In this document: piece after piece, positions 1 through 61,807 of the stretch
Numbering within the stretch: position 1 is the stretch's first letter
How the letters are laid out: each line of letters begins with the position of its first letter
Source of the DNA: Candidatus Omnitrophota bacterium
GTDB taxonomy: Bacteria; Omnitrophota; Gorgyraeia; Gorgyraeales; Gorgyraeaceae
Direction of reading: 5' to 3'
Assembly: GCA_018819285.1 (NCBI GenBank)
Contig: JAHJQM010000013.1
Coordinates: 1 to 61,807, forward strand
Length of the DNA stretch: 61,807 nucleotides
Notes under the pieces: model-generated
What the model was told of the DNA's origin: nothing
Database searches by the model: none
Seen by the model: only the letters and a program-made list of their open reading frames with translations
Position numbers and translations under genes: made by a program

Positions 1-2
1 AA

Positions 3-1409
3 AAATATCCAGATTCAGATATAGCTATTATGGAAATAGCCAATCTTTATAAGAATACAAGAATCTTAGAACATATAGGATTAGGCAGATTTTATGGAAG
101 GCCTATTATCTATATAGACAAATCTCTTAAAGGAAAAGAAAGAGAAAAAATCCTCCAACATGCCTATGATGAGATAACTGGATGGGATGAAGAAAGACAG
201 TCTCTTGGTTTAGAATGGCCTCAGATGCGCGAACAGATATTGCAAGATTATGAGAAGTTCAAAAAAATAGCAGGTAGAATCCATTCAAAATCTAATAAAA
301 TAGACGCTATACTTAAAAAATACGAAGCTGAACACACAAGCGACTTACTTACTGTTATAGCAAGTATGCCTTTTAAAGAAGGAGATGTGGTGATTGCGGC
401 TGGAAACAAGCCCTTAGAAAATTTAAAATGGCCTTTTGAAATTCCAAAAATTGATTATATTGCTCATGGAAAAAGTTATTTCCTTAAAAGTCGTTACTCT
501 AAAGGTGCTTTTTATATTGGATTAACAAACAAGGCTATCGAGGATTTAGATAAGTTAAAAAGAATAGCTGAGAGAAACAAAAAATTTGAAACTGGTGCGT
601 TTGGTATAGGTTTAGTTTCTAGCAATTATAGATTCATTGTAATTGAAAGGTTAGTTCTGCCTCGAAAGGTTAAATTTGTACAAAAATCTACAGATTTAGC
701 ATCAGATGAACAGTTGGAATTCATGGCAGGTGATGCAGATGTGCTTGTTGAACCAAATGGAGTTTATTATACAACTAAATATCGCGAATATGCACAAAGA
801 CAAGGACGCATTGTAATTGAAGCTCACTCCCACCTGCCACATACAAATACTTTAAAGACTAAAGGAAGATGGCCAACAGAAAGCGATATGCAGGCTTTAA
901 GAAGAGGCATTATTCCTGTTGGCGGTATCATTCATAACGAAGGGTATACTTTTTATCATGTTAGTCAAAATGATGAAGAGATAGCGGGAAATACGATTCC
1001 TGATTTACCAAGTAGAAAAAGACACTTTCTTTTTGGTTCTCCGCAATCTGTCTTTTATAAACTACAAAAATACCCCGGCCAACCTAAAACTAGAAAATAT
1101 ATTGCTAAAGCTTTAGGCCGTAGCATGCTAACTATCGAGCCAGATCTACGTTTTTTAGTAAGCGCGGGATTATTGATACAAGAAGGCAGGGGCGAGAAAG
1201 CTACCTATGTAATCAATCCAGAATTATCAAAAAACCCTGCTTTAATAACCAGGATACAAAATATATTAGATACGGAATTCAAGGTTTTAAAAACAGGATG
1301 GGAGAATAAAGTAAAAATTAGAGAAATGATTTTCGAAGAGGCCTTAAAAGACAACCTATATCTCGCCCCTGTACTAAAGCCCATGAGAAATGCCAGGGAT
1401 CAAATTTAA
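3..1409 (+). CDS. JAMM/MPN-like metalloprotease with C-terminal winged helix (5' partial)
   Basis: The reading frame is open to the left edge, so the first ATG (30) is probably internal and the protein begins outside the window. Counting from that ATG, three parts are visible. Residues 15-75 contain a lysine/acid-rich stretch with HAYDEITGW, which resembles a module I associate with large Omnitrophota proteins. Residues 160-310 look like a JAMM/MPN metalloprotease: E187 in FETGAFGIG, H266-S-H268, and PTESD with D286. The HxH-to-D spacing is 17 residues instead of the usual 10, so activity is uncertain. Residues 335-430 look like a winged-helix domain (IAKALGRSMLTIEPDLRFLVSAGLL). It is the only plus-strand gene and converges on the purF-like gene with 9 bp between stops. 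Seen: motifs and open frame. Inferred: metal-dependent deubiquitinase-like or protease role. Confidence 0.6.
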   Translation, partial: KYPDSDIAIMEIANLYKNTRILEHIGLGRFYGRPIIYIDKSLKGKEREKILQHAYDEITGWDEERQSLGLEWPQMREQILQDYEKFKKIAGRIHSKSNKIDAILKKYEAEHTSDLLTVIASMPFKEGDVVIAAGNKPLENLKWPFEIPKIDYIAHGKSYFLKSRYSKGAFYIGLTNKAIEDLDKLKRIAERNKKFETGAFGIGLVSSNYRFIVIERLVLPRKVKFVQKSTDLASDEQLEFMAGDADVLVEPNGVYYTTKYREYAQRQGRIVIEAHSHLPHTNTLKTKGRWPTESDMQALRRGIIPVGGIIHNEGYTFYHVSQNDEEIAGNTIPDLPSRKRHFLFGSPQSVFYKLQKYPGQPKTRKYIAKALGRSMLTIEPDLRFLVSAGLLIQEGRGEKATYVINPELSKNPALITRIQNILDTEFKVLKTGWENKVKIREMIFEEALKDNLYLAPVLKPMRNARDQI

Positions 1410-1418
1410 GTATTAAAT

Positions 1419-2843
1419 TTATCCTATAAGATTCCCCTTAGCCAAACATTCGCCATTCCAGCAATATGTGCAGAGTTTTTCGCGTGGAAGGCCAATGGCC
1501 TTTATCATATCTCCAAGAGTCTGGTAGCGAAGGGTAGTAACCCCTATATCTTTTCTAATCCATTCTACCATTTTCTGGTATTTTTTTGTAGTGTGGTTTA
1601 TATATTCTGACACGTCTTCTGTGTCATGGCCTTCTATATCTTTTATGGCTTTTCTGGCAGCTAATTCATGTATAGTCCTTGTAGAAAGGCAAAATTTGCA
1701 TGGATACATAAGAGGTGGGCACGCAGGCCTCACGTGTATCTCTTTTGCGCCGTTATCCCATAGTTTTTGAACAGTAAAATTCTTAAGCTGGGTGCCTCGC
1801 ACAATAGAATCTTCGCAGACAATTATCTTTTTGCCGTCTATCACATCTTTAATGGGAATAAGTTTCATCTTCGCAATCCGGTCTCTTATTTCCTGGATTG
1901 GAGGCGTATAGCTTCTGCCATAACCTGCGGTGTACTTTACAAGAGGCCTGCGGTAAGGTTTGCCTGACTCCATTGCATAACCTATTGCGTGGGCAATCCC
2001 TGAATCAGGCACGCCTGAAACCACATCCACATCTATATCTTTGTCATGCCTTGCAAGATACGCGCCGCATCTTTCTCTAACTACTTCAACATTGACGCCT
2101 TCATAACTTGAAGCTGGAAAACCAGTATATATCCATAAAAATGAGCATATCTGGTTAGCGCTTTTATGACCAGGCCTTACTTCTTTAAGGCCGTTTTCAT
2201 TTACTAAAACTATCTCCCCAGGCAATAGGTATTTATATATTTGAAAACCAGTGTTTGGGAAAGAGCTGGATTCCGAACAGATAGCAAAATCTTCTTCTCT
2301 TTTTCCTATGACTAAAGGTGTATAGCCAAACCTATCCCTTGCAGCATAGATCCCGTCCTTGCTAAGTATAAGGAGGCTGCAGGATCCAATAATCTTAGTA
2401 AACATATATTCTATGCCGCTTGCAATGTCATCCCCCATGCTGACAAGTTTTGCAATTACCTCAACAGTATTAGGAAAACCATCTTCTGTCTCGCTAAAAG
2501 AACATCCTTTTTTATGAAGTTCTGCAATAAGCTCGCGGGTATTCTCAATAAGCCCGGTCATGCATATTGCAAATGAACCAAATTTTGTATTGAGGAACAT
2601 GGGCTGCGCGTCTGAATCGCTTATAACCCCTATGCCACACTTACCTTCTGACTTTTTATAGTCCTCGAAGAATTTTGATTTAAACTGGCTTTGTGATATA
2701 TCGTGTATCTGCCTGTAAATACGTTTCCCGCATAATATCGCGATACCGCCATACTGAGTCCCAAGGTGAGATTGGTAATCAACTCCATAAAATAAATCGC
2801 TTACGCAATTTTTCTCTGATACAACTCCGAATATCCCACTCAT
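1419..2843 (-). CDS. PurF-like amidophosphoribosyltransferase with Ser in place of the N-terminal Cys
   Basis: A 474-residue protein with the layout of glutamine PRPP amidotransferase, which makes phosphoribosylamine in purine synthesis. There is an N-terminal class II glutamine amidotransferase domain (about 1-240) and a PRTase domain (about 250-450) with the PRPP loop VCEDSIVRGTQL. Cysteines in positions typical of a PurF [4Fe-4S] cluster are visible (QICSF, PCKFC, CTYCWNGEC). The start is clear (GGAG six bases before ATG) and gives M-S-G-I-F-G, where active PurF enzymes have M-C-G-I. The HNGN loop is also replaced by a CMTGLIEN-like segment, so glutamine hydrolysis is probably lost. A PurF paralogue group without the cysteine exists in Bacteroidetes. 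It may use ammonia or do something else. It is the last gene of carB - DUF1846 - purF-like, 14 bp after the preceding gene. Confidence 0.8.
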   Translation of the reverse strand: MSGIFGVVSEKNCVSDLFYGVDYQSHLGTQYGGIAILCGKRIYRQIHDISQSQFKSKFFEDYKKSEGKCGIGVISDSDAQPMFLNTKFGSFAICMTGLIENTRELIAELHKKGCSFSETEDGFPNTVEVIAKLVSMGDDIASGIEYMFTKIIGSCSLLILSKDGIYAARDRFGYTPLVIGKREEDFAICSESSSFPNTGFQIYKYLLPGEIVLVNENGLKEVRPGHKSANQICSFLWIYTGFPASSYEGVNVEVVRERCGAYLARHDKDIDVDVVSGVPDSGIAHAIGYAMESGKPYRRPLVKYTAGYGRSYTPPIQEIRDRIAKMKLIPIKDVIDGKKIIVCEDSIVRGTQLKNFTVQKLWDNGAKEIHVRPACPPLMYPCKFCLSTRTIHELAARKAIKDIEGHDTEDVSEYINHTTKKYQKMVEWIRKDIGVTTLRYQTLGDMIKAIGLPREKLCTYCWNGECLAKGNLIG

Positions 2844-2857
2844 AAATTGCTCCTTTT

Positions 2858-4378
2858 TTATAAATTAAAAAATAAACTGGAAGATGGTATTGCGTCTGTT
2901 GTAAAGTTTATGCCAAGTTTTCTAAGGCCTGCTTCATCGCCAGGCGTAGGCAGATGCGTACTGTGAAGCTCGCAATTTCTTAATTCTTTAAGCTTTGAGA
3001 GCGCTTTTTTAGCATTATTATCTGTGTGAGCGCTTATGGACAGCGCCACAAGTATTTCATCTAGATTCAAACTCTCTGATGATAAAGACAGTATCTCTTT
3101 TTTTAAACGCGATAAATCTTTCATAATCTCAGGTTTCAGTATATGTATCGCATCATCAATAGCCGCAAGGTATTTTATCGCATTTATAATTGCGCTGGAC
3201 GCCGCATGCATAAGCGGAGAATTTTTGCCTGTAATAATTTTTCCTTCTTTAGTCTCAACTGCTGCCCCGCAAAAATACCCTTTATTGCCCTTGCCCTTTT
3301 CCTTGCATTCTTCAGCAGCTTGTCTGGCAGGCAGGACAACAGGCCTATCTTCAGGCTTTACGCCGGATGACTCCATGATAGCCTTCGCTCTTTCAAACTC
3401 TTCTTTCGTGCCGCTTCCTACTGCAAACTCTAAATTATGCCTGAAAAATCTCCTTATAATCTCCTGCCTCGCTGCAAGTTTCGTTCCTTCATCGTCTATA
3501 ATTCCAAAACCAGCCCTGTTCACCCCCATATCCGTAGGGGAATTATAATAGCTGTTTTTAGAACCTGTTATTTTCATTATTATATTTTTTAAAATAGGAA
3601 ACGCCTCTACGTCGCGATTATAATTCACCGATACTTTATTATATGTTTCCAAATGATGGGGGTCTATTAGATTAAAATCCGCCAGATCCACTGTCGCTGC
3701 TTCGTATGCAATATTGACAGGATGTTTTAACGGAAGGTTCCATATCGGAAATGTTTCAAATTTTGCGTAACCTGAATTTACGCCGCGTTTATGATCATGA
3801 TAAAACTGAGAAAGACATACTGAAAGTTTTCCGCTTCCTGGCCCAGGAGCGGTAACTATCACAACTGGTTTTTTTGTCTCCACATAATCATTCTTGCCGT
3901 ATCCTTTAGGAGAAACTATTTTTTCAACATCAAAAGGATATCCCTCAATTCTATAATGTCTGTAAACTTTTACTCCTAAGCGCTCAAGTTTTCTTTGAAA
4001 TCTAATTGCTGCTGGCTCATTCTCAAATCTTGTAAGGACAATGGATGTTACATTTAGTTTCCAGGCTTTTAAATCGTCAATAAGCTTCAAAGTAGCAAGG
4101 TCATATGTAATTCCAAAATCTCCCCTTACTCTACCCTGCTCAATATCTTTAGCGTATATGCTTATAATTATTTCTGCGTGGTCTTTTAATTTCTCCAAAA
4201 GCCTCATCTTAACATTAGGGTCATATCCTGGCAAAACCCTTGCCGCGTGATAATCAAAACAGATCTTGCCTCCGAATTCAAGATAGAGTTTATTATCAAA
4301 TTTCTTTACCCTGCTAAGAATTTCTTTTGTCTGCTCTTCAAGATATTTATTGTTGTCAAAGCATACTTTTTTTATCAT
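2858..4378 (-). CDS. DUF1846 (UPF0371) family protein
   Basis: At 506 residues this matches the full usual length of the DUF1846 family, with the family-typical runs LPGYDPNVKMRLL, VTAPGPGSGKLSVCLSQ and SPTDMGVNRAGFGI. The P-loop-like GPGSGK at about residue 180 suggests nucleotide binding. Its biochemical role is not established. The start ATG overlaps the carB stop by four bases (ATGA), so the two are translationally coupled, and the PurF-like gene follows after 14 bp. That operon suggests a link to nucleotide or carbamoyl-phosphate metabolism, but this is inference from position only. Confidence 0.85.
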   Translation of the reverse strand: MIKKVCFDNNKYLEEQTKEILSRVKKFDNKLYLEFGGKICFDYHAARVLPGYDPNVKMRLLEKLKDHAEIIISIYAKDIEQGRVRGDFGITYDLATLKLIDDLKAWKLNVTSIVLTRFENEPAAIRFQRKLERLGVKVYRHYRIEGYPFDVEKIVSPKGYGKNDYVETKKPVVIVTAPGPGSGKLSVCLSQFYHDHKRGVNSGYAKFETFPIWNLPLKHPVNIAYEAATVDLADFNLIDPHHLETYNKVSVNYNRDVEAFPILKNIIMKITGSKNSYYNSPTDMGVNRAGFGIIDDEGTKLAARQEIIRRFFRHNLEFAVGSGTKEEFERAKAIMESSGVKPEDRPVVLPARQAAEECKEKGKGNKGYFCGAAVETKEGKIITGKNSPLMHAASSAIINAIKYLAAIDDAIHILKPEIMKDLSRLKKEILSLSSESLNLDEILVALSISAHTDNNAKKALSKLKELRNCELHSTHLPTPGDEAGLRKLGINFTTDAIPSSSLFFNL

Positions 4379-7300
4379 GTTATATCTTTATGATATTCCT
4401 GCAGGGATTTTACGCTGCTTTTATTTTCAAGAAATGCCTTAATGCCTTCACCTGCCGCAAGGCTGGCTGCTATTGTAGTAAGATACGGTATTTTATATTT
4501 TATAGCGGCCTTGCGTATATAGGAATCATCGTATGCAGCGCTTTTTCCTATAGGCGTATTTATAATAAGGCTTATCTCTTTATTGTGTATTGCATCTATA
4601 ATATTGGGCCGGCCTTCCTGCATCTTATTTACCCCTTCCACATCAATGCCATTTTTTTCCAAATATTTCCTGGTGCCGCTTGTCGCAATTATCTTAAAGC
4701 CTAATTCTTTAAACTGTTTTACAGCTTCGACTATATTTTTCTTTTTGTCCTTTTCGCTGACTGTTACAAGGATTGTGCCTTTAGTCGGAAGTTTCTGGCC
4801 TGCTGCTTCCTGCGCCTTGTAATATGCAAGGCCAAATGAATCAGCCATGCCTAAAACTTCTCCAGTAGAGCGCATCTCAGGCCCTAAAACAGGGTCTGCC
4901 TCGTGAAACATATTAAAAGGAAATACAGATTCCTTTACTCCTAAGTGGCTATATTTTTTTTGTTTCAGATTCATATCTTTTATTTTTTTGCCAAGCATTA
5001 TTTCAGTGGCTATCCTTGCCATTGAGACGCTTGTCACCTTAGAAACAAGCGGCACAGTCCTGGACGCCCTGGGATTTGCCTCTAAAACATACACTTTATC
5101 ATTCGCAATCGCATATTGTATGTTCATGAGGCCAATTACCTTTAATTCAATGGCAATCTTTTTTGTATATTCTTGAATAGTCTCTATATGTTTTTTAGGA
5201 ATCGACCTTGGCGGCAAAACGCAGGCAGAATCTCCTGAATGTATACCTGCTTCTTCTATGTGTTCCATAATAGATGGTATAAAAACTTCTTCGCCGTCGC
5301 AAACAGCATCTGCTTCTGTTTCCATCGCATCTTCTAAAAATTTATCTATCAAAATAGGCCTGTCAGGCGAAATTTCAACAGCTGCGTTTAGATATGCCAT
5401 CAGCATCTCTTCGTCATAAACGCATTCCATTGCCCTGCCGCCTAAAACATATGAAGGCCTGACCATAAGAGGATACCCAATTTTTTTAGCAATATTCAGA
5501 GCTTCATCAAATGTCTTTGCCATGCCACTTTCTGTCTGAAGTATATCTAGTTTTTTCATCACCTTGGCAAATCTTTCGCGGTCTTCTGCCAGATCAATAC
5601 TCTCTGTAGATGTTCCGAGAATTTTCACCCCTGCATCTTCCAGGGCCTTCGCAATATTAAGGGGTGTCTGGCCGCCGAATTGTACTATAGCGCCAATGGG
5701 CTTTTCTTTATTATAGATACTTAAAACATCTTCCACTGTAAGAGGTTCAAAATATAATTTGTCAGATGTGTCATAGTCAGTTGAAACAGTTTCTGGATTG
5801 CAGTTTACCATTATGCTCTCGTAACCCATTGCTTTCAACGCATACGAAGCGTGGCAGCAGCAATAATCAAATTCTATGCCCTGGCCAATCCTATTCGGCC
5901 CGCCGCCAAGAATCATAATCTTTTTTCTGTCGCTTACCTTTACTGAATCAGGTGCATTGTATGTTGAAAAATAATACGCTGCGTCTGCGCCGCTCACAGG
6001 AACCGCTTCCCATGCTTCAACTTTTCCAAGCTTGATGCGCCTATCTCTAATTTCATCTTCTTTTAGGTCGAGTATCTGGCCAAGATATTTATCAGAAAAA
6101 CCGTTTTCCTTTGCTTTAATCAAAAGTTTATCCGGAAGCTTCTTGCCTTTATATGTCAAAATCTCTTCTTCCAGCTCCACAAGCTCTTTCATCTGTTTTA
6201 TGAAATATCGGTGGATTTTTGTCTTTTCATACAGCTCTTCCACGCTCATCCCCTTACGAAGAGCCTCATATATAATAAACTGCCTCTCTGACGTAGGGTA
6301 CGCTAATAAATTCTTCAATTCATCAAGAGACAATTTATTAAAATTTTTAGCAAAACCTAAACCGCTTCTACCAGTCTCAAGGCTCCTGATTGATTTTTGA
6401 AATGCCTCTTTATAGGTTTTGCCAATGCTCATAGCTTCTCCGACTGATTTCATTTGGGTGCCAAGCTGGTCTTTTACATTTTTAAATTTTTCAAAAGCCC
6501 AGCGCGCAAACTTTATTACAACATATTCTCCAGAAGGCGTATATTTATCCAGAGTCCCGTCGCGCCAATAGGGAATATCTTTTAAATCATCCCCTCCTGC
6601 CAATTTGGATGACACATACGCAATCGGAAAACCTGTTGCCTTTGACGCAAGAGCAGACGAACGCGATGTCCTGGGATTAATTTCTATGACCACAACCCTG
6701 TCATCTTCCGGGTTATGCGCAAACTGGATATTTGTCCCGCCTATAACGCCTATCGCGTCCACTATTCTATATGAATATTCTTGCAATTTCTTCTGAAGTT
6801 CTGGTTTTACAGTAAGCATAGGAGCTGCGCAGAAAGAGTCTCCTGTGTGAATGCCCATAGGATCTATGTTTTCAATAAAACAGACTGTGATTTTATTGGC
6901 TTTGGAATCCCTGACTACCTCTAGCTCTAATTCCTCCCAGCCTATAACAGATTCTTCGATTAAGATCTGGCCTATAAGACTGGCGGAAATCCCTCTCGAG
7001 GCTACTACTTCAAGCTCAGCGTCATTATAAACAGCTCCTCCGCCTGTTCCGCCCATAGTGTAAGCAGGCCTTACAATAACAGGATAGCCGAGTTTATGCG
7101 CAATGTTAAGCGCCTCTTTAATATCATAAGCAGGGGCGCTTTCAGGCATTGGAATTTTTAACTTATTCATTGTTTCTTTAAAAATAATTCTATCCTCGCC
7201 CCTTTCAATAGCATCTGCCTGAACGCCTATTATCCTCACTCCATATTTTTTCAATATGCCTTTTTTTGAAAGCTCGCTTGATAGGTTCAATCCTGTCTGG

Positions 7301-7575
7301 CCGCCTAAATTCGGCAGGAGCGCGTCAGGCCTTTCCTTTTCAATTATCGCTGTCAGGGAATCTAATGTTAAAGGTTCTACGTAAGTAGCATCAGCCATGC
7401 CAGGATCTGTCATGATAGTAGCAGGGTTAGAATTCACAAGCACAATCTTATATCCGGCGCTTCTTAAAGCCTTACAAGCCTGTGTCCCAGAATAATCAAA
7501 TTCGCACGCCTGGCCTATAATAATCGGGCCGGAGCCTATTATTAAAACTTTGTTTATATCTTTTATCTTTGGCAT
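4375..7575 (-). CDS. carB: Carbamoyl-phosphate synthase large subunit
   Basis: A 1,066-residue CarB, making carbamoyl phosphate from bicarbonate, ammonia and two ATP for pyrimidines and arginine. The two homologous ATP-grasp halves are clear. The first has GSGPIIIGQACEFDYSGTQA and INPRTSRSSALASKATG. The second (from about 550) has GGGPNRIGQGIEFDYCCC and NPRASRTVPLVSKV. The C-terminal MGS-like allosteric domain (about 935-1060) has ATSGTRKYLEKNGI and a conserved NTP signature. No carA (glutaminase subunit) is in the window. The gene heads an operon with DUF1846 and the PurF-like gene, and is preceded by its own promoter and a promoter-proximal terminator, suggesting attenuation. Confidence 0.97.
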   Translation of the reverse strand: MPKIKDINKVLIIGSGPIIIGQACEFDYSGTQACKALRSAGYKIVLVNSNPATIMTDPGMADATYVEPLTLDSLTAIIEKERPDALLPNLGGQTGLNLSSELSKKGILKKYGVRIIGVQADAIERGEDRIIFKETMNKLKIPMPESAPAYDIKEALNIAHKLGYPVIVRPAYTMGGTGGGAVYNDAELEVVASRGISASLIGQILIEESVIGWEELELEVVRDSKANKITVCFIENIDPMGIHTGDSFCAAPMLTVKPELQKKLQEYSYRIVDAIGVIGGTNIQFAHNPEDDRVVVIEINPRTSRSSALASKATGFPIAYVSSKLAGGDDLKDIPYWRDGTLDKYTPSGEYVVIKFARWAFEKFKNVKDQLGTQMKSVGEAMSIGKTYKEAFQKSIRSLETGRSGLGFAKNFNKLSLDELKNLLAYPTSERQFIIYEALRKGMSVEELYEKTKIHRYFIKQMKELVELEEEILTYKGKKLPDKLLIKAKENGFSDKYLGQILDLKEDEIRDRRIKLGKVEAWEAVPVSGADAAYYFSTYNAPDSVKVSDRKKIMILGGGPNRIGQGIEFDYCCCHASYALKAMGYESIMVNCNPETVSTDYDTSDKLYFEPLTVEDVLSIYNKEKPIGAIVQFGGQTPLNIAKALEDAGVKILGTSTESIDLAEDRERFAKVMKKLDILQTESGMAKTFDEALNIAKKIGYPLMVRPSYVLGGRAMECVYDEEMLMAYLNAAVEISPDRPILIDKFLEDAMETEADAVCDGEEVFIPSIMEHIEEAGIHSGDSACVLPPRSIPKKHIETIQEYTKKIAIELKVIGLMNIQYAIANDKVYVLEANPRASRTVPLVSKVTSVSMARIATEIMLGKKIKDMNLKQKKYSHLGVKESVFPFNMFHEADPVLGPEMRSTGEVLGMADSFGLAYYKAQEAAGQKLPTKGTILVTVSEKDKKKNIVEAVKQFKELGFKIIATSGTRKYLEKNGIDVEGVNKMQEGRPNIIDAIHNKEISLIINTPIGKSAAYDDSYIRKAAIKYKIPYLTTIAASLAAGEGIKAFLENKSSVKSLQEYHKDIT

Positions 7576-7617
7576 AAAATCTACCCCTTTCTTGTCTATT
7601 TTTTAGGCAATAGATGT

Positions 7618-7652
7618 AAAAAAAAGACGTTCTGCCTATAAAAAACAGAACG
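7618..7652 (-). terminator. Intrinsic terminator / attenuator in the carB leader
   Basis: On the minus strand CGTTCTG (7652-7646) and CAGAACG (7634-7628) form a 7-bp stem with an 11-nt loop, followed within two bases by eight T (7625-7618). It lies between a good promoter (7698-7725) and the carB start at 7575, so it would stop leader transcripts before carB unless antitermination occurs. No known pyrimidine or arginine riboswitch or PyrR site was recognised. Confidence 0.75.
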
Positions 7653-7697
7653 CCGTTGTTCCCTTGATACTAACATTATATTTTAAGCCCTCGTAGT

Positions 7698-7725
7698 ATT
7701 ATCTATAATCCCTATTGTTAGTCAA
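7698..7725 (-). promoter_or_regulatory. Promoter for carB operon
   Basis: Sigma70-type hexamers on the minus strand: TTGACT at 7725-7720 and GATAAT at 7703-7698, spacer 16 bp. The start point would fall near 7690. The first transcribed bases (ACTACGAGG...TTAGTAT) can also pair with the promoter-side ATACTA to form a leader stem. Confidence 0.65.
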
Positions 7726-7770
7726 GGAAAATCTTGAGATTCAGCAACAATGTTGCTTTTGTTAATCTTA

Positions 7771-7989
7771 TTAAACCGCTTCTACTCTAGTTATCTCTGG
7801 TATTTCTTCTTTCAATGCTCTTTCAACGCCATTCTTAAGCGTCATCTGAGACATAGGGCAGCAGCCGCATGCGCCTTTCAGCTTAACTTTTACAACACCA
7901 TCTTTTACATCTATAAGCTCTATATCTCCTCCATCTTGTTGTAAAAACGGCCTTATCTTCTCTATCGCCTTTTCAACTTTTTCTCTCAT
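7771..7989 (-). CDS. NifU C-terminal-like Fe-S scaffold protein
   Basis: A 72-residue stand-alone Nfu domain, full length for the short version of the family. These proteins carry and deliver [4Fe-4S] clusters in the cytoplasm using a CxxC motif, seen here as CGCCPMS at about residues 41-47. The QQDGGDIELIDV and VKLKGAC runs are family-typical. The start is supported by GGGAGAAG upstream. It is the last gene of the Rrf2 - cysK - DUF39 - nfu series, which fits a sulfur/Fe-S module. A 39-bp palindrome separates it from DUF39. Confidence 0.93.
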   Translation of the reverse strand: MREKVEKAIEKIRPFLQQDGGDIELIDVKDGVVKVKLKGACGCCPMSQMTLKNGVERALKEEIPEITRVEAV

Positions 7990-8007
7990 ATTTTCTTCTC
8001 CCGTATC

Positions 8008-8046
8008 CTAAGTTGACACTCTGACAATGTCAGAGTGTCAACTTAG
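8008..8046. repeat. Perfect 39-bp palindrome (family A, copy 1)
   Basis: Arms of 19 bp (8008-8026 and 8028-8046) are exactly complementary around a single base. The core reads AAGTTGACACTCTGACA. A second copy with the same core, one base pair changed, lies at 52824-52858, upstream of the giant gene. Both sit in 5' regions of genes. There is no U-tract, so a simple terminator is less likely than a mobile palindromic element or protein-binding site. Confidence 0.85.
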
Positions 8047-8100
8047 AGAGCAAATAAGGTACAAAATGTGTATTATTTTGTAACTTTTGTAACTGATCTT

Positions 8101-9306
8101 TTATTCTATTGGCCTTTCTTTTAAAGCTTTGAAGCTAACCCCTGATTCAGCGCCAGGAATTGGAGCAACTGGTTCTGTCAGCAGGAACTCTCCATCTTTT
8201 ATCAGGCCCTTTAATTTTTCCGCTATCTCAACTGCCTTAGAATAACTGGAGAGAGCGCCCGTAGGAACATCTTTACCTTTAACTGAAATCTTACCGCTTT
8301 TTAGCTGTTTATAGTTCACTTCCCCTAGGCTGCCTGGGATACAGTTTGGGTATGCTTCGCTATAATCAACTATCTGCGTCCAAATATCTTCATCTTTTAC
8401 AGCTGTAAACTTACATATCTCTTCATTCAATATTGGTATAGGAACTCCTATGCCAACTGTAAGGGTAACACCATAACCCTGGAAAGTAGTCCCAACTAGA
8501 TAATCAGGCGACATTTGTTTTAAATCGCCTATCACGGCCAGCGTTCCAGCAGGCGCCTGAGGAATTCCTGTATCTTTACGTTTTACAGTAGGCGAATGTT
8601 GTGTACCCTGCCATGCTACATAACCAATCCCGCCTCCCAAGAAAATCTTCGTGCCTATACCTATTGTCTTATAATGTGGATCGTTCAACAAAGGCGAAAG
8701 CTGGCCTGCTGAACAATAATAAGCATTCCCCAATTGCGGCCTTAATGCCCCCATATAGGTATAGATCATTCTATCAGAAAGATTCACAGCACAGTTGTAA
8801 TTCTGATAAACATTCCTCATATTAAAAAGCACTGCCTCGTTGAGATCCTTAATATTGATCAAAGTCTCTAATTTTTTACGAGGATAGCAATCTGTTCCAT
8901 AAGCTGTTGCCTTGAGCGTAACATCTTCTCCCGCTACTAACTCTTGTATTATATGAGCTCCGCCATATTTAAATTCACCCGGATACACCTTGTTTCTGGG
9001 GTCATCGTCCGGAAGAGCGGTCGCGCCTAAATATAAATCAACTGCTGCAAAACCTGCGTATACAGGGACATCGTTTACAGTAACATTGCCTCCACCTAAC
9101 TTTATCCTGGGCTTTGAATGGCCGACATTGAAATAAGCCCCGGAAGAACACATTGGGCCGAAAGTTCCTGTAGTGACAACGTCTACTTTTTCAGCTGTCT
9201 TTTGTACGCCATCTTTTTCAACAAGTTCTATTATCTCTTCTGCGGTTACTACCACAGCCTTGCCTTTTTTAATCTTTTCGTTTATTTCTCTGATTGTTTT
9301 TGCCAT
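8101..9306 (-). CDS. DUF39 homocysteine biosynthesis protein (aspartate-semialdehyde sulfurtransferase-like)
   Basis: A 401-residue DUF39 protein. In methanogens and some anaerobic bacteria this family takes part in reducing aspartate semialdehyde with sulfide to homocysteine. Two conserved cysteines expected for persulfide chemistry are visible in GPMCSSGAYFN (about C52) and YGTDCYPRK (about C132). The C-terminal CBS or ferredoxin extensions present in some homologues are absent. The start has GGGGAGG about 10 bases upstream. With cysK, an Rrf2 regulator and nfu next to it, a role in sulfur assimilation is well supported by context; the exact reaction here is inferred. Confidence 0.88.
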   Translation of the reverse strand: MAKTIREINEKIKKGKAVVVTAEEIIELVEKDGVQKTAEKVDVVTTGTFGPMCSSGAYFNVGHSKPRIKLGGGNVTVNDVPVYAGFAAVDLYLGATALPDDDPRNKVYPGEFKYGGAHIIQELVAGEDVTLKATAYGTDCYPRKKLETLINIKDLNEAVLFNMRNVYQNYNCAVNLSDRMIYTYMGALRPQLGNAYYCSAGQLSPLLNDPHYKTIGIGTKIFLGGGIGYVAWQGTQHSPTVKRKDTGIPQAPAGTLAVIGDLKQMSPDYLVGTTFQGYGVTLTVGIGVPIPILNEEICKFTAVKDEDIWTQIVDYSEAYPNCIPGSLGEVNYKQLKSGKISVKGKDVPTGALSSYSKAVEIAEKLKGLIKDGEFLLTEPVAPIPGAESGVSFKALKERPIE

Positions 9307-9411
9307 TTTGATTAATCCTCCCCTTGTTTATTTTTATACATTAATAAAACAATACCTGTTCATATTTTAAAACGCACATCAGCCATAACATAATGCTACT
9401 CCTTTCAAATT

Positions 9412-10341
9412 TTACTGAAATTTGTACATATCCGTGCTTAAATATCTTTCTCCTGTATCACAAATAATTGTAACTATTGTTTTATTTTTATTTTCAGGCC
9501 TTTTAGCAACTTGTAACGCTGCGAACACATTAGCGCCTGCTGATATGCCTGCTAAAACGCCTTCTTCTCTTGCAAGGCGCCTTGCAGTTTCAATAGCCTC
9601 TTCGTTCTTAACTTTAAAAATTTCATCTATTATGCCTTTATCCAAAACATCAGGCACAAAACCAGCGCCTATGCCTTGGATTTTATGCGAGCCTGGCTTC
9701 CCTCCAGACAAAACAGGCGAATCAAAAGGTTCCACTGCTATTATCTTAAAATCTGGTTTTCTTTTTTTAATAACCTGCCCTATACCTGTTAATGTGCCTC
9801 CTGTTCCAACGCCAGAAATAAGAATATCCACTTTTCCATCTGTATCTCTCCATATCTCTTCAGCAGTAGTAACTCTATGTATTTTTGGGTTGCTAGGATT
9901 CTTAAACTGCTGCGGCATAAACGCGCTTTTTGTATTTTTTAAAAGCTCTTCCGCTTTTTCAATAGCACCTTTCATGCCTTTTTCTCCCGGAGTCAATATG
10001 ATTTCAGCGCCGAATAATTTAAGAATACTTCTGCGCTCAAGGCTCATTGTTTCAGGCATTGTAATTATAAGCCTGTATCCTCTTGCAGCTGCTATGAAGG
10101 CAAGCGCAATTCCAGTATTTCCACTCGTAGGTTCTATTATAGTTCCACCAGGTTTCAAAAGCCCTCTTTCTTCGGCATCCTTTATCATTGAAAAACCAAT
10201 CCTATCCTTTACGCTGCTACATGGGTTAAAAGATTCCAATTTCACAAGAACCTCTGTTTCAATGCCAGCTGTCATCTTGTTTAACCTCAATAAAGGAGTA
10301 CTACCTATAAGTTCTGTAATATTATTATAAATCCTTGCCAT
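9412..10341 (-). CDS. cysK: Cysteine synthase A (O-acetylserine sulfhydrylase)
   Basis: A 309-residue PLP enzyme making cysteine from O-acetylserine and sulfide. The PLP lysine lies in SSVKDRIG (about K42). [12 protein letters not shown] binds the substrate carboxylate, and [12 protein letters not shown] binds the PLP phosphate. Length is normal. The start follows GGGGAGG. It is immediately downstream of the Rrf2 gene (11 bp), so the regulator probably controls it. Confidence 0.96.
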
Positions 10342-10352
10342 AAAACCTCCCC

Positions 10353-10805
10353 TTATATATTATATGAATTTTCTATACTATTGGCCTTCATGCTTTCAGC
10401 TCTCCTTATAAGTTCAGCGAATGTAATAGTATCCACTACTAAAGATGTAACTGTATAAACCTGGCTCCATATATCTTTAAACACACAATTAGGAAAATCC
10501 TTGCACTTTTCATAGTTATCTTTTTTAACGCAAGCTACTGGTTCTATAGGACCTTCTATAAATCTAATTACCTCTCCTACTGTTATAGTTTCAGGGGCTC
10601 TTGCTAAAAAATACCCGCCCGATATCCCTCTTTTGCTCTCAACAAACCCACCTTTTTTTAAGGTAAGAAGTATTTGCTCTAAAAATTTAAACGGTATATC
10701 TCCTTTTTTAGCCAGGTCTTGAATAGGCAACACTCCTTTATTATAGTGTAGAGCCAGACTAAGCATCGCTTTTAAACCGTAATCACCTTTATAAGTTATC
10801 TTCAT
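10353..10805 (-). CDS. Rrf2-family transcriptional regulator
   Basis: A 150-residue Rrf2 protein (IscR/CymR/NsrR type). It has an N-terminal winged helix ([13 protein letters not shown]... [17 protein letters not shown]... [13 protein letters not shown]) and three spaced cysteines at about 92-107 ([17 protein letters not shown]), the usual place for Fe-S cluster ligands. It is the first gene of the cysteine/Fe-S operon and likely senses cysteine supply or Fe-S status. A perfect AATCATGATT palindrome (10826-10835) lies between its promoter and its start and may be an autoregulatory operator. Confidence 0.93.
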
Positions 10806-10825
10806 CTCAAACCTCTAATCTCTAT

Positions 10826-10875
10826 AATCATGATTAACTTGGTATAGATTATAACATAATACAAAAAGCTGTCAA
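10826..10875 (-). promoter_or_regulatory. Promoter and possible operator of the rrf2-cysK operon
   Basis: Consensus hexamers on the minus strand: TTGACA (10875-10870) and TATAAT (10853-10848), spacer 16 bp. The palindrome AATCATGATT (10835-10826) follows at about +12, a position where a bound Rrf2 protein could block transcription. Confidence 0.7.
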
Positions 10876-11024
10876 GAAAAAATATTAATTTTTTATGGTA
10901 AATTAAAATTGGGGAGGTCCCTCTCCACATGAAATTGGTTGCGTATATAATAATATCAGAATTTACTTTAAAAATAAATTTGCAAGCAAAAACACTTCCA
11001 GTTGCTGTAAAATATTACCTAACA

Positions 11025-11126
11025 CTAATGTCTTCTCTTTTTTAATACCCTGCTAAAACAAAATATCCCAAGACTCAAAATCATTATCCATGAGAATATC
11101 ATAAATATCCAACCGCTTAACTTCAT
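11025..11126 (-). CDS. Small single-pass membrane protein, 33 aa
   Basis: An ATG with AGAGG seven bases upstream opens a 33-codon frame beginning MKLSGWIFMIFSWIMILSLG and ending in KKRRH. One hydrophobic helix (about residues 5-26) is followed by a positively charged tail, so N-out/C-in insertion is likely. It starts 17 bp after treT ends and is the last gene of the trehalose operon. I do not recognise the family; small helix-plus-basic-tail proteins of this type often accompany transporters. No strong terminator was seen in the 150 bp that follow. Confidence 0.55.
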   Translation of the reverse strand: MKLSGWIFMIFSWIMILSLGIFCFSRVLKKRRH

Positions 11127-11142
11127 CAAAACCTCTTGCTCT

Positions 11143-12354
11143 TTATAAATAAACTACATCTTCTTTATGATATAGCGATAGAAACAACAGCATGTATTCT
11201 CTAATGTGACGCGTGATTAAAAAATTATTCCTTATATGCTCTCTGCCATTTTGACCTAATTTTTCAGCGTATTCCGGATTAGTCAGAAACTGCTTGATAG
11301 CAAAACTAGCGCCGTCTATGGAATGGCACAATAAGCCGGAATATTTATGTTTTATTTGCAGCGGAATCCCTCCCACATTAGAAGCTACAACCGGTTTTGC
11401 CTTCCACAGCGCTTCAGCAACAGTTAAGCCAAATCCCTCTTTTAAAGATTTTTGCACAATCACATCCGAAGCTCGCTGCAAGGCATTAACTACTATATCA
11501 TCCTGGGGCAGCAATAAAATATGCATATCTTTATCATGTCCTGATCTCGTTTTGACTTCTTCTAAAACCTGCGCGCTTTCAGGGTCATCAGCTGCGCTGC
11601 CTCCTGCTAAGATAAGTTGGCAATCAATGTATTTCTTTACTTGTTTATACGCCTCAATAACCCCCACAGGGTCTTTTAAACGGTCAAAACGGGAGATCTG
11701 GGTAATGATCGGTTTATCCTTTTTAATGTTATATTTTCTCAATACCGAATCTATTGTTTCCTGAGGCAATTCTCTATTTTTATCGCTTAAAGGATCTATA
11801 GAAGGAGATATCAAAAACTGTCTTATAGGCAGTCTTTGTGAAAAACTGGGCGCAGAAAATACTGCACTATCATAACTGGTTATAAAATTCTTCAAAAATT
11901 TCCATACTTGCTGGTTAGGATTAGATACGTCAATATGACAACGCCAGATCCATTTATTGCTGGCTTTCTTTTTTATCAAAGCTATAGGCTGAGGGTCATG
12001 CACAAATATGATATCTCCGTGAATATCCAATGCATCTATATTTTTCTGGCTAGTTTCCAGGAATATATCAAAATCTCGCTGCGTTATTTCTTCCGATCTT
12101 CCATGCAAAGCATTATGAAATTTTTTCGTTACTTCAAAAAAATGCTCTCCGCCCCTTATAGCATCCCATCTGGTATCTACCTCTAACTCTCTCAATAAAG
12201 GAACCATGCGGCTAAGTATCTCAGCAACTCCGCCGCCTACCACTGTTGAATTAATATGCTGAATAACTTTGCCTTTAAGTTTTTCAGCCAATAGTTTTAG
12301 ATCATCTATGATAGGCTGCCCTACTATTGGTATATATTCTTCTATATTGGTCAT
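11143..12354 (-). CDS. treT: Trehalose synthase, TreT-type GT4 glycosyltransferase
   Basis: A 403-residue GT4 enzyme whose N-terminus (INSTVVGGGVAEILSRMVPLL, then WDAIRGGEHFFEVTKKFHNAL) is characteristic of TreT, which joins NDP-glucose and glucose into trehalose. The C-terminal Rossmann half has ITQISRFDRLKDP and the donor-site run EGFGLTVAEALWKAKPVVAS. It overlaps the preceding DUF5752 gene by one base (TAATG), indicating coupling. Together with OtsA and OtsB this gives two trehalose routes in one operon. The reverse (trehalose breakdown) direction is also possible for TreT. Confidence 0.9.
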   Translation of the reverse strand: MTNIEEYIPIVGQPIIDDLKLLAEKLKGKVIQHINSTVVGGGVAEILSRMVPLLRELEVDTRWDAIRGGEHFFEVTKKFHNALHGRSEEITQRDFDIFLETSQKNIDALDIHGDIIFVHDPQPIALIKKKASNKWIWRCHIDVSNPNQQVWKFLKNFITSYDSAVFSAPSFSQRLPIRQFLISPSIDPLSDKNRELPQETIDSVLRKYNIKKDKPIITQISRFDRLKDPVGVIEAYKQVKKYIDCQLILAGGSAADDPESAQVLEEVKTRSGHDKDMHILLLPQDDIVVNALQRASDVIVQKSLKEGFGLTVAEALWKAKPVVASNVGGIPLQIKHKYSGLLCHSIDGASFAIKQFLTNPEYAEKLGQNGREHIRNNFLITRHIREYMLLFLSLYHKEDVVYL

Positions 12355-13028
12355 TATTGATCTCGCAATTTCTGCTCTACTATCTTAATGATTGTTTTTC
12401 TTAGATCTTCCAAGGTATGAGTATAAGGGTCAAGCCTTGAAATTTTATCTGATGATTCTTTGTCGCCGATAGACGTTTCTATCCAATTCGAAAAATCATT
12501 TGTCTTCTTTTCCAATCTTAACCGAGATTCAAAGATATGAAAATATATGGAGTCTATGGTTATGTTTTTAACTATATCTACAAATTCTCTTAAATTATAG
12601 GCAATATAATTTGTAGGCAATATAAAACTTATTGACTTTATAAAATGAAATTCCTCTCCTTCTCCGGCAAACTTCAATTTAACTGACATATTATTTTTCA
12701 AATAATCTTCAATAGTCGCTATAATTTTATCTCTCAGCTTACGAACCGTAGAAAACTGAACCGTATCAATACTAGCCAATCTTTCTCCCAGCTCATCCTC
12801 TCCCAGCACCTTACTCACCCAATAGGCAAAATCATTAGGCGGCTCAGGAGATAAATACTGGTGTTGCTGCAAAAATCTATGTGTATGATGGTAAACACAT
12901 GACCCTGACACCTGTTTTACTGTGCTCAATAACTGGCTTAAATTTGATGCCCTAAGGCCAGTCAATTCTGATAGATGTAGCCTTGTATAGAACCTAAACG
13001 GCTCTATTACTTTGATTAATCCTGACAT
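12354..13028 (-). CDS. DUF5752 family protein
   Basis: A 224-residue protein with two similar halves, each with a PNDFAYWVSKVLG- or TNDFSNWIETSIG-like acid/aromatic motif followed by a LASIDTVQFSTVRKLR- or RLDPYTHTLEDLR-like segment. This resembles DUF5752, which I associate with trehalose-metabolism neighbourhoods; its function is not known. The start overlaps otsB by 13 bp and its stop overlaps treT by one base, so it is translated as part of the trehalose operon and may be an accessory or regulatory subunit (inference). Confidence 0.7.
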   Translation of the reverse strand: MSGLIKVIEPFRFYTRLHLSELTGLRASNLSQLLSTVKQVSGSCVYHHTHRFLQQHQYLSPEPPNDFAYWVSKVLGEDELGERLASIDTVQFSTVRKLRDKIIATIEDYLKNNMSVKLKFAGEGEEFHFIKSISFILPTNYIAYNLREFVDIVKNITIDSIYFHIFESRLRLEKKTNDFSNWIETSIGDKESSDKISRLDPYTHTLEDLRKTIIKIVEQKLRDQ

Positions 13029-13831
13029 ATATTCTCGTCTGTTTTAATTTTTAAAATCTGTTCAAGAAACTCTGATACCTCCTGAGTATTTCTCAGATAA
13101 TATTTTGCATGAGAGTTTCCTGGATTGCCTACAAACACGGTCAAGCCTTTATTCTTCAAAGCCCTGAAGGCATCTTCATCAGTTATATCATCTCCGATAT
13201 AGATAGGGACGAACGGCTTTTTACCAAGGACAAATTTTAGCCTGGCGATAAGCCATAATACAATTTTACCTTTATCCCACTCTAAAACCGGCCTTATCTC
13301 TAACACCTTTTTTCCAGGCCTTGTTTTAATTTTATTGCTTACAATATAATAAGCCAGCGCCTCATGAAAGATTGTCTTTACAAGCCATGCGTCCTTTGTG
13401 TTAACAAGCCTGTAATGAACACTTAACGTAAGGCCTTTATCTTCTATAATTACACCTCTAATTTTTGACAGTTTCTTTTTTAAAATGGTTTTGATTTTTT
13501 TGAGTACTATTATATACTTCAGGGAGATCGGGGTCTTAAATTTAACCTTTGGACCATCTATTTCTAGACCATGATTACCTGCATAAATTATTTCTTCTAA
13601 GCCTATTTTTTTCTTTATATCTTTCAAGGCCCTGCCGCTTATAATAGCCACTTTGCAATGTGGAATTTTTGATAAACCTCCAAGGATCTCAATGGTTTTT
13701 CTAGAAATAATAGCTTTATCCGGACTTTGTGCTATTGGCGTCAATGTGCCGTCATAGTCCAAAAAAAGAAAAATAAATTTATTTTTTAATAAGCTTTTTA
13801 GTTTATTCAATTGAAAAAATAAATGATTCAT
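13016..13831 (-). CDS. otsB: Trehalose-6-phosphate phosphatase
   Basis: A 271-residue HAD-superfamily phosphatase releasing trehalose from trehalose-6-phosphate. HAD motif I is LFLDYDGTLTPIAQSPDKA, with the nucleophile Asp at about 25. Motif II is in VAIISGRALKDI, and motif IV in YIGDDITDEDAFRAL. The OtsB-type cap contains YAGNHGLEIDGP and LSVHYR. It lies 19 bp downstream of the sensor-OtsA gene and supplies the second step of the same pathway. Confidence 0.95.
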   Translation of the reverse strand: MNHLFFQLNKLKSLLKNKFIFLFLDYDGTLTPIAQSPDKAIISRKTIEILGGLSKIPHCKVAIISGRALKDIKKKIGLEEIIYAGNHGLEIDGPKVKFKTPISLKYIIVLKKIKTILKKKLSKIRGVIIEDKGLTLSVHYRLVNTKDAWLVKTIFHEALAYYIVSNKIKTRPGKKVLEIRPVLEWDKGKIVLWLIARLKFVLGKKPFVPIYIGDDITDEDAFRALKNKGLTVFVGNPGNSHAKYYLRNTQEVSEFLEQILKIKTDENICQD

Positions 13832-13850
13832 GTTGCTCCAGTAAAAATTT

Positions 13851-16085
13851 TTATACCTTTTTTAAAGACGTAAGTTCTGTGATAAGACTCCCAGCCCATT
13901 TGTAGACATTATTTTCCAGAACAACTTTACGCATATTTTCCATGCGTTTTCTTTTCTCCTCATCCGGCATGTCTACGGTAAATTTTATTGCGTCAGCAAA
14001 TTCCTCTATCGAATAAGGGTTAATTAGCACGGCATCTGTTAATTCCCGGGCCGCTCCTGTAAACTTGCTTAAAATCAAAGCGCCGCTCGAATCCTTTTTT
14101 GAAGCAACATATTCCTTGGCTACCAGATTCATACCATCGTGTAACGAGCTCACTATACAAAAATCGGCCAACGCATAGTAAGGCCTGATTTCTTCAGAAG
14201 AAAAGTAGCGTTTTAAATAAACTATCGGTTTCCAGTCTCCATCCGAATATTTCCAGTTCTTTTTCTCAATTAGTTCGTCTATCTCTCCAATGAGTTCATG
14301 ATAACGCTTTATATGCGTGCGACTAGGCGCTGCTAATTGAAGAAATACTAATTTATTTCTATATTCCGGGTATTTCTCAAAGAACCTGTCAATTGCTAAA
14401 ATACGCTCAATAATCCCCTTGGTATAGTCAATCCTTTCAACCCCAACGCCGATTATCTTATCCTGGAGCTTAAATTCCTTCTTGATCTTATTTATTTCAT
14501 TTTCGTCAAACTGGGTGGAATTACCTGACATATATCCGCCTACACTGATCGGAAATGACCTGATAAATGTTTCCCTGTTCTTCCTTACCACGCTAAATTT
14601 TTCTGTATCCACGCGGCACTCAGTCAACCTGTTAGCAGTATCTAAGAAATTATTACAGTGATTTTGCACGTGAAATCCAATAAGATCACACCCAAACATG
14701 CCATCTAATATCTCCTGATGATAGGGACATATTGCAAAAACTTCTGGATTCGGCCAAGGGATATGCCAGAAAAGCGCTATTGTCGCATCAGGCCGTTTTT
14801 CCTTTATCATTTTAGGAAGCATGGTAAAATGGTAATCCTGGATAAACACAAAAGGATCCTTGGCTGGCAATTCTTCTAGAACATTTTCTGCAAATTTTTG
14901 GTTTACTTTTTTATACATTTGCCAGTCGGTTTCACGAAAGATAGGACGGGTATGAGTAACATGGCAAAGAGGCCACAACCCTTCATTTGAAAATCCATAG
15001 TAATACCCTTCCTCTTCTTCTTTAGTAAGCCAAACCCTTTTTAATATATAACGATTATCTTCTGTAGGAACACCTAGTTTATTTTTGGAATTTACAAAAT
15101 TTCTGTCTGTTTTAGTGCTTCCATGCGCAATCCATGTGCCGCCGCAAGCTCGTAAAATAGGATCTATAGCAGTAACGACCCCGCTTGCAGGTCTGATGCA
15201 TTTCTGGCTTCCAGTTGCTTCATCTATAATATGCATATAAGGTTCTCTGTTAGAAACAACAAAAAACGCATTTTCTCCCAATCTTGCATGTACAAGATCC
15301 TTTAGCTTGGCCTCGGTCCAGGTATCTTCTCTTTGAATACGCGCATTGGCATTATCAGATACTACTTTCCTAGCCACTCTCAGGCCTAAGGCAACTTGTT
15401 CTACCTCAGTAATAAGCTTTCCAAATTCGCCATTTTCCTTAAAAGGGCGCAATTTATCTATTTCGCCTCTCTGAAAATGTGTAAACCACTGCGTAAGCCT
15501 GCGTACAGGAAGGATAAAAATCTGTCTTTGAATCAAAAGAGTTATTATTACGATAAATAACAACAGCACGATAAGCGATGCGCTTATGCGCTTCCAAAGC
15601 TGAGTCAATATAGTAAATACATAAGATGTGTCATAGATAACCTCTATTGCGCCTATCACATCCTCATTATCATCTGTTACAGGTAAAATATAACTATATA
15701 CTGAATATTCCCTGAATTTTTCAAGAGTTCCGCGCGGAGACTTACTGGCTAATATATCGCTGAGATAAGGTTTATCCTTATCCCGCCAATCAGAAATACG
15801 CTCTGTTATCGCCAATATCTTTCCTTCTTTATCATAAATAACACAGCCTTGCGTCCTATCTCTTTTCTGAAAGCTCTCAACCAGGCGATAGGCTGCCTTT
15901 AAATCATTTTCCAAAAAAATGTGCCTTGCTGATAACTCCATGCTCTCATTTACAGCCTTTGCCTTCTTTTTCAGGTCATCTATCAGCCTTTCTTCTTCAA
16001 AACTGGCCTGTATTAATCCAAATCCGGCAAATACAGCAGTAACTAGAAAAAGTATCGGAAGTATAAATAGCAGTATTCTTTTCAT
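13851..16085 (-). CDS. otsA: Membrane sensor (Cache-like, HAMP) fused to trehalose-6-phosphate synthase
   Basis: The ATG at 16085 is preferred over the longer frame (16184): it has AGGAATAACT before it and begins with a proper signal anchor (MKRILLFILPILFLVTAVFA). The 744-residue product has TM1 (about 5-25), an extracytoplasmic sensor region (about 30-165; CVIYDKEGKILAIT, a Cache-like strand), TM2 (about 170-190), a HAMP linker (about 190-245) and a GT20 domain (about 265-740). OtsA landmarks are VVSNREPY, SGVVTAIDP, HDY-type QDYHFTMLPKMI, FWHIPWPNPE, GFHVQNHCNNF, VERIDYTKGI and SSLHDGMNLVAKEY. It joins UDP-glucose and glucose-6-phosphate. A sensor-HAMP-GT20 fusion is unusual and implies external signals steer trehalose synthesis at the membrane. 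The upstream MscS-like gene ends two bases before the start. Confidence 0.9.
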   Translation of the reverse strand: MKRILLFILPILFLVTAVFAGFGLIQASFEEERLIDDLKKKAKAVNESMELSARHIFLENDLKAAYRLVESFQKRDRTQGCVIYDKEGKILAITERISDWRDKDKPYLSDILASKSPRGTLEKFREYSVYSYILPVTDDNEDVIGAIEVIYDTSYVFTILTQLWKRISASLIVLLLFIVIITLLIQRQIFILPVRRLTQWFTHFQRGEIDKLRPFKENGEFGKLITEVEQVALGLRVARKVVSDNANARIQREDTWTEAKLKDLVHARLGENAFFVVSNREPYMHIIDEATGSQKCIRPASGVVTAIDPILRACGGTWIAHGSTKTDRNFVNSKNKLGVPTEDNRYILKRVWLTKEEEEGYYYGFSNEGLWPLCHVTHTRPIFRETDWQMYKKVNQKFAENVLEELPAKDPFVFIQDYHFTMLPKMIKEKRPDATIALFWHIPWPNPEVFAICPYHQEILDGMFGCDLIGFHVQNHCNNFLDTANRLTECRVDTEKFSVVRKNRETFIRSFPISVGGYMSGNSTQFDENEINKIKKEFKLQDKIIGVGVERIDYTKGIIERILAIDRFFEKYPEYRNKLVFLQLAAPSRTHIKRYHELIGEIDELIEKKNWKYSDGDWKPIVYLKRYFSSEEIRPYYALADFCIVSSLHDGMNLVAKEYVASKKDSSGALILSKFTGAARELTDAVLINPYSIEEFADAIKFTVDMPDEEKRKRMENMRKVVLENNVYKWAGSLITELTSLKKV

Positions 16086-16087
16086 AG

Positions 16088-16309
16088 TTATTCCTTTTTT
16101 TTCTGAATCTGTTCGTAATGTATTGTCCTGATAGGATAAGGTATGACAATATCGCCTATCTGAATTTTTGTATACTCTGCCCATTTACTAAGGCGTAAGA
16201 ATACAGTCTTTCTTATAATATATCCCAATATAAATATTATCAATAAAACTGCCAAAGGCATTATCGTGTCTACAAATAAGTTTGTTGAAATTTTAAAAAC
16301 CTGATTCAT
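16088..16309 (-). CDS. Short MscS-like membrane protein (truncated paralogue), 73 aa
   Basis: One TM helix (about 14-34) is followed by FLRLSKWAEYTKIQIGDIVI, which resembles the linker after the first helices of the full MscS gene at 25147-26205 (ILRRLRKWAEKTAATFDDFI). The pore helix TM3 and the beta domain are missing, so it cannot form a normal channel. It has a good ribosome-binding site (GGAGAGTAAAGA) and sits between two coding genes with two-base spacing to otsA, so it looks expressed rather than decaying. It could be a small partner of the sensor-OtsA or a relic. Confidence 0.6.
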   Translation of the reverse strand: MNQVFKISTNLFVDTIMPLAVLLIIFILGYIIRKTVFLRLSKWAEYTKIQIGDIVIPYPIRTIHYEQIQKKKE

Positions 16310-16327
16310 TCTTTACTCTCCGTTTAC

Positions 16328-16462
16328 TCAAAAACCATTGATAGCGTGGCCTTGAAAAATTGCGAACAAAAGACATGCCATACTAAAAAGCATTAAAAGT
16401 GAAAAAATAATAAAAAGCATTCGCGCATCCTTCTCTTCCTTTAGAATCTTAAATAAACTCAT
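16328..16462 (-). CDS. Small membrane protein, 44 aa, first gene of the trehalose operon
   Basis: An ATG preceded by AGGAGTAAG opens a 44-codon frame with a charged N-terminus (MSLFKILKEEKDARM) and one hydrophobic helix (about 15-36). It is the first ORF after the promoter-proximal terminator and leads into the MscS-like fragment and sensor-OtsA. Family not recognised. The clear ribosome-binding site and operon position support it as a real gene. Confidence 0.55.
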   Translation of the reverse strand: MSLFKILKEEKDARMLFIIFSLLMLFSMACLLFAIFQGHAINGF

Positions 16463-16479
16463 CTTACTCCTTCTTAATT

Positions 16480-16516
16480 AAAAAACCGCTATCTACCTTA
16501 ACTTACAGGATAGCGG
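16480..16516 (-). terminator. Intrinsic terminator / attenuator before the trehalose operon
   Basis: CCGCTATC (minus, 16516-16509 as its partner strand) pairs with GATAGCGG (16493-16486) over 8 bp with a 15-nt loop, followed directly by six T (16485-16480). It lies 18 bp before the start of the 44-aa gene and 170 bp after SLC12. It could end the SLC12 transcript, but a promoter-like sequence upstream (16620-16646) and the resemblance of the intervening leader to the hflK leader argue for attenuation of the trehalose operon as well. Confidence 0.7.
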
Positions 16517-16533
16517 CCTGACTACCCAAAAAA

Positions 16534-16572
16534 TCCTTTAGAAATATAAAAATATTCCTAGACCCTATTAAT
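16534..16572 (-). promoter_or_regulatory. Leader element resembling the hflK leader (candidate riboswitch aptamer)
   Basis: Read on the minus strand: TTAATAGGGTC, an 8-bp hairpin (16560-16553 with 16546-16539, 6-nt loop), AAGGA, then TTGGGTAGTCAGGCCGC running into the terminator. The hflK leader has TTAATGGGTTC, an 8-bp hairpin, AAGGC, then TTGATGGTCGGGCCGC in the same order and spacing. No known riboswitch class was recognised. Confidence 0.45.
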
Positions 16573-16619
16573 TATTTAAAACCTATTTTGTAATATATCC
16601 TCATTTATCATTTTAATAT

Positions 16620-16646
16620 ATTGTAGCATACTTTTTTAAATAACAA
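16620..16646 (-). promoter_or_regulatory. Possible promoter of the trehalose operon
   Basis: TACAAT (16625-16620) is a fair -10. The best -35 is TTGTTA (16646-16641) at a short 15-bp spacing, so this is a weak call. It would start transcription near 16612, between SLC12 and the leader. Confidence 0.35.
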
Positions 16647-16685
16647 TAATATATAAACTGTTTTAAGCTAACACGTGGTATAAGC

Positions 16686-18815
16686 TTATTCAACAGCATT
16701 TTCTTGTTCGGAATCCTTTAAGAAAAGCGCTGAGGTATTGACTTTATCTGAAATCTTTCTCATCCATTGAATATCATGTTCCTTAGATATGCCAAAAATA
16801 TTAATATCAGCTAAAGGTGCCTTTAGTATCGCCTTTTCAAAAGAACCTGCAACCACAACAATCTCTGTCTCTCTTGTAAACCTCATTAATTTCTTTAATT
16901 TATAAAGATAGTTTTGCGCTTCCTGTTGTTCATTAGCATCAGCCACTACCTGAATAAGCCGGAGTTTACCTTCCCAGTTCTTTTCCAGCTGAAGCCCTAT
17001 CAAGATCGTCAAATGAATATTAGGGCTCATCTTTCTAATCCAGATATTAACTGCCTGTTTTTGTCCAAATACCGACTTTGGATGAAGCCTGAATACCATG
17101 ATTCCCAGGCCCATTGTCTGGGCCTTTATGATAAGGTCTTTTATCGCATGGTCTTTTTCCTGATCTAATCCGAGTTTAATAAACAATACATTTGGAGGCA
17201 AGCCGGATCCCACAAGGGTTTGCGTTACGATTATTGCGCCATCCAGAAATTCTGCTGAATCAACAGCCAGCGTAGAAACAAAAATGCCCTCTTCTTTCAG
17301 CGAAGCAGACATAAACGCAAGCGCTTCTAAAGCTTTTTTCTTTCCAGCTATCTTGTCGCTGATATTCTTGTCTATTATAGTAAAAAAAACCGCTCTGCCA
17401 TTGGGATAAACAATATCCTTTATAAACTCAGCTACGCCCGGCCAATTGCGCCCCTCTTCTACAGGTATAATAAGATTCGGCTTCCATATTTTCGGATGAT
17501 ACGGAAGCTGCGAAGCTATCTTAGTAGCCTTTTCAGCGATAAATATAAATATTCCTTTGCGTATATCAGGCAGATTATTCCTGATATTTTTTCGTACAAG
17601 CACCACATAAATAATTATGGTCACCACTATTGCGACAAGGCTAAAAAGCTGGTTAATAAGAAACATTGCATACAAACATCCAATCCCACCTATTAAAGAT
17701 ATTACAATAGGGATCTTGAATGTAGGCCTAAAACTTATAATACCGGTAATCTTTTCGATAAAAACAGTTATGTTTAATGTCCCGTATGTAATAAGAAAAA
17801 ACATGGTTAAAATACCTGCTATGGTATTTAAAGTCCCTGCAAGAATGGTAAGTAACGCCAGTAATGCTGTCAGAAGGATTGCAGGCGTTGGCTCGCCCTT
17901 GGAGTTTATATAATCAAATTGCGAAGAAAACGGTATTATTCTTTGTTTACTCAATGCCAGAAGCGTCCTAGGGGAGGCCACGAACATACTCAGCGCAGAA
18001 GAAAGTGTAGCGCCCATAATACCTGCGATAACCAGAATTCTCCAGCGCGCCAAATCAATGATAATAGAGGTATTATTTGCCAAATCTTGAGGCGTAGCAA
18101 CAAAAGCAAACCAAAAACATACCGCAACGTATATGAAGAAGGTTACTGCGATAGCAAGAAGCGTTCCTATAGGAATATTGCGTTCTGGTTTTTTTAATTC
18201 GCCTGACATGCTTACCCCTGCCAGAATACCAGTGACCGCAGGAAAAAATATGGCAAACACTTTCCAGAAATTTATCTGGCCCACCCCGTGCCATATAGAC
18301 ACAGATTGCCCTAAACTGGTTTTTCCTAAAAAGATTGATATAAGCGAAAATACAATGATGCCTAAAATAACGTACTGAAGGCGAAATGCCAATTTTGCGC
18401 TTAAATAAGAAACAACTAAAAGTATAAACCAAGTTAATATGGAGACAAAAATAAAGCTATGCTGGGGAAAAATCAAAACCCAGCATTCTGTAAAACCTGC
18501 AATATAAAACGCTACTGAAATTGCTTGGGAAAGATAAAGGGGAATACCTATCGCACCGCCTATCTCAAGGCCAAGCGACTTAGAAATTATAGAATACGCC
18601 CCTCCGGCACCTATCCTAATATTAGTCGTAATGCTTGCGATAGAAAGCCCTGTGCATAAAGTAATAAGATTACTTATCACTATAATGGCAAGCGCCCCTG
18701 CCAAACCAACCTGGCCAACAACCCACCCCAGGCGTAAATACATCACTACGCCCAGTATGCTTAAAACCGTAGGGGTAAATACTCCTTCAAAAGTCCCAAA
18801 CCTTTTTGTCTCCAT
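16686..18815 (-). CDS. SLC12-type cation-chloride cotransporter (APC superfamily)
   Basis: A 709-residue membrane protein with about 12 TM helices (residues 10-440) and a long cytoplasmic C-terminal domain. The N-terminus (GTFEGVFTPTVLSILGVVMYLRLGWVVGQVG, then GAGGAYSIISKSLG) matches bacterial relatives of the animal Na-K-Cl and K-Cl cotransporters; the first unwound helix carries the ion site. The C-terminal part (about 440-700) resembles the SLC12 regulatory domain. The start lies close behind pyruvate kinase (8 bp). Because trehalose genes follow and an MscS channel is upstream, a role in salt and volume balance is plausible; the transported ions cannot be read from the sequence. Confidence 0.85.
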   Translation of the reverse strand: METKRFGTFEGVFTPTVLSILGVVMYLRLGWVVGQVGLAGALAIIVISNLITLCTGLSIASITTNIRIGAGGAYSIISKSLGLEIGGAIGIPLYLSQAISVAFYIAGFTECWVLIFPQHSFIFVSILTWFILLVVSYLSAKLAFRLQYVILGIIVFSLISIFLGKTSLGQSVSIWHGVGQINFWKVFAIFFPAVTGILAGVSMSGELKKPERNIPIGTLLAIAVTFFIYVAVCFWFAFVATPQDLANNTSIIIDLARWRILVIAGIMGATLSSALSMFVASPRTLLALSKQRIIPFSSQFDYINSKGEPTPAILLTALLALLTILAGTLNTIAGILTMFFLITYGTLNITVFIEKITGIISFRPTFKIPIVISLIGGIGCLYAMFLINQLFSLVAIVVTIIIYVVLVRKNIRNNLPDIRKGIFIFIAEKATKIASQLPYHPKIWKPNLIIPVEEGRNWPGVAEFIKDIVYPNGRAVFFTIIDKNISDKIAGKKKALEALAFMSASLKEEGIFVSTLAVDSAEFLDGAIIVTQTLVGSGLPPNVLFIKLGLDQEKDHAIKDLIIKAQTMGLGIMVFRLHPKSVFGQKQAVNIWIRKMSPNIHLTILIGLQLEKNWEGKLRLIQVVADANEQQEAQNYLYKLKKLMRFTRETEIVVVAGSFEKAILKAPLADINIFGISKEHDIQWMRKISDKVNTSALFLKDSEQENAVE

Positions 18816-18823
18816 GATTTTTA

Positions 18824-19849
18824 TTATGCCATATTTAAGATGCTTTTCTCTGTAAATTTAATTATTTTATTCATTATATCCACACAATCTACAGGATACA
18901 GCCCGACAGCGGTTTCCGCGGAAAGCATCACGTAATCCGACCCGTCCAGTATAGCGTTAGCCACGTCTGAAACCTCCGCCCTTGTTGGTATATGATTCTC
19001 TGTCATGCTTTCCAGCATTTGCGTAGCGGTAATGACAAATTTTCCTGATCGGTTGCATTTTTTTATTATTTCCTTTTGAATTACAGGCACTTCATATATA
19101 GGTATAGATATGCCCATGTCGCCTCTTGCAATCATAATCCCATCGCAAACATTAATTATATCATCGATATTTTTTATGCCCTGCCTATTTTCAATCTTCG
19201 CAATAACTTTTAATTCGTAAGGACAATCTTTAAGACGCTCTCTCAAGATAAGGATGTCTTCTTCACTTCTTACAAAAGACTGGGCAATATAATCAATCTT
19301 ATTTTTTATGCAGAAATCTATCCCCAGTTTATCTTTTGGCGTTAATCCTTTAAAGTTCAGCCGGACGTCCGGCATATTAATGCCTTTGTATTCCTTAATT
19401 AATCCTGGGATAACTACCTTGGTCTTCAGGCGTTTTTTCTCGCGGGCTTCTACTATTAAAGCGATATTACCATCATCAATATAAATGTGCTGGCCGATTT
19501 TAATCTGATCTAAAAAGCCTTTATAATCAAAAGGGATAATATCCATCTCTCCAACAATATCCTCCTGGCTTAACCAGATTATTTGTTTTTTCTTAACTTC
19601 GATTGGCTTGCCTCCCCTAAGCCTGCCTATCCTCATGCGATAGCCTTCCAAGTCTCCTAATATCTTGATATGCCTACGATATTTTTTATTCAGCTCTCTT
19701 ATAAGTTTTATCAGTTTCAAATGTTTATCAAAGCTTCCGTGGGAAAAATTTAACCTTGCCACATCCATTCCCGCATACATCATCTTTAGCAGAACATTTG
19801 CTTTGCCTGATGCAGGGCCTAAAGTGCAGATTATCCTAGTCTTTGGCAT
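18824..19849 (-). CDS. Pyruvate kinase-like protein lacking the C-terminal domain
   Basis: At 341 residues it is about 130 shorter than usual pyruvate kinase. The TIM barrel and B domain are present: [25 protein letters not shown], the catalytic-lysine run [11 protein letters not shown], the divalent-metal and substrate run [13 protein letters not shown], and [16 protein letters not shown]. The DTKGPEIR motif is altered to [10 protein letters not shown]. The C-terminal allosteric domain is absent, so ADP/PEP chemistry may remain but effector control should not. It overlaps the lipoprotein gene by 14 bp. It may be a specialised or non-glycolytic paralogue. Confidence 0.85.
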
Positions 19850-20282
19850 TTACAACCTCGTCTTTAGCTGTAACAGCATCTTCCTGCGAAGCAGGAATAA
19901 ATTCCCAAGAGCATAGATTCTGCTTCTTATCAAACTTGAGATATACCATATCAGTGGAAAAATACTGAAGTGGGTGCCGATAAAGACATATTTCTCTAAC
20001 ATCAGCTTCATTTGCAATATCCTTACAAAAAACAGGTTCTCCGTATATGGATAAAATATCTTTTTTAGATATCCCTATCTTTAGTTGATTATTTTTAATA
20101 GCATCCCTTAACTTAAAAAAGGTATCTTTTTGTTTCTTTACATAATCGTCAATTTCATGCTGACTGTCTCCAAGCCTTTTTAATAGCATTAATTGATCGT
20201 AGTGCGTCGTAAAAGAACATCCTCCCAAGGAAAAGATAATACACCAAACCAAGAATATAATTTTTAAGAATCCTGTATCCAT
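19836..20282 (-). CDS. Small lipoprotein with an SmpA/OmlA-like segment
   Basis: A 148-residue protein with a signal peptide ending in a lipobox (FSLGGC, lipidated Cys at about 22). The middle contains [19 protein letters not shown], resembling the BamE/SmpA/OmlA fold's G-M-S-K-xx-V-xx-x-G-x-P signature, followed by a short beta-rich stretch. It is probably in an outer or inner membrane leaflet facing the periplasm. Gene neighbours do not reveal a role. Confidence 0.65.
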
Positions 20283-20312
20283 AAATTAACTATTCCGTAA
20301 TCAATTATATCT

Positions 20313-20615
20313 TTATTTCAATCTTATCGCTAGATCCAAGATAGTGTTGACAAAAAAAGACCTTAAGAACATAATCGCTAAAAAGGCGATTATCGGAGAT
20401 ATGTCGATTCCAAACCCTAAGGCAGGAGGCAACATCTTTCTTATAGGATATAATATGGGCTCAGTAGTCTTGTATAAAAACTGCACTATTGGATTGTACG
20501 GGTCAGGATTAACCCAGCTGATTAGGGCTCGAATCAATATTAGCCAATAAGCTATGGTAAGAAGTACATTCAAGATATTGGCCACTGCAATTAATAAATT
20601 TGAAAATATAAACAT
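20313..20615 (-). CDS. YggT family integral membrane protein
   Basis: A 100-residue protein with two hydrophobic helical pairs (about 5-25 and 65-95) separated by the family-typical RALISWVNPDPYNPIVQFLYKTTEPILYPIRKMLPP. YggT proteins are implicated in osmotic or potassium tolerance and in membrane organisation, without a firm biochemical role. Start supported by AAAGGATATGAG. Its presence here fits the osmotic theme of the region. Confidence 0.92.
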   Translation of the reverse strand: MFIFSNLLIAVANILNVLLTIAYWLILIRALISWVNPDPYNPIVQFLYKTTEPILYPIRKMLPPALGFGIDISPIIAFLAIMFLRSFFVNTILDLAIRLK

Positions 20616-20652
20616 CTCATATCCTTTATGATTGTAGATACTCGAAATCTGC

Positions 20653-21777
20653 TTATGAGGGAGAAATTTGCATTCTCTGATCTTGAGTGAAATGTCTATT
20701 TTTCAATGAAGTACGCGCTCCTCCCACAAGTTCAGCAAAAAGCTCTTTTACCGAAACGATCTTCTTAATACGGTGGGCATTACTGCCACTCATAGCAAAT
20801 CCTTTATCCATCTCTCCGCGGGCGGCGTTACACAGCGCCTTTGCAATGCAATAATTAACTTTTTTAGAATCACAGGTAGCCAGACACTTATACTCACAGC
20901 CGAAATCAATACGTTCGCCCCTGACTATCCTTTTGACAAATTCATTACTGATAACTCTTCCTGGCATACCCACTGGGCTTTGGATAATCACAATGTCTTC
21001 TTTTGTAGCCGATAAATACGCCTCCTTATAACTATCAGCCACATCGCATTCATGAGTACACACAAATCTTGTAGCCATCTGTACCGCGCTAGCCCCTAAA
21101 CTGACAACTCTGGCGATATCTTCTCCGTTAAAAATGCCTCCGGCGGCAATTACTGGAATCTTACAAACCGGACTTTCAAAACCTTTAACGACCAATAATA
21201 CTTCCTTTAAGATATTATCAAGAAACACGCGCTTACCGTCTTTAAGCTCCTCCATTTTATAGCCTAAGTGCCCGCCAGCTAAAGGTCCTTCAACTATTAT
21301 GGCATCAGGCAGGCGTTTATATCTTTTTTTCCAAACATTGCAAATCAACTGGGCCGCCCGGGAAGACGAAACAATCGGCACAAGCTTGGTTCTACTATTA
21401 TTAATAAGCGAAGGTAATTTGAGTGGAAGCCCGGCTCCTGAAATAACCACGTCTACTGACTCCTGCTGCGCAACATCCACTAAGTCTTCATAATTGGTGA
21501 GCGCGCACATAATATTTACCCCAAAAGGTTTGTCAGTCATTGCGCGAGTCTTCCTGATGGTGTTTACAAGGGATCTGCGCGAACGCGCAACGTAGTCGCC
21601 GGCTGTTAAATCTCCTTCTTCGCCAAGCCCCACGGAAGCTATAACGCCCAATCCTCCCTCATTGGATACTGCTGAGGCTAGACCTGACGTTGAAACCCGC
21701 ACGCCCATACCACCTTGAATAATGGGAATTTCAATCCGCACGTCCCCAATGTCTAAATTTTTGAATTTAATATTCAT
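20653..21777 (-). CDS. Nitronate monooxygenase / FabK-like FMN protein
   Basis: A 374-residue FMN-binding TIM barrel. IPIIQGGMGVRVSTSGLASAVSNEGGLGVIAS is the typical N-terminus; VEGPLAGGHLG, PVIAAGGIFNGEDIARVVSLGASAVQMATRFV and the SPVGMPGR loop mark the flavin and substrate sites. These enzymes oxidise nitronates or act in fatty-acid reduction (FabK). A cysteine-rich stretch at about 295-320 (CEYKCLATCDSKKVNYCIAKALC) is characteristic of one bacterial subgroup and might bind metal. It overlaps the GT4 gene stop by 11 bp. Confidence 0.88.
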   Translation of the reverse strand: MNIKFKNLDIGDVRIEIPIIQGGMGVRVSTSGLASAVSNEGGLGVIASVGLGEEGDLTAGDYVARSRRSLVNTIRKTRAMTDKPFGVNIMCALTNYEDLVDVAQQESVDVVISGAGLPLKLPSLINNSRTKLVPIVSSSRAAQLICNVWKKRYKRLPDAIIVEGPLAGGHLGYKMEELKDGKRVFLDNILKEVLLVVKGFESPVCKIPVIAAGGIFNGEDIARVVSLGASAVQMATRFVCTHECDVADSYKEAYLSATKEDIVIIQSPVGMPGRVISNEFVKRIVRGERIDFGCEYKCLATCDSKKVNYCIAKALCNAARGEMDKGFAMSGSNAHRIKKIVSVKELFAELVGGARTSLKNRHFTQDQRMQISPS

Positions 21778-24052
21778 TATCGCTTCCTCCCGCTTGGATT
21801 ATAGCAAGTCTTGCCAAAAGGTACGATGTAGTGGACTCAGCCCCCTGATTGAGATTAATATACCCTTCTCCTACGCCATCATAACATCCACCTGTAGTCC
21901 TATCGTAAACCACCTGCTTAAGGCTGTTATCACCTAAAAACCAGTTAAATGCTTCATGCATAAGCTTTTTATAAGAATCCTTTCCGGTTATTGAATGCGC
22001 TGTAGCAAGAGCGTAGACCATCGCCGACACATCCTCCGGTTGTTGATCAAAATAGCGGCGCTCTCCAATCTTATGATGCCAGCCATCCTGGCCTATTGGC
22101 ATATATATCCTGTTGACAAAAGTCTTGCTTATCAGAAAATCCAACGTCTTAATGCCTATATCCAGGTATTCCATATTACCGGTATGCTTGTGCCCTAAAA
22201 TAAGAGCCTCTGGCAAAACAGCGTTCGAGTAAGTTAAATAATTTTCAAACCACTGCCATTCCTCGGAAGATACGCCCCGATAAAGCGATACTAACCTGTC
22301 GCAGTGAGTGACTAACAACTCCTTTAAGTCCTTACCTTCGATGTCCTGTACCTTTTTTAAAAGGAGATTTATCCCTTTTGCGTAAAAAGCGGTTGCCCGC
22401 GGAGATTCAAACATCCTGTATTTTTCTATCCTTTTCTTTAATAAGGAGAGGGCCTTATTTCTTGCGCTGTCCGGCAGGTAATCAGCCGCAGCAACAACCG
22501 CTAGTGCCCAAAGAGCCCGGCCATTAGCATCATCAAGATTATCCTTTTTATTAAGCTCGATATCTATTGACCTGTCGGATCTTACATAATTACAAAATAT
22601 GCTATCTTCGCATAAAACAAACTCGATGAAACGTAAATATACCCCTATGCGCTTGAGCAATTCGCTTTTCTGCTTATCAGGATAAGCAGCCTTAATCGTT
22701 CCTCCCAATTTGCCATAATATAAACACGCAACTATCAGGGCGCGCGCATTATCATCGAGAGTATAACCCGATGAGATATCCGGTAAAGATAACCTGGCGA
22801 ACTGCATAATCCCAAAATCATCTGTTAGGCGAAGAATGTGATTAAGATTAATGCGGGGAATTTTCTTGCGCTCGCTTACTTCGGCAATATCGCTGGAATA
22901 TCTTGAGAATAATTTTGAATACTCTAGAGCGACATTTTCCCATGTCATATTACGGGTCCTAAAATACGCATTCTTTCCAAACTGCTCTCTTAAGGAAGAA
23001 TTTTTAAGGAGCTTCATGATGGCTTCAGTATAAGAATTGGGGTCTTTAAAATTAACTAATGTTCCTGCCTCCAAGGCAATGAGCTCCCTGGCTTGCGCAA
23101 AAGGAGTGGAAATTACCGGTCTTCCAGAACCCAACGCATAAGAGAATGTTCCTGAAACAGCCTGATTCGGATCGAGAGAAGTTGAGATGTAGATATCCGC
23201 GGCCCTTAAAAAATGAAGGAGTTTATCCACGGAAACATACTCATTATAAAAATTCACGTGGGAAGAAAGTTTAAGATCGTGGACCTTCTGGATTAGGAAG
23301 TTACGGTAGTTTTCCCCTTCTTCTTTTAGGACATTCGGATGAGTAACCCCTAGAACTATATATAAAATATCCGGGTAGGTATTAACAACTTTGGGCAGCG
23401 CCTCTATTACATATTCAATCCCCTTCCCTCTGCTTAGCAACCCGAATGTCAAAAGGATTACCTGCTTTGAAAGACCTAAAGTAGTTTTAGGTTTTGCGCT
23501 GGAGGTATAGGGCATAGAATGGATACCGTGAGGAATCATTGAAATTTTTTCTTCGGCTATCCCGTATTCGCGGATAAGGATCTCCCTTGAGGGATTAGTC
23601 ATAGCTACTAGTCCGCTTGCTTTTTCGGCTATCGAATTAACTACTTCTTTAAGCTTGGCCTCAGGAGAAGGTAGGATGCTGTGAAAAGTTACAATCGAAG
23701 GTTTTTTAAGCGCCTCCAGGAAAGAAATAATATATGAGCCATATTTACCTGCGAAGATGCCGAATTCATGTTGAATATTGACGAGTTTTACCTCTTCCAT
23801 TGCGTTGATATTTTTAGCAGTCTTAATGTATTCCTGCTCAGAATACTGGTTTATTTGAAAGATGACTTTCTTTGAATAATGGTAACGCGATATATCGTCA
23901 AGATTAATCGCGGCCACCTTTGATTCGATGGCAGGTTCAAGCAAATCGTCCATCGCAGCTGTAAGGTCTGCGGTAAAAGTAGCTATCCCGCACTCCCTTG
24001 GAGGAAAAGTTGATAAATAAATAATTTTAAGTGCTTTATTCACTGTTGACAA
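21767..24052 (-). CDS. GT4 glycosyltransferase with a C-terminal helical (alpha/alpha) domain
   Basis: A 761-residue two-part protein. Residues 8-390 form a GT-B fold of family GT4 (STFPPRECGIATFTADL, PHGIHS, LLTFGLLSRGKGIEYVIEALP, and the donor loop SGTFSYALGSGRPVIST). Residues 400-755 are an all-helical region with repeated aromatic/acid motifs (YTLDDNARALIVACLYYG, NLDDANGRALWALAVVAA, WHHKIGERRYFDQQPEDVSAMVYAL) like six-hairpin glycosidase folds. It is next to the GH130 gene (6 bp), a pairing seen in several bacteria for mannoside metabolism. Substrate unknown. Confidence 0.88.
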   Translation of the reverse strand: MSTVNKALKIIYLSTFPPRECGIATFTADLTAAMDDLLEPAIESKVAAINLDDISRYHYSKKVIFQINQYSEQEYIKTAKNINAMEEVKLVNIQHEFGIFAGKYGSYIISFLEALKKPSIVTFHSILPSPEAKLKEVVNSIAEKASGLVAMTNPSREILIREYGIAEEKISMIPHGIHSMPYTSSAKPKTTLGLSKQVILLTFGLLSRGKGIEYVIEALPKVVNTYPDILYIVLGVTHPNVLKEEGENYRNFLIQKVHDLKLSSHVNFYNEYVSVDKLLHFLRAADIYISTSLDPNQAVSGTFSYALGSGRPVISTPFAQARELIALEAGTLVNFKDPNSYTEAIMKLLKNSSLREQFGKNAYFRTRNMTWENVALEYSKLFSRYSSDIAEVSERKKIPRINLNHILRLTDDFGIMQFARLSLPDISSGYTLDDNARALIVACLYYGKLGGTIKAAYPDKQKSELLKRIGVYLRFIEFVLCEDSIFCNYVRSDRSIDIELNKKDNLDDANGRALWALAVVAAADYLPDSARNKALSLLKKRIEKYRMFESPRATAFYAKGINLLLKKVQDIEGKDLKELLVTHCDRLVSLYRGVSSEEWQWFENYLTYSNAVLPEALILGHKHTGNMEYLDIGIKTLDFLISKTFVNRIYMPIGQDGWHHKIGERRYFDQQPEDVSAMVYALATAHSITGKDSYKKLMHEAFNWFLGDNSLKQVVYDRTTGGCYDGVGEGYINLNQGAESTTSYLLARLAIIQAGGSDNEY

Positions 24053-24058
24053 AACCTT

Positions 24059-25090
24059 CTATAACTCTTTATTATTTTTGAGTTCTTTCAAAAGCTCGTT
24101 TATATCTACAGATTTAGCCGCTATGAGTTTATCGGCTGCTCCATAATAGATATATAATCTGTTGTCTTTCAGTACGGTGCCTGTGGGAAAAACAACATTG
24201 TCGACGTCCCCGCGCTTTTCCCACTTCTCAGCAGGAGAAAACAAAGGCTGCTTCATGCGTCCTATAACTTTAGTCGGATCGTCGAGGTCTAGCAATGCGG
24301 CTGCCGCATGATAAATTCTGCCTTGAATCGAGTCCTCTATGCCATGATAGATCAAAAGCCACCCCTCTTTAGTCTCAATAGGCGGACATCCCCCACCGAT
24401 ATTCCTGCTTTCAAAATTGTATTTGGATTCAAGCAGAATGTAGCTGCCTAAATTCTTGAGATACTCTCTCCAATAATCATCGGTAAGATCTTTAAAATCA
24501 TCAAAATAAATCACCTGAATCCCCGGAAGGATACGATGAACTAACGCAAATTTATTGTTAATTTTTTTAGGAAAGATAAAGGCATCCTTCTCCCATAACA
24601 GAATGTCAGCGCCTTGCCTATCTTTTATATATGATTCAAAGAGAAAATATTTCTCCTTTACCTTTATCTTTGAGCAACTAAGGAGTTTGCCTGCTTCGGC
24701 ATAAGTAATGCGCGGAGATATTATCCCGTGCTTTACGAAATTGATAAGGTCGGTACTTGTAGCGTAAGCGAAACTGGCGTTTTTACCGTCATAAGCTGTA
24801 TAAAAAATATAATATTCTCCGTTTAAAAAAACAATCCTGGGGTCCTCTACGCCTTTTTTTTCGTAATCATATTCCGGAAAAAGGACGGGCTGATCAAGCC
24901 TCTTTACTACCTTATTATCGACCAACTGACAGTAGCCTATTGAAGAAACCATATCGCCCTGTCTTACGCCCCTGTAAAACATATGAGTTACGCCGTCTAT
25001 CTCTACGCAGGCTGGATTTAAGACTGCTTGATCATCAAATGCATTGTGTGAACTCTCAAGTACTACGCCTTCATTCTTGACTTCGATCAT
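24059..25090 (-). CDS. GH130 family glycoside phosphorylase
   Basis: A 343-residue five-bladed beta-propeller enzyme. Landmarks: NPACVEIDGVTHMFYRG, the GVEDPRIVFLNGEYYIFYTAYDG blade with the catalytic Asp, NIGGGCPPIETKEGWLLIYHG and DVDNVVFPTGTVLKDNRLYIYYGAAD. GH130 enzymes cleave or make beta-mannosides with phosphate. No signal peptide, so it is cytoplasmic. It lies 56 bp after mscS with its own ribosome-binding site (AAAGAGGCC) and is probably co-transcribed with the GT4 gene, which may build the oligosaccharide this enzyme handles. Confidence 0.9.
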   Translation of the reverse strand: MIEVKNEGVVLESSHNAFDDQAVLNPACVEIDGVTHMFYRGVRQGDMVSSIGYCQLVDNKVVKRLDQPVLFPEYDYEKKGVEDPRIVFLNGEYYIFYTAYDGKNASFAYATSTDLINFVKHGIISPRITYAEAGKLLSCSKIKVKEKYFLFESYIKDRQGADILLWEKDAFIFPKKINNKFALVHRILPGIQVIYFDDFKDLTDDYWREYLKNLGSYILLESKYNFESRNIGGGCPPIETKEGWLLIYHGIEDSIQGRIYHAAAALLDLDDPTKVIGRMKQPLFSPAEKWEKRGDVDNVVFPTGTVLKDNRLYIYYGAADKLIAAKSVDINELLKELKNNKEL

Positions 25091-25146
25091 TTGGCCTCTT
25101 TCTTTGTTAATTTTTTATTTTTGACTCTAAGAACCTATGAAATGGT

Positions 25147-26205
25147 TTATGTAGAAGCTTTAGTTATATATAGCGTCTGAGTAGGATAAGCGAATTCTAT
25201 GCCATCTGTTTCAAATCTCTCTTTTATGGCAAAATTGATATCCTGCTGAATATCCATATATTTGTTGTAGTCACTTCCTGTCACATAGTATACGATTTCA
25301 AAAATTAGGGCAAAATCTCCATAGGAAAAAAAATGCGCCCGGTCAAAAACAGTATCTTTAACATTTTTGATAATATCCTTGATTATTCCTGGAATAGCCT
25401 TTGCCTTTTCTGATGTAGTCTGATAAGTAACCCCTAATTTGAATACAACCCTTCTCTGCTCCATTCTTTTATAGTTGCGGACTCTGGAATTCGTAAGATC
25501 TGTATTAGAAAATATCAGCTGTTCTCCGCTAAGGCTTCGTATGCGAGTGGTTTTTATCCCAATATGTTCAATGGTCCCCAGATAATCTCCAGTTATAATA
25601 AAGTCCCCGATCTCAAACGGGCGGTCAAATAATATGGAAAAATAACTGAATACATCTCCCAAAACTGCCTGAGCCGCCAAAGCTACTGCTACGCCTCCGA
25701 TTCCTAAACCAGCGATAACCGCTGATATCTTGAATCCAAGATTATCCAGAAAAAAGACAATCGCCAATCCCCAGATAACTACCTTTACTATTACCAGGAT
25801 CCCGTCTATACTGCGTTTTAAGGCTTCGTTTTTTTCTTTTTTAGACAGATAAACTTCAAATCCATAGCTTATCAAAGCTATGCCAAAACGCACGGCTGCT
25901 AAAGTCAAGATACTTGTAGCTACAATATTGATGATCTTTCTGAGCAAAGGGTCTAAAGTTAATACATTCATGCCCAGATAAAAAACTCCAAAATAAGCTA
26001 ATGGAACTCCTATCTTTTTAATTACCTCTATAATAAAATCATCAAAAGTGGCTGCTGTTTTTTCTGCCCACTTTCTTAAACGTCTGAGAATTATATACTC
26101 TATTATTTTAATACCCAAAAATCCTGCAAATAATATCAAAGCAACTATCAAATAATTTAAAATACTATTCCCAAAAAACATCAAATCTGCAAGTTGTTGT
26201 ATCAT
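25147..26205 (-). CDS. mscS: Small-conductance mechanosensitive channel
   Basis: A 352-residue MscS-family channel with extra N-terminal helices: TMs at about 12-35, 65-85, 90-115 and 130-155. The pore-lining helix is AVIAGLGIGGVAVALAAQAVLGD (about 165-187) with the usual Gly/Ala packing. The beta domain follows (RPFEIGDFIITGDYLGTIEHIGIKTTRIRS, NSRVRNYKR). It releases solutes on hypo-osmotic shock. The gene follows hflC by 80 bp. Its N-terminal region resembles the 73-aa protein at 16088-16309. Confidence 0.95.
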   Translation of the reverse strand: MIQQLADLMFFGNSILNYLIVALILFAGFLGIKIIEYIILRRLRKWAEKTAATFDDFIIEVIKKIGVPLAYFGVFYLGMNVLTLDPLLRKIINIVATSILTLAAVRFGIALISYGFEVYLSKKEKNEALKRSIDGILVIVKVVIWGLAIVFFLDNLGFKISAVIAGLGIGGVAVALAAQAVLGDVFSYFSILFDRPFEIGDFIITGDYLGTIEHIGIKTTRIRSLSGEQLIFSNTDLTNSRVRNYKRMEQRRVVFKLGVTYQTTSEKAKAIPGIIKDIIKNVKDTVFDRAHFFSYGDFALIFEIVYYVTGSDYNKYMDIQQDINFAIKERFETDGIEFAYPTQTLYITKAST

Positions 26206-26285
26206 TTTACCCCCATCTTACCGTCAATCCCTGTTGAAAGAAAATATGCGCCACCGCGACCTAAAGATTAGATAATATGAACTTT

Positions 26286-27245
26286 TTATTCTGAAGCGTC
26301 CAAAGATTTAAGATACTTATAATAATCACTGTCTGTGGTTAAAATCACCGTGGATGTCGCATCAATAGTTTCTTTGTAGGTCTCCAATGTTTTCATGAAC
26401 GAATAAAAATCCGGGTTCTGGCTGTAAGCGCCTGCGTATATGCTGATCGCCTCGGCATCTGCCTTACCTACAATCACCTGGGCCTGACGGTATGCCTCCG
26501 AGGTAATTACCTTTAATTCCTTAGCCACCTGCCCCTCTATCTCCGCTGCCTTACCCTGCCCTTCGGAACGATATTTCTCCGCAGCACGTTTTCTTTCGGC
26601 AATCATACGATCGTAGACCTTGTTACGCACGTCTTCGACATAGTTGACTCTCTTGATGCGCATATCTATTATTTCAATGCCATACTGAGGAGCAAGGACT
26701 TTCGCCTTTTCCAAAATAAGGCCTTCCAGCATTTTTCTTCCTACTTCAATGCGTTCCAACGCCTCTTCTGTAACAATCATATCCTCGCCTTCTGAGTCAG
26801 ATTCCAGAATGCGGTTGGAATCCCGTATTGCCTCAACCAAAAGATGCCCTGTAATAACATCCCTGGTTGCAGAATTAATAATATCGTCAAGCCTGCCTTG
26901 GGCCGCCATTTCATTGCCTACAGACTGCAGAAATTTCAGGGCGTCCACAATCTTCCAGCGAGCAGTCGTATCTACCCAGATATATTTTTTATCTCTCGTA
27001 GGTATCTGGTTAGGATCGCCATCCCAATCCAACAGCCTTTTTTCAAAATAATGCGCTTCCTGAATAAATGGCTGCTTGAAATGCAAGCCTGCCAAGATAA
27101 TAGGATTGCCTACAGGCTTGCCGAATTGCGTGATAACAACCTGTTGTCCTTCGTTAATTATGTATACCACGCCGCTAGCAAAAACGGCAATCGTAATAAT
27201 TAATAATACAACTAAAATCTTGATAATTGTGTGTAATCCTTTCAT
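26286..27245 (-). CDS. hflC: HflC, SPFH/prohibitin-domain protease modulator
   Basis: A 319-residue protein with one N-terminal TM (about 8-28) and an SPFH domain (IINEGQQVVITQFGKPVG, ILAGLHFKQPF) followed by a coiled-coil arm (DRMIAERKRAAEKYRSEGQGKAAEIEGQVAKE). HflC and HflK form a large cage around FtsH in the inner membrane. Its ATG overlaps the hflK stop (TAATG). The C-terminal region has the conserved YAGAYSQNPDFYSFMKTLETY. Confidence 0.95.
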   Translation of the reverse strand: MKGLHTIIKILVVLLIITIAVFASGVVYIINEGQQVVITQFGKPVGNPIILAGLHFKQPFIQEAHYFEKRLLDWDGDPNQIPTRDKKYIWVDTTARWKIVDALKFLQSVGNEMAAQGRLDDIINSATRDVITGHLLVEAIRDSNRILESDSEGEDMIVTEEALERIEVGRKMLEGLILEKAKVLAPQYGIEIIDMRIKRVNYVEDVRNKVYDRMIAERKRAAEKYRSEGQGKAAEIEGQVAKELKVITSEAYRQAQVIVGKADAEAISIYAGAYSQNPDFYSFMKTLETYKETIDATSTVILTTDSDYYKYLKSLDASE

Positions 27246-28243
27246 TATTGCTGCCCTCCCTTCTTATTTATATCCAGCAGGGGAAGAATCGATGTCTGCT
27301 TCGAATCAATTATGTATTTCTCTTTTGCTTTAGGAAGCACATCTGCCAAAGTCTCCAGATAGATCCTCTTCTTGGTTATTTCCGGCGCTTTTTTATATTC
27401 TCCTAAAGTAGTAAGAAACCTTTCTGATTCACCCTTTGCACGGTTTATTTTATCCAAGGCATAACCTTCTGCTTCGCGGATAGTCTTTTCTGCAGTGCCC
27501 TTGGCCTTTGGCACAACCTTGTTATATGCCTCCCATGCTTGATTAATCATTTTTTCCTTTTCCTGCTTAGCTTCGTTCACTTCGTTAAAAGCCGACTTTA
27601 CAGTCTCAGGAGGATTAACATCCAATAGTTTGACCGTGATTACATGCACTCCTACATTATAAATATCGAGTATACGCTGAATCTCTTGCTGCGCCAAATC
27701 ATCAATCTCCTCTCTTTTGGTAGTAAGAACTTCATCTACCGAATAATTCCCTACAAAACGCCGCATTACCACTTCGGAAATATCACTTATATTATCTTCG
27801 GGACGACGTGTAGCAAAAAGCAATTTTACAGGATCTTTTATTTTAAACTGCACTATCCAACGCACATCCAGGATATTTAGGTCTCCTGTGAGCATCAGCG
27901 ATTGATCCCGATAATTGCTGGAGGAGTATCTTGTGTTTACTCCTGGCTCTATAGTCTTAAATCCGAATTCCTCCTTAAAAACCTTCTCAACCTTAATCGG
28001 GATCACCTTATCTACGCCGAAAGGAATTTTTACATGCAGTCCAGGCGAGCTTAATCCTATAAATTTACCGAATCTCTGGATCACGCCTACCTCATCCGGC
28101 CCAATTGAGTAAATCAAGCCTCTTAAACCTAACAGGATTAATAAAACTACGATAGCCACAGGAAGCCATTTTGAGAAATCCGATATTTTCTTTTTGCCTA
28201 CATCAATTATATCATCTGGATTAGGAACGTTCTGCCATGCCAT
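27245..28243 (-). CDS. hflK: HflK, SPFH/prohibitin-domain protease modulator
   Basis: A 332-residue partner of HflC. One TM (about 28-46), then an SPFH domain (SIGPDEVGVIQRFGKFIGLSSPGLHVKIPFG), the conserved VVMRRFVGNYSVDEVLTTKREEI, and a coiled coil (NEVNEAKQEKEKMINQAWEAYNK). The N-terminal Gly/Pro-rich tail of proteobacterial HflK is short here. The start follows AAAGGAGGATATCT. The operon has a consensus promoter and a promoter-proximal terminator. Confidence 0.95.
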   Translation of the reverse strand: MAWQNVPNPDDIIDVGKKKISDFSKWLPVAIVVLLILLGLRGLIYSIGPDEVGVIQRFGKFIGLSSPGLHVKIPFGVDKVIPIKVEKVFKEEFGFKTIEPGVNTRYSSSNYRDQSLMLTGDLNILDVRWIVQFKIKDPVKLLFATRRPEDNISDISEVVMRRFVGNYSVDEVLTTKREEIDDLAQQEIQRILDIYNVGVHVITVKLLDVNPPETVKSAFNEVNEAKQEKEKMINQAWEAYNKVVPKAKGTAEKTIREAEGYALDKINRAKGESERFLTTLGEYKKAPEITKKRIYLETLADVLPKAKEKYIIDSKQTSILPLLDINKKGGQQ

Positions 28244-28282
28244 AGATATCCTCCTTTCCTATTTATGAATAAGTAAAAAAAC

Positions 28283-28317
28283 AAAAAAGCCACCCTATGC
28301 CTATTGCAAATGGCGGC
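28283..28317 (-). terminator. Intrinsic terminator / attenuator in the hflK leader
   Basis: On the minus strand GCCGCC (28317-28312) pairs with GGTGGC (28294-28289; one G-U) and is followed by six T (28288-28283). It stands 40 bp before hflK and about 90 bp after its promoter, so it can only act within the leader. Confidence 0.7.
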
Positions 28318-28370
28318 CCGACCATCAATATTGCCTTCAGAAAACAAAATTATTTCTGAACCCATTAACC
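28318..28370 (-). promoter_or_regulatory. Structured hflK leader, shared pattern with the trehalose leader
   Basis: Minus strand: TTAATGGGTTC, then an 8-bp hairpin (arms 28360-28353 and 28343-28336), AAGGC, a short link, then TTGATGGTCGGGCCGC, which enters the terminator. The same order occurs at 16506-16572. Such conservation between unrelated operons is what a ligand-sensing aptamer would show. Confidence 0.45.
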
Positions 28371-28408
28371 CGAAAAAATCTTTTATACCACCTGCATTTT
28401 CTAATATT

Positions 28409-28437
28409 ACTATAATTTGTCTTAAGCTCTCTGTCAA
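28409..28437 (-). promoter_or_regulatory. Promoter of hflK-hflC
   Basis: Perfect -35 TTGACA (28437-28432), -10 TATAGT (28414-28409), spacer 17 bp. Start point about 28402, giving a 160-nt leader. Confidence 0.75.
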
Positions 28438-28489
28438 GCATAATCGAAAAAAGTAGCGTTAAAATAATTGTACGCTTTCGTAAAGACAT

Positions 28490-28609
28490 AAAAAATACCC
28501 TGACTAGCATCGTTAATCAGGGTTTAATTTATCTCTCCATCTGGAATTAGAGAGATTTATGTGGCTGCGCACAGCTGTAACACTGTTAACATAATCTCTT
28601 AATTTACAG
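28490..28609 (-). ncRNA. Candidate small RNA (about 120 nt) with its own promoter and terminator
   Basis: A strong promoter (28615-28643) is followed by about 120 nt without an ORF of any length with a ribosome-binding site, ending in an intrinsic terminator: ACCCTGA/TCAGGGT stem (28523-28517 with 28503-28497) then A and six T. A second stem (ATCTCTC 28531-28537 with GAGAGAT 28550-28556) lies just before it. hflK has a separate promoter downstream. It could be a stand-alone sRNA, 6S RNA (not confirmed), or the orphan leader of a lost gene. Confidence 0.5.
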
Positions 28610-28614
28610 TCCCT

Positions 28615-28643
28615 ATTATAGTAAGAAATCCCGAGATTATCAA
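28615..28643 (-). promoter_or_regulatory. Promoter of the candidate small RNA
   Basis: TTGATA (28643-28638) and consensus TATAAT (28620-28615) on the minus strand, spacer 17 bp. Confidence 0.7.
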
Positions 28644-28784
28644 GAGAATAGACTGATTAAGAGATAATTTTATAGCTAGAATATGTCCAAAATGTCCGCT
28701 ATTTTCTGGCTATAATATCTCTAACTCTATACTATATAAAGAGATAAACAATGTCCTATATAAGAAGTTGGACATAGTTCTATA

Positions 28785-28964
28785 TTAACCAAAAAACTTA
28801 TCCCCTTGCGCCCAGTTCTCGCCTGAAACTTCATCAATAACCAGATACATGTACTCCTTAGGCTTATTTGCTACATTTAAAAGAGTATCTGAAAATCCTT
28901 TGGCTATCTTTTCTTTTTGTTCCTTGGTAAGTTTTCCTACCAGTTTCAAGTTAATATACGGCAT
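28785..28964 (-). CDS. 4-oxalocrotonate tautomerase family protein, 59 aa
   Basis: A 59-codon frame after AGGAGGT. It begins M-P-Y-I-N-L-K, giving the catalytic N-terminal proline after Met removal. It has the family pattern KLTKEQKEKIAKGFSDTLL...NKPKEYMYLVIDEV and ends in DKFFG; length is normal for this family (58-80). These enzymes use Pro1 to move protons in enol/keto substrates and form hexamers. The substrate is unknown. A weak ATGTCC/GGACAT hairpin follows. Confidence 0.9.
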   Translation of the reverse strand: MPYINLKLVGKLTKEQKEKIAKGFSDTLLNVANKPKEYMYLVIDEVSGENWAQGDKFFG

Positions 28965-29025
28965 AGCTACCTCCTTTGGTTAACTTTATCTATTATAATA
29001 CTGCTAATGCTTTAGCAAAAAACAT

Positions 29026-29694
29026 CTATTTTGACAAAACCCCTTCATCTGGAATATAATGTGGTTCGTACTTATCTTTTGTAAGATATTGTCGGCTTAA
29101 CTCAAGGGTGCCATTTGTAAATTTATATATGCTAACATTAAGAAACCTATCCGCAAAACGTGGTTCAAATGGTTTAACATCGCCATACATGCTAGACATG
29201 TTAGGATCAGGCACTCCGGCAAATGTAATAAGCTCCAACGAACCATCTTTATCCACATCTTCAACTTTAAAATTCGGATGATACCCTTTCCTTTGAGGAT
29301 TTACAAATCCTATTTGATTTTTTAACTCTTTATCCTGGTAAACTTCAATTATCAATCCCTTTGCAGGTCCGCCATAACCTGTCCATCTAGCCTTCAGATA
29401 TTCATTTTCCCCATTACCATCAAAATCTACGCTGCCGACATCTATCTGCCCTCTTTCATCAACTGCTTCAAGCATCTCTTGTTCCATCTCTTTCATCTGC
29501 TCATCTGTAGCACCTTCAAAATATGGCTTATGAGAAATCCATTTGATATTCTTGTACTCGTAGTGATCTCCCAAAAATGGCCTTGAATCGCTTGCTTTAT
29601 GCACTAATATATCATCATACGTAACAGCATGTGCTAAAACAGGGAATAAATAAGACAAAATAATCGAAATAACTATTAATTGTTTTTTATTCAT
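29026..29694 (-). CDS. Secreted protein of unknown function with FG-GAP/calcium-loop-like motif
   Basis: The ATG at 29694 is preferred (GGAGGG seven bases upstream, standard signal peptide MNKKQLIVISIILSYLFPVLAHA) over an in-frame ATG at 29715, which overlaps the previous gene. The 222-residue product has two D-x-D/N-G-type loops, VDFDGNGENEYLKARW and VEDVDKDGSLELITF, typical of FG-GAP/VCBS-like propeller blades. Last gene of a four-gene secreted-protein operon. Function unknown. Confidence 0.6.
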   Translation of the reverse strand: MNKKQLIVISIILSYLFPVLAHAVTYDDILVHKASDSRPFLGDHYEYKNIKWISHKPYFEGATDEQMKEMEQEMLEAVDERGQIDVGSVDFDGNGENEYLKARWTGYGGPAKGLIIEVYQDKELKNQIGFVNPQRKGYHPNFKVEDVDKDGSLELITFAGVPDPNMSSMYGDVKPFEPRFADRFLNVSIYKFTNGTLELSRQYLTKDKYEPHYIPDEGVLSK

Positions 29695-29707
29695 ACGCCC
29701 TCCAATA

Positions 29708-30322
29708 TCAATCATCTTTCATTTTAGGAAATTTTAATTCAACATCTTTTTCAATCGAACCACCTCCAAACTGACCATCGGAAGCAGGTATCAAAACCTT
29801 ATCCGGATAAACTTTTATATCCCCATTATATCTATCTCCTAGAGTATGGCTGCCGACAATTGACATAAGTAACTGTTTTTTCTTCTTACCTTCCCAAAAA
29901 ATTTCACCTTCGCTAAATCTAATAAACATTAAATCCATAAAAAACCCTGACCCGCCTCCACTAGAACCAGTCTCTAGAACATGAGTACCATCCGCTAATT
30001 TTCCAAGCCAATGATAGTCAAAAGACTCATAAAGCGGAATATCTTTATATTTGTCTATGCGTTCAACAAACCACCAATCATCTCTTTTCTTAATCTCACT
30101 CTGCTGATACTCATTTGTATCAAATGCCGCAGAAACATCAACGGTTGTCACCATTGGCGGTCGATTATCTGATAGGAAATTTGAAAACTCTCCTACTAGA
30201 AACGGGTGTATTGGCTTACCTTTATAGGTAAACTTAGCATTTGCTTCGTTTAATTGCTCACTTGCCATCAAAGGCGTTACAAACATAACAAAAAACATCA
30301 AACATAATAAAAACTTTTTCAT
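29708..30322 (-). CDS. Secreted protein of unknown function
   Basis: A 204-residue protein with a signal peptide (MKKFLLCLMFFVMFVTPLMA). The mature part is beta-rich and carries a glycine run (LETGSSGGGSGFFMDLMFIRF) and a GGGS loop near the C-terminus. I do not recognise the family. Third of four genes; the others are also exported, suggesting a shared envelope job. Confidence 0.55.
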   Translation of the reverse strand: MKKFLLCLMFFVMFVTPLMASEQLNEANAKFTYKGKPIHPFLVGEFSNFLSDNRPPMVTTVDVSAAFDTNEYQQSEIKKRDDWWFVERIDKYKDIPLYESFDYHWLGKLADGTHVLETGSSGGGSGFFMDLMFIRFSEGEIFWEGKKKKQLLMSIVGSHTLGDRYNGDIKVYPDKVLIPASDGQFGGGSIEKDVELKFPKMKDD

Positions 30323-30362
30323 GCATCCTCCAATATTAAAAAGATGTCTATAATTTCATCGC

Positions 30363-31325
30363 TTATTTCTGTCCAAAATAATACTTCTGCCATTCATCTG
30401 ACCATAGTATGTGAGGCACATTTCTCTCAGATACTTTTATGAATTCTCCATCTTTGTATTGCCAAACCTCTAAATGGTGTTGGTCATATCCTAAGTGACC
30501 GATCGCTTCTTTGTCCGTGAAACCATGCCCAACTTCAATAGCGTTCCCCTCTAATCTACGGGCTATGCCTTCGGCTTCGCCTTCAAATTTCTTAATAAGT
30601 TCCAAACCATTATCTTTAATCTTATAGATTGCTAACTCCTGGGAAAAACCATCTGCCCACGCTTTATTATATCGCACCCATAACTCATCTTTTCCATCAC
30701 TATCTAGGTCATGGAATTCTAAGGGCCATAGATGTTGGATGCAATGTTCATCTAAATCAAACTCCATATTCTCAAAAACTTTCTTTGGCACACCGTTTTC
30801 ATGTTTTATAACAACAATATATGGCTTTTGTTTAAAATCTATTAAAGTAAGAATGGCTGTCTTTGTATCTTTATCTTTAAGAACACTCCAGCCTTCAAGG
30901 TAAGGACTCCCTATCACAGTAGCAATATATTCATTATTTTCATTTGTCCGAATACCAAAAGAATGGGTTTCTGGATCGATATCTTCATCATCGTCATATC
31001 CCCATTGAGCATGGGAGCTTCCAATAAACCAATCAAGAAAATCTTCTGAATATTTTCCTGAGATAAAAGCAGTTGGTTTTGAGACCTTATATGAAACAAA
31101 TAAAGGATAAAGATCAGCAATGCTTTTTTTAGACTCTTTATCTAAAAAACTTCTACCTATGTATCGAGCTAAATAAAAATCAGCCTCTTCATCATTGCCT
31201 TTTTCTATAGCTTGAGAGGCTTTTTCATAAAACGTTGAATAGTAGTTATCATCATAAGCAAAAGAAAGCCTAGCAAAACAAAGAAAAGTAATAAGAATAA
31301 GTATTTTTTTCATATTGGTTTTCAC
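30363..31325 (-). CDS. Secreted protein with an aspartate-rich loop, unknown function
   Basis: A 320-residue protein with a signal peptide (KKILILITFLCFARLSFA). The first possible start is GTG at 31325, overlapping the previous stop (GTGA), with ATG at 31313 as an alternative; both leave the signal peptide intact. An N-terminal helical part (residues 20-75) resembles a short TPR-like pair. Residues 120-300 are beta-rich and contain FHDLDSDGKDELWVRYN, the same FG-GAP-like loop as in the gene at 29026-29694. Function unknown. Confidence 0.55.
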   Translation of the reverse strand: MKTNMKKILILITFLCFARLSFAYDDNYYSTFYEKASQAIEKGNDEEADFYLARYIGRSFLDKESKKSIADLYPLFVSYKVSKPTAFISGKYSEDFLDWFIGSSHAQWGYDDDEDIDPETHSFGIRTNENNEYIATVIGSPYLEGWSVLKDKDTKTAILTLIDFKQKPYIVVIKHENGVPKKVFENMEFDLDEHCIQHLWPLEFHDLDSDGKDELWVRYNKAWADGFSQELAIYKIKDNGLELIKKFEGEAEGIARRLEGNAIEVGHGFTDKEAIGHLGYDQHHLEVWQYKDGEFIKVSERNVPHILWSDEWQKYYFGQK

Positions 31326-31912
31326 CCGCCTTTTTTAACAATTTTAATTAGTTCCCTTGTTTCGTTGGTTATGGTTCCGTGATGACAATATTCGTATTTA
31401 ACAATGCCTACGCCCGGATAATACCATTCTGTAGTAGTATCCGGGCACGTATCATAAACTATCTTAAAACAATCTTTAAAAGTACCAGCCTGGACTGTAA
31501 CATCTTCCATCTTCTCAACATACCAGCAGTACATATTGTCATTCCGTTTAAAATCACTTTCCTCATCCCATTTTAACCCTACCTTCAGAGGAAAACCATA
31601 CCTGAGGCCATCATCTTTTGATAAGAGCTTTTCTTTGTGAGTAGTATTCCTTCTGCCGACTTTAACTTTTGCGTTAGCGTACTTATTGTAAATTTCATAA
31701 AACTCTATATAGCCTTTTATAGGCTTACGTTTTACTTCAAAGTCATATACTAGGCCTTGATCCACAAGCTCTTCCTGGTATACCAGCATATCTCCTTTAT
31801 TTAAAGGTAACTGAGTTGTTGAAAACGCAGAGATATTGATGCAGAAAAGAAACGTTGTGGTAAGGACTACCAGAATTACAAGCGGGACTTTAACTAACTT
31901 CACAATAGCCAT
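31322..31912 (-). CDS. Secreted protein with DUF3108-like character, first of a four-gene operon
   Basis: A 196-residue protein with one signal/TM segment (about 10-30) and a beta-rich domain. The segment TFKDCFKIVYDTCPDTTTEWYYPGVGIVKYEY is common in bacterial secreted proteins that carry a barrel-like lipid- or ligand-binding fold. Four cysteines could form disulfides. Promoter and leader hairpin lie upstream. Confidence 0.55.
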   Translation of the reverse strand: MAIVKLVKVPLVILVVLTTTFLFCINISAFSTTQLPLNKGDMLVYQEELVDQGLVYDFEVKRKPIKGYIEFYEIYNKYANAKVKVGRRNTTHKEKLLSKDDGLRYGFPLKVGLKWDEESDFKRNDNMYCWYVEKMEDVTVQAGTFKDCFKIVYDTCPDTTTEWYYPGVGIVKYEYCHHGTITNETRELIKIVKKGG

Positions 31913-32017
31913 ATAACCTCCTTTGTTTTGTTACTAAGTTTAAACAAAGAAGGTTTTAATTATTTTAGAGTCGCAGTGAACCCCTTTGAACATACGACTT
32001 GAAGATCTTTAAAATAC

Positions 32018-32053
32018 AAAAACCTTCACAAGAATTTCTCTTATGAAGGTTTT
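32018..32053 (-). terminator. Hairpin with T-rich tail in the leader of the secreted-protein operon
   Basis: A 10-bp stem (AAAACCTTCA with TGAAGGTTTT; 32053-32044 and 32028-32019) followed on the minus strand by TTGTATTTT. On the plus strand it is followed by ACTTTTTT, so it could act in either direction. It stands between the promoter at 32116-32143 and the gene start at 31912. Confidence 0.5.
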
Positions 32054-32115
32054 ACTTTTTTAATGTCCAGGATTTACCCCTTCTTAACTCGGGACCGCTA
32101 TTCAATTGTAAATAG

Positions 32116-32143
32116 ATTATATCATATATTTTAATTTAATCAA
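32116..32143 (-). promoter_or_regulatory. Promoter of the secreted-protein operon
   Basis: TTGATT (32143-32138) and consensus TATAAT (32121-32116) on the minus strand, spacer 16 bp. The 200-nt leader to 31912 contains GGTCC and GGAC runs flanking AGTTAAGAAGGGG that can pair, then the hairpin at 32018-32053. The remaining bases back to tRNA-Gln (32144-32274) show no gene. Confidence 0.6.
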
Positions 32144-32274
32144 GTGGTTAGACTAATGTCTGTTTAGTAAGCCATCTATTTTCGATGATTTTTTGCTCTT
32201 GAAAAGCCTGGTAGGTTTTTGTGCCGGTTAAATTTTTCCTTGGAAAGCTTAATTGTACTATGTTACGAAAAGTA

Positions 32275-32348
32275 TGGCTGGGACGTGTGGATTCGAACCA
32301 CAATAGCGAGATCCAAATTCTCGAGTCCTACCATTGAACGACGTCCCA
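32275..32348 (-). tRNA. tRNA-Gln (UUG)
   Basis: A 74-nt cloverleaf: acceptor TGGGACG/CGTCCCA, including the U1-A72 pair typical of bacterial tRNA-Gln. The anticodon stem is CGAGA/TCTCG with loop ATTTGGA (anticodon TTG), the T-arm has GGTTCGAATCC, the discriminator is G, and CCA is encoded. It begins three bases after the spoVG stop, so it is probably cut from the same transcript. Confidence 0.96.
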
Positions 32349-32351
32349 AAA

Positions 32352-32744
32352 TTATTGCTTACTCTTCTCAGCTTGATACGCATCCATAATCTTTTTCTGG
32401 ATATATTCTCTTGCCTGCGCAGTAATAGGATGCGCTATGTCTTTATGCTCTGATTGCCTTAAATCATGCGCCTCTTCAGGGGCCGGAGAAACAGCTTGTA
32501 TTGACACAGGAATACGCTCTCCGCATTCATTGCAAAATTTACTATGGACCACGTTTTTATGATTGCACTTGAGGCATGGCTCTTTTATTTTACGCGATGG
32601 CATTGCAATAAAAAGCCCTGTTTTACCTTCTATAATTTTTATGTTTCTCACTACAAACGCATTATCAATGGTTATAGTGGCATATGCCTTTAATTTATTG
32701 TTTGCGCTTTCTTTTTGAAAAATTCTAACCTCAGTTATCTCCAT
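32352..32744 (-). CDS. spoVG: SpoVG-family protein with an inserted zinc ribbon
   Basis: A 130-residue protein. Residues 1-53 match SpoVG (MEITEVRIF, AYATITIDNAFVVRNIKII, GLFIAMPSRK) and residues 103-125 match its C-terminal helix (HKDIAHPITAQAREYIQKKI). Between them is an extra segment of about 45 residues with two CxxC knuckles (CLKCNHKN...FCNECGERI), a zinc-ribbon signature. SpoVG binds nucleic acids; the ribbon may change target choice. It overlaps ispE by 14 bp, and tRNA-Gln follows at once. The ispE-spoVG order is common in bacteria. Confidence 0.9.
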   Translation of the reverse strand: MEITEVRIFQKESANNKLKAYATITIDNAFVVRNIKIIEGKTGLFIAMPSRKIKEPCLKCNHKNVVHSKFCNECGERIPVSIQAVSPAPEEAHDLRQSEHKDIAHPITAQAREYIQKKIMDAYQAEKSKQ

Positions 32745-33612
32745 AGATGCCTCCTTTATAAGTCTTTACTAAAAAAACGCTTATATCTTTATCCTTGGGC
32801 ATTTTTCTAAAGACGGCTCTCGCTCCTTCCTTGTTTTCAAATGAGCAGAAAACCGTTGGCCCGCTTCCTGATAAAAGGCTATGTTTTACGCCTATATCAG
32901 CCAGCATTGCCTTCACTCTATTTATATGAACACCTTCTCTATCGAGGACCCTCTCGAAAATATTATAATAATTTTTTTCAAGTTCTTTCGCGCTTGTTTC
33001 CAGAGCAAGAAGCGTATCTTTAAGAGAATGCGGTTTGGTAGAGAAACTGCATTTATCAACCCTTCTATACATTAGCTTGGTTGAAAGCGGAATAGAAGGT
33101 TTTATCAAAATATGGAAAAAAGATTTGTTTAAGTTTATTTTTTCTAACAATTCTCCTGCACCTTTTGCAACAGCAAAGGGGGAATTCAGCATAAAAAAAG
33201 GGACATCTTTACCAATATCTCGCGCTATAGAAAACAGTTTTTTCGCAGGCACCCTTAATTTAAAAATCTCATTTATGGCTTCCAAAACAGAGGCTGCATC
33301 GCTTGAGCCTCCGCCCAAGCCAGCTGAAACAGGGATCCGTTTTTTAATTTCTATATCCAGGTTTAATTTAACTTCTGCTTCCTTAAAAAGCGTATGAGCT
33401 GCTTTATAAACTATATTTTCTTTGCCTTGGCTACAATTAGATGGGATTGTTTTAACTTTTAAACCTGTGCCTTTTTCTTTTATTATTATCTCGTCTTTTA
33501 AATCTATTTTTTCAAAGATCGTTTCTATATTATGAAGCCCATCTGAACGCTTTTTTAAAACATCCAAATAAAGATTCAGTTTGGCTGGAGCAAAAACCCT
33601 TATTTCACGCAT
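32731..33612 (-). CDS. ispE: 4-diphosphocytidyl-2-C-methyl-D-erythritol kinase
   Basis: A 293-residue GHMP kinase of the MEP isoprenoid pathway, phosphorylating CDP-methylerythritol. FAPAKLNLYLDVLKKRSDG is the N-terminal substrate motif, PVSAGLGGGSSDAASVL the ATP loop, and LLSGSGPTVFCSF the C-terminal motif. Length is normal. The large palindrome at 33623-33665 lies 11 bp upstream of the start. Confidence 0.96.
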   Translation of the reverse strand: MREIRVFAPAKLNLYLDVLKKRSDGLHNIETIFEKIDLKDEIIIKEKGTGLKVKTIPSNCSQGKENIVYKAAHTLFKEAEVKLNLDIEIKKRIPVSAGLGGGSSDAASVLEAINEIFKLRVPAKKLFSIARDIGKDVPFFMLNSPFAVAKGAGELLEKINLNKSFFHILIKPSIPLSTKLMYRRVDKCSFSTKPHSLKDTLLALETSAKELEKNYYNIFERVLDREGVHINRVKAMLADIGVKHSLLSGSGPTVFCSFENKEGARAVFRKMPKDKDISVFLVKTYKGGIYGDN

Positions 33613-33622
33613 AATACCCTAC

Positions 33623-33665
33623 AAAATAACTGTGCTCAAGACCAGGTCTTGAGCACAGTTATTTT
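33623..33665. repeat. Perfect 43-bp palindrome (family B, copy 1) overlapping the transketolase stop
   Basis: Arms of 21 bp (33623-33643 and 33645-33665) are exactly complementary around one base; core CTCAAGACC/GGTCTTGAG. The stop codon of the transketolase C-subunit lies inside the right arm. On the minus strand the hairpin ends in TTATTTTG, so it may also terminate transcription. The right arm and centre recur inside the giant gene (51928-51951). Confidence 0.85.
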
Positions 33666-34600
33666 CTGGAGATAACTTTTTTTGCAGCTTTAACAATATC
33701 ATCTGCTGTCAGGCCGAAGAGTTTAAATAATTCTTTCGGATCTCCTGATTCTCCGAATCTATCTTTAACGCCTATGAACTCCATGGGCACTGGAAAACTT
33801 TGCGATAAAACCTCGCTCACAGCACTGCCCATTCCGCCAACTATAGTATGTTCTTCAGCAGTTACAATTGCGCCTGTTTCCTTAGCAGCTTTAATTATAA
33901 TATCTCTATCTATAGGCTTAATTGTATGGAGGTTTATAACCCTGGCTGAAATTTTTTCTTTTTTCAATGCTTCAGCCGCGCATAACGCTTCATATACTTC
34001 CACGCCGCAGGCTATGATCGTAACATCTAACCCGTCTTTTAATAGATTAGCTTTTCCGATCTGGAAAATATCTTCTTCCTTAGTTATAAGAGGAACGCCG
34101 CTTCTTCCCAGCCTGAGATACACGGGGCCTTCACGAGAAGCGCTGGCAATAGTAGCTTTTTTTGCTTCCAATGCATCACATGGAACTATAACAGCCATAT
34201 TAGGCAAAATCCTCATAAGGGCAATTTCTTCGTTTGCCTGGTGGGTAGGGCCGTCTTCGCCTACTGATATGCCGCCATGCGTTCCAACAATCTTCACATT
34301 TGTTTTCATGTACGCAAGAGAAACCCTTACCTGGTCCCACGCCCTTCCTGCGGCAAAAGCCCCGAATGTACACGCAAACGCCACCTTGCCTGATAACGCA
34401 AGGCCAGCAGCTGTGCCCATCATATCCTGCTCGCTCACGCCCATTGAAAAAAATCTTTCAGGAAATTTTTCTTTGAACCAAATGGCGCGTGTCGATTCTG
34501 TAAGATCTGCTGAAAGCACCACTATATCGTCTCTTGTCTGGCCCAACTCAACCAAGCCTTCGCCAAATCCATCTCTTGTAGGTTTCATCTTAATTTCCAT
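33659..34600 (-). CDS. Transketolase, C-terminal subunit
   Basis: A 313-residue half-enzyme carrying the pyrimidine-binding and C-terminal domains of transketolase. ADLTESTRAIWFKEKFPERFFSMGVSEQDMMGTAAGLALSG contains the catalytic Glu that activates thiamine diphosphate; GGISVGEDGPTHQANEEIALMR binds substrate phosphate. It starts immediately after the N-subunit stop. Two-gene transketolases are common in archaea and many anaerobes. Works in the non-oxidative pentose phosphate pathway. Confidence 0.94.
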   Translation of the reverse strand: MEIKMKPTRDGFGEGLVELGQTRDDIVVLSADLTESTRAIWFKEKFPERFFSMGVSEQDMMGTAAGLALSGKVAFACTFGAFAAGRAWDQVRVSLAYMKTNVKIVGTHGGISVGEDGPTHQANEEIALMRILPNMAVIVPCDALEAKKATIASASREGPVYLRLGRSGVPLITKEEDIFQIGKANLLKDGLDVTIIACGVEVYEALCAAEALKKEKISARVINLHTIKPIDRDIIIKAAKETGAIVTAEEHTIVGGMGSAVSEVLSQSFPVPMEFIGVKDRFGESGDPKELFKLFGLTADDIVKAAKKVISRK

Positions 34601-35428
34601 CTATCTCTCCGTTTCTAATTCTTTTATCGCCTTTTCCAGCTCTTCTTTATTAGGCGCCAACCCATGATATTTATTTTTATTTTCAAAAAATGAAACGCCT
34701 TTACCTTTCACAGTATGCGCAAGAATCATGCTCGGTTTTCCCTTTATCTTTTCTGCTTCATCATAAGCATCCATCACTTCTTTAATATTATGGCCGTCTA
34801 TCTCAAAAACCTCCCAGCCAAACGCCTGCCATTTTAGCTTCAAGGGCTCCAGACCTTTTACATCTTCAATTCTTCCATCTATCTGAAATTTATTGTAATC
34901 GATTATGCCGCATACGCTATCCAATTTATAATGAGCGCTGGTCAATGCTGCCTCCCACACCTGGCCTTCATCCAGTTCTCCGTCGCCCATCAGGCAATAT
35001 ATGCGTTTCGGATCTTTATTCAGCCTTGCGCCTAAGCTAAAGCCATTAGCAATAGAAAGCCCCTGACCCAAAGAACCACTTGATATCTCAACGCCCGGTA
35101 AACCTCTTTGAGGATGGCCCTGAAGCCTTGTGCCGATTTTCCTTAAAGTACAAAGTTCATCCTTGTTGAAAAAATTCATATGCGCAAGCACTGCATATAA
35201 TGCAGGACAGCCATGGCCTTTTGAAAGCACAAATATATCGCGCGTGTTACAGAGTGGTTTATCAGGTTCACATCTGAACTTATAAAAATATAAACCTACC
35301 ACAAGCTCCACCATTGACAAAGATCCGCCTGTATGGCCTGAGCCGGCGCAATTAAGCATCTTTACAATTTCTATTCTTACCTCTTTTGCAATTCTTTTTA
35401 GCTCATTGATATCAGGTTGTTTTACCAT
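34601..35428 (-). CDS. Transketolase, N-terminal subunit
   Basis: A 275-residue half-enzyme holding the thiamine diphosphate phosphate-binding domain: CAGSGHTGGSLSMVELV, SKGHGCPALYAVLA, GSLGQGLSIANGFSLGA and the GDG...N motif GDGELDEGQVWEAALTSAHY followed by IDYN. It needs the C-subunit encoded next. It follows the TPR lipoprotein gene by nine bases. Confidence 0.94.
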   Translation of the reverse strand: MVKQPDINELKRIAKEVRIEIVKMLNCAGSGHTGGSLSMVELVVGLYFYKFRCEPDKPLCNTRDIFVLSKGHGCPALYAVLAHMNFFNKDELCTLRKIGTRLQGHPQRGLPGVEISSGSLGQGLSIANGFSLGARLNKDPKRIYCLMGDGELDEGQVWEAALTSAHYKLDSVCGIIDYNKFQIDGRIEDVKGLEPLKLKWQAFGWEVFEIDGHNIKEVMDAYDEAEKIKGKPSMILAHTVKGKGVSFFENKNKYHGLAPNKEELEKAIKELETER

Positions 35429-35437
35429 AGCCGTCCT

Positions 35438-36982
35438 TTATTTTGGATTTTTTAATAGCGAGTCCAGTTTTTCCTTTACCTTTTTATCCTCTTTCAATGC
35501 CACTGATTTAGCCCACGCTTCTTTTGCCTTGTCTAAACTGCCTATCTTAAAATACGCTTCTCCTAGATGGTCATAAACAACAGGGTCTTCGCCTATTATT
35601 TCCTTAGCCTTCTCGAGCTCTAACCTGGCTTTTTCAAACATACCCTTTTTAAAATAAACCCACCCAAGGCTGTCTATATAAGCTCCATTGTCAGGACTTA
35701 GCTTAAGCGCCTTTTTTATAAGTCTTTCGGCCTCATCAAGATTTTTTTCTTCATCCGCATATATGTAACCTAGATAATTTAATACCTCAGGGTCTTCCGG
35801 GTCTAATTCTATAGAACGCTTCAGCCTAAGTATAGATTCCTCTTTCTGGCCTATTTCTTCCAATACAGCTCCTAAATAAAAATGCGCCTTTGGATTAAAC
35901 GGATCTATCTCTATGCTTTTTTTGTATCCCTCTATTGCTTGAATCTTATCACCTTTTCCAGAATAACAAAATGCTATAGCAAGGTACACATCAGCCTGCC
36001 TTTTTTCTAGAACGAGCGCTTTTTTTAAAATAGCTATTGCCTGGTCCATGTTTTTCATTGCAATATATATATAACTTAATTGAATGTAGGCATTCACGTC
36101 TTCCGGATCAATGCTGATCGCTTTTTCATATTGTTTTACTGCCTCTTCCTTTTCATTCATCTCAAAATAAAGCTGACCTAATTGATGATACACTCTGATG
36201 TTAGAGGGGTCTAATTCGAGCGATTTTTTATAATATAAAAGCGCCTGGTCTTTTTTATTCTGGATTTCAAAAAGTACCGCAAGGCCAAGGCAAGCTTCTA
36301 AATAATCCGGCTTTAACTCAACTGCCTTCTCTAGCGCCTTTATGGCTTCATCAACCCTGCCCGCCCTTGCATAAACTATGCCAAGATTAAAATGTATCAC
36401 AGGAGAATCTTTTTTTTCTATGGCAAGGCTTTCGTATATCTTAATGGCCCTCTCCATATCCTGGCCGACCATATAAAGATCAGCCAAAGATGTCAAGGTT
36501 GCCAGGTCATCCGGCTCTGATTTTAATATCTCTTCATATTCTTTTGTCGCCTCATTAAATTTTTTCTGAGAGGTATATATAAGGGCCAGGAGAAATCTGG
36601 ATTTGGTATCTTTTTTATCAACATCTTTTGCTTTCTCTAGCGCCATTATAGCAGAATCAAGCTGGCCTGATTTTATAAGACTGGCTCCTAATCTATAATA
36701 AAGAGGCGCTGCGTTAGGATCTAACTGGATTGCGGCCTTGTATTCCTCTATGGCTTCGCTAGTCTTACCCTCATTATCATATATCATGCCTGTTGAATAA
36801 TGAGCATATGCTTTTGAAGACAATGTGGGCGTATCTTTTTTTCTAGTTAAATTTAGAACCTTTTCTCTAGGGTTTTTGGCAACGGGGAGATTTTTTCTGG
36901 CAGGCTTTGTAGATGCGCACCCTGTTAGATTAGAAACAAATATGGCCAAAAAAATTATTGTAAGAAAATATCTAGGGGACAT
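35438..36982 (-). CDS. TPR-repeat lipoprotein
   Basis: A 514-residue protein with a lipoprotein signal (lipobox NLTGC, Cys at about 22) and about twelve tandem tetratricopeptide repeats from residue 58 to 500 (for example AIEEYKAAIQLDPNAAPLYYRLG, QYEKAISIDPEDVNAYIQLSYIY). It is anchored in the membrane and likely a scaffold for envelope protein assembly. No clear ribosome-binding site lies before the ATG; a palindrome (37000-37030) is 18 bases upstream. Confidence 0.9.
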   Translation of the reverse strand: MSPRYFLTIIFLAIFVSNLTGCASTKPARKNLPVAKNPREKVLNLTRKKDTPTLSSKAYAHYSTGMIYDNEGKTSEAIEEYKAAIQLDPNAAPLYYRLGASLIKSGQLDSAIMALEKAKDVDKKDTKSRFLLALIYTSQKKFNEATKEYEEILKSEPDDLATLTSLADLYMVGQDMERAIKIYESLAIEKKDSPVIHFNLGIVYARAGRVDEAIKALEKAVELKPDYLEACLGLAVLFEIQNKKDQALLYYKKSLELDPSNIRVYHQLGQLYFEMNEKEEAVKQYEKAISIDPEDVNAYIQLSYIYIAMKNMDQAIAILKKALVLEKRQADVYLAIAFCYSGKGDKIQAIEGYKKSIEIDPFNPKAHFYLGAVLEEIGQKEESILRLKRSIELDPEDPEVLNYLGYIYADEEKNLDEAERLIKKALKLSPDNGAYIDSLGWVYFKKGMFEKARLELEKAKEIIGEDPVVYDHLGEAYFKIGSLDKAKEAWAKSVALKEDKKVKEKLDSLLKNPK

Positions 36983-36999
36983 TTCAATGTTGTAGAATT

Positions 37000-37030
37000 T
37001 GTGGTGGCGGGTTTGAAACCCGCCACCACA
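37000..37030. repeat. Perfect 31-bp palindrome
   Basis: Arms of 15 bp (37000-37014, 37016-37030) around one base; core GGTGGCGGGTTT. Much more GC-rich than its surroundings. It lies between the mS38-like gene and the TPR gene, without a U-tract. A different sequence from families A-C but the same architecture. Confidence 0.8.
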
Positions 37031-37037
37031 TGATAGA

Positions 37038-37133
37038 TTACCACAGCTTCTTTTTATGTCTATCTCTTCGCAGTCTTTTCTTTCTTTTATGTCTTGCTAT
37101 CTTCTTTCTCTTTCTTTTTCTGCCGCAAGGCAT
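37038..37133 (-). CDS. AURKAIP1/COX24 (mS38)-like mini ribosomal protein, 31 aa
   Basis: A 31-codon frame after GGAGG: MPCGRKRKRKKIARHKRKKR followed by LRRDRHKKKLW. The K/R-rich pattern R-K-R-K-x-K-x-x-x-H-K-R-K-K-R-x-R-x-x-R-H-K matches the bacterial AURKAIP1/COX24 domain, related to mitochondrial mS38, a small-subunit ribosomal protein. It lies between hisG and the TPR gene. Confidence 0.85.
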   Translation of the reverse strand: MPCGRKRKRKKIARHKRKKRLRRDRHKKKLW

Positions 37134-37173
37134 GTTTACCTCCGACTTGTTCGACTCCATGAGTCAAAAATAG

Positions 37174-38046
37174 TTAATATATCACCTTATTTAATGGGTA
37201 CTCTATTATCCCCTGCGCTCCGTTTTGTTTAAGTTTCGGTATAAGGTTTCTTACCACTGACTCATCTATAATGGTCTCTATCGCGCACCAGCCTTTTTTA
37301 GAAAGATGTGACACTGTAGGGTTTTTAATTGCCGGAAGGATTGATATTATTTTATTAACATTTTTTTCTTCCACGTTCATTTTAAGCCCTACCTTTTCTT
37401 CGGCAAGTATCGCGCCCTGTAAAAGAAGCGCTATGTTTTCTATCTTTTCTTTTTTCCAGGGATTCTTCCACGATAATTTATTTGCAATAATCAAAGTTGT
37501 AGATTCGCATATGATGTCCACAATCCTGAGATTGTTTGCTTTCAAGCTTGCGCCTGTTTCAGTGAGTTCTACTATCCCGTCCACCAACCCTGCGCCAACC
37601 TTTGCTTCAGTAGCGCCCCAGCTAAACTCTATATCCGCGCTAACCTTTTTTTTCTTAAAATATCCCTCTGTAGCGTTCACCAGCTCTGTAGCGACTCTCT
37701 TGCCCTTAAAGTCTTCTGGTATTTTTATCTTTGAATCATTCGGAACGCAAAGGACCCAGCGGACAGGTCTTAGGCCCTGCTTGCCATATATAAGTTCGCA
37801 TACCTCTACTACATCCCTTCCGCTTTCAATAGTCCAGTCCCTGCCTGTAATCCCGCAGTCAAGAGCCCCGTCAGAAACATAACGCGCCATCTCCTGCGCT
37901 CTTAAAAGAAATGGAGATATATCCTCGTCATCTATTGAAGGGAAATAGCTTCTAGACCCTATATTTATAGTAAAGCCGGCTTTTTTAAACATCTTTACAG
38001 TAGCTTCCTCTAGACTTCCTTTAGGCAGTCCGAATTTCAGTTTCAT
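37174..38046 (-). CDS. hisG: ATP phosphoribosyltransferase (long form)
   Basis: A 290-residue HisG, first enzyme of histidine synthesis. The ATG at 38046 is chosen because the -10 box (38077-38082) overlaps the longer reading frame, so upstream ATGs are not transcribed or sit at the start point; AAAAAGGCG precedes it. KFGLPKGSLEEATVKMF, ALDCGITGRDWT, the PRPP run GIVELTETGASLKANNLRIVD and a C-terminal PII-like regulatory domain (about 205-290) show the long, histidine-inhibited type. No other his genes are in the window. Confidence 0.94.
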   Translation of the reverse strand: MKLKFGLPKGSLEEATVKMFKKAGFTINIGSRSYFPSIDDEDISPFLLRAQEMARYVSDGALDCGITGRDWTIESGRDVVEVCELIYGKQGLRPVRWVLCVPNDSKIKIPEDFKGKRVATELVNATEGYFKKKKVSADIEFSWGATEAKVGAGLVDGIVELTETGASLKANNLRIVDIICESTTLIIANKLSWKNPWKKEKIENIALLLQGAILAEEKVGLKMNVEEKNVNKIISILPAIKNPTVSHLSKKGWCAIETIIDESVVRNLIPKLKQNGAQGIIEYPLNKVIY

Positions 38047-38076
38047 GTCTAACGCCTTTTTGTTCATAGTGGAGTT

Positions 38077-38105
38077 ATTATACAATTCAGGGGAAATTTT
38101 GTAAA
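38077..38105 (-). promoter_or_regulatory. Promoter of hisG and the genes that follow
   Basis: TTTACA (38105-38100) and consensus TATAAT (38082-38077) on the minus strand, spacer 17 bp. It probably drives hisG through spoVG and tRNA-Gln, as no other strong promoter was seen between. Confidence 0.7.
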
Positions 38106-38115
38106 GAGAATTTTC

Positions 38116-38152
38116 TTATAGGCATGGGCAGCACATTGCGCTGTCCCTATAA
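38116..38152. repeat. Imperfect palindrome after the beta-barrel gene
   Basis: TATAGG...GGGCAGC and GCGCTGTCCCTATA form a nested hairpin with mismatches just after the stop of the outer-membrane gene. It lacks a U-tract. It could be a decayed member of the palindromic elements or a transcript-stabilising hairpin. Confidence 0.5.
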
Positions 38153-38164
38153 TGACGGAAACAA

Positions 38165-38971
38165 TTAGTATTCTACTGCAAAACTAATGCCAAATTCCTT
38201 TGAATTATTTTTAGGTTCGAGCCAAGTTGTGCCTCCTGGATCTGTGGTATATTTTGAATCTTTGATGTTCCAGTATCTGAAAAATGGCTCTATTATAAAA
38301 TCCATTGTCTCGCCTTTCTTTTTAAACATGACAGAACCTCTATAGCCATAGCCTTTATCTTGATCATTTTCAATATCATAATATCCAGGTATAGAGCCCA
38401 GGTGGCTTTCGACATTCCCGTCCCAGAACTTATCATATTCCAATCTTAATTTCACATTCCATCCATTTTCAAATGTAGTAGTTACGTCTACGCCTATGGG
38501 GCTATATAAATAACTGATATTTCTATCGTAACCACGGGCGCCTGTTGTAGAGCTTCTCCCCCCCATATTATCATTTAAATGTCTAAAACCTATCCCAACA
38601 TAAGGAGTAATTGCTAATGTTTCTGATACATAAAAATCATAACCTGCCAGGCCCCTCACTTCCCACATATTATCATCTATATTGTTAAGGGTGCCGGAGG
38701 ACCCTGAGCTATAATCTACGCTTCCAAGGCTAGCCCGAGCTTCAATGCCCAGCATATAATTATAGTTACGATACCCCATTGCGCATGTTATTCCATACAT
38801 AAAGCCTTTTTCTTTCATTACCCCAGGTTCTTTATAAGTAATATAGGATGTTTCAAGGCCTATCTCCACCCCTAAATCCTTGCCAAAGACTTGTGGAGCT
38901 TCCAGGTCTGCAAAACCATTGCCTGTTAAAAGCAATATCCAGAATATTGTAATAAATGCAATTCTTTTCAT
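38165..38971 (-). CDS. Outer-membrane beta-barrel protein
   Basis: A 268-residue protein with a signal peptide (MKRIAFITIFWILLLTGNGFA) and repeated amphipathic strands of alternating polar/aromatic residues (YGITCAMGYRNYNYMLGIEARASLG, TPYVGIGFRHLND, WNVKLRLEYDKFW, MDFIIEPFFRYW). It ends in SFAVEY, an aromatic C-terminal strand typical of barrels inserted by Bam. About 8-10 strands. It implies a two-membrane cell. Function unknown. Confidence 0.8.
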   Translation of the reverse strand: MKRIAFITIFWILLLTGNGFADLEAPQVFGKDLGVEIGLETSYITYKEPGVMKEKGFMYGITCAMGYRNYNYMLGIEARASLGSVDYSSGSSGTLNNIDDNMWEVRGLAGYDFYVSETLAITPYVGIGFRHLNDNMGGRSSTTGARGYDRNISYLYSPIGVDVTTTFENGWNVKLRLEYDKFWDGNVESHLGSIPGYYDIENDQDKGYGYRGSVMFKKKGETMDFIIEPFFRYWNIKDSKYTTDPGGTTWLEPKNNSKEFGISFAVEY

Positions 38972-39101
38972 TTTCGCCTCAATTAAGCTGTGTAAAAGAG
39001 TATATCATATGATGTTAAATCGTCAAGGCAGGCAAAAACTTTCAAAAAAGATATTTTTGAGGTGGACAATTTGTCAATGCTGTTTATAATTTGACCAATG
39101 A

Positions 39102-42100
39102 TTAGATGGCAGAACGCAGGACTTGCTGACCATCACCTATAGTCTCAGTAAAACGTTTCTCAGGAACAGAAATTACGTCGCCTTTCTTTACAAAACATAT
39201 GACGCCTTCTCCGTATTCTAACTCTAACCCTGCATCTTTGAATGCATTAGGTCTTTTTACATAACACATATATGCAGCGTCTAATATAAGTCTTTCTGTA
39301 AATGCAGCTAAGGTCAAAGCATAGCCTATAGATATCATCATAGTAGTGTTTTTATCTTTTGCTGTTTCAAAAAATTCACGATCTGTATTGCCTAAATCTA
39401 ATCCTATAGAAGATGGGTGGTTAGATATTACTTTTATTCTATCAAAAGCCAGATATTGGCCTAAAAATTCTTTTTCTTTAATTTTAGGTTCTTCTAATAA
39501 TAGTTTTAGGTCTACTATGTCGTAGTTGTCGTCTAAAGGTGCTGGATTAACTGCGAGAACTACTTTATACCCCAATTTTAAAACCTCTCTGGCTAATACA
39601 AGCATATATACAACCTCTCCGGCATTATTGAGATTAAATAATACAGTCTTGTCCCACCTTTCTGGCTCTGGCGTTTTTAATAAACGATCAACAATATCTT
39701 TTGTTCCATCCATTTTTATATGACCAACATCATTTATCAAATCCAATAGTTTGCCTGTCTTCATCCCGTCTGATATGGGGCTTAAAATAAGATTAAAATT
39801 TTGCTCTATTGGATTTTTTTCGTTTCCGTCATTTTTGTCAAATATACTAATATTAGATAAAGTAGCTACTTTTATTGCCAATTCCAAGCGTTTGGCAGAA
39901 TCAGGCGTCTTATCCAATGTTTCAATTAAATCCCGCGTGAAAAATAATGCCTCTTCGTCTGCTTTTTTCTTCTCTATCTGAAATGGCGATCTTGCATACA
40001 CCCATATAATTTGCCATATCAATACTTGAACTTCGCGCAATGTGAGATTATCAACCATTGAGCTGTCCATTATCATAGTGATGGTATCTAATATTTTACT
40101 CTTTAATTTATCATCAATAACCCTGTCCTCGTTAAATTCTACAAGCAGATTTTGCGCTTTATCAATACTTAATGCTACATGTTGAAGCAATATATCAATC
40201 AAATACCCGTGTTGTTTTCTGATTTCAGCAAAAGTCAGATGATTCTGTTTTTCTTTTCCTGCTAGGATACTGTATCGTGACGATTTTGCATCTTTGCGTT
40301 TCACTCTCACTCCTATTATACCTTTCTCTCCTTTTTCTAACTCAGGATTAATAATAAAACCTGTCGACTCGCTTCCTTCAGGGACAGCTGCGTAAGTATA
40401 CACCTCCTCGTCTAACAATGCTTCTACCCCAGCAATATTAAGGCCTGGATGGAATATGCAATCTGATGCATTCAGCCTTGCTAATTGAACGCCTTCCGAC
40501 ACCTCTGAATCAATAAGACAGGTATATGACCCTATTTTTGCGTTTTTCCTGATTTTTGTAGCTCCATCTAATATTACATTTGATCCAATAACTACGCCGG
40601 AATCTATTTCAACACCTTTATCAATATAAATAGTTGAAGGATCTCCTGTTATCTTAACCCCTTTAGCTTCTAAGCTTTTTCTACGAGATTTATGTATAGA
40701 AAGAGGCTCTAATTCCAATTTTATAATTTCTTCTGGTTGTAAAATAGGCGTCATTGGCATACGACGAAAACGTCTTTGTTTTCCTTGGTCATCAATATCT
40801 ACTGTCCTTCTTGTAACTATTTCTCCGTCCTTAATTTCTGCTGAAATAATTTTAGAATCTGTGATAACGCACTTTTCCCCAATTTCAGCCCCGCTTCTAA
40901 TTATCACATCTCCATCTTCAGCTCTTATATGGCTTTCTGCTCCTATTTTTACCTTTCCTAAATAGATAGGGCCTTTTGAAGCATCTAATATGATATTGTC
41001 TCCATCAAAACATTCCATGAAATCATCCGGCTTCCTAATCTCTTCAACATAGAGATGAATATTTCCTGAATTTTGGATTGTTATTTGCCTACCGCTTGCT
41101 TTTAAAGCGGAAATAAATTCTGGATGATTTATTAAATGTATGGTTTCAATATCAATATCTTCCTTTTCTTCTATAATTTTTTCTTTTTCAGGCGGATTAA
41201 CTAATAATAAAGCTGAATGTTTAGGAACTGTTGTAAAATCTAATACCTTTTCAGGTTCTTTAGATGTTAGGATATGCACAAAAGGCTTAGACCATTTTCC
41301 CTGCCACAAGCTCTCCGCATTTCCCTGGCCTTTAGCTATCACGCATACAGTGTTCTTATTGCTATACTCTTTTAAAAAATCGCTGCCTGGTTCAATATCT
41401 GAAACTGATGTGCCAAATATCTTTGATCCTGATGATATCACTTTAAGCCTTGAGGGGTTATATCTTTTGAAATAGCCCATCTCACGCATTCTAGCAACTA
41501 AGCCGCTTGTATCTTTCTTAGTCATATCATTAATCACATTGACATCTCGGCTGGCAATGACAACATTAAAACCAAGCCCTAATAAATACTCCGCTAACAG
41601 CATATCGAACACCACTTCTCCAGCGTTATCAGTCAATATAATTATCTCTGGACGTTCGTTATCATTGATCTTTTGAGAACTGTTATCTGGGTTTTCTTTC
41701 CATCCTTTTTCTTTCTTTTTTATCTCAAATTCTAAATACGCAGTCGCTACTATCTCAAAAAATTCATTGATATGATTTTTTTGAAAATCTTTTACTATCA
41801 TTTCCCCTATTTTATCAATAAGCCATTTAGATTCATCAAAACCTTGTTCCTGGGCTTCCTTTTGAAAACGCGGATCTCCTAAATCCATAGCATTTACTGC
41901 AGCGCAGATTAAAGAAAGCCTGGACAATGAATTATGCATCGATAATAATACAAGCAAATGCCTCGAAATTTCTGCCTTGAGAAAATTATTTTCATATCTA
42001 TCCAAAACTTCTTTAACTATCGGGATAGTTTTCTTCCCTTTTAAGTAAGCTTTAAAAAGCTCCATGGTATTCAGTCGGATGCCTTCAGCATATAAGCCAA

Positions 42101-45100
42101 TCAGAGAGCCCTCTAGCGTTTCTCCTGGGCCTGTTTCAGGAATATCCCAGTGTAAAATATGAGCAAAGCTATTATAAAATTTAGGGAATATTTTAAGCGC
42201 TGCCTCTGTTGCTCTGTCTTTTTCTTTCTTATAAAAATCAGCCTCTCCAAATATTTCCTGTCTTAATCTTTCAGCTACATAATATATAACAAATGTAGGC
42301 TTGCTGGCGTAAGTTGGTTCATAAACTATTGCAAATATCTCTGTATAAAAATGAATCATATCGTTATAAAATAAAACATCCTTATCTGGAGATGTTTTAT
42401 ATTGCAAGGCCATTAATTGATTAATTGTTATATGCATTGCGTTTTCAAAATTTCGAGCCAAGATGTCCCTGTCCTTACATGTTTTAACAAGAGGTATTTC
42501 CTGACGCAAAGTTTGAAAGGCCATGTCTAACTCAGCAAGTATTGTTTTAACTGCCTCTGGGTTGGAGCGTAAAGCGCTAAAGGTTTCTATAAAATTTGCC
42601 TCATTTAAATCTTTTACGTCAGCAGGAAGCTCCTCAGGATTAGAGAATGAGTCTATAATACGCTTACGCACTTTCCATAATTCTTTAAGATTTTTTTCGG
42701 ACAAAAATTCATCAACAAATTGACCGCCATGCTCTTCTCTGAATGCTTCAGGCATGACTTTTCTCTGGGCTTCAGTCAGGCTTCTTGCCATTTTTATATA
42801 GCTTTCTATAAATAAATCTACTAGGGCCTGTTCTTTTAATCCAAGGTTTAATAGATATTTGTCTTTTAAATAATAACCCCGTACATTGCGCGGCAAAAAT
42901 GTCCAATGGCCGCTTCTCATGATATCAAGTATGCCTGACTGCGTATAAGGAAAAAAGCGCGTGCCCCATATCTCCCTACCAATTGGGTGTTCGTTGGTAA
43001 ACCGTTCTAAATTCAGCAAATGATAACCTTTTTTCCGCTTAATAGTTAATTTTGTTACACTGCTAGTTCTAGAAAGGTCTTCCAATATACGCTTCAAAAG
43101 GCCTTCTGGAATCTCAGCTTTAAGTTCCTCTGACATTTGCTTTCTTATCTCGTCAAAAGTAACAAATATACCTTCTATAAATGTGTCTTTTAAAAAATGT
43201 AAAAATCTTTCTTGTATTTCAGCTGATATTGGCAGCGCATAACTATTTATGTCTAGTTCATTCAAAGCAGGCTCTTTGTAATAAGAGCCTAAAATAGTTG
43301 TGAATTTTGCGCGCTCTTTGTCTCTGCCATCTGCCCATTTGGCTTCTATTAATGTGTCTCCTACGCCTTCATCGTAAACATTAACTATATTTGTAGGATT
43401 GCCAGGGTCTTTCTGCTGCGCCCACTTCGTCAGTTCATCTACATTGTCAATATTTGCCTCTATTCTGTCTGCATTAGCCAAAGTATCTTGATTAATCTTT
43501 ACGGCCCCTAAAATAACTTTTACATTTACGCTTGCCTCGGATTGGATTGTTGTGCTTATCCTCTTAGATATATCATCTGCTAATATTTCAAGATTAGAAA
43601 ACGCGGGAAGTCCTTTCGATTTCTCGTCTTCAAGTATCTTATAGAGCTGCTCTGCTTCAGCATATATAACCCTATCTCCTCTTGAATGATCTGGCTCATC
43701 TTGGGCATATTCATTTATTATTTTAAAACCATTTCCATTTATCCATCTTTGTCTTAAAATATCATCTATTGTTTTACCTGTTTTTTCTGCCTCTCCTATT
43801 AATCTGTCTATCCTTTCTTTCATTTCCCCATAAGGCTCATATACAAGTTCTATCTTCATAAGAATAACTGAGCTATCTTGTAATTTAGTGACTATATAAA
43901 AATTATCTGGCGGGCCTCTTACTAACACTGTAGTACCTATAAATACTGTGGACATCTGCTGGAGCGTGTGCAAAAGCCACTCTCTCTTCACAACAGGATA
44001 ATTTTCTTCGATTTGATTAAAATATAAATTAAGGCCTTTTTCATTGTAACTTTTAGCTATAGCTTTGCGATCATCAGTAGATAGTTTATTAGCTGAAGGT
44101 TGATTTATTTCTTTATCAAAATTATCATGCTCTATCAAGAGGTCTTCTGTTGCGCCATGCAATCCAAGCTCATCTTTAGCTATGGCTTTTATATATTCTC
44201 CGTGTCTAAGAGCTTTTCCGAAATCAGAATGAATAGTTTCTTTTGAGACATTTTTTAATTTTACTATACCAAAATTTATACGCGGGCTTTGCATTATTAT
44301 CGGCTTTTTGGTGTTATCTTGTATTATAGTAATATCGAGTCTATTTTGTTTTAAAGTATCGTTTAGCATATTCAGCACCTCGCTACAGGCCTCATTTAAA
44401 TCATGTGAATGCTTTTTAGTTCTATCAAACACCAAGAAGAAGCCATCTCTTTCTTTATACACTCCTTCAAGAGAACGTATATTTTTGTTCAACACATCAT
44501 ACGCTTCTGTAAAATTTTTGTCATTTACGCCATTTATTTTAACAAAGCCGTAACGATCAGATATAAACTCCGAAATTGTATACTGAAGCTCTAATCTTAT
44601 ATTATTAACTTGTGTTGGGGTTAGGCTAGAGGGAAGCACTATTATTGATTCGTCTCCGCCTGACCTGACAATGCCGCCTCCATATTTACTTAAGACCATA
44701 TCAGATATATCGATTGCTGAAAAAATAAGCTTGGTAACAATCTCCATTGTAAATGCTTTATTTAAAACAGATGTTTTAAACATATCTCCATAAGCTATAT
44801 AACACTCCAGGTCTTTTTCTATAAACTCCAGCACCGCTTCCACATTCCGGCCTGGTAAAATACTGGAAAAACCTAATCTGTTTTCTCTATACTGTTTGAT
44901 ATTTTCTTGAGCTGATTCAGTTAATCTAATAAGCTTTTCAAATCTTTCTTCAATAATCTTTTTGTCTTTAAGATACGCGATAAGTCCTTCTAAATTTACA
45001 TCAACTGCTTTGCATAATTCCACAATCCTCTTTGCATCTATCTGACTGAATTCCCATTCTATGTCTTTCCCATGTTTACCAGTAAACTCATGCCTTAATT

Positions 45101-48100
45101 CATGCTCTAAACCAACCTGTAAAAGAATCTTCAAATATTGCCTTTGATCAGGGTTATTGTTATAGAGTTCCAGCAATGCTTGATTTATTCCTATGAAGCC
45201 GTTCTGTAAACAGTCTTCGAAGAGTCTGGGGGATTTTGATAAAGAGGTGATAATTAGAGGCTTGCCATCCTTTGTTTTTTCAAAACCTACAGCTGAAAGC
45301 GCCTTTGCAAGTAGCGCTAAAAACGCTCCATCAGCCTTAGAAGGCGCCCCATCAAATTCATCTATGGCATTTTTTATATCTTTAGACACTAGGATCTCTT
45401 GGCCATTTATTTGCATAGCTATAAAACTATCTTGCCCTGATTCTTTATTGCGCAATTTTAATATTAAATCTCTGGTTACAAGACCAATATCTGGCATTAT
45501 CATATCTTTAGAATCATGATGTTCGCCATTAAAAAGCCCCTCATTATGAGCCCAAGTGGAGTGGACGTTTTTTACTTTTCCTTCTAAATTAGCAGCCATG
45601 CGTCCAGTAATAACCAATTTTCCTTTTACCTCTAAAATACACCCGAGCACATCTAACGCGCTTGGATACATAGAACGCGTATGCGGATATACTCTGACAA
45701 AATGACCTTCTTTAAGGGCCATTGGACTGTCAGATTCCTCGTTATTACCTATAGCAATTACTGCGCTTTCTGGCAAATTGGCCTCATGTAAAATTTCCTG
45801 CACTTGCTGTCCTTTATCAGATACCCTCTCATCAACTCTGAATTTCTTGCTGGTACGTAACATATGAAAGCGGCTTGGGAAGAGGTCTATAACCTGGTCT
45901 ATATATTCTTTAGCGGCTCCTCCGGAAATAATATGAATGTTTAGTTCACTATCCGCAAATAAAAGCAGGTCCATGGCTACCAGGCATCTTTCTATGAAAT
46001 CATCGACTGGGATGATGTTAGTATCTGTCGGTGTAAGAGTTCCTCCAAAATCTATTGCAATGAGTTTGGTATTAAGCGCTGCCTGTTGTATTTGCGCGGT
46101 TATTTTTAATTCTTCGCTACCAGCTATAGCATCTTGAATAATTTGCTCGAATTCTTTATTAATAATTCTATTCTCTTTAAGAAATTCCATAAAATCTATT
46201 ATATTGATTCTTTCAGTATTGCATAACTCCGTTATCCTTTTGGCATCTATTTTCTCAAGTCCAAATTCATCAGTCTCACCCATCTCGTGCCGCAATTCAT
46301 GCTCCAGCCCTACCTGCAACAGGATCTGTAAATACTTCTTTTTTAAAATATCTCCTTTGTGATCATTATAAAAATCCAAAAATGTCTTGTTTATCCCAAC
46401 AAAACCATTCATAAGACAATCTTCGAACATGCGAGGAGAACTAGCCAAGGAAGAAATAATAAGAGGGGCGTCTGATCTATGCGCATTAAACCCTGTTGAC
46501 GACAAGGCCTTTGAAAGAACAGCCAGAAATTCTCCGTCACTCAACGTATCCATAATATCCCTGGACACCAGCATTTTCTGACCATCTATATCTATAACTG
46601 AGAATACATCTCCACCTATATCTATTGCCGCGCCTTTTACTGCTTCTTTTCCTCGTTTGTGCAGTAAATCTATTAATGATGCATCCACATGCCTTCCGCT
46701 AGATAGTGTCATTTTTTCTTCGTGATAATAGCGGCCCTCATATGCGGTCTTGACATTGGCCCATGAAGCATGATGGGGGGATATTTTTTTAAAGCTTGCG
46801 CCAGAAAGAGGCGTAACTACAGGCAATCTCCCTTTGATAAAATTTGGCTCTTGGCTATAGTAATCCACGCTGCCGCTTATATATATTTCCCTGTCTGAAT
46901 CTTTCCAACCCATCTTTTCCCAAAAATCCTCAGACCCAGGGTTTACAACGCCATATATATGACTGTACCCCAGGCCGGATAAAAGTTTTAATAATGCATC
47001 ATATAATTTTGGGCCGCACTGGCCTTTACCTTTCATCCATAATGGCTCTATGCCAAGCCATTCCAAGAAAACACTATCTTTGTCATATGAAATACCATCT
47101 GCCAATTTTAGCGGATAGACTTTTAATGCTGCAACCTGTTTTCCATTATTATCTCTTATTACCAAGTCCAGCAAATGGCCTTCTGGATTATCAATACCAT
47201 ACTCGCCTGAATCTATCGATAATCCATTAGCTACCATAGACCTTGCTCTCTCATCGTCAATATTACCTAGAGCGTTTTCAAGCGCCTCAGCAAGAGGCAG
47301 TAAATCTTCTATCTTTAGCTTATTATCCCCAAGGGTAAATAACTCTCCTTGTTTCACAAGGCCTCTCGCAACTTCGAGTTTTCCTATAAGCTCTGTCAGA
47401 TACTTGTCAGTATCGCCCAGCACCTGCCTTTGGAATGCCCTTATCGCATAATGAGCCCTGAGCAATGGATCTTTGGATTTTACCCACTTGACCCTACCTT
47501 TAGCGAGATAGCGTTCCAACGCAGCTAAGTTACGAGGATGAGCGTCAAAATATGCGTGCATTATTTCATGGAGGAGGGCGACTGGGTTATCTATCAAATG
47601 CCTGGATACTGCTATGATATTTCTGGTTCCTATGCCAAGAATACTTTTTTTGTTATCTTCCAGAATAAGGATCTGGCCGTTCTTTTGAAATTTATCAAGG
47701 TACCAATCTATAACTGTGCGTATTATCCTGTCATTAGTCATTGCCCGCAGTTCCTGCAGCGCCTTATTTATCAGTTGAGGAGGCGCGCGCTGTGCCTGTA
47801 TCCTTATCCTTTCCTGCATTACTTGTGGCCTATCCATATCTATTACAGCGGCAATAAGCTGCGCTCTAGATTCATCATAGGTAGCATCTCTTACAAAGAA
47901 CTTGCCCATCGCGCCTAAACCTTGGGTTTGCTGCTCTGCAGCTAAATCACTAATCCCTTTATTTTTATATTCTATGAGCTCGACAAGTGTTCTGAATTGA
48001 GTAGCCTTTGGATGTATAAAAGCTATTTTATCTCCAACAGAGTTTGTTCTTGAGGTTTTATCTATTATAAGGGCGGATGGTATTATCTGATTAATGGACG

Positions 48101-51100
48101 CCAGTGTTTTTTCTATTTCTCTTGTTCCAAGCGCAATATAATAAACAGCTGCAGAGTTTTCTCGCTTTTCTAAAAAGCTTACTAACTTTTGAGATCCTGG
48201 ATGGCCTTCAATAGGTTGGATTATCTCAATTCCATAAGCTGTCTTAATAACAAGCACGCCTTGTTCTGTTTCTTCCTTTACATCTGTTCCAAAACGTTTT
48301 GCAATATCATAAATGCCGTCATTGACTGCTATTGTTATATAGTCAATCTCTCCGATATTTTCTGAAGCTGAGCTTACAGTCTTAAAATATTTTCTAAAAG
48401 GAAGTAGCCTTGTTTCAGCAAAAGCCTTTAGTATCTGAGCGGCTTCTTTCCTTTCAGCGTCATTTTCAGAGGTTATAAATGAGCCTATAGTTAAATCCTC
48501 TAAAGAAACTTTTCTAGCTGTAAGATATTCTTCCGGAGGCTTGGTTGTTTTTATCATCCAGTCCATTAGCTCAGTGTCAATTTCTCCTTTTTCAGTAACT
48601 GGGAATATTGGCAGATTCCAGAAAGGAAGGCCTGTTATATCAATCTTGGCGTCAAATAACCTATATACAAGCCTAGGATCATCCTCTTGAAGCGCAACAG
48701 CAAACCAGGTTTTAACCTGGGCTGTTAAATAAGCGGCCTTTTGTTCTTTCTTCTTATTTTTATTTTCAGCCCAACCGCCGGGCAACTCAACAGCATTCTT
48801 TTCACACCAGCTTTCAATCATAGCCTCGATTTCTTTTATCCCTGTTACATACGGTTTATTTCTCCTGTACATACTCGCAACAAGCGAGCGGCTTCTATTG
48901 CCTATATCTCTCCTTACATATTCATTACTCTCCCGCGCATATTCATAGAGGCTTTTTGCTTGATTGGCTAATATAAGCCATCTATCCACTGTCAAATCCA
49001 AGATTCTTTGAACGTACGCCCAGCGGATAATCTTTTGGTTAAATATAAAATTTGGTCTCTGAACATTTCCAAGCGTAAGCGTTTTGCCGTCTTTAAGCTG
49101 AAGAACAACATTGTTCTCCTTATCTATGTATACCGATCTTTGTGATTGAGGTTGTTGAGCTGCGTTTGAGGCAGCGTCCCATAGCGATAATTGCACAGGT
49201 TGTTGTTCACCAGCTAATTTTATTTCACCTTTATCTATAATATTCACTATAAACGCGCCATCTATGCCAGTTTTTATGTCCTTTTGGAAATCAATACGAA
49301 TTCCTTGTTCTTCAGCTATGGTTTTAAATGTTTTTTCAAAATCACTAAGCTTCTCTTTGTTAGTCACATCATAAACAATAAATATCCTGCCTCCTGCTTT
49401 AACCATGCGTAACATCTCTCCAATACATTGCTTCACTCCTTCTTCTCCGCCTAACCAGTTAAATAATTCCGTAACACTTAACTTGGTAATGCTATCATCC
49501 TCTATCTTGCCTCTCATGTTTCTGGCATCGCCTAAAAGAATATTTACATTTTCTGGCAACGAATGTTCAACCACTTCTCTTCTGCTAACATTTTGAAGAA
49601 TCGTAGCAACATTTGTTTGGCCTGCTGCTTTATCTAATAGTCCATTGCGTTCCTCTGTGGTCATATTTGAGGTATTTCTTAATAGATGCTCTGCAAGCAA
49701 TAAATTACCTCTCGATATATCAAGATAAATAGCTTGTTTTACATTATAAGAAGTAGCTGCTGCTAAAGTATAAGTACCTGGTCCGCCAGCTAAGTCTAAA
49801 TATATATCTTCATTATTTAACTCTAAAGCGCCCAACACGCTACTAGCTGGATAGGTTCTAAAATAACGGTACTGTTCTTGAGGGCTTGCTAACCCTGCTA
49901 TTTCAGTTTCGAGCAATTGCCAATTAAATTTAGCTCCTGATTCGGCTGAGCTTGGGGCTGTCCCTGTCCCATGTTTAATCTTTGACGCGCCTAAGTCTGT
50001 CGATAAGGGCGCCTCTTCTTCTGAAGGTACTCTCTGCGCATAAACAATAAAGGATGGATCAGTAATAATACCCCCATTGCTAGTAAAACCAATTTGCTCC
50101 AGACTCTTGGTCTCTGAAAGCATAATATTGCCTATAATAAATCCGTTAGGCATTAATACCCTGTGTATCTCTTTTAATAGTTCAATGGTTTTCTTATCTC
50201 CTAGAACATCTGTCCCTATCCCTGCTGCATAGACAATAGCAAATCTTCCATTATCAAAGGGCATAGAACATGCATCAGCGCGATGTAATGTAATACGGCG
50301 ACGTTCTTCTGGAGAAAGTTTCAGCCATTCTTCAAAGATAAGACTAAAATTATCTCTATCAATTTCAACAATATGGATAGTTTTAATTCCTGGTTCTCGA
50401 TGCAATAATTCTTTTGCCTCAACTAAAGTTTGCCCTGGAGCCAATACAGCAATTTCTGCATCTTTTACTAAATCTGATAACGAATACCCCATGTCTTTAA
50501 AAAGACCTAGGGCGGTATTTAGTTCATCCAAGGGTTCGGCAGTAGCATTAATAGTATATTTATCATCAATAACAGGCGAAGCAAGCGCCTCCTCAAAACT
50601 AGTTACTCTATTCTGTTCTCCGTCAAAAAATATCTCTAACCTAATGTCGCGGGCAATCAATGAATTAATTTCATCTCCAAACAGCAACTCAGGCTGTTTC
50701 GTCTCAACTGGTTTGATATGTATCGTTTGCCTTGCAGTTACAATTGATTCAAATTCTGGTTTATTTAACTTTTCTATTGCGTCTTCTTTTGCCACCCTAA
50801 TATATTGGTTGTTATACCTGACAGATGTATTCCCCTCCTTATCTTCTTTGATCGTGATATCATCTACAAGATGTTTCCTGAACTCAGCTGTAAACATGGA
50901 TTCTATCTTATCTATGGGTAGTTTCTTAAGCTTTATGGCTATGGCTACTAGCATGATGATAAATCTATCTGGTAAAAATTCAATGCTACCCAATTCCTTC
51001 TCAAAGTCTTTTAAGAATTCTTTATTCACAAACCCCATAGGAGCTCTTAGTTTCTCATTAAGCTCGCTCATTAGCTCTTTAAGGGGCTTCCTCTTTCCTT

Positions 51101-52799
51101 CCAATAGGTTCCTGTAGTTCTCCTCATCTATAGCTGTCTTTGAATAAGGCGATATTACAATGTATGAGTAGTTATTGTCTTTTAAGAGTTTTGTAAGGCC
51201 TTGGGTATGGAAACCTCCTGTTATTAGAGCTGTTAATTTAGGTTTACGAGTTTCTATTTCACTTGTGGCGTTATTAAACATTGCCAAGTCTCTTTTATGC
51301 GCAAGTTCATAGAAGTTTTCCAATATAGGCAGGTTTTTATCTATTAGATCTGGGTTAAAGTCTATAAAAGAATCTATATTATATTTTGCCAGGTTAGGCT
51401 GCAAGAAGTCTTTAAAGAATATTACTTTGAAATTATCTTTATCTTTAAGATAATAATCTAAGTTTTCATTTGAGATTTTGAGGTTAAAGAAGTTTTCAAG
51501 GAAGTTTACGTTTCTCAGGGCTTTTGTGAGGAGTTTCTGGTCAGGGTTATCCGACATCAGGTCTTTTATCTCATAAGCAAGCTCTTCTATTTCACTGAAG
51601 AGCTTGCTAGAATCTAAAGAGTTTAATTTCCTGAGGTAGGATATGTAGCCAAATAGATCAGGGTATTTATCTATTTCTTCTTTTAGGTGGCGCCTTGATA
51701 ATTCATCCAGGTAGCTATAGAATGAAAATGGAGAGATTTTCTTGTCTTTATATAAAACTGCCTTGGTTGATAGGCTCTCTATCTCGGATTTGTTATCTTT
51801 ATCTTTTAGGAGAGATTGAAGGCTTTCTAGAAGATCCTGGGATTGTTGGGTAATCTTTTTTTGGTCTATTATCTTTTCAGCTTCCAAAGAGTCCCTGAAT
51901 ATAACAATATTCTGATAATTACTGATATCAAGACCAGGTCTTGAGCACAGTAAATAATCTAGGTAGGTATTAGCGTCTATCCTGGATTCTTCGTATTCTA
52001 TCTCTTTGGAATCTAAGTTCAAGAGGGTTTTTGAATATATCTTTGGCTTTAATTTATTCAAAGCCTCTTTTACCTGGTTAGTAAAAGTCAATGCATCTTT
52101 GGAGAACTTCATGATTTTATTAAATTCTACGATATGTTGGAAATACGTATCTTTGTCTTCTATGCCCCATATTGGAAGGTTCGGGTATTTTGTTATAGAT
52201 ATATATTCTTCTCCTGTGAGCTCACCTGAATTGACAAAGAGTTTTGCGACTTTTTCCCTTACTTCTTTATCAGGAAAGCTTGATACAGAGCTTGTATCTA
52301 CTACGCCAGTTGCCCCTTCAGAGCAGACTAAGTTAAGATTATAATCTTTAATTAAAATCTCTAAGATGCCTGCCATGTTAAAAGACGCTTCTGGATTTGT
52401 GTGTAAATCCTGAATATGGATTATTGTTCCCTTGGAATCAGGGGACGAGTAAGAATCGATTACTTTTCCAAGAGTATCTGGGATATATATATTAGCTATA
52501 TCATTAATATAAGAGGCTTTTAAGCTATCGCTTGAGTCTTTGTGATATATAGAATCTTTGGCATTAATATTCTTTTTATGGGATATAGTATCTTTTATTG
52601 TTTCTAGGCTTTGTTCATTCTGTGAACTTATGGTATTCTGATCGACTTTTTTATTCTTAAAGAGACTTCTGGAGGCATATTGTTTTTGTTGAGATGTAGA
52701 GCTAAAGTCAGTAGCCCAGGCTATATCATATGTAAGAAAAGCTATGACAAGAACTGCTGATATTATCTTAATCCATGGTTTATCCTGCCAGTCTAACAT
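39102..52799 (-). CDS. Giant multidomain protein, 4,565 aa
   Basis: One uninterrupted 13.7-kb frame, ribosome-binding site GAAAGAGG. A signal anchor is visible (about 13-30). Domains by eye, approximate residues: 115-560 TraB/ChaN-like fold (IHIQDLHTNPEAS, VCSEGATG, ALITGGFHTQGL); 775-900 and 1000-1150 two class I methyltransferase-like domains (second has YLDLAGGPGTYTLA); about 1740 a zincin site (LLHEIMHAYFDAH); 1820-1975 GNAT-like acetyltransferase; 2010-2215 and 2403-2610 two copies of a module with VGLEHELRHE; 2247-2395 HAD phosphatase-like (IAIDFGGTLTPTD) between them; 2650-2820 GGDEF-like (RSGGDES); 3300-3840 DUF89/ARMT1-like (LTDNAGEVVFD, VIAKGQGNAESL); 3936-4130 left-handed beta-helix hexapeptides; about 4380-4540 a second, degenerate DUF89-like part. 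Giant genes are known in Omnitrophota; this combination I do not recognise. Function unknown. Confidence 0.85.
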   Translation of the reverse strand: MLDWQDKPWIKIISAVLVIAFLTYDIAWATDFSSTSQQKQYASRSLFKNKKVDQNTISSQNEQSLETIKDTISHKKNINAKDSIYHKDSSDSLKASYINDIANIYIPDTLGKVIDSYSSPDSKGTIIHIQDLHTNPEASFNMAGILEILIKDYNLNLVCSEGATGVVDTSSVSSFPDKEVREKVAKLFVNSGELTGEEYISITKYPNLPIWGIEDKDTYFQHIVEFNKIMKFSKDALTFTNQVKEALNKLKPKIYSKTLLNLDSKEIEYEESRIDANTYLDYLLCSRPGLDISNYQNIVIFRDSLEAEKIIDQKKITQQSQDLLESLQSLLKDKDNKSEIESLSTKAVLYKDKKISPFSFYSYLDELSRRHLKEEIDKYPDLFGYISYLRKLNSLDSSKLFSEIEELAYEIKDLMSDNPDQKLLTKALRNVNFLENFFNLKISNENLDYYLKDKDNFKVIFFKDFLQPNLAKYNIDSFIDFNPDLIDKNLPILENFYELAHKRDLAMFNNATSEIETRKPKLTALITGGFHTQGLTKLLKDNNYSYIVISPYSKTAIDEENYRNLLEGKRKPLKELMSELNEKLRAPMGFVNKEFLKDFEKELGSIEFLPDRFIIMLVAIAIKLKKLPIDKIESMFTAEFRKHLVDDITIKEDKEGNTSVRYNNQYIRVAKEDAIEKLNKPEFESIVTARQTIHIKPVETKQPELLFGDEINSLIARDIRLEIFFDGEQNRVTSFEEALASPVIDDKYTINATAEPLDELNTALGLFKDMGYSLSDLVKDAEIAVLAPGQTLVEAKELLHREPGIKTIHIVEIDRDNFSLIFEEWLKLSPEERRRITLHRADACSMPFDNGRFAIVYAAGIGTDVLGDKKTIELLKEIHRVLMPNGFIIGNIMLSETKSLEQIGFTSNGGIITDPSFIVYAQRVPSEEEAPLSTDLGASKIKHGTGTAPSSAESGAKFNWQLLETEIAGLASPQEQYRYFRTYPASSVLGALELNNEDIYLDLAGGPGTYTLAAATSYNVKQAIYLDISRGNLLLAEHLLRNTSNMTTEERNGLLDKAAGQTNVATILQNVSRREVVEHSLPENVNILLGDARNMRGKIEDDSITKLSVTELFNWLGGEEGVKQCIGEMLRMVKAGGRIFIVYDVTNKEKLSDFEKTFKTIAEEQGIRIDFQKDIKTGIDGAFIVNIIDKGEIKLAGEQQPVQLSLWDAASNAAQQPQSQRSVYIDKENNVVLQLKDGKTLTLGNVQRPNFIFNQKIIRWAYVQRILDLTVDRWLILANQAKSLYEYARESNEYVRRDIGNRSRSLVASMYRRNKPYVTGIKEIEAMIESWCEKNAVELPGGWAENKNKKKEQKAAYLTAQVKTWFAVALQEDDPRLVYRLFDAKIDITGLPFWNLPIFPVTEKGEIDTELMDWMIKTTKPPEEYLTARKVSLEDLTIGSFITSENDAERKEAAQILKAFAETRLLPFRKYFKTVSSASENIGEIDYITIAVNDGIYDIAKRFGTDVKEETEQGVLVIKTAYGIEIIQPIEGHPGSQKLVSFLEKRENSAAVYYIALGTREIEKTLASINQIIPSALIIDKTSRTNSVGDKIAFIHPKATQFRTLVELIEYKNKGISDLAAEQQTQGLGAMGKFFVRDATYDESRAQLIAAVIDMDRPQVMQERIRIQAQRAPPQLINKALQELRAMTNDRIIRTVIDWYLDKFQKNGQILILEDNKKSILGIGTRNIIAVSRHLIDNPVALLHEIMHAYFDAHPRNLAALERYLAKGRVKWVKSKDPLLRAHYAIRAFQRQVLGDTDKYLTELIGKLEVARGLVKQGELFTLGDNKLKIEDLLPLAEALENALGNIDDERARSMVANGLSIDSGEYGIDNPEGHLLDLVIRDNNGKQVAALKVYPLKLADGISYDKDSVFLEWLGIEPLWMKGKGQCGPKLYDALLKLLSGLGYSHIYGVVNPGSEDFWEKMGWKDSDREIYISGSVDYYSQEPNFIKGRLPVVTPLSGASFKKISPHHASWANVKTAYEGRYYHEEKMTLSSGRHVDASLIDLLHKRGKEAVKGAAIDIGGDVFSVIDIDGQKMLVSRDIMDTLSDGEFLAVLSKALSSTGFNAHRSDAPLIISSLASSPRMFEDCLMNGFVGINKTFLDFYNDHKGDILKKKYLQILLQVGLEHELRHEMGETDEFGLEKIDAKRITELCNTERINIIDFMEFLKENRIINKEFEQIIQDAIAGSEELKITAQIQQAALNTKLIAIDFGGTLTPTDTNIIPVDDFIERCLVAMDLLLFADSELNIHIISGGAAKEYIDQVIDLFPSRFHMLRTSKKFRVDERVSDKGQQVQEILHEANLPESAVIAIGNNEESDSPMALKEGHFVRVYPHTRSMYPSALDVLGCILEVKGKLVITGRMAANLEGKVKNVHSTWAHNEGLFNGEHHDSKDMIMPDIGLVTRDLILKLRNKESGQDSFIAMQINGQEILVSKDIKNAIDEFDGAPSKADGAFLALLAKALSAVGFEKTKDGKPLIITSLSKSPRLFEDCLQNGFIGINQALLELYNNNPDQRQYLKILLQVGLEHELRHEFTGKHGKDIEWEFSQIDAKRIVELCKAVDVNLEGLIAYLKDKKIIEERFEKLIRLTESAQENIKQYRENRLGFSSILPGRNVEAVLEFIEKDLECYIAYGDMFKTSVLNKAFTMEIVTKLIFSAIDISDMVLSKYGGGIVRSGGDESIIVLPSSLTPTQVNNIRLELQYTISEFISDRYGFVKINGVNDKNFTEAYDVLNKNIRSLEGVYKERDGFFLVFDRTKKHSHDLNEACSEVLNMLNDTLKQNRLDITIIQDNTKKPIIMQSPRINFGIVKLKNVSKETIHSDFGKALRHGEYIKAIAKDELGLHGATEDLLIEHDNFDKEINQPSANKLSTDDRKAIAKSYNEKGLNLYFNQIEENYPVVKREWLLHTLQQMSTVFIGTTVLVRGPPDNFYIVTKLQDSSVILMKIELVYEPYGEMKERIDRLIGEAEKTGKTIDDILRQRWINGNGFKIINEYAQDEPDHSRGDRVIYAEAEQLYKILEDEKSKGLPAFSNLEILADDISKRISTTIQSEASVNVKVILGAVKINQDTLANADRIEANIDNVDELTKWAQQKDPGNPTNIVNVYDEGVGDTLIEAKWADGRDKERAKFTTILGSYYKEPALNELDINSYALPISAEIQERFLHFLKDTFIEGIFVTFDEIRKQMSEELKAEIPEGLLKRILEDLSRTSSVTKLTIKRKKGYHLLNLERFTNEHPIGREIWGTRFFPYTQSGILDIMRSGHWTFLPRNVRGYYLKDKYLLNLGLKEQALVDLFIESYIKMARSLTEAQRKVMPEAFREEHGGQFVDEFLSEKNLKELWKVRKRIIDSFSNPEELPADVKDLNEANFIETFSALRSNPEAVKTILAELDMAFQTLRQEIPLVKTCKDRDILARNFENAMHITINQLMALQYKTSPDKDVLFYNDMIHFYTEIFAIVYEPTYASKPTFVIYYVAERLRQEIFGEADFYKKEKDRATEAALKIFPKFYNSFAHILHWDIPETGPGETLEGSLIGLYAEGIRLNTMELFKAYLKGKKTIPIVKEVLDRYENNFLKAEISRHLLVLLSMHNSLSRLSLICAAVNAMDLGDPRFQKEAQEQGFDESKWLIDKIGEMIVKDFQKNHINEFFEIVATAYLEFEIKKKEKGWKENPDNSSQKINDNERPEIIILTDNAGEVVFDMLLAEYLLGLGFNVVIASRDVNVINDMTKKDTSGLVARMREMGYFKRYNPSRLKVISSGSKIFGTSVSDIEPGSDFLKEYSNKNTVCVIAKGQGNAESLWQGKWSKPFVHILTSKEPEKVLDFTTVPKHSALLLVNPPEKEKIIEEKEDIDIETIHLINHPEFISALKASGRQITIQNSGNIHLYVEEIRKPDDFMECFDGDNIILDASKGPIYLGKVKIGAESHIRAEDGDVIIRSGAEIGEKCVITDSKIISAEIKDGEIVTRRTVDIDDQGKQRRFRRMPMTPILQPEEIIKLELEPLSIHKSRRKSLEAKGVKITGDPSTIYIDKGVEIDSGVVIGSNVILDGATKIRKNAKIGSYTCLIDSEVSEGVQLARLNASDCIFHPGLNIAGVEALLDEEVYTYAAVPEGSESTGFIINPELEKGEKGIIGVRVKRKDAKSSRYSILAGKEKQNHLTFAEIRKQHGYLIDILLQHVALSIDKAQNLLVEFNEDRVIDDKLKSKILDTITMIMDSSMVDNLTLREVQVLIWQIIWVYARSPFQIEKKKADEEALFFTRDLIETLDKTPDSAKRLELAIKVATLSNISIFDKNDGNEKNPIEQNFNLILSPISDGMKTGKLLDLINDVGHIKMDGTKDIVDRLLKTPEPERWDKTVLFNLNNAGEVVYMLVLAREVLKLGYKVVLAVNPAPLDDNYDIVDLKLLLEEPKIKEKEFLGQYLAFDRIKVISNHPSSIGLDLGNTDREFFETAKDKNTTMMISIGYALTLAAFTERLILDAAYMCYVKRPNAFKDAGLELEYGEGVICFVKKGDVISVPEKRFTETIGDGQQVLRSAI
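51921..51951. repeat. Family B palindromic element embedded in frame in the giant gene (copy 2)
   Basis: 51928-51951 repeats the centre and right arm of the 43-bp palindrome at 33623-33665 exactly; the left arm is degenerate. In the giant frame it encodes LCSRPGLDIS, inside the TraB/ChaN-like region. In-frame insertion with part of an arm altered is the pattern of protein-tolerated palindromic elements, as described for Rickettsia. Confidence 0.7.
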
Positions 52800-52823
52800 C
52801 TAAACCTCTTTCAAGCTTTCTGT

Positions 52824-52858
52824 AAGTTGACACTCTAACAATGTAAGAGTGTCAACTT
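52824..52858. repeat. Palindrome, family A copy 2, upstream of the giant gene
   Basis: Arms of 17 bp (52824-52840, 52842-52858) with one mismatch around one base. The sequence equals the palindrome at 8008-8046 except for two positions near the centre. It ends 25 bp before the giant start, just before its ribosome-binding site. Confidence 0.85.
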
Positions 52859-52870
52859 GATAACAGATCC

Positions 52871-52939
52871 AGGGCATGTCTCTCTGGTGTATAGGCCTGC
52901 CATGGGAGAGAGGTCCTATTCATTAAAAGGCAATGCCCT
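52871..52939 (-). promoter_or_regulatory. Structured segment of the giant-gene 5' leader
   Basis: AGGGCAT (52871-52877) pairs with ATGCCCT (52933-52939), enclosing CTCTCT (52880-52885)/AGAGAG (52907-52912) and ATAGG (52891-52895)/CCTAT (52915-52919). The inner pairs cross, so they are alternatives or a pseudoknot. With the terminator upstream and family A palindrome downstream this makes a leader of about 300 nt. Confidence 0.4.
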
Positions 52940-52961
52940 AGATATATTGTTAGAACATAAT

Positions 52962-52998
52962 AAAAAAGCCAGGTATTATTATTCATAATTACCTGGCT
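52962..52998 (-). terminator. Intrinsic terminator inside the giant-gene leader
   Basis: A perfect 9-bp stem (AGCCAGGTA 52967-52975 with TACCTGGCT 52990-52998), then TTTTT on the minus strand. It is downstream of the promoter at 53109-53137 and upstream of the giant start, the same layout as at carB and hflK. Confidence 0.75.
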
Positions 52999-53108
52999 TA
53001 TATTGTTTAATATTAAGGTTCCCATGGCACAAATACCTCTATTTGAGTGACTTTTTACTGGTTTATCTTACTTCAAAGACTTACAATTCTTTTATAAACT
53101 CTAGAATA

Positions 53109-53137
53109 AGTATACATAATAAATAGGGGTTTGTCAA
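53109..53137 (-). promoter_or_regulatory. Promoter of the giant gene
   Basis: Perfect -35 TTGACA (53137-53132), -10 TATACT (53114-53109), spacer 17 bp. The leader includes an AT stem CAAATA/TATTTG flanking GAGG, then GTGCCATGGGAACCTT before the terminator. Confidence 0.75.
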
Positions 53138-53139
53138 GA

Positions 53140-53355
53140 TTAGAAATAAATAAAGTTTGCAAAATAGTTTTTGACTGCAATGCACCCTTTACTGGAAAAT
53201 GTTACGAACCAGAACTTATTTTTAGGAGAGTAAAAAGGCCTAAATAGATTATGCCTCTTAAAACCTAAAATTGCTTTTTATATTTCAAAAATATTTTATC
53301 ATTTGCTTACGCCTTGCCTTGTTCTTCCTGTCCAGTTTCATTGTTTTGGTCCCCT
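53140..53355. other. Intergenic stretch without a recognised gene
   Basis: About 215 bp between the terminator at 53361-53391 and the giant promoter. Only frames under 20 codons are open on the minus strand; none has a ribosome-binding site. AT-rich; no repeat from elsewhere in the window was noticed. Confidence 0.5.
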
Positions 53356-53360
53356 GACAT

Positions 53361-53391
53361 AAAAATACCCTGACCAGAAACAGTCTAAGGT
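53361..53391 (-). terminator. Intrinsic terminator after tRNA-Glu
   Basis: On the minus strand ACCTTAGAC pairs with GTCAGGGT (one bulged A, one G-U) followed by A and TTTTT. It ends in the same GTCAGGGTATTTTT run as the candidate sRNA terminator at 28.5 kb. It terminates the gyrA/tRNA-Glu unit, or a short transcript from the promoter at 53411-53440. Confidence 0.65.
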
Positions 53392-53410
53392 CCTGTTAAC
53401 CTGTTCCCTT

Positions 53411-53440
53411 GGTATACAAATAATGTCTATAATTCGTCAA
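53411..53440 (-). promoter_or_regulatory. Possible promoter of a very short transcript
   Basis: TTGACG (53440-53435) and TATACC (53416-53411), spacer 18 bp. Followed by AAGGGAACAGGTTAACAGG and the terminator 20-50 bases on, so the product would be only about 45-50 nt. The run CAAGGGAACA also occurs in the carB leader. Confidence 0.35.
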
Positions 53441-53491
53441 AATTGGTAATAATCGGCAGGGATGCTTTTTTGGTTTTATCGTCGCTGATAG

Positions 53492-53569
53492 TGGCGTCCC
53501 CACGGGGATTTGAACCCCGGTCGTCAGATCGAAAATCTGATGTCCTAGACCAGGCTAGACGATGGGGAC
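53492..53569 (-). tRNA. tRNA-Glu (UUC)
   Basis: A 78-nt cloverleaf: acceptor GTCCCCA/TGGGGAC, anticodon stem TCAGA/TCTGA with loop TTTTCGA (anticodon TTC), T-arm CGGGGTTCAAATCCCCG, discriminator G, CCA encoded. It begins five bases after the gyrA stop, implying excision from the gyrase transcript. Confidence 0.97.
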
Positions 53570-53573
53570 GTAT

Positions 53574-56009
53574 TTACTCTTCTTTTTCTTCAGGAACTAC
53601 GTGGGCAATAGATGAAACAGTATCACCTGAATCAAGTTTTATTATATGCACGCCTTGCGCACTTCTTCCTGTGGATCTTATATCTTTTACGCTCAAACGG
53701 ACAATCATGCCCTTCTGGGTTATAACCATAAGCTCGTCATGGTCGTTAACTATTTTAAGGCCTACTGCTGCGCCGTTTTTATTAGTAACTTTTACGTTGA
53801 TTATGCCTTTACCTCCGCGGGATTGTTTTCTGTATTCGTTTATTGCTGTACGTTTTGCAAAGCCTTCAGAAGTAGCTGTTAAAACCGTGGAATCTTTTTT
53901 AACTACTTCCATTGCAATAACTTTGTCTTTTTTGGCAAGCCTGATGCCTTTTACGCCTTTGGCGCCCCTGCCCATATCTCTCACTTGTTTCTCAGGAAAA
54001 CGGATAGCTTTGCCTGAATGAGTTGCCATTAATATTTCCTGCGTTCCATCTGTCAGCGATACATCTATTAGCTCGTCGCCCTCTTCAAGCGTAATGCCAA
54101 TAATACCACCTTTTCTTGGATTCGAATAAGCCATGAGATCTGTTTTTTTAATAAGGCCGTTTTTAGTTGCCATGATAACAAAATTGTCTTCTTTGAATTC
54201 CTTCACTCTTACGTAAGAGGATATGTTTTCACCTTGTTCAAGCTGCAATAGGTTTATAATCGCCTTTCCTCTTGCTGAACGGCTTGCCTGAGGGATTTCA
54301 TAAACCTTAAGCCAGTGAATCCTGCCTTTATTTGTAAAAAATAAAATATATTCATGAGTAGATGCAATAAATAGATGCTCTACAAAATCCTCTTCTTTCA
54401 TATCAATGCCTGTAACGCCTGCCCCGCCCCGTTTTTGGCGCCTATAAGCGTCTACTGGCAGGCGTTTTAAATAACCTGCGTGGCTTATTGTAATAACCAT
54501 GTCCTCTTCTTTGATCAGGTCTTCTATCTCAATATCTTCTACTTTCCCTACTATCTCGGTTCTTCGCTCATCTCCATATTTCTTTTTTAATTCCAATGCT
54601 TCGTCTTTAACTATTTCTAGAATCTTCTTCTCGCTTTTCAGAATTGTCTTATACGTTTCTATCTTTTTTATAAGATCCAGATATTCGTTTTCTACCTTAT
54701 CTCTTTCAAGCGCTGTCAGGCGCTGCAGCTGCATCTCTAAGATAGCCTGGGCCTGAATTTCGCTCAAATCAAAATTTTTCATCAAGGCAGCCTGGGCTGC
54801 TTTCGGATCCTTTGACTCTCTAATGGTTTTTATAATCTGAGTCAGATGCTCTATGGCTATCTTAAAGCCTTCTAATATATGCGCCCTTCTTTCAGCTTTA
54901 TTGAGCTCAAATTGTGTCCTGCGCCGGACAATTTCTTTTCTATGTTTAACATATGCTTCGAGCATCTCTTTAAGGTTTAAAACCTTTGGCTTGTTGTCAA
55001 CCAAGGCAAGCATGATAATGCCAAAGCTTTCTTCCATCTGGGTATGTTTATACAATTGATTAAGGATTATCTCTGCGTTTTGGTCACGCTTTATCTCTAT
55101 GACAATCCTCATGCCTTCTCTGTCAGATTCATCCCTGATATCAGAAATGCCCTCTATCTTTTTGTCCTGTACAAGACCGGCCATGTTCTCTATAAGCTTT
55201 GATTTATTGACCTGGTAAGGGATCTCTGTAATAATAATAGCCTCTTTGCCCTGTTTTTGTTTTTCAATACTTGCGCGTGCGTGAATTTTTAAAAGCCCCC
55301 TGCCTGTTTCGTACGCACTCTTTATCCCTTCCTTGCCGCAGATAATGCCGCCTGTCGGAAAATCAGGGCCTTTGACAATTTTCATTAAATCTTTTATGGC
55401 GATCTCGGGATTGCCGATCAATTCTGTTATTGCGTCCACTATCTCTCTCAGATTATGAGGCGGAATATTTGTTGCCATACCTACAGCAATCCCGCTTGAA
55501 CCATTTACCAATAAATTCGGAAGCCTTGCTGGCAATACTGTGGGCTCTTCCAAGGTTTCGTCAAAATTAGGGGTAAATTTTACTGTGTCTTTATCTATAT
55601 CCGTGAGTATCTCATCGGCAATTGTGGCCATGCGCGCTTCAGTATAACGCATAGCAGCAGCCATGTCTCCATCAACTGACCCAAAATTACCCTGGCCGTC
55701 TATTAGAGGATACCTAAGAGAAAAATCCTGGACCATCCTCACCAAAGAATCATACACAGCGGTATCGCCATGCGGGTGGTATTTACCAAGCACTTCTCCA
55801 ACGATTCTGGCGCATTTCTTGTATGGTTTTGAGTGCTCCAGTCCAAGCTCTCTCATCGCATAAAGAATTCTTCGATGCACAGGCTTTAAACCATCGCGCA
55901 CATCAGGCAGAGCTCTCCCTACAATTACGCTCATAGCGTAACTTATATACGAGGCCTTCATCTCGTCTTCAATGTAAACAGGCACTACTTTTTCGTTTTG
56001 TGCGTACAT
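53574..56009 (-). CDS. gyrA: DNA gyrase subunit A
   Basis: An 811-residue type II topoisomerase subunit that cuts and rejoins DNA. The catalytic tyrosine is Y122 in [11 protein letters not shown]; the quinolone region reads [10 protein letters not shown] (Thr at the Ser83 position, Asp87). The C-terminal beta-pinwheel (about 500-800) has a GyrA-box-like QKRGGAG, so supercoiling gyrase rather than ParC is favoured. It follows gyrB by 21 bp. Confidence 0.97.
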
Positions 56010-56030
56010 TTATTTCGGCCTTTGCTTTTA

Positions 56031-58510
<2,480 letters not shown>

Positions 58511-58531
58511 ATGAATTATTTCTATGTTTGT

Positions 58532-58623
58532 GCGAATTAATCCTTGACATTTTGCGTAGTACATTAAAATAACTGGCTTCTAGTGCGTTCAAATCCCCCG
58601 CAAAATGTCGAGGATAAATTCGG
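58532..58623. repeat. Long imperfect inverted repeat between gyrB and dciA
   Basis: Two 25-bp arms (58532-58556 and 58599-58623) match at 22 positions, with a 42-base loop. Core ATCCTTGACATTTTGCG. Flanked on both sides by family C palindromes, so the whole 58470-58662 segment is symmetrical. Confidence 0.7.
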
Positions 58624-58627
58624 CCAA

Positions 58628-58662
58628 ATGACTTACGTCACCCTTCGGACTCCGTAAGTCAT
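58628..58662. repeat. Palindromic element (family C, copy 2) after dciA
   Basis: ATGACTTACG (58628-58637) pairs with CGTAAGTCAT (58653-58662); the right half GGACTCCGTAAGTCA equals copy 1, the left half is degenerate. Outer GGCC tracts extend the stem. It begins five bases after the dciA stop in the direction of transcription. Confidence 0.75.
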
Positions 58663-58666
58663 GGCC

Positions 58667-58978
58667 TCAGCTTATTTCTCCCATTCTAAACCTGATATCT
58701 TTTATCTTTTCTTTACCCAAGGTTTTTTGCATCTTTAGCAGGGTGTTTTTCTTTTTTAAACTTAACATATAGAGCCAGGTAGAACTATCGACTTCTATTG
58801 TAAGGATATTTTTTTTAATTGCAACAGGCTTTGTGTGAGCAATCGCTTTTGATTCAATTGCATCTTGCCATGCCTGCACAATTTCTCCTCTTTGGCCGTG
58901 GGTTTTTGTATCTAGTTTTTTTATTACCTGACTTATTATATTTCTTATATCTACAGGTCTTTTCCCTTTTTTTCTCAT
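58667..58978 (-). CDS. dciA: DciA-like (DUF721) helicase-loading protein
   Basis: A 103-residue DUF721 protein: IRNIISQVIKKL, VQAWQDAIESKAIAHTKPVAI, NILTIEVDSSTWLYMLSLKK. DciA is the ancestral DnaB helicase loader in bacteria lacking DnaC or DnaI. It sits between dnaN and gyrB, the place often held by recF, which is absent here. No clear ribosome-binding site; a small palindrome (58990-59006) lies just upstream. Confidence 0.88.
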   Translation of the reverse strand: MRKKGKRPVDIRNIISQVIKKLDTKTHGQRGEIVQAWQDAIESKAIAHTKPVAIKKNILTIEVDSSTWLYMLSLKKKNTLLKMQKTLGKEKIKDIRFRMGEIS

Positions 58979-58989
58979 TACACGCCCAT

Positions 58990-59006
58990 CCCGATCGCCG
59001 ATCGGG
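58990..59006. repeat. Short palindrome between dnaN and dciA
   Basis: CCCGATCG and CGATCGGG (8-bp arms) around one base in the 34-bp gap. GC-rich against AT-rich surroundings. Confidence 0.6.
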
Positions 59007-59012
59007 CAAAGG

Positions 59013-60104
59013 TTAAACTAGCTGCATTGGAAGCGCAAGATACAAAAACCAGTCTTCTATTCTTATCACAGCAGGTTTGTCCGGCCCAAAGACCTCCAGA
59101 GCTATCTCGTCTTGAGGAATAATTTTTAAAACATCTAGTATGTAATTCGGGTTAAACCCTACTGTGATCTCCTGGCCTTTATAAACAGTATCTATCTCTT
59201 CCCTGACTTCTCCTATGTTCGGACTTGATTTTGAAACTATTATCTTGTTTTTCAGGATCTCAAATTTGACAGACTGAGAATCCTGTGTTGTGAGAAGCGC
59301 CGCTCTTTTTATCCCGTCCAAAAACTGGCTTCTCTGTATCATTATTTTTTCCTGCGCCTCTTTGGGCACAACTTGTTCGTGATTAGGAAAATCGCCTTCT
59401 ATCAGCCTGGATATTATTGTTATGTTTTTCAAATCAAACTTCACCTGATTTTCACTGAACACAATCTTTACGTCGCCCTCATCACCCAGAATTCTATTTA
59501 GTTCATAAATAGTTTTTGACGGGACAATTATAACCTTGTTTAATCCATCTTTTTCTATGTCTCTTTTTACAAGGCTGAGTCTTTTGCCGTCTGTTGTAAC
59601 TATTGTAAGATGTTTACCTTTAAATAAAAATAATGCGCCGTTTAAAACATACCTTGTGTCGTCATGAGACATTGAAAAATGCGTCATATTGATCATGTTT
59701 TTTAAAACACTTTGTTTTATTACAACATTTGGTTCGTCTTTAAATTCCGGCAGTTTAGGAAATTCTTCTTTTGGTAAACCTATTATTTTAAAAAAACACT
59801 TACTACATTTTATAACCATTGAATTATTTTTCATTGTGCTGATAGATATATCTTCATCTGGCAATTCTTTTATAATATCATTGAATCTTTTAGCAGGGAT
59901 AGTTATTGCGCCTTCTTCTTCAATTATTGTCTCAAGTGATGAAGATATGCCTATATCAAGGTCTGTGCTTGTTAAAACCACTTTGTTTTTTTCTGCTTCT
60001 ATTAAAATATTTGAAAGTATTGGTAAGCTATTTTTTGAAGATATTATATTTTGGACATGTTGTATGTTTTTTAAAAATGCTTGTTTGAGTATTTTTATTT
60101 TCAT
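59013..60104 (-). CDS. dnaN: DNA polymerase III sliding clamp (beta subunit)
   Basis: A 363-residue beta clamp of three similar domains that keeps the polymerase on DNA. LPILSNILIEAEKNKVVLTSTDLDIGI, MSHDDTRYVLNGALF, ATDGKRLSL-type TTDGKRLSLVKR and a C-terminal ALPMQL tail fit the family. Start supported by AGGGAGATATA. Separated from dnaA by a 154-bp AT-rich gap with DnaA-box-like sites. Confidence 0.97.
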   Translation of the reverse strand: MKIKILKQAFLKNIQHVQNIISSKNSLPILSNILIEAEKNKVVLTSTDLDIGISSSLETIIEEEGAITIPAKRFNDIIKELPDEDISISTMKNNSMVIKCSKCFFKIIGLPKEEFPKLPEFKDEPNVVIKQSVLKNMINMTHFSMSHDDTRYVLNGALFLFKGKHLTIVTTDGKRLSLVKRDIEKDGLNKVIIVPSKTIYELNRILGDEGDVKIVFSENQVKFDLKNITIISRLIEGDFPNHEQVVPKEAQEKIMIQRSQFLDGIKRAALLTTQDSQSVKFEILKNKIIVSKSSPNIGEVREEIDTVYKGQEITVGFNPNYILDVLKIIPQDEIALEVFGPDKPAVIRIEDWFLYLALPMQLV

Positions 60105-60258
60105 TATATCTCCCTATTTTCTATTATCTGATTCAGTTAAAAATAGAAGAATTAGATAGTAAGCACTGTGAATAAGTTGAAAAGACCGAAACCCAAGTTT
60201 AATATTATAGTTATGAAATAAAAATAATCCACAAAAAAATAAAAATAATCCCCTGTTA
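60105..60258. promoter_or_regulatory. AT-rich dnaA-dnaN gap with DnaA-box-like sites (possible oriC part)
   Basis: Compared with TTATCCACA: TAATCCACA at 60225-60233 (8/9), the complement of TTATTCACA at 60167-60175 (8/9), and TTATCAACT at 60256-60264 (7/9, overlapping the dnaA stop). The bases between are A/T runs suitable for unwinding. Confidence 0.5.
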
Positions 60259-61602
60259 TCAACTTTTTATGTCTAACATCAACTTTTGTATCAAGTTTTT
60301 CACATTACGGTTCTTTTTTAAATCAGAATCTATTTTTCCAAACGCGTGTATTACTGTTGAGTGGTCTCTCCCGCCAAAATACTCCCCTATCTCTGGCAAT
60401 GTCAGGTCTGTCATTTCTCTTGCCAGGTACATGGCCACATGCCTGGGGTAGACTACCTGCCGGGTTCTTTTTTTTGTTTTCATATCAGAGAGTTTTATGT
60501 CAAAATACTCAGCCACCTTTTTTTGAATAAGCTCCATAGTTATTTTTTTAGAACCTCCGGAGCTTGTATCTTTTAGGATCTCTTTAACGAGCTCCATAGT
60601 TATTTTTTTATTCTCCAAAGCAGAATATGCGATTAGTTTTATAAGAGCACCTTCCAACTCTCTTATGTTAGTTGTTATATTTTCCGCGATAAAATAGAGT
60701 ATATCATCCGAAAGCTTTGAGCCGTTGCGTTCCGCCTTTTTTTTAAGTATAGCTATGCGAGTTTCAAAATCCGGCAACTGTACATCTGTAACAAGACCCC
60801 ACTCAAACCTGGAAATAAGCCTTTCTTCTAAGCCCGGGATTGTTTTGGGGGCGCGGTCGCTGGAAAGGACTATTTGTTTATGGCCATCGTAAAGCGCATT
60901 GAATGTATGAAAAAATTCTTCCTGGGTGGCTTCTTTGCCAGCTATAAAATGTATATCATCTATCAAAAGCACGTCTACACTTCTATATTTTTCCCGGAAT
61001 TTCTGGGTGGTCCTCGTTTGTATACCGTTTATGAGCTCGTTTGTAAAACTTTCGCTCGTTGTATAAAACAATTTTAGGCCCCTGTGCATTTCTGATATAT
61101 AATGGCAGGATGCTTGCATGAGATGAGTTTTGCCAAGCCCTACCCCGCCATAAATAAATAGAGGATTATATGCTTTTGCAGGCGCTTCTGCAATGGCAAG
61201 CGTTGCCGCATGCGCAAAACGATTTGAAGAACCTACGACAAAACCTTCAAAGGTATATTTTGGGTTTAGATAAAAAGGTTTTTTCTGAACAAGTTTTTCA
61301 GGAGGCGCAACCTGTGCCTGGCTTGCTAGACTGGTTGTTTTCTGCAGGGGCTCTTCTTTTATATCGAAAGCCACAGGCAAAATCTTGCCCAATGTTTTTA
61401 ATATGGAAACATTCAATATGTCTCTATAGTGGTCGTAGATCCAATCCTTGAAAAAATTAGAAGGGACTTGGATAATTATACTATCATCCGTCACAGAAAC
61501 AAGCTTTGCCTGGGTGAACCAGTTTTCAAAAGCCTGCTCACCTATTTCCTGCTTTATATGTTCGAGAATTTTATCCCAGAGATTGGCTAAGTCAAAAGAC
61601 AT
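60259..61602 (-). CDS. dnaA: Chromosomal replication initiator DnaA
   Basis: A 447-residue AAA+ initiator. Domain I (1-85), a short linker, Walker A GGVGLGKTHLMQA (about 151), Walker B VLLIDDIHFI, sensor and arginine-finger region ERLISRFEWGL, and the domain IV signature ARQVVYPRHVAMYLAREMT...GGRDHSTVIHA that binds DnaA boxes. An exact 21-bp direct repeat (60530-60550, 60590-60610) encodes KKITMEL twice near the domain III/IV joint. Confidence 0.98.
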   Translation of the reverse strand: MSFDLANLWDKILEHIKQEIGEQAFENWFTQAKLVSVTDDSIIIQVPSNFFKDWIYDHYRDILNVSILKTLGKILPVAFDIKEEPLQKTTSLASQAQVAPPEKLVQKKPFYLNPKYTFEGFVVGSSNRFAHAATLAIAEAPAKAYNPLFIYGGVGLGKTHLMQASCHYISEMHRGLKLFYTTSESFTNELINGIQTRTTQKFREKYRSVDVLLIDDIHFIAGKEATQEEFFHTFNALYDGHKQIVLSSDRAPKTIPGLEERLISRFEWGLVTDVQLPDFETRIAILKKKAERNGSKLSDDILYFIAENITTNIRELEGALIKLIAYSALENKKITMELVKEILKDTSSGGSKKITMELIQKKVAEYFDIKLSDMKTKKRTRQVVYPRHVAMYLAREMTDLTLPEIGEYFGGRDHSTVIHAFGKIDSDLKKNRNVKNLIQKLMLDIKS

Positions 61603-61626
61603 AATCTATCCACAATTTTTCCACAT
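61603..61626. promoter_or_regulatory. DnaA-box-like pair just upstream of dnaA
   Basis: CTATCCACA (61606-61614) and TTTTCCACA (61617-61625), each 8/9 to the consensus TTATCCACA, same orientation, 2 bases apart. Suits autoregulation of dnaA or an origin sub-region. Confidence 0.5.
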
Positions 61627-61676
61627 TATAACAGCGCCATTCTCTCTTTTCAAGATAAATCTTTTTGGGTGTCAAG

Positions 61677-61726
61677 CCAATTTAGAAATGTCCGGTTTTT
61701 ACCAAATTAGAAATGTCCTGTTTTTA
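61677..61726. repeat. Two tandem 25-bp direct repeats upstream of dnaA
   Basis: Copies at 61677-61701 and 61702-61726 are adjacent and agree at 23 of 25 positions; core TTAGAAATGTCC followed by GTTTTTA. No ORF. Could be origin-associated iterons or the remains of an insertion-sequence end. Confidence 0.6.
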
Positions 61727-61807
61727 TTGTTTAGTTAATACCGGTTCTCCTTGCTTTTGTTTGTAATTTATAGCATTTAAATGCATGCTTTTATATAAGG
61801 GCCTTTT

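Follow-up and report, generated by a model that had tools for sequence, protein, structure and literature searches.

Whether an enzyme of biosynthesis can serve as the direct output of a HAMP-type receptor is the question raised by one gene in the DNA analyzed here, a 61,807-nucleotide contig of a Candidatus Omnitrophota bacterium (JAHJQM010000013.1; the window). The gene lies at 13851..16085 on the minus strand, and its open reading frame (ORF) runs from an ATG at 16085 without internal stops, encoding 744 residues plus the stop codon. In the protein, TM1, a single Cache domain, TM2, a HAMP-type domain and a linker helix precede, in this order, a complete GT20 domain (hereafter the Cache-HAMP-GT20 fusion). 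The HAMP outputs named in the part of PMC3570549 cited here are mainly kinases, cyclases, chemotaxis proteins and phosphatases. The fusion shares with the receptors described there the plan of transmembrane sensor, HAMP and catalytic output, but differs from them in that its output is a solute-making glycosyltransferase. What is known, then, is the Cache-HAMP receptor plan; what is new is GT20 as the output. We consider the protein to be, on balance, a one-component transmembrane receptor-enzyme, in which signal relay would gate trehalose-6-phosphate synthesis.

The sensor part was characterized with AlphaFold2 models of the full-length protein (55 sequences; pLDDT 86.0, pTM 0.65) and of residues 1–262 alone (pLDDT 84.8), all of them monomers. 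In the models, a long helix of residues 2–59 contains TM1 (16011..16073, minus strand; residues ~5–25), which is also a hydrophobic stretch in the sequence, and is followed by a Cache-type alpha/beta domain at residues ~61–152. The next helix, 154–205, carries TM2 (15531..15611, minus; residues ~159–185) and the first HAMP helix, AS1, and a further one, 220–252, consists of the second HAMP helix, AS2, and the linker, after which GT20 begins. The extracytoplasmic single Cache domain is placed at 15612..16001 (minus; residues ~29–158) and the HAMP-type domain, which is the lowest-confidence part of the model (pLDDT ~60–65), at 15363..15530 (minus; residues ~186–241). VIA-align with the whole model listed glycosyltransferases only, and the sensor was therefore folded and searched separately. 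By Foldseek, its best experimental matches are the extracellular domains of Staphylococcus aureus WalK (E ~5e-7), followed by the KinD, DcuS and CitA sensors. VIA-align superposed the Cache on WalK 4ywz_B (Z 14.4, rmsd 2.3, 134 residues aligned) and 256 residues of the sensor module, including the HAMP, on WalK 9a5d_A, itself an integrative model (Z 17.0, rmsd 4.5).

Profile searches point the same way. On the window protein, HAMP (PF00672) scores 12.8 bits, or 14.7 with the N-terminal part alone, below the gathering cut-off of 25, and sCache_3_2 scores 17.2 and 19.8 bits, below 28.4. Across the family, PF00672 matches 20 of the 55 members at E up to 1 (best 4.3e-5), and a profile built from the N-terminal parts of the 55 relatives finds, among PDB sequences, the WalK Cache (5is1; E 7.3e-5) and the solved HAMPs of AF1503 (E 0.0039) and Tsr (E 6.1e-4). 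The NCBIfam WalK model matches 43 of the 55 N-terminal parts (best E 8.8e-14) and the CreC model 33; these scores are far below the whole-protein cut-offs, as expected without a kinase, and speak to kinship of the input part only.

A HAMP is recognized by two helices joined by a variable connector, with a proline in AS1 and a glutamate in AS2. This signature is present: P193 is kept in 85 and E227 in 83 of the 91 aligned rows, and the connector varies in length. Since fold, profile and WalK-model matches agree, we name the N-terminal part a predicted Cache domain plus a HAMP-type domain, neither of which reaches its Pfam cut-off on the window protein alone. No kinase family is found among the protein's Pfam matches. 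The fusion thus resembles only the input half of a WalK (YycG)-type sensor histidine kinase, with the same fold and TM1-Cache-TM2-HAMP order; unlike WalK, it lacks the kinase domains and has GT20 as its output.

The enzyme part occupies 13854..15272 (minus; residues 272–744). Pfam PF00982 matches residues 274–739 (408.7 bits; cut-off 32.5), covering profile positions 3–472 of 473, and the domain superposes on Mycobacterium thermoresistibile OtsA (5jio) with Z 45.5, rmsd 2.3 and 35% identity over 455 residues. Like 5jio and E. coli OtsA, it has the whole GT-B domain and the substrate residues, while the solved OtsA and GT20 structures listed match the GT20 part only. We compared 19 positions that we take, from annotation of E. 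coli OtsA, to form the NDP-glucose and glucose-6-phosphate sites. At 17 of them the fusion is identical to the E. coli enzyme, including R10, Y77, W86, D131, H155, R263, K268, R301, D362 and E370; the differences are G22, which is S301 here, and position 41, where the E. coli letter is G and the site label used is misnumbered. These residues rule out a degenerate enzyme. As judged from sequence, the substrate site is intact and the domain a predicted trehalose-6-phosphate synthase (TPS)-type enzyme. It is the sole GT20 above cut-off in the genome from which the window comes (1.56 Mb, 69 contigs). The transmembrane helices, the extracytoplasmic Cache-like region and the HAMP that the first-pass annotation had placed ahead of a complete GT20 are thus borne out by the models, the profiles and Pfam.

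The same fusion was then found in Omnitrophota, Acidobacteriota, Nitrospirota and Elusimicrobiota genomes. Full-length fused copies, counted by hand among the matches listed and with N-terminal truncations of up to 30 residues tolerated, occur in 73 of 285 Omnitrophota genomes (any match, 168), 14 of 149 Acidobacteriota (56), 19 of 118 Nitrospirota (47) and 15 of 119 Elusimicrobiota (30); by record title, L102 (G285) stands for Acidobacteria, L097 (G286) for Nitrospirae and L126 (G287) for Elusimicrobiales in these sets. Relatives matching over the whole length are 65–76% identical, and Omnitrophota or Omnitrophica stands in many of their titles; further records carry the titles Methylomirabilota, Rokuibacteriota, Deltaproteobacteria, WOR-1, Goldbacteria, Edwardsbacteria and others, although the labels of metagenome bins can be wrong. 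Of 13 genomes examined, 12 have no GT20 above cut-off other than the fused protein, and the thirteenth has a pair, each a long ORF.

A tree of 130 GT20 domains separates 91 fused from 39 sensorless rows by one branch (SH-aLRT 92). For this tree, 11 cut or short rows and L001, a duplicate of the window, were dropped, and 200 rows were reduced to 130 at 80% GT20 identity. The simplest reading is that the fusion arose once, with the root and the long outgroup branches leaving room for other origins. The distribution, together with the single branch carrying every fused row, rules out the sensor as a recent local accident. L173, a Nitrospirota TPS, is an ORF of ~740 residues that begins at GT20 and has a phosphatase-like C-terminal half; it is like the sensor fusion in length and different in architecture. 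ORFs of similar size occur in L174–L178.

The main competitor of the receptor-enzyme reading is that the N-terminal part is a membrane anchor or scaffold that sites trehalose synthesis, with Cache and HAMP as passengers without regulatory effect. The 155 fused rows include 12 genes twice, and spacing was recounted on the 143 distinct genes, the figures being counts of genes, not of events. From D152 in the Cache to P193 in the HAMP, the distance is 41 residues in 142 genes, the remaining one being gapped. From E227 in AS2 to W256, it is 29 residues in 127 genes, 22 in six, 28 in six, 30 in two and 21 in two. W256 and L261 are invariant and lie in the segment formed by the linker helix and the pre-GT20 helix (15273..15362, minus; residues ~242–271). 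The AS1-AS2 connector, meanwhile, ranges from 26 to 44 residues. The 22-residue version is exactly one heptad shorter than 29, and the hydrophobic period is 3.4 residues across 220–255. Linkers of 28, 30 and 21 residues (10 of 143) violate strict heptad phase, and the short linkers (six genes with 22 residues, two with 21) are confined to few lineages, with five of these rows in one clade of the GT20 tree, and may reflect a single event. A locked helix length with an exact one-heptad loss would be needed by a rotating or tilting helix, not by a flexible tether. A passenger is not expected to hold a 41-residue Cache-HAMP spacing, nor to keep the helix between HAMP and enzyme at 29 or 22 residues in 133 of the 143 genes when the connector between AS1 and AS2 varies so widely.

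Nor is a passenger expected to be held by selection at the level seen here. Across 50 close pairs of fused genes, some of which occur twice, median dN/dS falls from the Cache (0.19) through HAMP (0.13) and the linker (0.09) to GT20 (0.07), which indicates, at the sequence level, that the sensor is under purifying selection. Except for the short HAMP connector, the Cache is the fastest-changing part. In Elusimicrobia, L126 and L135 share 95% identity in GT20 and 52% in the Cache, while L135 and L147 share 90% and 85%, and the identity dip of these Caches, or their divergence peak, is at residues 81–140. In AU tests, for groups chosen after the identities had been seen, the Cache data reject an L126+L135 clade (p 0.0007) and the GT20 data reject L135+L147 (p 0.004). 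Histories of the two domains also differ across a larger Elusimicrobia set comprising L126, L135, L140, L147, L148, L171 and L212. Sensor-domain exchange is the likely cause of this conflict, behind which assembly chimeras may also lie; such a conflict is expected if cues change, and exchanged Caches are again not what a passenger would show.

Other facts favor the anchor. The window HAMP is under its Pfam cut-off, an MscS-type gene lies directly upstream in 16 of 127 distinct fused genes (those with at least 1.2 kb available upstream), and sensorless Omnitrophota TPS relatives sit in the same operon slot, which means that the enzyme need not have a sensor. Moreover, the Omnitrophota proteins L217 (G212) and L218 (G059) keep TM-HAMP-GT20 with no recognizable Cache in any frame. 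L215 (G139) has TM1 and the Cache and lacks TM2 and HAMP through an in-frame gap at residues 142–251. Either the Cache is dispensable in some lineages, or these genes are decayed or misassembled; as they stand, the variants mean that the Cache is not indispensable everywhere. Apparent sensor loss in two close relatives, G091 and G235, was ruled out, both being truncated by contig ends. Weighing both sides, the fixed spacing and the unlike Caches on near-identical enzymes favor signal-gated catalysis over a plain anchor, to which we give a minor though real chance.

How might the receptor-enzyme work? The Cache, outside the membrane, would bind or sense an envelope or solute cue. From there, a helical shift would pass through TM2, the HAMP-type domain and the heptad-phased helix into the N-terminal lobe of GT20, where it would arrive beside the mobile N-loop and alpha-1, which close over the substrates. 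In the parts of the two reports cited here, alpha-1 of OtsA is described as mobile (PMC6879718) and the N-loop as changing conformation during catalysis (PMC5685639). Since the linker enters GT20 just ahead of the N-loop/alpha-1 region, movement driven by HAMP could control how this region closes over the substrates, and trehalose-6-phosphate would be made faster or more slowly as a result; we infer dimeric signaling, the sign of control and enzyme activity. The phosphatase encoded next would convert the product to trehalose, so that an outside signal would change trehalose synthesis. As for the cue, osmotic or envelope state is our guess, prompted by trehalose itself, the operon, the MscS-type neighbors and the WalK-like Cache. 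The view of the first-pass annotation that a biosynthetic enzyme seems to be the HAMP output is backed by fold and phylogeny, by conservation and purifying selection, and by the fixed helix spacing. The wider proposal is of a Cache-HAMP receptor whose direct output is compatible-solute synthesis, a protein that perceives the stimulus, relays it across the membrane and makes the metabolic response itself, that arose once and spread over many phyla, and whose Caches are exchanged or fast-diverging between close relatives to re-aim the enzyme at new cues; this we regard as evenly poised.

Known systems approach this arrangement from several sides. M. thermoresistibile OtsA is controlled, in the part of PMC6879718 cited here, by cytoplasmic 2-oxoglutarate and 2-phosphoglycerate, unlike the fusion with its transmembrane sensor plan. 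Arthrobacter OtsA is, like the fusion, a trehalose-6-phosphate synthase tied to stress sensing, and is itself termed an osmotic stress sensor (PMC5685639); there, unlike in the fusion, the enzyme itself is the sensor, and the word 'transmembrane' is absent from the main text of that paper. TPS-TPP fusions are discussed in PMC1769515, whose main text contains neither 'HAMP' nor 'transmembrane', and trehalose synthesis genes have been reported in Omnitrophota (PMC8542988, in the part cited here). No description of a Cache-HAMP-GT20 fusion was found among the titles and abstract beginnings of the matches listed from an open-access library. If the receptor-enzyme reading is true, a metabolic enzyme as HAMP output would skip transcription and second messengers, and the cell may tune a protective sugar directly from an outside cue. 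Osmotic or envelope state could then act on trehalose post-translationally, and HAMP signaling would have a simple enzymatic readout. As sister genes with the sensor and without it occur naturally, the idea can be tested directly.

A different doubt concerns the product. GT20 might make another sugar phosphate, in which case the trehalose reading would be wrong and the receptor-enzyme reading right. The domain scores 422.2 bits with the NCBIfam OtsA equivalog TIGR02400 against a cut-off of 564.85, and is accordingly classed as a TPS-type GT20 rather than an OtsA orthologue. The glucosylglycerol-phosphate synthase model TIGR02398 also matches (321 of 569 bits), and the change of G22 to serine noted above fits the same doubt. 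The retained glucose-6-phosphate and NDP-glucose residues argue against it, as does the adjoining trehalose-6-phosphate phosphatase (TPP) gene (13016..13831, minus; PF02358/TIGR00685), which scores 173.7 bits against an equivalog cut-off of 68.05; of 84 distinct fused loci, 63 have a same-strand phosphatase nearby. We therefore think another product improbable. The operon continues on the minus strand with a conserved partner encoding a DUF5752 protein (12354..13028), between the phosphatase and a TreT-like GT4 gene (11143..12354; PF21269 and PF00534, below the TreT equivalog cut-off). Among loci with at least 2.7 kb downstream, the full set of TPP, DUF5752 and TreT-like genes is present nearby in the same orientation at 35 of 84 distinct fused and 15 of 27 sensorless ones, with DUF5752 near 45 of 84 and 16 of 27 TPS loci, respectively.

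Signaling could also run inside-out, as proposed for LapD-type proteins, with the substrate or product state of the enzyme passing through HAMP and Cache to an envelope partner. Weak LapD_MoxY_N matches in 6 of 55 N-terminal parts (best E 0.006) and a Foldseek match to the LapD orthologue CdgS9 (E 5.5e-4) are in line with this, but WalK-, CitA- and DcuS-type receptors score better, and ten window-derived queries identified no conserved periplasmic partner gene near the loci, so that we rate this direction as slightly less probable still than another product.

Finally, an annotation artefact, be it a frame error, a late start or a chimeric assembly, is very improbable: relatives are mostly metagenome assemblies, and a weak Shine-Dalgarno-like site accompanies an in-frame start somewhere within 240–275 in 46 of 155 family rows, but the full-length frame recurs in many genomes of several phyla, the window gene has no supported internal start, and change across the sensor is synonymous-biased. 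The first two of these had been named at the outset as possible refutations, and both are ruled out for the window gene, the frame error by that recurrence and the late start by the start sites. A Shine-Dalgarno-like AAGGA (16092..16096, minus) lies 6 nt 5' of the ATG at codon 1, and no such site precedes the in-frame GTG237, TTG269 or ATG284. A longer ATG ORF would give 777 residues; the family start is nonetheless the ATG at 16085.

The surroundings of the gene offer some further observations. A 73-residue ORF (16088..16309, minus) ends with its stop 2 nt before the ATG of the fusion. It is what remains of an MscS-family channel gene after a large internal deletion: in alignment with a 355-residue MscS-family protein encoded in the same place in L073, it matches residues 1–56 (62% identity) and the C-terminal tail. 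Where an MscS gene is the upstream neighbor (20 rows, some genes being counted twice), its end overlaps the fusion start by four bases in nine. Near the operon, 16686–26205 (minus) encodes a cation-chloride cotransporter-like permease, a GT4 glycosyltransferase, a GH130 phosphorylase and an MscS channel, genes compatible with an osmotic and carbohydrate theme. Farther away, 39102–52799 (minus) is a single ORF of 4565 residues, strikingly long for a 1.56-Mb genome.

Follow-up and report, generated by a model that had tools for sequence, protein, structure and literature searches.

The Omnitrophota are nearly all uncultured. In the window analysed here, i.e., the whole stretch of 61,807 nt from Candidatus Omnitrophota bacterium (GCA_018819285.1, contig JAHJQM010000013.1), an earlier note had described two minus-strand leaders of one frame, ahead of a trehalose operon and of an hflK operon, as a candidate riboswitch common to two stress operons. 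The question is which RNA these leaders represent, what it might sense and why it precedes these genes.

Two leaders of one frame in the window

The common frame was found at both sites as the earlier note had it. Each leader has GGGU, then P1, a hairpin of 8 bp, then AGG, and after a short linker comes hairpin P2, whose loop is C[G/A]GGCC. Both sites had been located properly, although their limits lay a few bases off those of the aptamers (Table 1).

Genes were called with a simple ORF script and no gene finder. The first SPFH protein of the second operon is presumably HflK, as the earlier note labelled it, and the other is presumably HflC. The most likely start of the trehalose-6-phosphate synthase (TPS) frame is 16085; an ORF of 44 aa and the relic of an mscS gene separate it from the leader. 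Letters similar to those of the 44-aa ORF also follow the leader of another genome (G338). A promoter match was found about 45 bases ahead of the hflK aptamer, and none stood out before the trehalose aptamer in a consensus scan (best 9/12). Separately, an intergenic region with inverted repeats (28497-28700, minus strand), which ends in a terminator-like hairpin at 28523-28497, yielded no ORF of at least 80 aa and no Rfam match above cut-off, and may be a small RNA gene.

Table 1. Coordinates of leader elements and genes in the window
Feature	Position	Strand	Basis
TreT-like trehalose synthase glycosyltransferase	11143..12354	-	PF21269 + PF00534
DUF5752 protein	12354..13028	-	PF19027
Trehalose-phosphatase	13016..13831	-	PF02358
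TPS with N-terminal transmembrane sensor/HAMP region	13851..16085	-	PF00982; WalK-like sensor fold, HAMP matches; start inferred
mscS internal-deletion relic	16109..16309	-	tblastn with intact 355-aa MscS of same-genus G168
44-aa ORF with hydrophobic stretch, first ORF past trehalose leader	16328..16462	-	Sequence reading
Trehalose-leader intrinsic terminator, overlapping P2 3' strand and loop, U tract after	16483..16519	-	Minimum-energy fold
Trehalose-leader aptamer, nhaA-I-type	16508..16565	-	RF03057 33.2 bits, E 3.6e-5; P2 loop CAGGCC, not CGGGCC
Prokaryotic cation-chloride cotransporter, directly upstream of trehalose leader	16686-18815	-	PF00324, PF21554, PF21555
MscS-type mechanosensitive channel	25147..26205	-	PF00924 + PF21082 + PF21088
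HflC-type SPFH protein	26286..27245	-	PF01145
HflK-type SPFH protein	27245..28243	-	PF01145
hflK-leader intrinsic terminator, overlapping P2 3' strand and loop, U tracts after	28287..28319	-	Minimum-energy fold
hflK-leader aptamer, nhaA-I-type	28308..28363	-	RF03057 45.2 bits, above 37-bit cut-off
Sigma-70-like promoter, TTGACA, 17 nt, TATAGT	28409..28437	-	11/12 consensus letters; consensus match only

Assignment to the nhaA-I RNA family

Comparison with Rfam, which the earlier note had proposed, identified both leaders as relatives of the nhaA-I RNA (RF03057) and supported its riboswitch proposal. The hflK leader exceeded the family cut-off in a cmscan of the window and gave an E-value of 4.5e-8 in a 301-base search, so that its membership is near certain. 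The trehalose leader did not reach the cut-off. Since the syntenic leader of G168, a genome of the same genus, scored 50.9 bits as against 33.2 here, we treat the trehalose leader as a diverged relative that falls short of full membership under the Rfam rule; as such it very likely belongs to the family. A search at E up to 10 found two RF03057 copies in the organism's own genome and no others. When a model was built from 28 Omnitrophota aptamers, it gave the window sites 60.0 and 55.6, values that are high by construction because both were in the training set.

A new riboswitch class is thereby ruled out: the leaders belong to a known lithium/sodium-sensing family, published as Li+-I/Na+-II. 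In the accessible text of White et al. (2022; PMC9646797), the nhaA-I RNA is validated as the Li+-I riboswitch and its hosts are named as Alpha-, Beta-, Gamma- and Deltaproteobacteria, with terminator-bearing variants in Deltaproteobacteria only. One such variant, from Desulfobulbus propionicus, was activated by Na+ in transcription assays and defines Na+-II. The same text mentions tandem copies close to osmotic genes and an occasional association with TPS, for which it leaves open whether Li+ or Na+ is the signal. As far as described there, the Li+-I RNA shares with the window leaders hairpins P1 and P2, the conserved GGGU and AGG, the P2 loop CGGGCC and its place as a cis-regulatory leader.

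The Na+-I riboswitch (DUF1646 motif, RF03071) was also considered; in the available portions of its description (PMC9337991) it has a similar two-hairpin architecture, a terminator platform and ion-transport/osmolyte genes. It was ruled out because its family model found no match: none in the hflK leader with E-values up to 10 allowed, none at either leader at E up to 1 and none in 97 Omnitrophota genomes. Seven further genomes, searched with a view to comparing the P1 base, also gave no RF03071 match.

The terminator shares the second stem

The earlier note had placed a terminator beginning within the last motif, and the minimum-energy folds confirmed this at both sites. When either leader is folded in full, the best structure keeps P1 and has the terminator in place of P2; the terminator starts in the P2 loop and uses the P2 3' strand. 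The fold energies lay below those of dinucleotide shuffles (z -2.2 and -2.7), with 3/200 shuffles as good in each case.

Two observations had been named beforehand as telling, i.e., compensatory changes in the stems and further matches upstream of genes, and both were made. In the 28-sequence alignment, both stems showed both-sided changes (13/15 pairs) and 95.3% of cells were paired; 0/500 shuffles reached this level on any of five measures, and sliding the partner by 1-3 columns lowered pairing to 38-60%. Terminators overlapping the P2 3' strand were called at 139/148 Omnitrophota sites and at 50/54 sites in Desulfobacterota, the shuffled downstream DNA giving 195/1480 and 61/540, respectively. 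Among the 186 terminator-bearing sites of these two phyla, U replaced C at model position 51 in 30, and in 27 of these the U finds a partner on the P2 5' strand as well as on the terminator arm; in this count the terminator partner is taken from the fold, which favours pairing, and the P2 partner is independent of it. Nineteen of them have changed to A on both partners of position 51. At position 53, one of 16 departures pairs with both strands. The geometry, the covariation and the published precedent strongly suggest ON switching through competition with the terminator. A terminator stem that competes with the aptamer is likewise the platform of Na+-II in D. propionicus, as given in the accessible text (PMC9646797), and this trait is present at both window leaders.

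Two further features of the aptamers were recorded. At 35/148 Omnitrophota sites the aptamer starts AAG-H-GGT with a conserved upstream AAG (e.g., L039:9852-9908), which possibly marks a subtype with another property; 107/148 start GGGT. Tandem RNA pairs occur in Omnitrophota (L036:798-981, L041:901-1095), and Desulfobacterota have more tandems and one triple (G520).

Distribution and targets in Omnitrophota

At E up to 1e-3, RF03057 was found in 98/384 sampled Omnitrophota genomes, in 96 of them above the cut-off and with 147 matches in total, and gave no match in the other 286. With the window's weaker trehalose site added, this made 148 sites, each taken with its flanking DNA, and they fall in 29 families. 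Genes outside the window were labelled TPS, MscS or HflK by BLAST to the window proteins, with Pfam run on cluster representatives. The first downstream gene was TPS at 43 sites, MscS at 24 and HflK at 22; a reversed ORF came first at four, and two had no following ORF on the contig. At least one of TPS, OtsB, MscS, HflK and HflC was present among the first four same-strand ORFs at 109/148 sites, the remaining 39, some of them cut by contig ends, giving no such match. Counted by family, the four ORFs included TPS in 26/29, MscS in 14 and HflK in 7. Thirteen of the 98 genomes, that of the window included, combine a site linked to TPS with one linked to HflK. Many related genomes thus have this switch ahead of genes of the same kinds. 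The earlier note had read the targets as membrane-stress functions; stress operons they are, but osmotic and sodium stress describes them better.

Cluster representatives also placed a CitMHS-type transporter, a Na+/Ca2+ exchanger and a Na+/H+ exchanger among the targets, together with response regulator, histidine kinase, peptidoglycan-binding, OmpA and P-II proteins (Pfam). A P-II-like protein of 96 aa (PF00543) is encoded by one of the first genes downstream of the RNA in a few genomes (L039, L041, L043), in some with a 423-aa protein following it. A gapped pattern scan of the genome contigs proved too loose, returning at least 80 loci that mostly seemed to be chance matches in G+C-rich genomes; 20 of these were scanned with model R1 and 18 with Rfam, and the genomes behind 24 were searched with RF03057. 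Among the papers listed by searches of open-licence PMC text, none was concerned, judging by title or abstract, with nhaA-I RNAs in Omnitrophota or with a link to HflK.

These results bear on whether the leaders are coincidental terminators of preceding genes, or else leaders that bind a protein. The cation-chloride cotransporter gene does end some 120 bases before the trehalose leader starts. Against this, the two-stem RNA is conserved in 98/384 genomes, covaries and has recurrent genes behind it, and the hflK aptamer has a good promoter match just upstream. Plain terminators of upstream genes are ruled out by the covariation and the recurrence, and we regard this whole group of explanations as highly improbable.

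The RNA is linked to a long TPS

The window TPS is of the long form. TPS domains were collected from 184 genomes, 5/119 matches being dropped as too short and three frames of more than 1100 aa excluded. An nhaA-I RNA lay within 6 kb upstream of 32/60 long TPS (600-1100 aa) and of 2/51 short ones (<600 aa), with a Fisher p of 5e-9 that is uncorrected for relatedness. The predicted fold of the N-terminal region has a PAS-like domain flanked by a pair of long helices, followed by a HAMP-like part (mean pLDDT 80, pTM 0.58), and profile and fold searches returned the WalK extracellular sensor and HAMP domains (PAS/Cache-like fold). Because the long TPS is linked to the RNA and has a sensor-like N-terminus, control in two layers is suggested, and trehalose synthesis may answer to the RNA switch plus a transmembrane signal. 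A literature search, judged from its listings, returned no description of a sensor-fused TPS.

The trehalose leader may be decaying

Whereas the hflK leader is canonical, that of the trehalose operon has the loop CAGGCC, the sole case among the 148 sites, of which 143 have CGGGCC; paired G-to-A mutations of the loop weakened the Li+ response in the accessible text of White et al. (PMC9646797). In G168, an intact MscS of 355 aa lies between leader and TPS. With this protein as tblastn query, the window relic matched at aa 1-56, which run on in frame into the C-terminal end of the protein. In G155, a further genome of the genus, P2 of the leader carries one additional base, and the terminator test was negative. 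We conclude with moderate confidence that the trehalose-mscS switch is decaying in part of the genus.

Taken further, the trehalose leader could be the remnant of an attenuator that no longer works, with the hflK leader alone functional, which would fit the main reading for hflK. The A in a loop kept at 143/148 sites, the adjoining deletion relic of mscS, the altered leader of G155 and the RF03057 score below cut-off all point this way. P2 and the terminator arm, however, are still paired in step in the trehalose leader, so its pairing looks maintained, and we lean against a non-working remnant while treating it as a serious alternative.

Comparison with other phyla

Four further phyla, each defined by one record and named here from its title, were searched with RF03057. 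Matches were found in 37/345 genomes of Desulfobacterota (Desulfovibrionaceae record), 10/337 of Verrucomicrobiota (Lentisphaerae record), 14/398 of Pseudomonadota (Pseudomonas record) and 3/99 of Planctomycetota (record of that name). In the comparison of P1, loop and terminator, one Omnitrophota site was left unparsed. The two pairs at the GGGU/AGG junction read YY/RR at 145/148 Omnitrophota and 53/54 Desulfobacterota sites, a feature that relates the Omnitrophota RNAs to the phylum of Na+-II. The first base of P1 was G at 15/15 Pseudomonadota sites examined, 14 of them from the search above and one from the genomes behind the pattern-scan loci. It was also G at 11/13 Verrucomicrobiota sites, and 5/5 Planctomycetota sites read GGGUG by eye. 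Terminators overlapping P2 were called at 1/13 Verrucomicrobiota and 2/15 Pseudomonadota sites (shuffles 4/130 and 7/150), and two Verrucomicrobiota sites had YY/RR with no terminator. The split in the P1 base goes with the platform; this is a correlation confounded with phylum, almost no sampled phylum having both types. In Pseudomonadota, the representatives of the two main target clusters were PF06965 and PF07399 antiporters. In Verrucomicrobiota, nhaA-I RNAs at L277 and L310, whose P1 base is G-C, lie upstream of octopine-dehydrogenase-like genes, which are not known to us as an nhaA-I target.

Model position 42 was U at both window sites and at 141/148 Omnitrophota sites. The P2 register was shifted by one at nine Desulfobacterota, ten Pseudomonadota and one Omnitrophota sites, whose position 42 was left out of the count.

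The candidate ligand

We consider it probable that both leaders are ON riboswitches of the nhaA-I family with a terminator platform, most likely responding to Na+ and driving an osmotic-stress regulon. When the ligand is absent, the P2 3' strand and loop would pair downstream to form the intrinsic terminator, and transcription would halt before the operon. By analogy with Na+-II the ligand is most likely Na+, and salt stress, by raising Na+ inside the cell, would switch on the hflKC-mscS operon along with trehalose synthesis. We infer Na+ from the gene context, the absence of NhaA and the platform. This reading is weakened by the U at position 42, where the tested Na+-II RNA has C (C54 in the accessible text of PMC9646797); by this comparison the C of the Na+-selectivity position is absent from the window sites, a result as good as the mapping of C54 to 42, which we derived from the numbering in the text. 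The Omnitrophota RNAs also differ from Na+-II in phylum and in having recognisable osmotic targets, as opposed to the function-unknown proteins reported in the portions available.

Alternatively, the leaders could be true Li+-I riboswitches, whose operons answer Li+ toxicity and raise trehalose synthesis because Li+ disturbs it. They share their Rfam family with the validated Li+-I RNAs, the U at position 42 is the Li+-I letter under the same derived mapping, and the accessible text of White et al. (PMC9646797) raises this possibility for TPS-linked members. Yet 0/97 Omnitrophota genomes gave a match to NhaA (PF06965), which Li+-I usually controls, and the targets are osmotic. As described in that text, Li+-I controls nhaA, a trait absent at both window leaders, which precede the TPS and HflK operons; its P1 base is G-first, whereas that of the Omnitrophota RNAs is YY/RR, a Y-R base that also sets them apart from the G-C of NhaA-linked Pseudomonadota RNAs; and its platform lies near the start codon, whereas here it is an intrinsic terminator. 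We therefore think it unlikely that the leaders are true Li+-I riboswitches.

The RNAs might also be broad sensors of monovalent cations (Na+, Li+, NH4+) that report general osmotic stress, an explanation to which we likewise give a low probability. It would suit the osmotic targets, and the C54U mutation, which brings the D. propionicus switch to the U of the window sites, made it responsive to Li+ and NH4+ as well as Na+ in the accessible text (PMC9646797). C54U is, however, one mutant in a different sequence background. We know of no ligand test of RNAs that combine this U with a Y-R base. A Na+-responsive switch is our preferred reading.

Implications

Across phyla, we tentatively propose, as an idea that could well prove wrong but merits attention, that nhaA-I RNAs comprise two sensors distinguished by one base pair adjacent to the pocket. 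RNAs with a G-first P1 near the translation start would guard against Li+, whereas those with a Y-R P1 and a terminator would sense Na+ and serve as a main phylum-wide osmotic-stress controller of membrane-sensor-fused TPS, MscS and HflKC. The Omnitrophota offer a phylum-wide set in which one RNA type with a base-pair signature recurs before osmotic targets and in which NhaA is absent from the 97 genomes searched. With this set and signature, the Li+/Na+ question left in the accessible text of White et al. (PMC9646797) becomes testable with a few short RNAs, and the answer on the ligand would also show how Omnitrophota sense salt.

What the first reader, a model, noticed from the sequence alone, without database searches (positions are those of the whole stretch)
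39102..52799. Giant 4,565-residue mosaic of enzyme-like domains in one frame
A single gene joins a TraB/ChaN-like domain, two methyltransferase-like domains, zincin sites, a GNAT-like domain, an HAD domain, a GGDEF-like domain, two DUF89-like regions and a beta-helix behind one signal anchor. Several catalytic signatures remain recognisable, so it is not simply a structural repeat protein. It might be a secreted multi-toxin, a surface predation or attachment factor, or a metabolite-repair megaenzyme.
Basis: partly seen in the sequence, partly recalled or inferred. Interest (0 to 1): 0.85.

Follow-up and report, generated by a model that had tools for sequence, protein, structure and literature searches.

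The report
Exported giant mosaic of metabolic enzymes
This gene of an uncultured Omnitrophota bacterium encodes one of a large, previously unrecognised family of exported giant proteins that share a front domain and carry shuffled, often still active-looking copies of enzymes that normally stay inside the cell; it matters because the giant genes of this phylum have had no common anatomy or explained function.

Summary
The 4,565-codon frame is real (minus strand, 52799 to 39102; Shine-Dalgarno-like site, no stops). Profile searches confirm two methyltransferase-like domains, two DUF89/ARMT1 domains and a GlmU-like hexapeptide helix. The zincin, HAD and GGDEF-like signatures rest on motifs conserved in homologous modules elsewhere; the GNAT-like call rests on eye alone.

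The gene belongs to a family. After a signal peptide comes a ~490-residue head with invariant IQDxH, EG, RD and GG[FY]H motifs (weakly ChaN/Tiki-like). A model of 28 heads matches 141 of 285 Omnitrophota genomes, in open frames from about 450 to over 12,000 residues. Tails are shuffled: nearly every block of this tail has a 45-65% identical relative in another frame, in a different context.

Elsewhere the cargo includes SecA, RelA/SpoT, PRPP synthetase, phosphomannose isomerase, aminotransferase, PFK and TIM domains, beside the ordinary housekeeping copies. Exported TIMs from three bacterial families form one clade (98/99 support) with the active site intact.

Best reading: exported multi-enzyme mosaics acting outside their own cytoplasm, probably on partner-cell material. 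Export and modularity are well supported; the site of action is inferred. Two structure predictions failed (pLDDT 50 and 44).

The parts
39102..52799 (-). Giant gene, 4,565 aa (P0001)
   Evidence: Single ATG-to-stop frame; SD-like AGAGG upstream
52710..52799 (-). Signal peptide / leader MLDWQ...YDIAWA (res 1-30)
   Evidence: Hydrophobic core with basic N-side; the same ~34-aa leader (65-79% id) heads otherwise unrelated proteins of this genome
51060..52520 (-). Head domain (res 94-580), ChaN/Tiki-like motifs IQDLH (129), GGFH (528)
   Evidence: 28-member alignment with invariant D131, H133, E161, G162, R503, H531; PF04187 2.6e-4 in relatives; 141 of 285 Omnitrophota genomes
51030..51050 (-). 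Junction motif LRAPMGF (res 584-590) between head and cargo
   Evidence: LR[VPAL]P-type motif at the same place in related heads and right after the signal peptide in headless exported cargo proteins
50007..50663 (-). Methyltransferase-like 1 (res 713-931), SAM motif I degenerate here
   Evidence: PF13649 1.2e-6; 51% relative in G013 has the canonical GPGPG
49305..49847 (-). Methyltransferase-like 2 (res ~985-1165)
   Evidence: PF08241 1.1e-5, PF13649 3.2e-5
47967..49151 (-). Block res 1217-1611 incl. VOC/methylmalonyl-CoA-epimerase-like domain (1485-1609), metal His lost
   Evidence: TIGR03081 5.3e-7; 54% identical block in a 9,075-aa frame of another family, His kept there
47556..47570 (-). 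HEIMH (res 1744), isolated zincin-type motif
   Evidence: sequence; HExxH observed 3 vs 0.13 expected
46803..47405 (-). Block res 1799-1999, GNAT-like by eye
   Evidence: No profile hit; 46% relative in G009
46230..46730 (-). Zincin-like repeat 1 (res 2024-2190, HELRH at 2167)
   Evidence: Duplicate of repeat 2 (50% id); HExxH conserved in G084 and G038 giants
45618..46097 (-). HAD-like block (res 2235-2394), second catalytic Asp replaced (DFGGT)
   Evidence: Weak PF00702 0.23; 65% relative in G011, 56% in G038, DFGGT also in G011
44988..45557 (-). Zincin-like repeat 2 (res 2415-2604, HELRH at 2566)
   Evidence: as repeat 1
43233..44945 (-). GGDEF-like block (res 2619-3189; GGDE at 2714)
   Evidence: No profile hit; 45% relative inside a 5,973-aa giant with the same head, GGDE kept, dN/dS 0.28
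41256..42467 (-). DUF89/ARMT1-like phosphatase 1 (res 3445-3848), TDNAGE intact
   Evidence: PF01937 3.6e-27; DN[AC]GE in both relatives
40410..41027 (-). Left-handed hexapeptide helix, GlmU-type (res ~3925-4130)
   Evidence: PF00132 4.4e-5; TIGR01173 1e-9
39345..40115 (-). DUF89-like 2 (res 4229-4485), NNAGE in place of DNAGE
   Evidence: PF01937 3e-8; NNAGE also in G016 and G017 relatives

Best explanation
The protein is one member of an Omnitrophota-wide family of exported mosaic proteins. A Sec-type signal peptide takes it across the inner membrane (inferred from sequence). A ChaN/Tiki-like head, probably a metal-dependent hydrolase or ligand-binding domain, is the constant part (homology weakly shown, activity inferred). 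A junction motif joins it to a tail of cargo domains derived from ordinary cytosolic enzymes, which recombine between giants (shown). Some cargo domains keep their active sites, others have lost them (shown by motif). Most likely the proteins work outside the producing cytoplasm, in the periplasm, on the surface or in contact with a partner or prey cell, where the surviving enzymes process phosphorylated sugars and other cytosolic-type substrates released from that cell (inferred).
For: Head in 141 of 285 phylum genomes, in frames from ~450 aa to over 12,000 aa (giants translated hold no masked bases). Six other large proteins of this genome carry leader, head or both with unrelated tails. Tail blocks recur elsewhere in other orders; a headless 1,070-aa exported protein of this genome is built of two modules lying 2.6 kaa apart inside a 10,987-aa giant of a sister species, 41% and 69% identical. 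The housekeeping domains checked also have their normal copies: 255-aa TIM, ~930-aa SecA, ~350-aa PFK, plus a divergent copy in a large frame in a subset of genomes. Exported TIMs from three families form one clade (98/99) with N, K, C, H, E conserved in all four; exported PMI, PGM and aminotransferase score 1e-35 to 1e-21. dN/dS 0.13-0.36 for head and modules. Cysteine 0.5% here and 0.03-0.7% in other giants against 1.3% in cytosolic proteins, as expected for exported proteins.
Against: No outer-membrane secretion route, receptor-binding domain, toxin domain or immunity gene was identified. Several cargo types (SecA, PFK, PRPP synthetase, kinase) need ATP, which is normally absent outside a cytoplasm. 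Some domains here are degenerate (MTase 1, VOC, HAD, DUF89-2). Localisation and activity are unmeasured; the head fold was not confirmed (AF2 pLDDT 49.8). In one giant from another class most of the tail had no Pfam match.
Confidence: 0.45

Rival explanations
1. Multi-effector delivered into host or prey cytosol: the head or an unknown partner moves the tail into another cell, where ATP-, SAM- and nucleotide-dependent cargo acts on that cell's metabolism, in the manner of a MARTX protein.
For: Cargo needs cytosolic cofactors (SecA, PFK, PRPP synthetase, RelA/SpoT, kinase, methyltransferase); variable cargo behind a constant head; predatory or parasitic lifestyles proposed for the phylum (PMC10066038).
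Against: No translocation machinery, autoprocessing domain or known toxin seen; TIM or PMI activity would hardly harm a cell; stand-alone heads are common.
Confidence: 0.2
2. Structural coat or adhesin in which enzyme folds are reused as bulk or binding modules, like surface moonlighting enzymes; catalysis is irrelevant.
For: Some domains lost catalytic residues; adhesin and coat roles were proposed for other Omnitrophota giant ORFs; relaxed constraint (dN/dS 0.25-0.48).
Against: Exported TIM keeps every active-site residue in four genomes of three families while the rest of the protein diverged; HExxH and DN[AC]GE conserved across giants.
Confidence: 0.2
3. Resident periplasmic or internal-compartment enzymes serving the producer itself, for example salvage of sugar phosphates or envelope polysaccharide building.
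For: Coherent sugar-phosphate theme (TIM, PFK, PMI, PGM, DUF89, GlmU-type helix); low cysteine.
Against: Other cargo (SecA, RelA/SpoT, GGDEF, protein kinase) does not fit; repertoire differs strongly between sister species.
Confidence: 0.12
4. Assembly chimera or degenerating read-through of unrelated genes.
For: Several modules carry degenerate motifs; head and tail differ in GC skew.
Against: Clean frame with SD-like site; head and blocks under purifying selection; same head on long frames in many independent genomes.
Confidence: 0.03

Closest known systems
Giant ORFs (>20 kb) of Omnitrophota (Seymour et al. 2023, PMC10066038)
   Same: Same phylum; single very long exported frames, up to 11-12 kaa among those translated here
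   Different: That paper reports few annotated domains and poor conservation and does not mention TraB, methyltransferase or multidomain; a common exported head and housekeeping-enzyme cargo are shown here. Whether the V. archaeovorus 39,678-aa protein carries the head was not tested.
ChaN/Tiki/TraB/erythromycin-esterase-like superfamily (PF04187 and kin)
   Same: GxH-type N-terminal motif (here IQDxH), EG, RD..MA-type and GGxH motifs; PF04187 C-terminal part aligns in 4 of 28 members
   Different: Long helical insertion; no member over the Pfam cut-off; fold not confirmed
MARTX and other modular multi-effector or polymorphic exported proteins
   Same: Constant N-terminal part with exchangeable catalytic modules in one polypeptide (comparison from general knowledge)
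   Different: No RTX repeats, cysteine protease domain, CDI/RHS delivery parts or immunity genes noticed; cargo is housekeeping-enzyme-like
Damage-control phosphatase DUF89/ARMT1 (PF01937)
   Same: Two tail domains match, one with the DN-G-E site intact
   Different: Embedded in an exported giant; second copy NNAGE

Membership tests
Omnitrophota giant ORFs | Omnitrophota genome | tested here: met
   All four named relatives of the head found by the genome-contig scan are Omnitrophota MAGs
Omnitrophota giant ORFs | Frame longer than 20 kb | tested here: not met
   This gene is 13.7 kb; relatives with the same head reach 33-38 kb
ChaN/Tiki superfamily | Conserved catalytic/ligand motif set | tested here: met
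   Invariant D131, H133, E161, R503, H531 in 28 heads
ChaN/Tiki superfamily | Profile match above curated cut-off | tested here: not met
   PF04187 best 21.5 bits vs cut-off 27.7
ChaN/Tiki superfamily | Superfamily fold | tested here: inconclusive
   AF2 with 5 sequences, pLDDT 49.8; no PDB sequence relative
DUF89/ARMT1 phosphatase | Profile and Asp-Asn metal site | tested here: met
   PF01937 3.6e-27 with TDNAGE; second copy degenerate
MARTX / polymorphic toxin | Known toxin domain plus delivery or immunity parts | tested here: inconclusive
   No toxin, RTX or delivery domain in the Pfam scans; neighbours not scanned for immunity genes; padloc not run
MARTX / polymorphic toxin | Translocation into another cell | not testable with these tools
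   needs experiment

The most novel reading that the evidence does not exclude
Omnitrophota run a parallel, exported set of core-metabolism enzymes, strung together and reshuffled in giant proteins behind a dedicated export head, that carries out catalysis outside the producing cell on material of a partner or prey cell.
Probability: 0.25. Interest if true: 0.92.

Novelty: new variant of a known kind. Interest (0 to 1): 0.74.

Why it matters
Giant genes are common in Omnitrophota but have been described as poorly conserved with few annotated domains. A shared head (a 28-member alignment usable as a search model), a junction motif and a recognisable class of cargo turn them into one family whose members can be found, named and tested. 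Exported triosephosphate isomerases with intact active sites, conserved across bacterial families beside the normal cytosolic enzyme, pose a sharp, directly testable question: why would a bacterium with a genome of about 1.6 Mb export glycolytic and other housekeeping enzymes?

Tried and rejected
AlphaFold2 of the head (5 sequences) and of residues 1640-2120 (single sequence) gave pLDDT 49.8 and 43.8; no Foldseek search was made on them. A 35,113-aa head-bearing frame was rejected as inflated by a masked run of N. A scan of viral contigs with the head alignment found nothing; plasmids and phages none. A C-terminal tripeptide motif enriched in the own-genome family (7 of 11 vs 9 of 1,058) was partly fitted to the same data and failed on eight fresh head-bearing frames, mostly stand-alone heads (1 of 8): left as unexplained. 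ATP/ADP translocase search in the own genome was uninformative. PF04187 search of the phylum found only two weak hits. Chimera, simple repeat protein and conserved domain order were considered and rejected.

Full report
Observation. The frame reported at 39102-52799 runs on the minus strand, ATG at 52799 to the stop at 39102, 4,565 codons without a stop. An AGAGG stands about nine bases before the ATG and a promoter-like TTGACA-17-TATACT lies 310 bases upstream. The window is contig 9 of a 1.56 Mb, 94% complete genome. The gene lies downstream of an apparent dnaA-dnaN-gyrB-gyrA cluster (identified by eye from the translations) and a tRNA-Glu gene.

Domains in this protein. Pfam and NCBIfam support two methyltransferase-like domains, two DUF89/ARMT1 domains, a GlmU-type hexapeptide helix and a methylmalonyl-CoA-epimerase-like (VOC) domain. 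Zincin, HAD and GGDEF calls rest on motifs, the GNAT call on eye alone. Three HExxH motifs occur against 0.13 expected by shuffling. In homologous modules from other giants the HExxH of the duplicated module, the DN[AC]GE of the first DUF89 and the GGDE of the GGDEF-like block are conserved. The second DUF89 is NNAGE in all three relatives, the HAD is DFGGT in both, and the VOC histidines and methyltransferase-1 motif I are lost here but present in the relative. The tail is thus a mix of apparently intact and degenerate enzymes.

The head. Residues about 94-580 have no Pfam family of their own. Aligning 28 relatives shows invariant I129-Q130-D131-x-H133, E161-G162, R503 and G528-G529-x-H531. 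Four of 28 members hit PF04187 (ChaN, Tiki superfamily) with a best E of 2.6e-4, below the curated cut-off, in the C-terminal part. The assignment is a lead supported by motifs, not a confirmed membership; structure prediction failed for want of an alignment.

Distribution. In 99 relatives, 59 genomes have the head, and it lies in frames from about 450 aa to 12,701 aa. A model of the 28 heads matches 141 of 285 genomes across the phylum, including families outside this class, often several times per genome. The four named relatives found are Omnitrophota MAGs; plasmids, phages and viral contigs gave none. One very long frame was inflated by masked bases; the giants translated (5,352 to 12,700 aa) contain no masked bases.

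A family in the same genome. Contig 57 carries leader and head joined to SecA-like sequence. Contig 56 joins the head to aminotransferase, phosphoglucomutase and phosphomannose isomerase. Contig 67 has an exported TIM protein next to a stand-alone head. Contig 66 has leader plus PRPP-synthetase-like cargo without the head, contig 61 leader plus a methyltransferase-like domain, and contig 53 leader plus YD/RHS-like repeats by eye. Leaders, heads and tails are therefore separately exchangeable.

Shuffling. The G006 contig 4 giant shares the head (72%) and residues 2619-3189 (45%) with this protein and nothing else of length. Residues 3191-4548 lie inside a 10,184-aa frame (46%), and residues 1217-1611 inside a 9,075-aa frame of another family (54%). 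The two modules of the 1,070-aa contig-66 protein are adjacent in a 2.1-kaa protein (63% and 75%) and far apart in a 10,987-aa giant (41% and 69%).

Housekeeping doubles. Most genomes have the ordinary ~255-aa TIM, ~930-aa SecA and ~350-aa PFK, and in a subset a second, divergent copy sits in a larger frame. The larger TIM frames whose N-terminus is held start with signal peptides. Exported TIMs of G000, G004, G038 and G020 (three families) form one clade, support 98/99, separate from the canonical TIMs, with Asn, Lys, Cys, His and Glu of the active site intact in all four. dN/dS is 0.045 for canonical TIM, 0.30 for exported TIM, 0.13 for the head, 0.28 for the GGDEF-like block and 0.25 for the PRPP module: constrained, but less than housekeeping genes.

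Export marks. The N-terminus has a basic side before and an acidic side after the hydrophobic core. Cysteine is 0.5% here and 0.03-0.7% in the other giants, against 1.3% in cytosolic and 0.65% in exported proteins of this genome. An LR[VPA]P-type motif follows the head in related giants (LRAPMGF here) and follows the signal peptide directly in headless cargo proteins. Four of five frames found by tail homology alone, with their N-terminus in hand, also have signal peptide plus this motif. In the own genome as a whole the enrichment is modest (7 of 169 exported against 1.6 expected).

Interpretation. Shown: export-type leader, shared head, recombining cargo, purifying selection, intact active sites in some cargo. 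Inferred: location beyond the inner membrane and action on material from another cell. The chemistry of the best-conserved cargo centres on phosphorylated sugars and nucleotides, which would be available where a partner cell is being opened; ATP-dependent cargo would make sense only in another cytosol. Predatory or host-dependent lifestyles are proposed for the phylum and giant ORFs in it have been described as poorly understood, with few annotated domains (PMC10066038). Three further paper searches in the held open-access library did not turn up a description of this family or of exported glycolytic enzymes in Omnitrophota; the primary V. archaeovorus paper is not held, so novelty is judged against that library only.

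Verdict. The anatomy is well supported, the function is open.

Noticed in passing
window 52820-53010, minus strand: In the 5' leader: a terminator-like hairpin (AAGCCAGGTA...TACCTGGCTTTTTT) and, just before the Shine-Dalgarno site, a near-perfect inverted repeat (GTTGACACTCT...AGAGTGTCAAC); possible attenuation or operator.
   Followed up: no
window 53492-53569: tRNA-Glu gene directly upstream of the giant gene, between it and gyrA; tRNA genes are common integration sites.
   Followed up: no
window 51000-53000: GC skew switches sign over the head region (+0.06 to +0.09) against about -0.15 over the rest of the gene, suggesting different histories or composition of head and tail.
   Followed up: no
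window 38165-38971: A 268-aa protein that looks by eye like an outer-membrane beta-barrel lies immediately downstream on the same strand; possible partner.
   Followed up: no
C-termini of P0001 (RSAI) and relatives, e.g. L015 RTGI, L013 RVAI, G006C5 RSSL, L020 RSNL: Cargo-bearing exported proteins often end in a small-small-aliphatic tripeptide, often preceded by Arg; 7 of 11 vs 9 of 1,058 in own genome, not validated on fresh data.
   Followed up: partly
L016:1-2521: An exported YD/RHS-like repeat protein shares its first ~70 residues almost exactly with the head-bearing giant of contig 57 (L012).
   Followed up: no
L014 exported TIM vs L171 (G004): Synonymous divergence of the exported TIM (0.55) is lower than of the canonical TIM (0.96) between the same two species, hinting at recent exchange of cargo modules.
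   Followed up: no
L137/L138 and L145/L146: Lactamase_B, HD_4 and RelA/SpoT domains occur in the same order in giants of two families (about 50% identity over 0.9 and 1.7 kaa).
   Followed up: partly
L220/L221 (G131, another class): An 11.9-kaa giant with the head has an outer-membrane efflux (OEP) domain and otherwise almost no Pfam match in its tail, so cargo differs between classes.
   Followed up: partly
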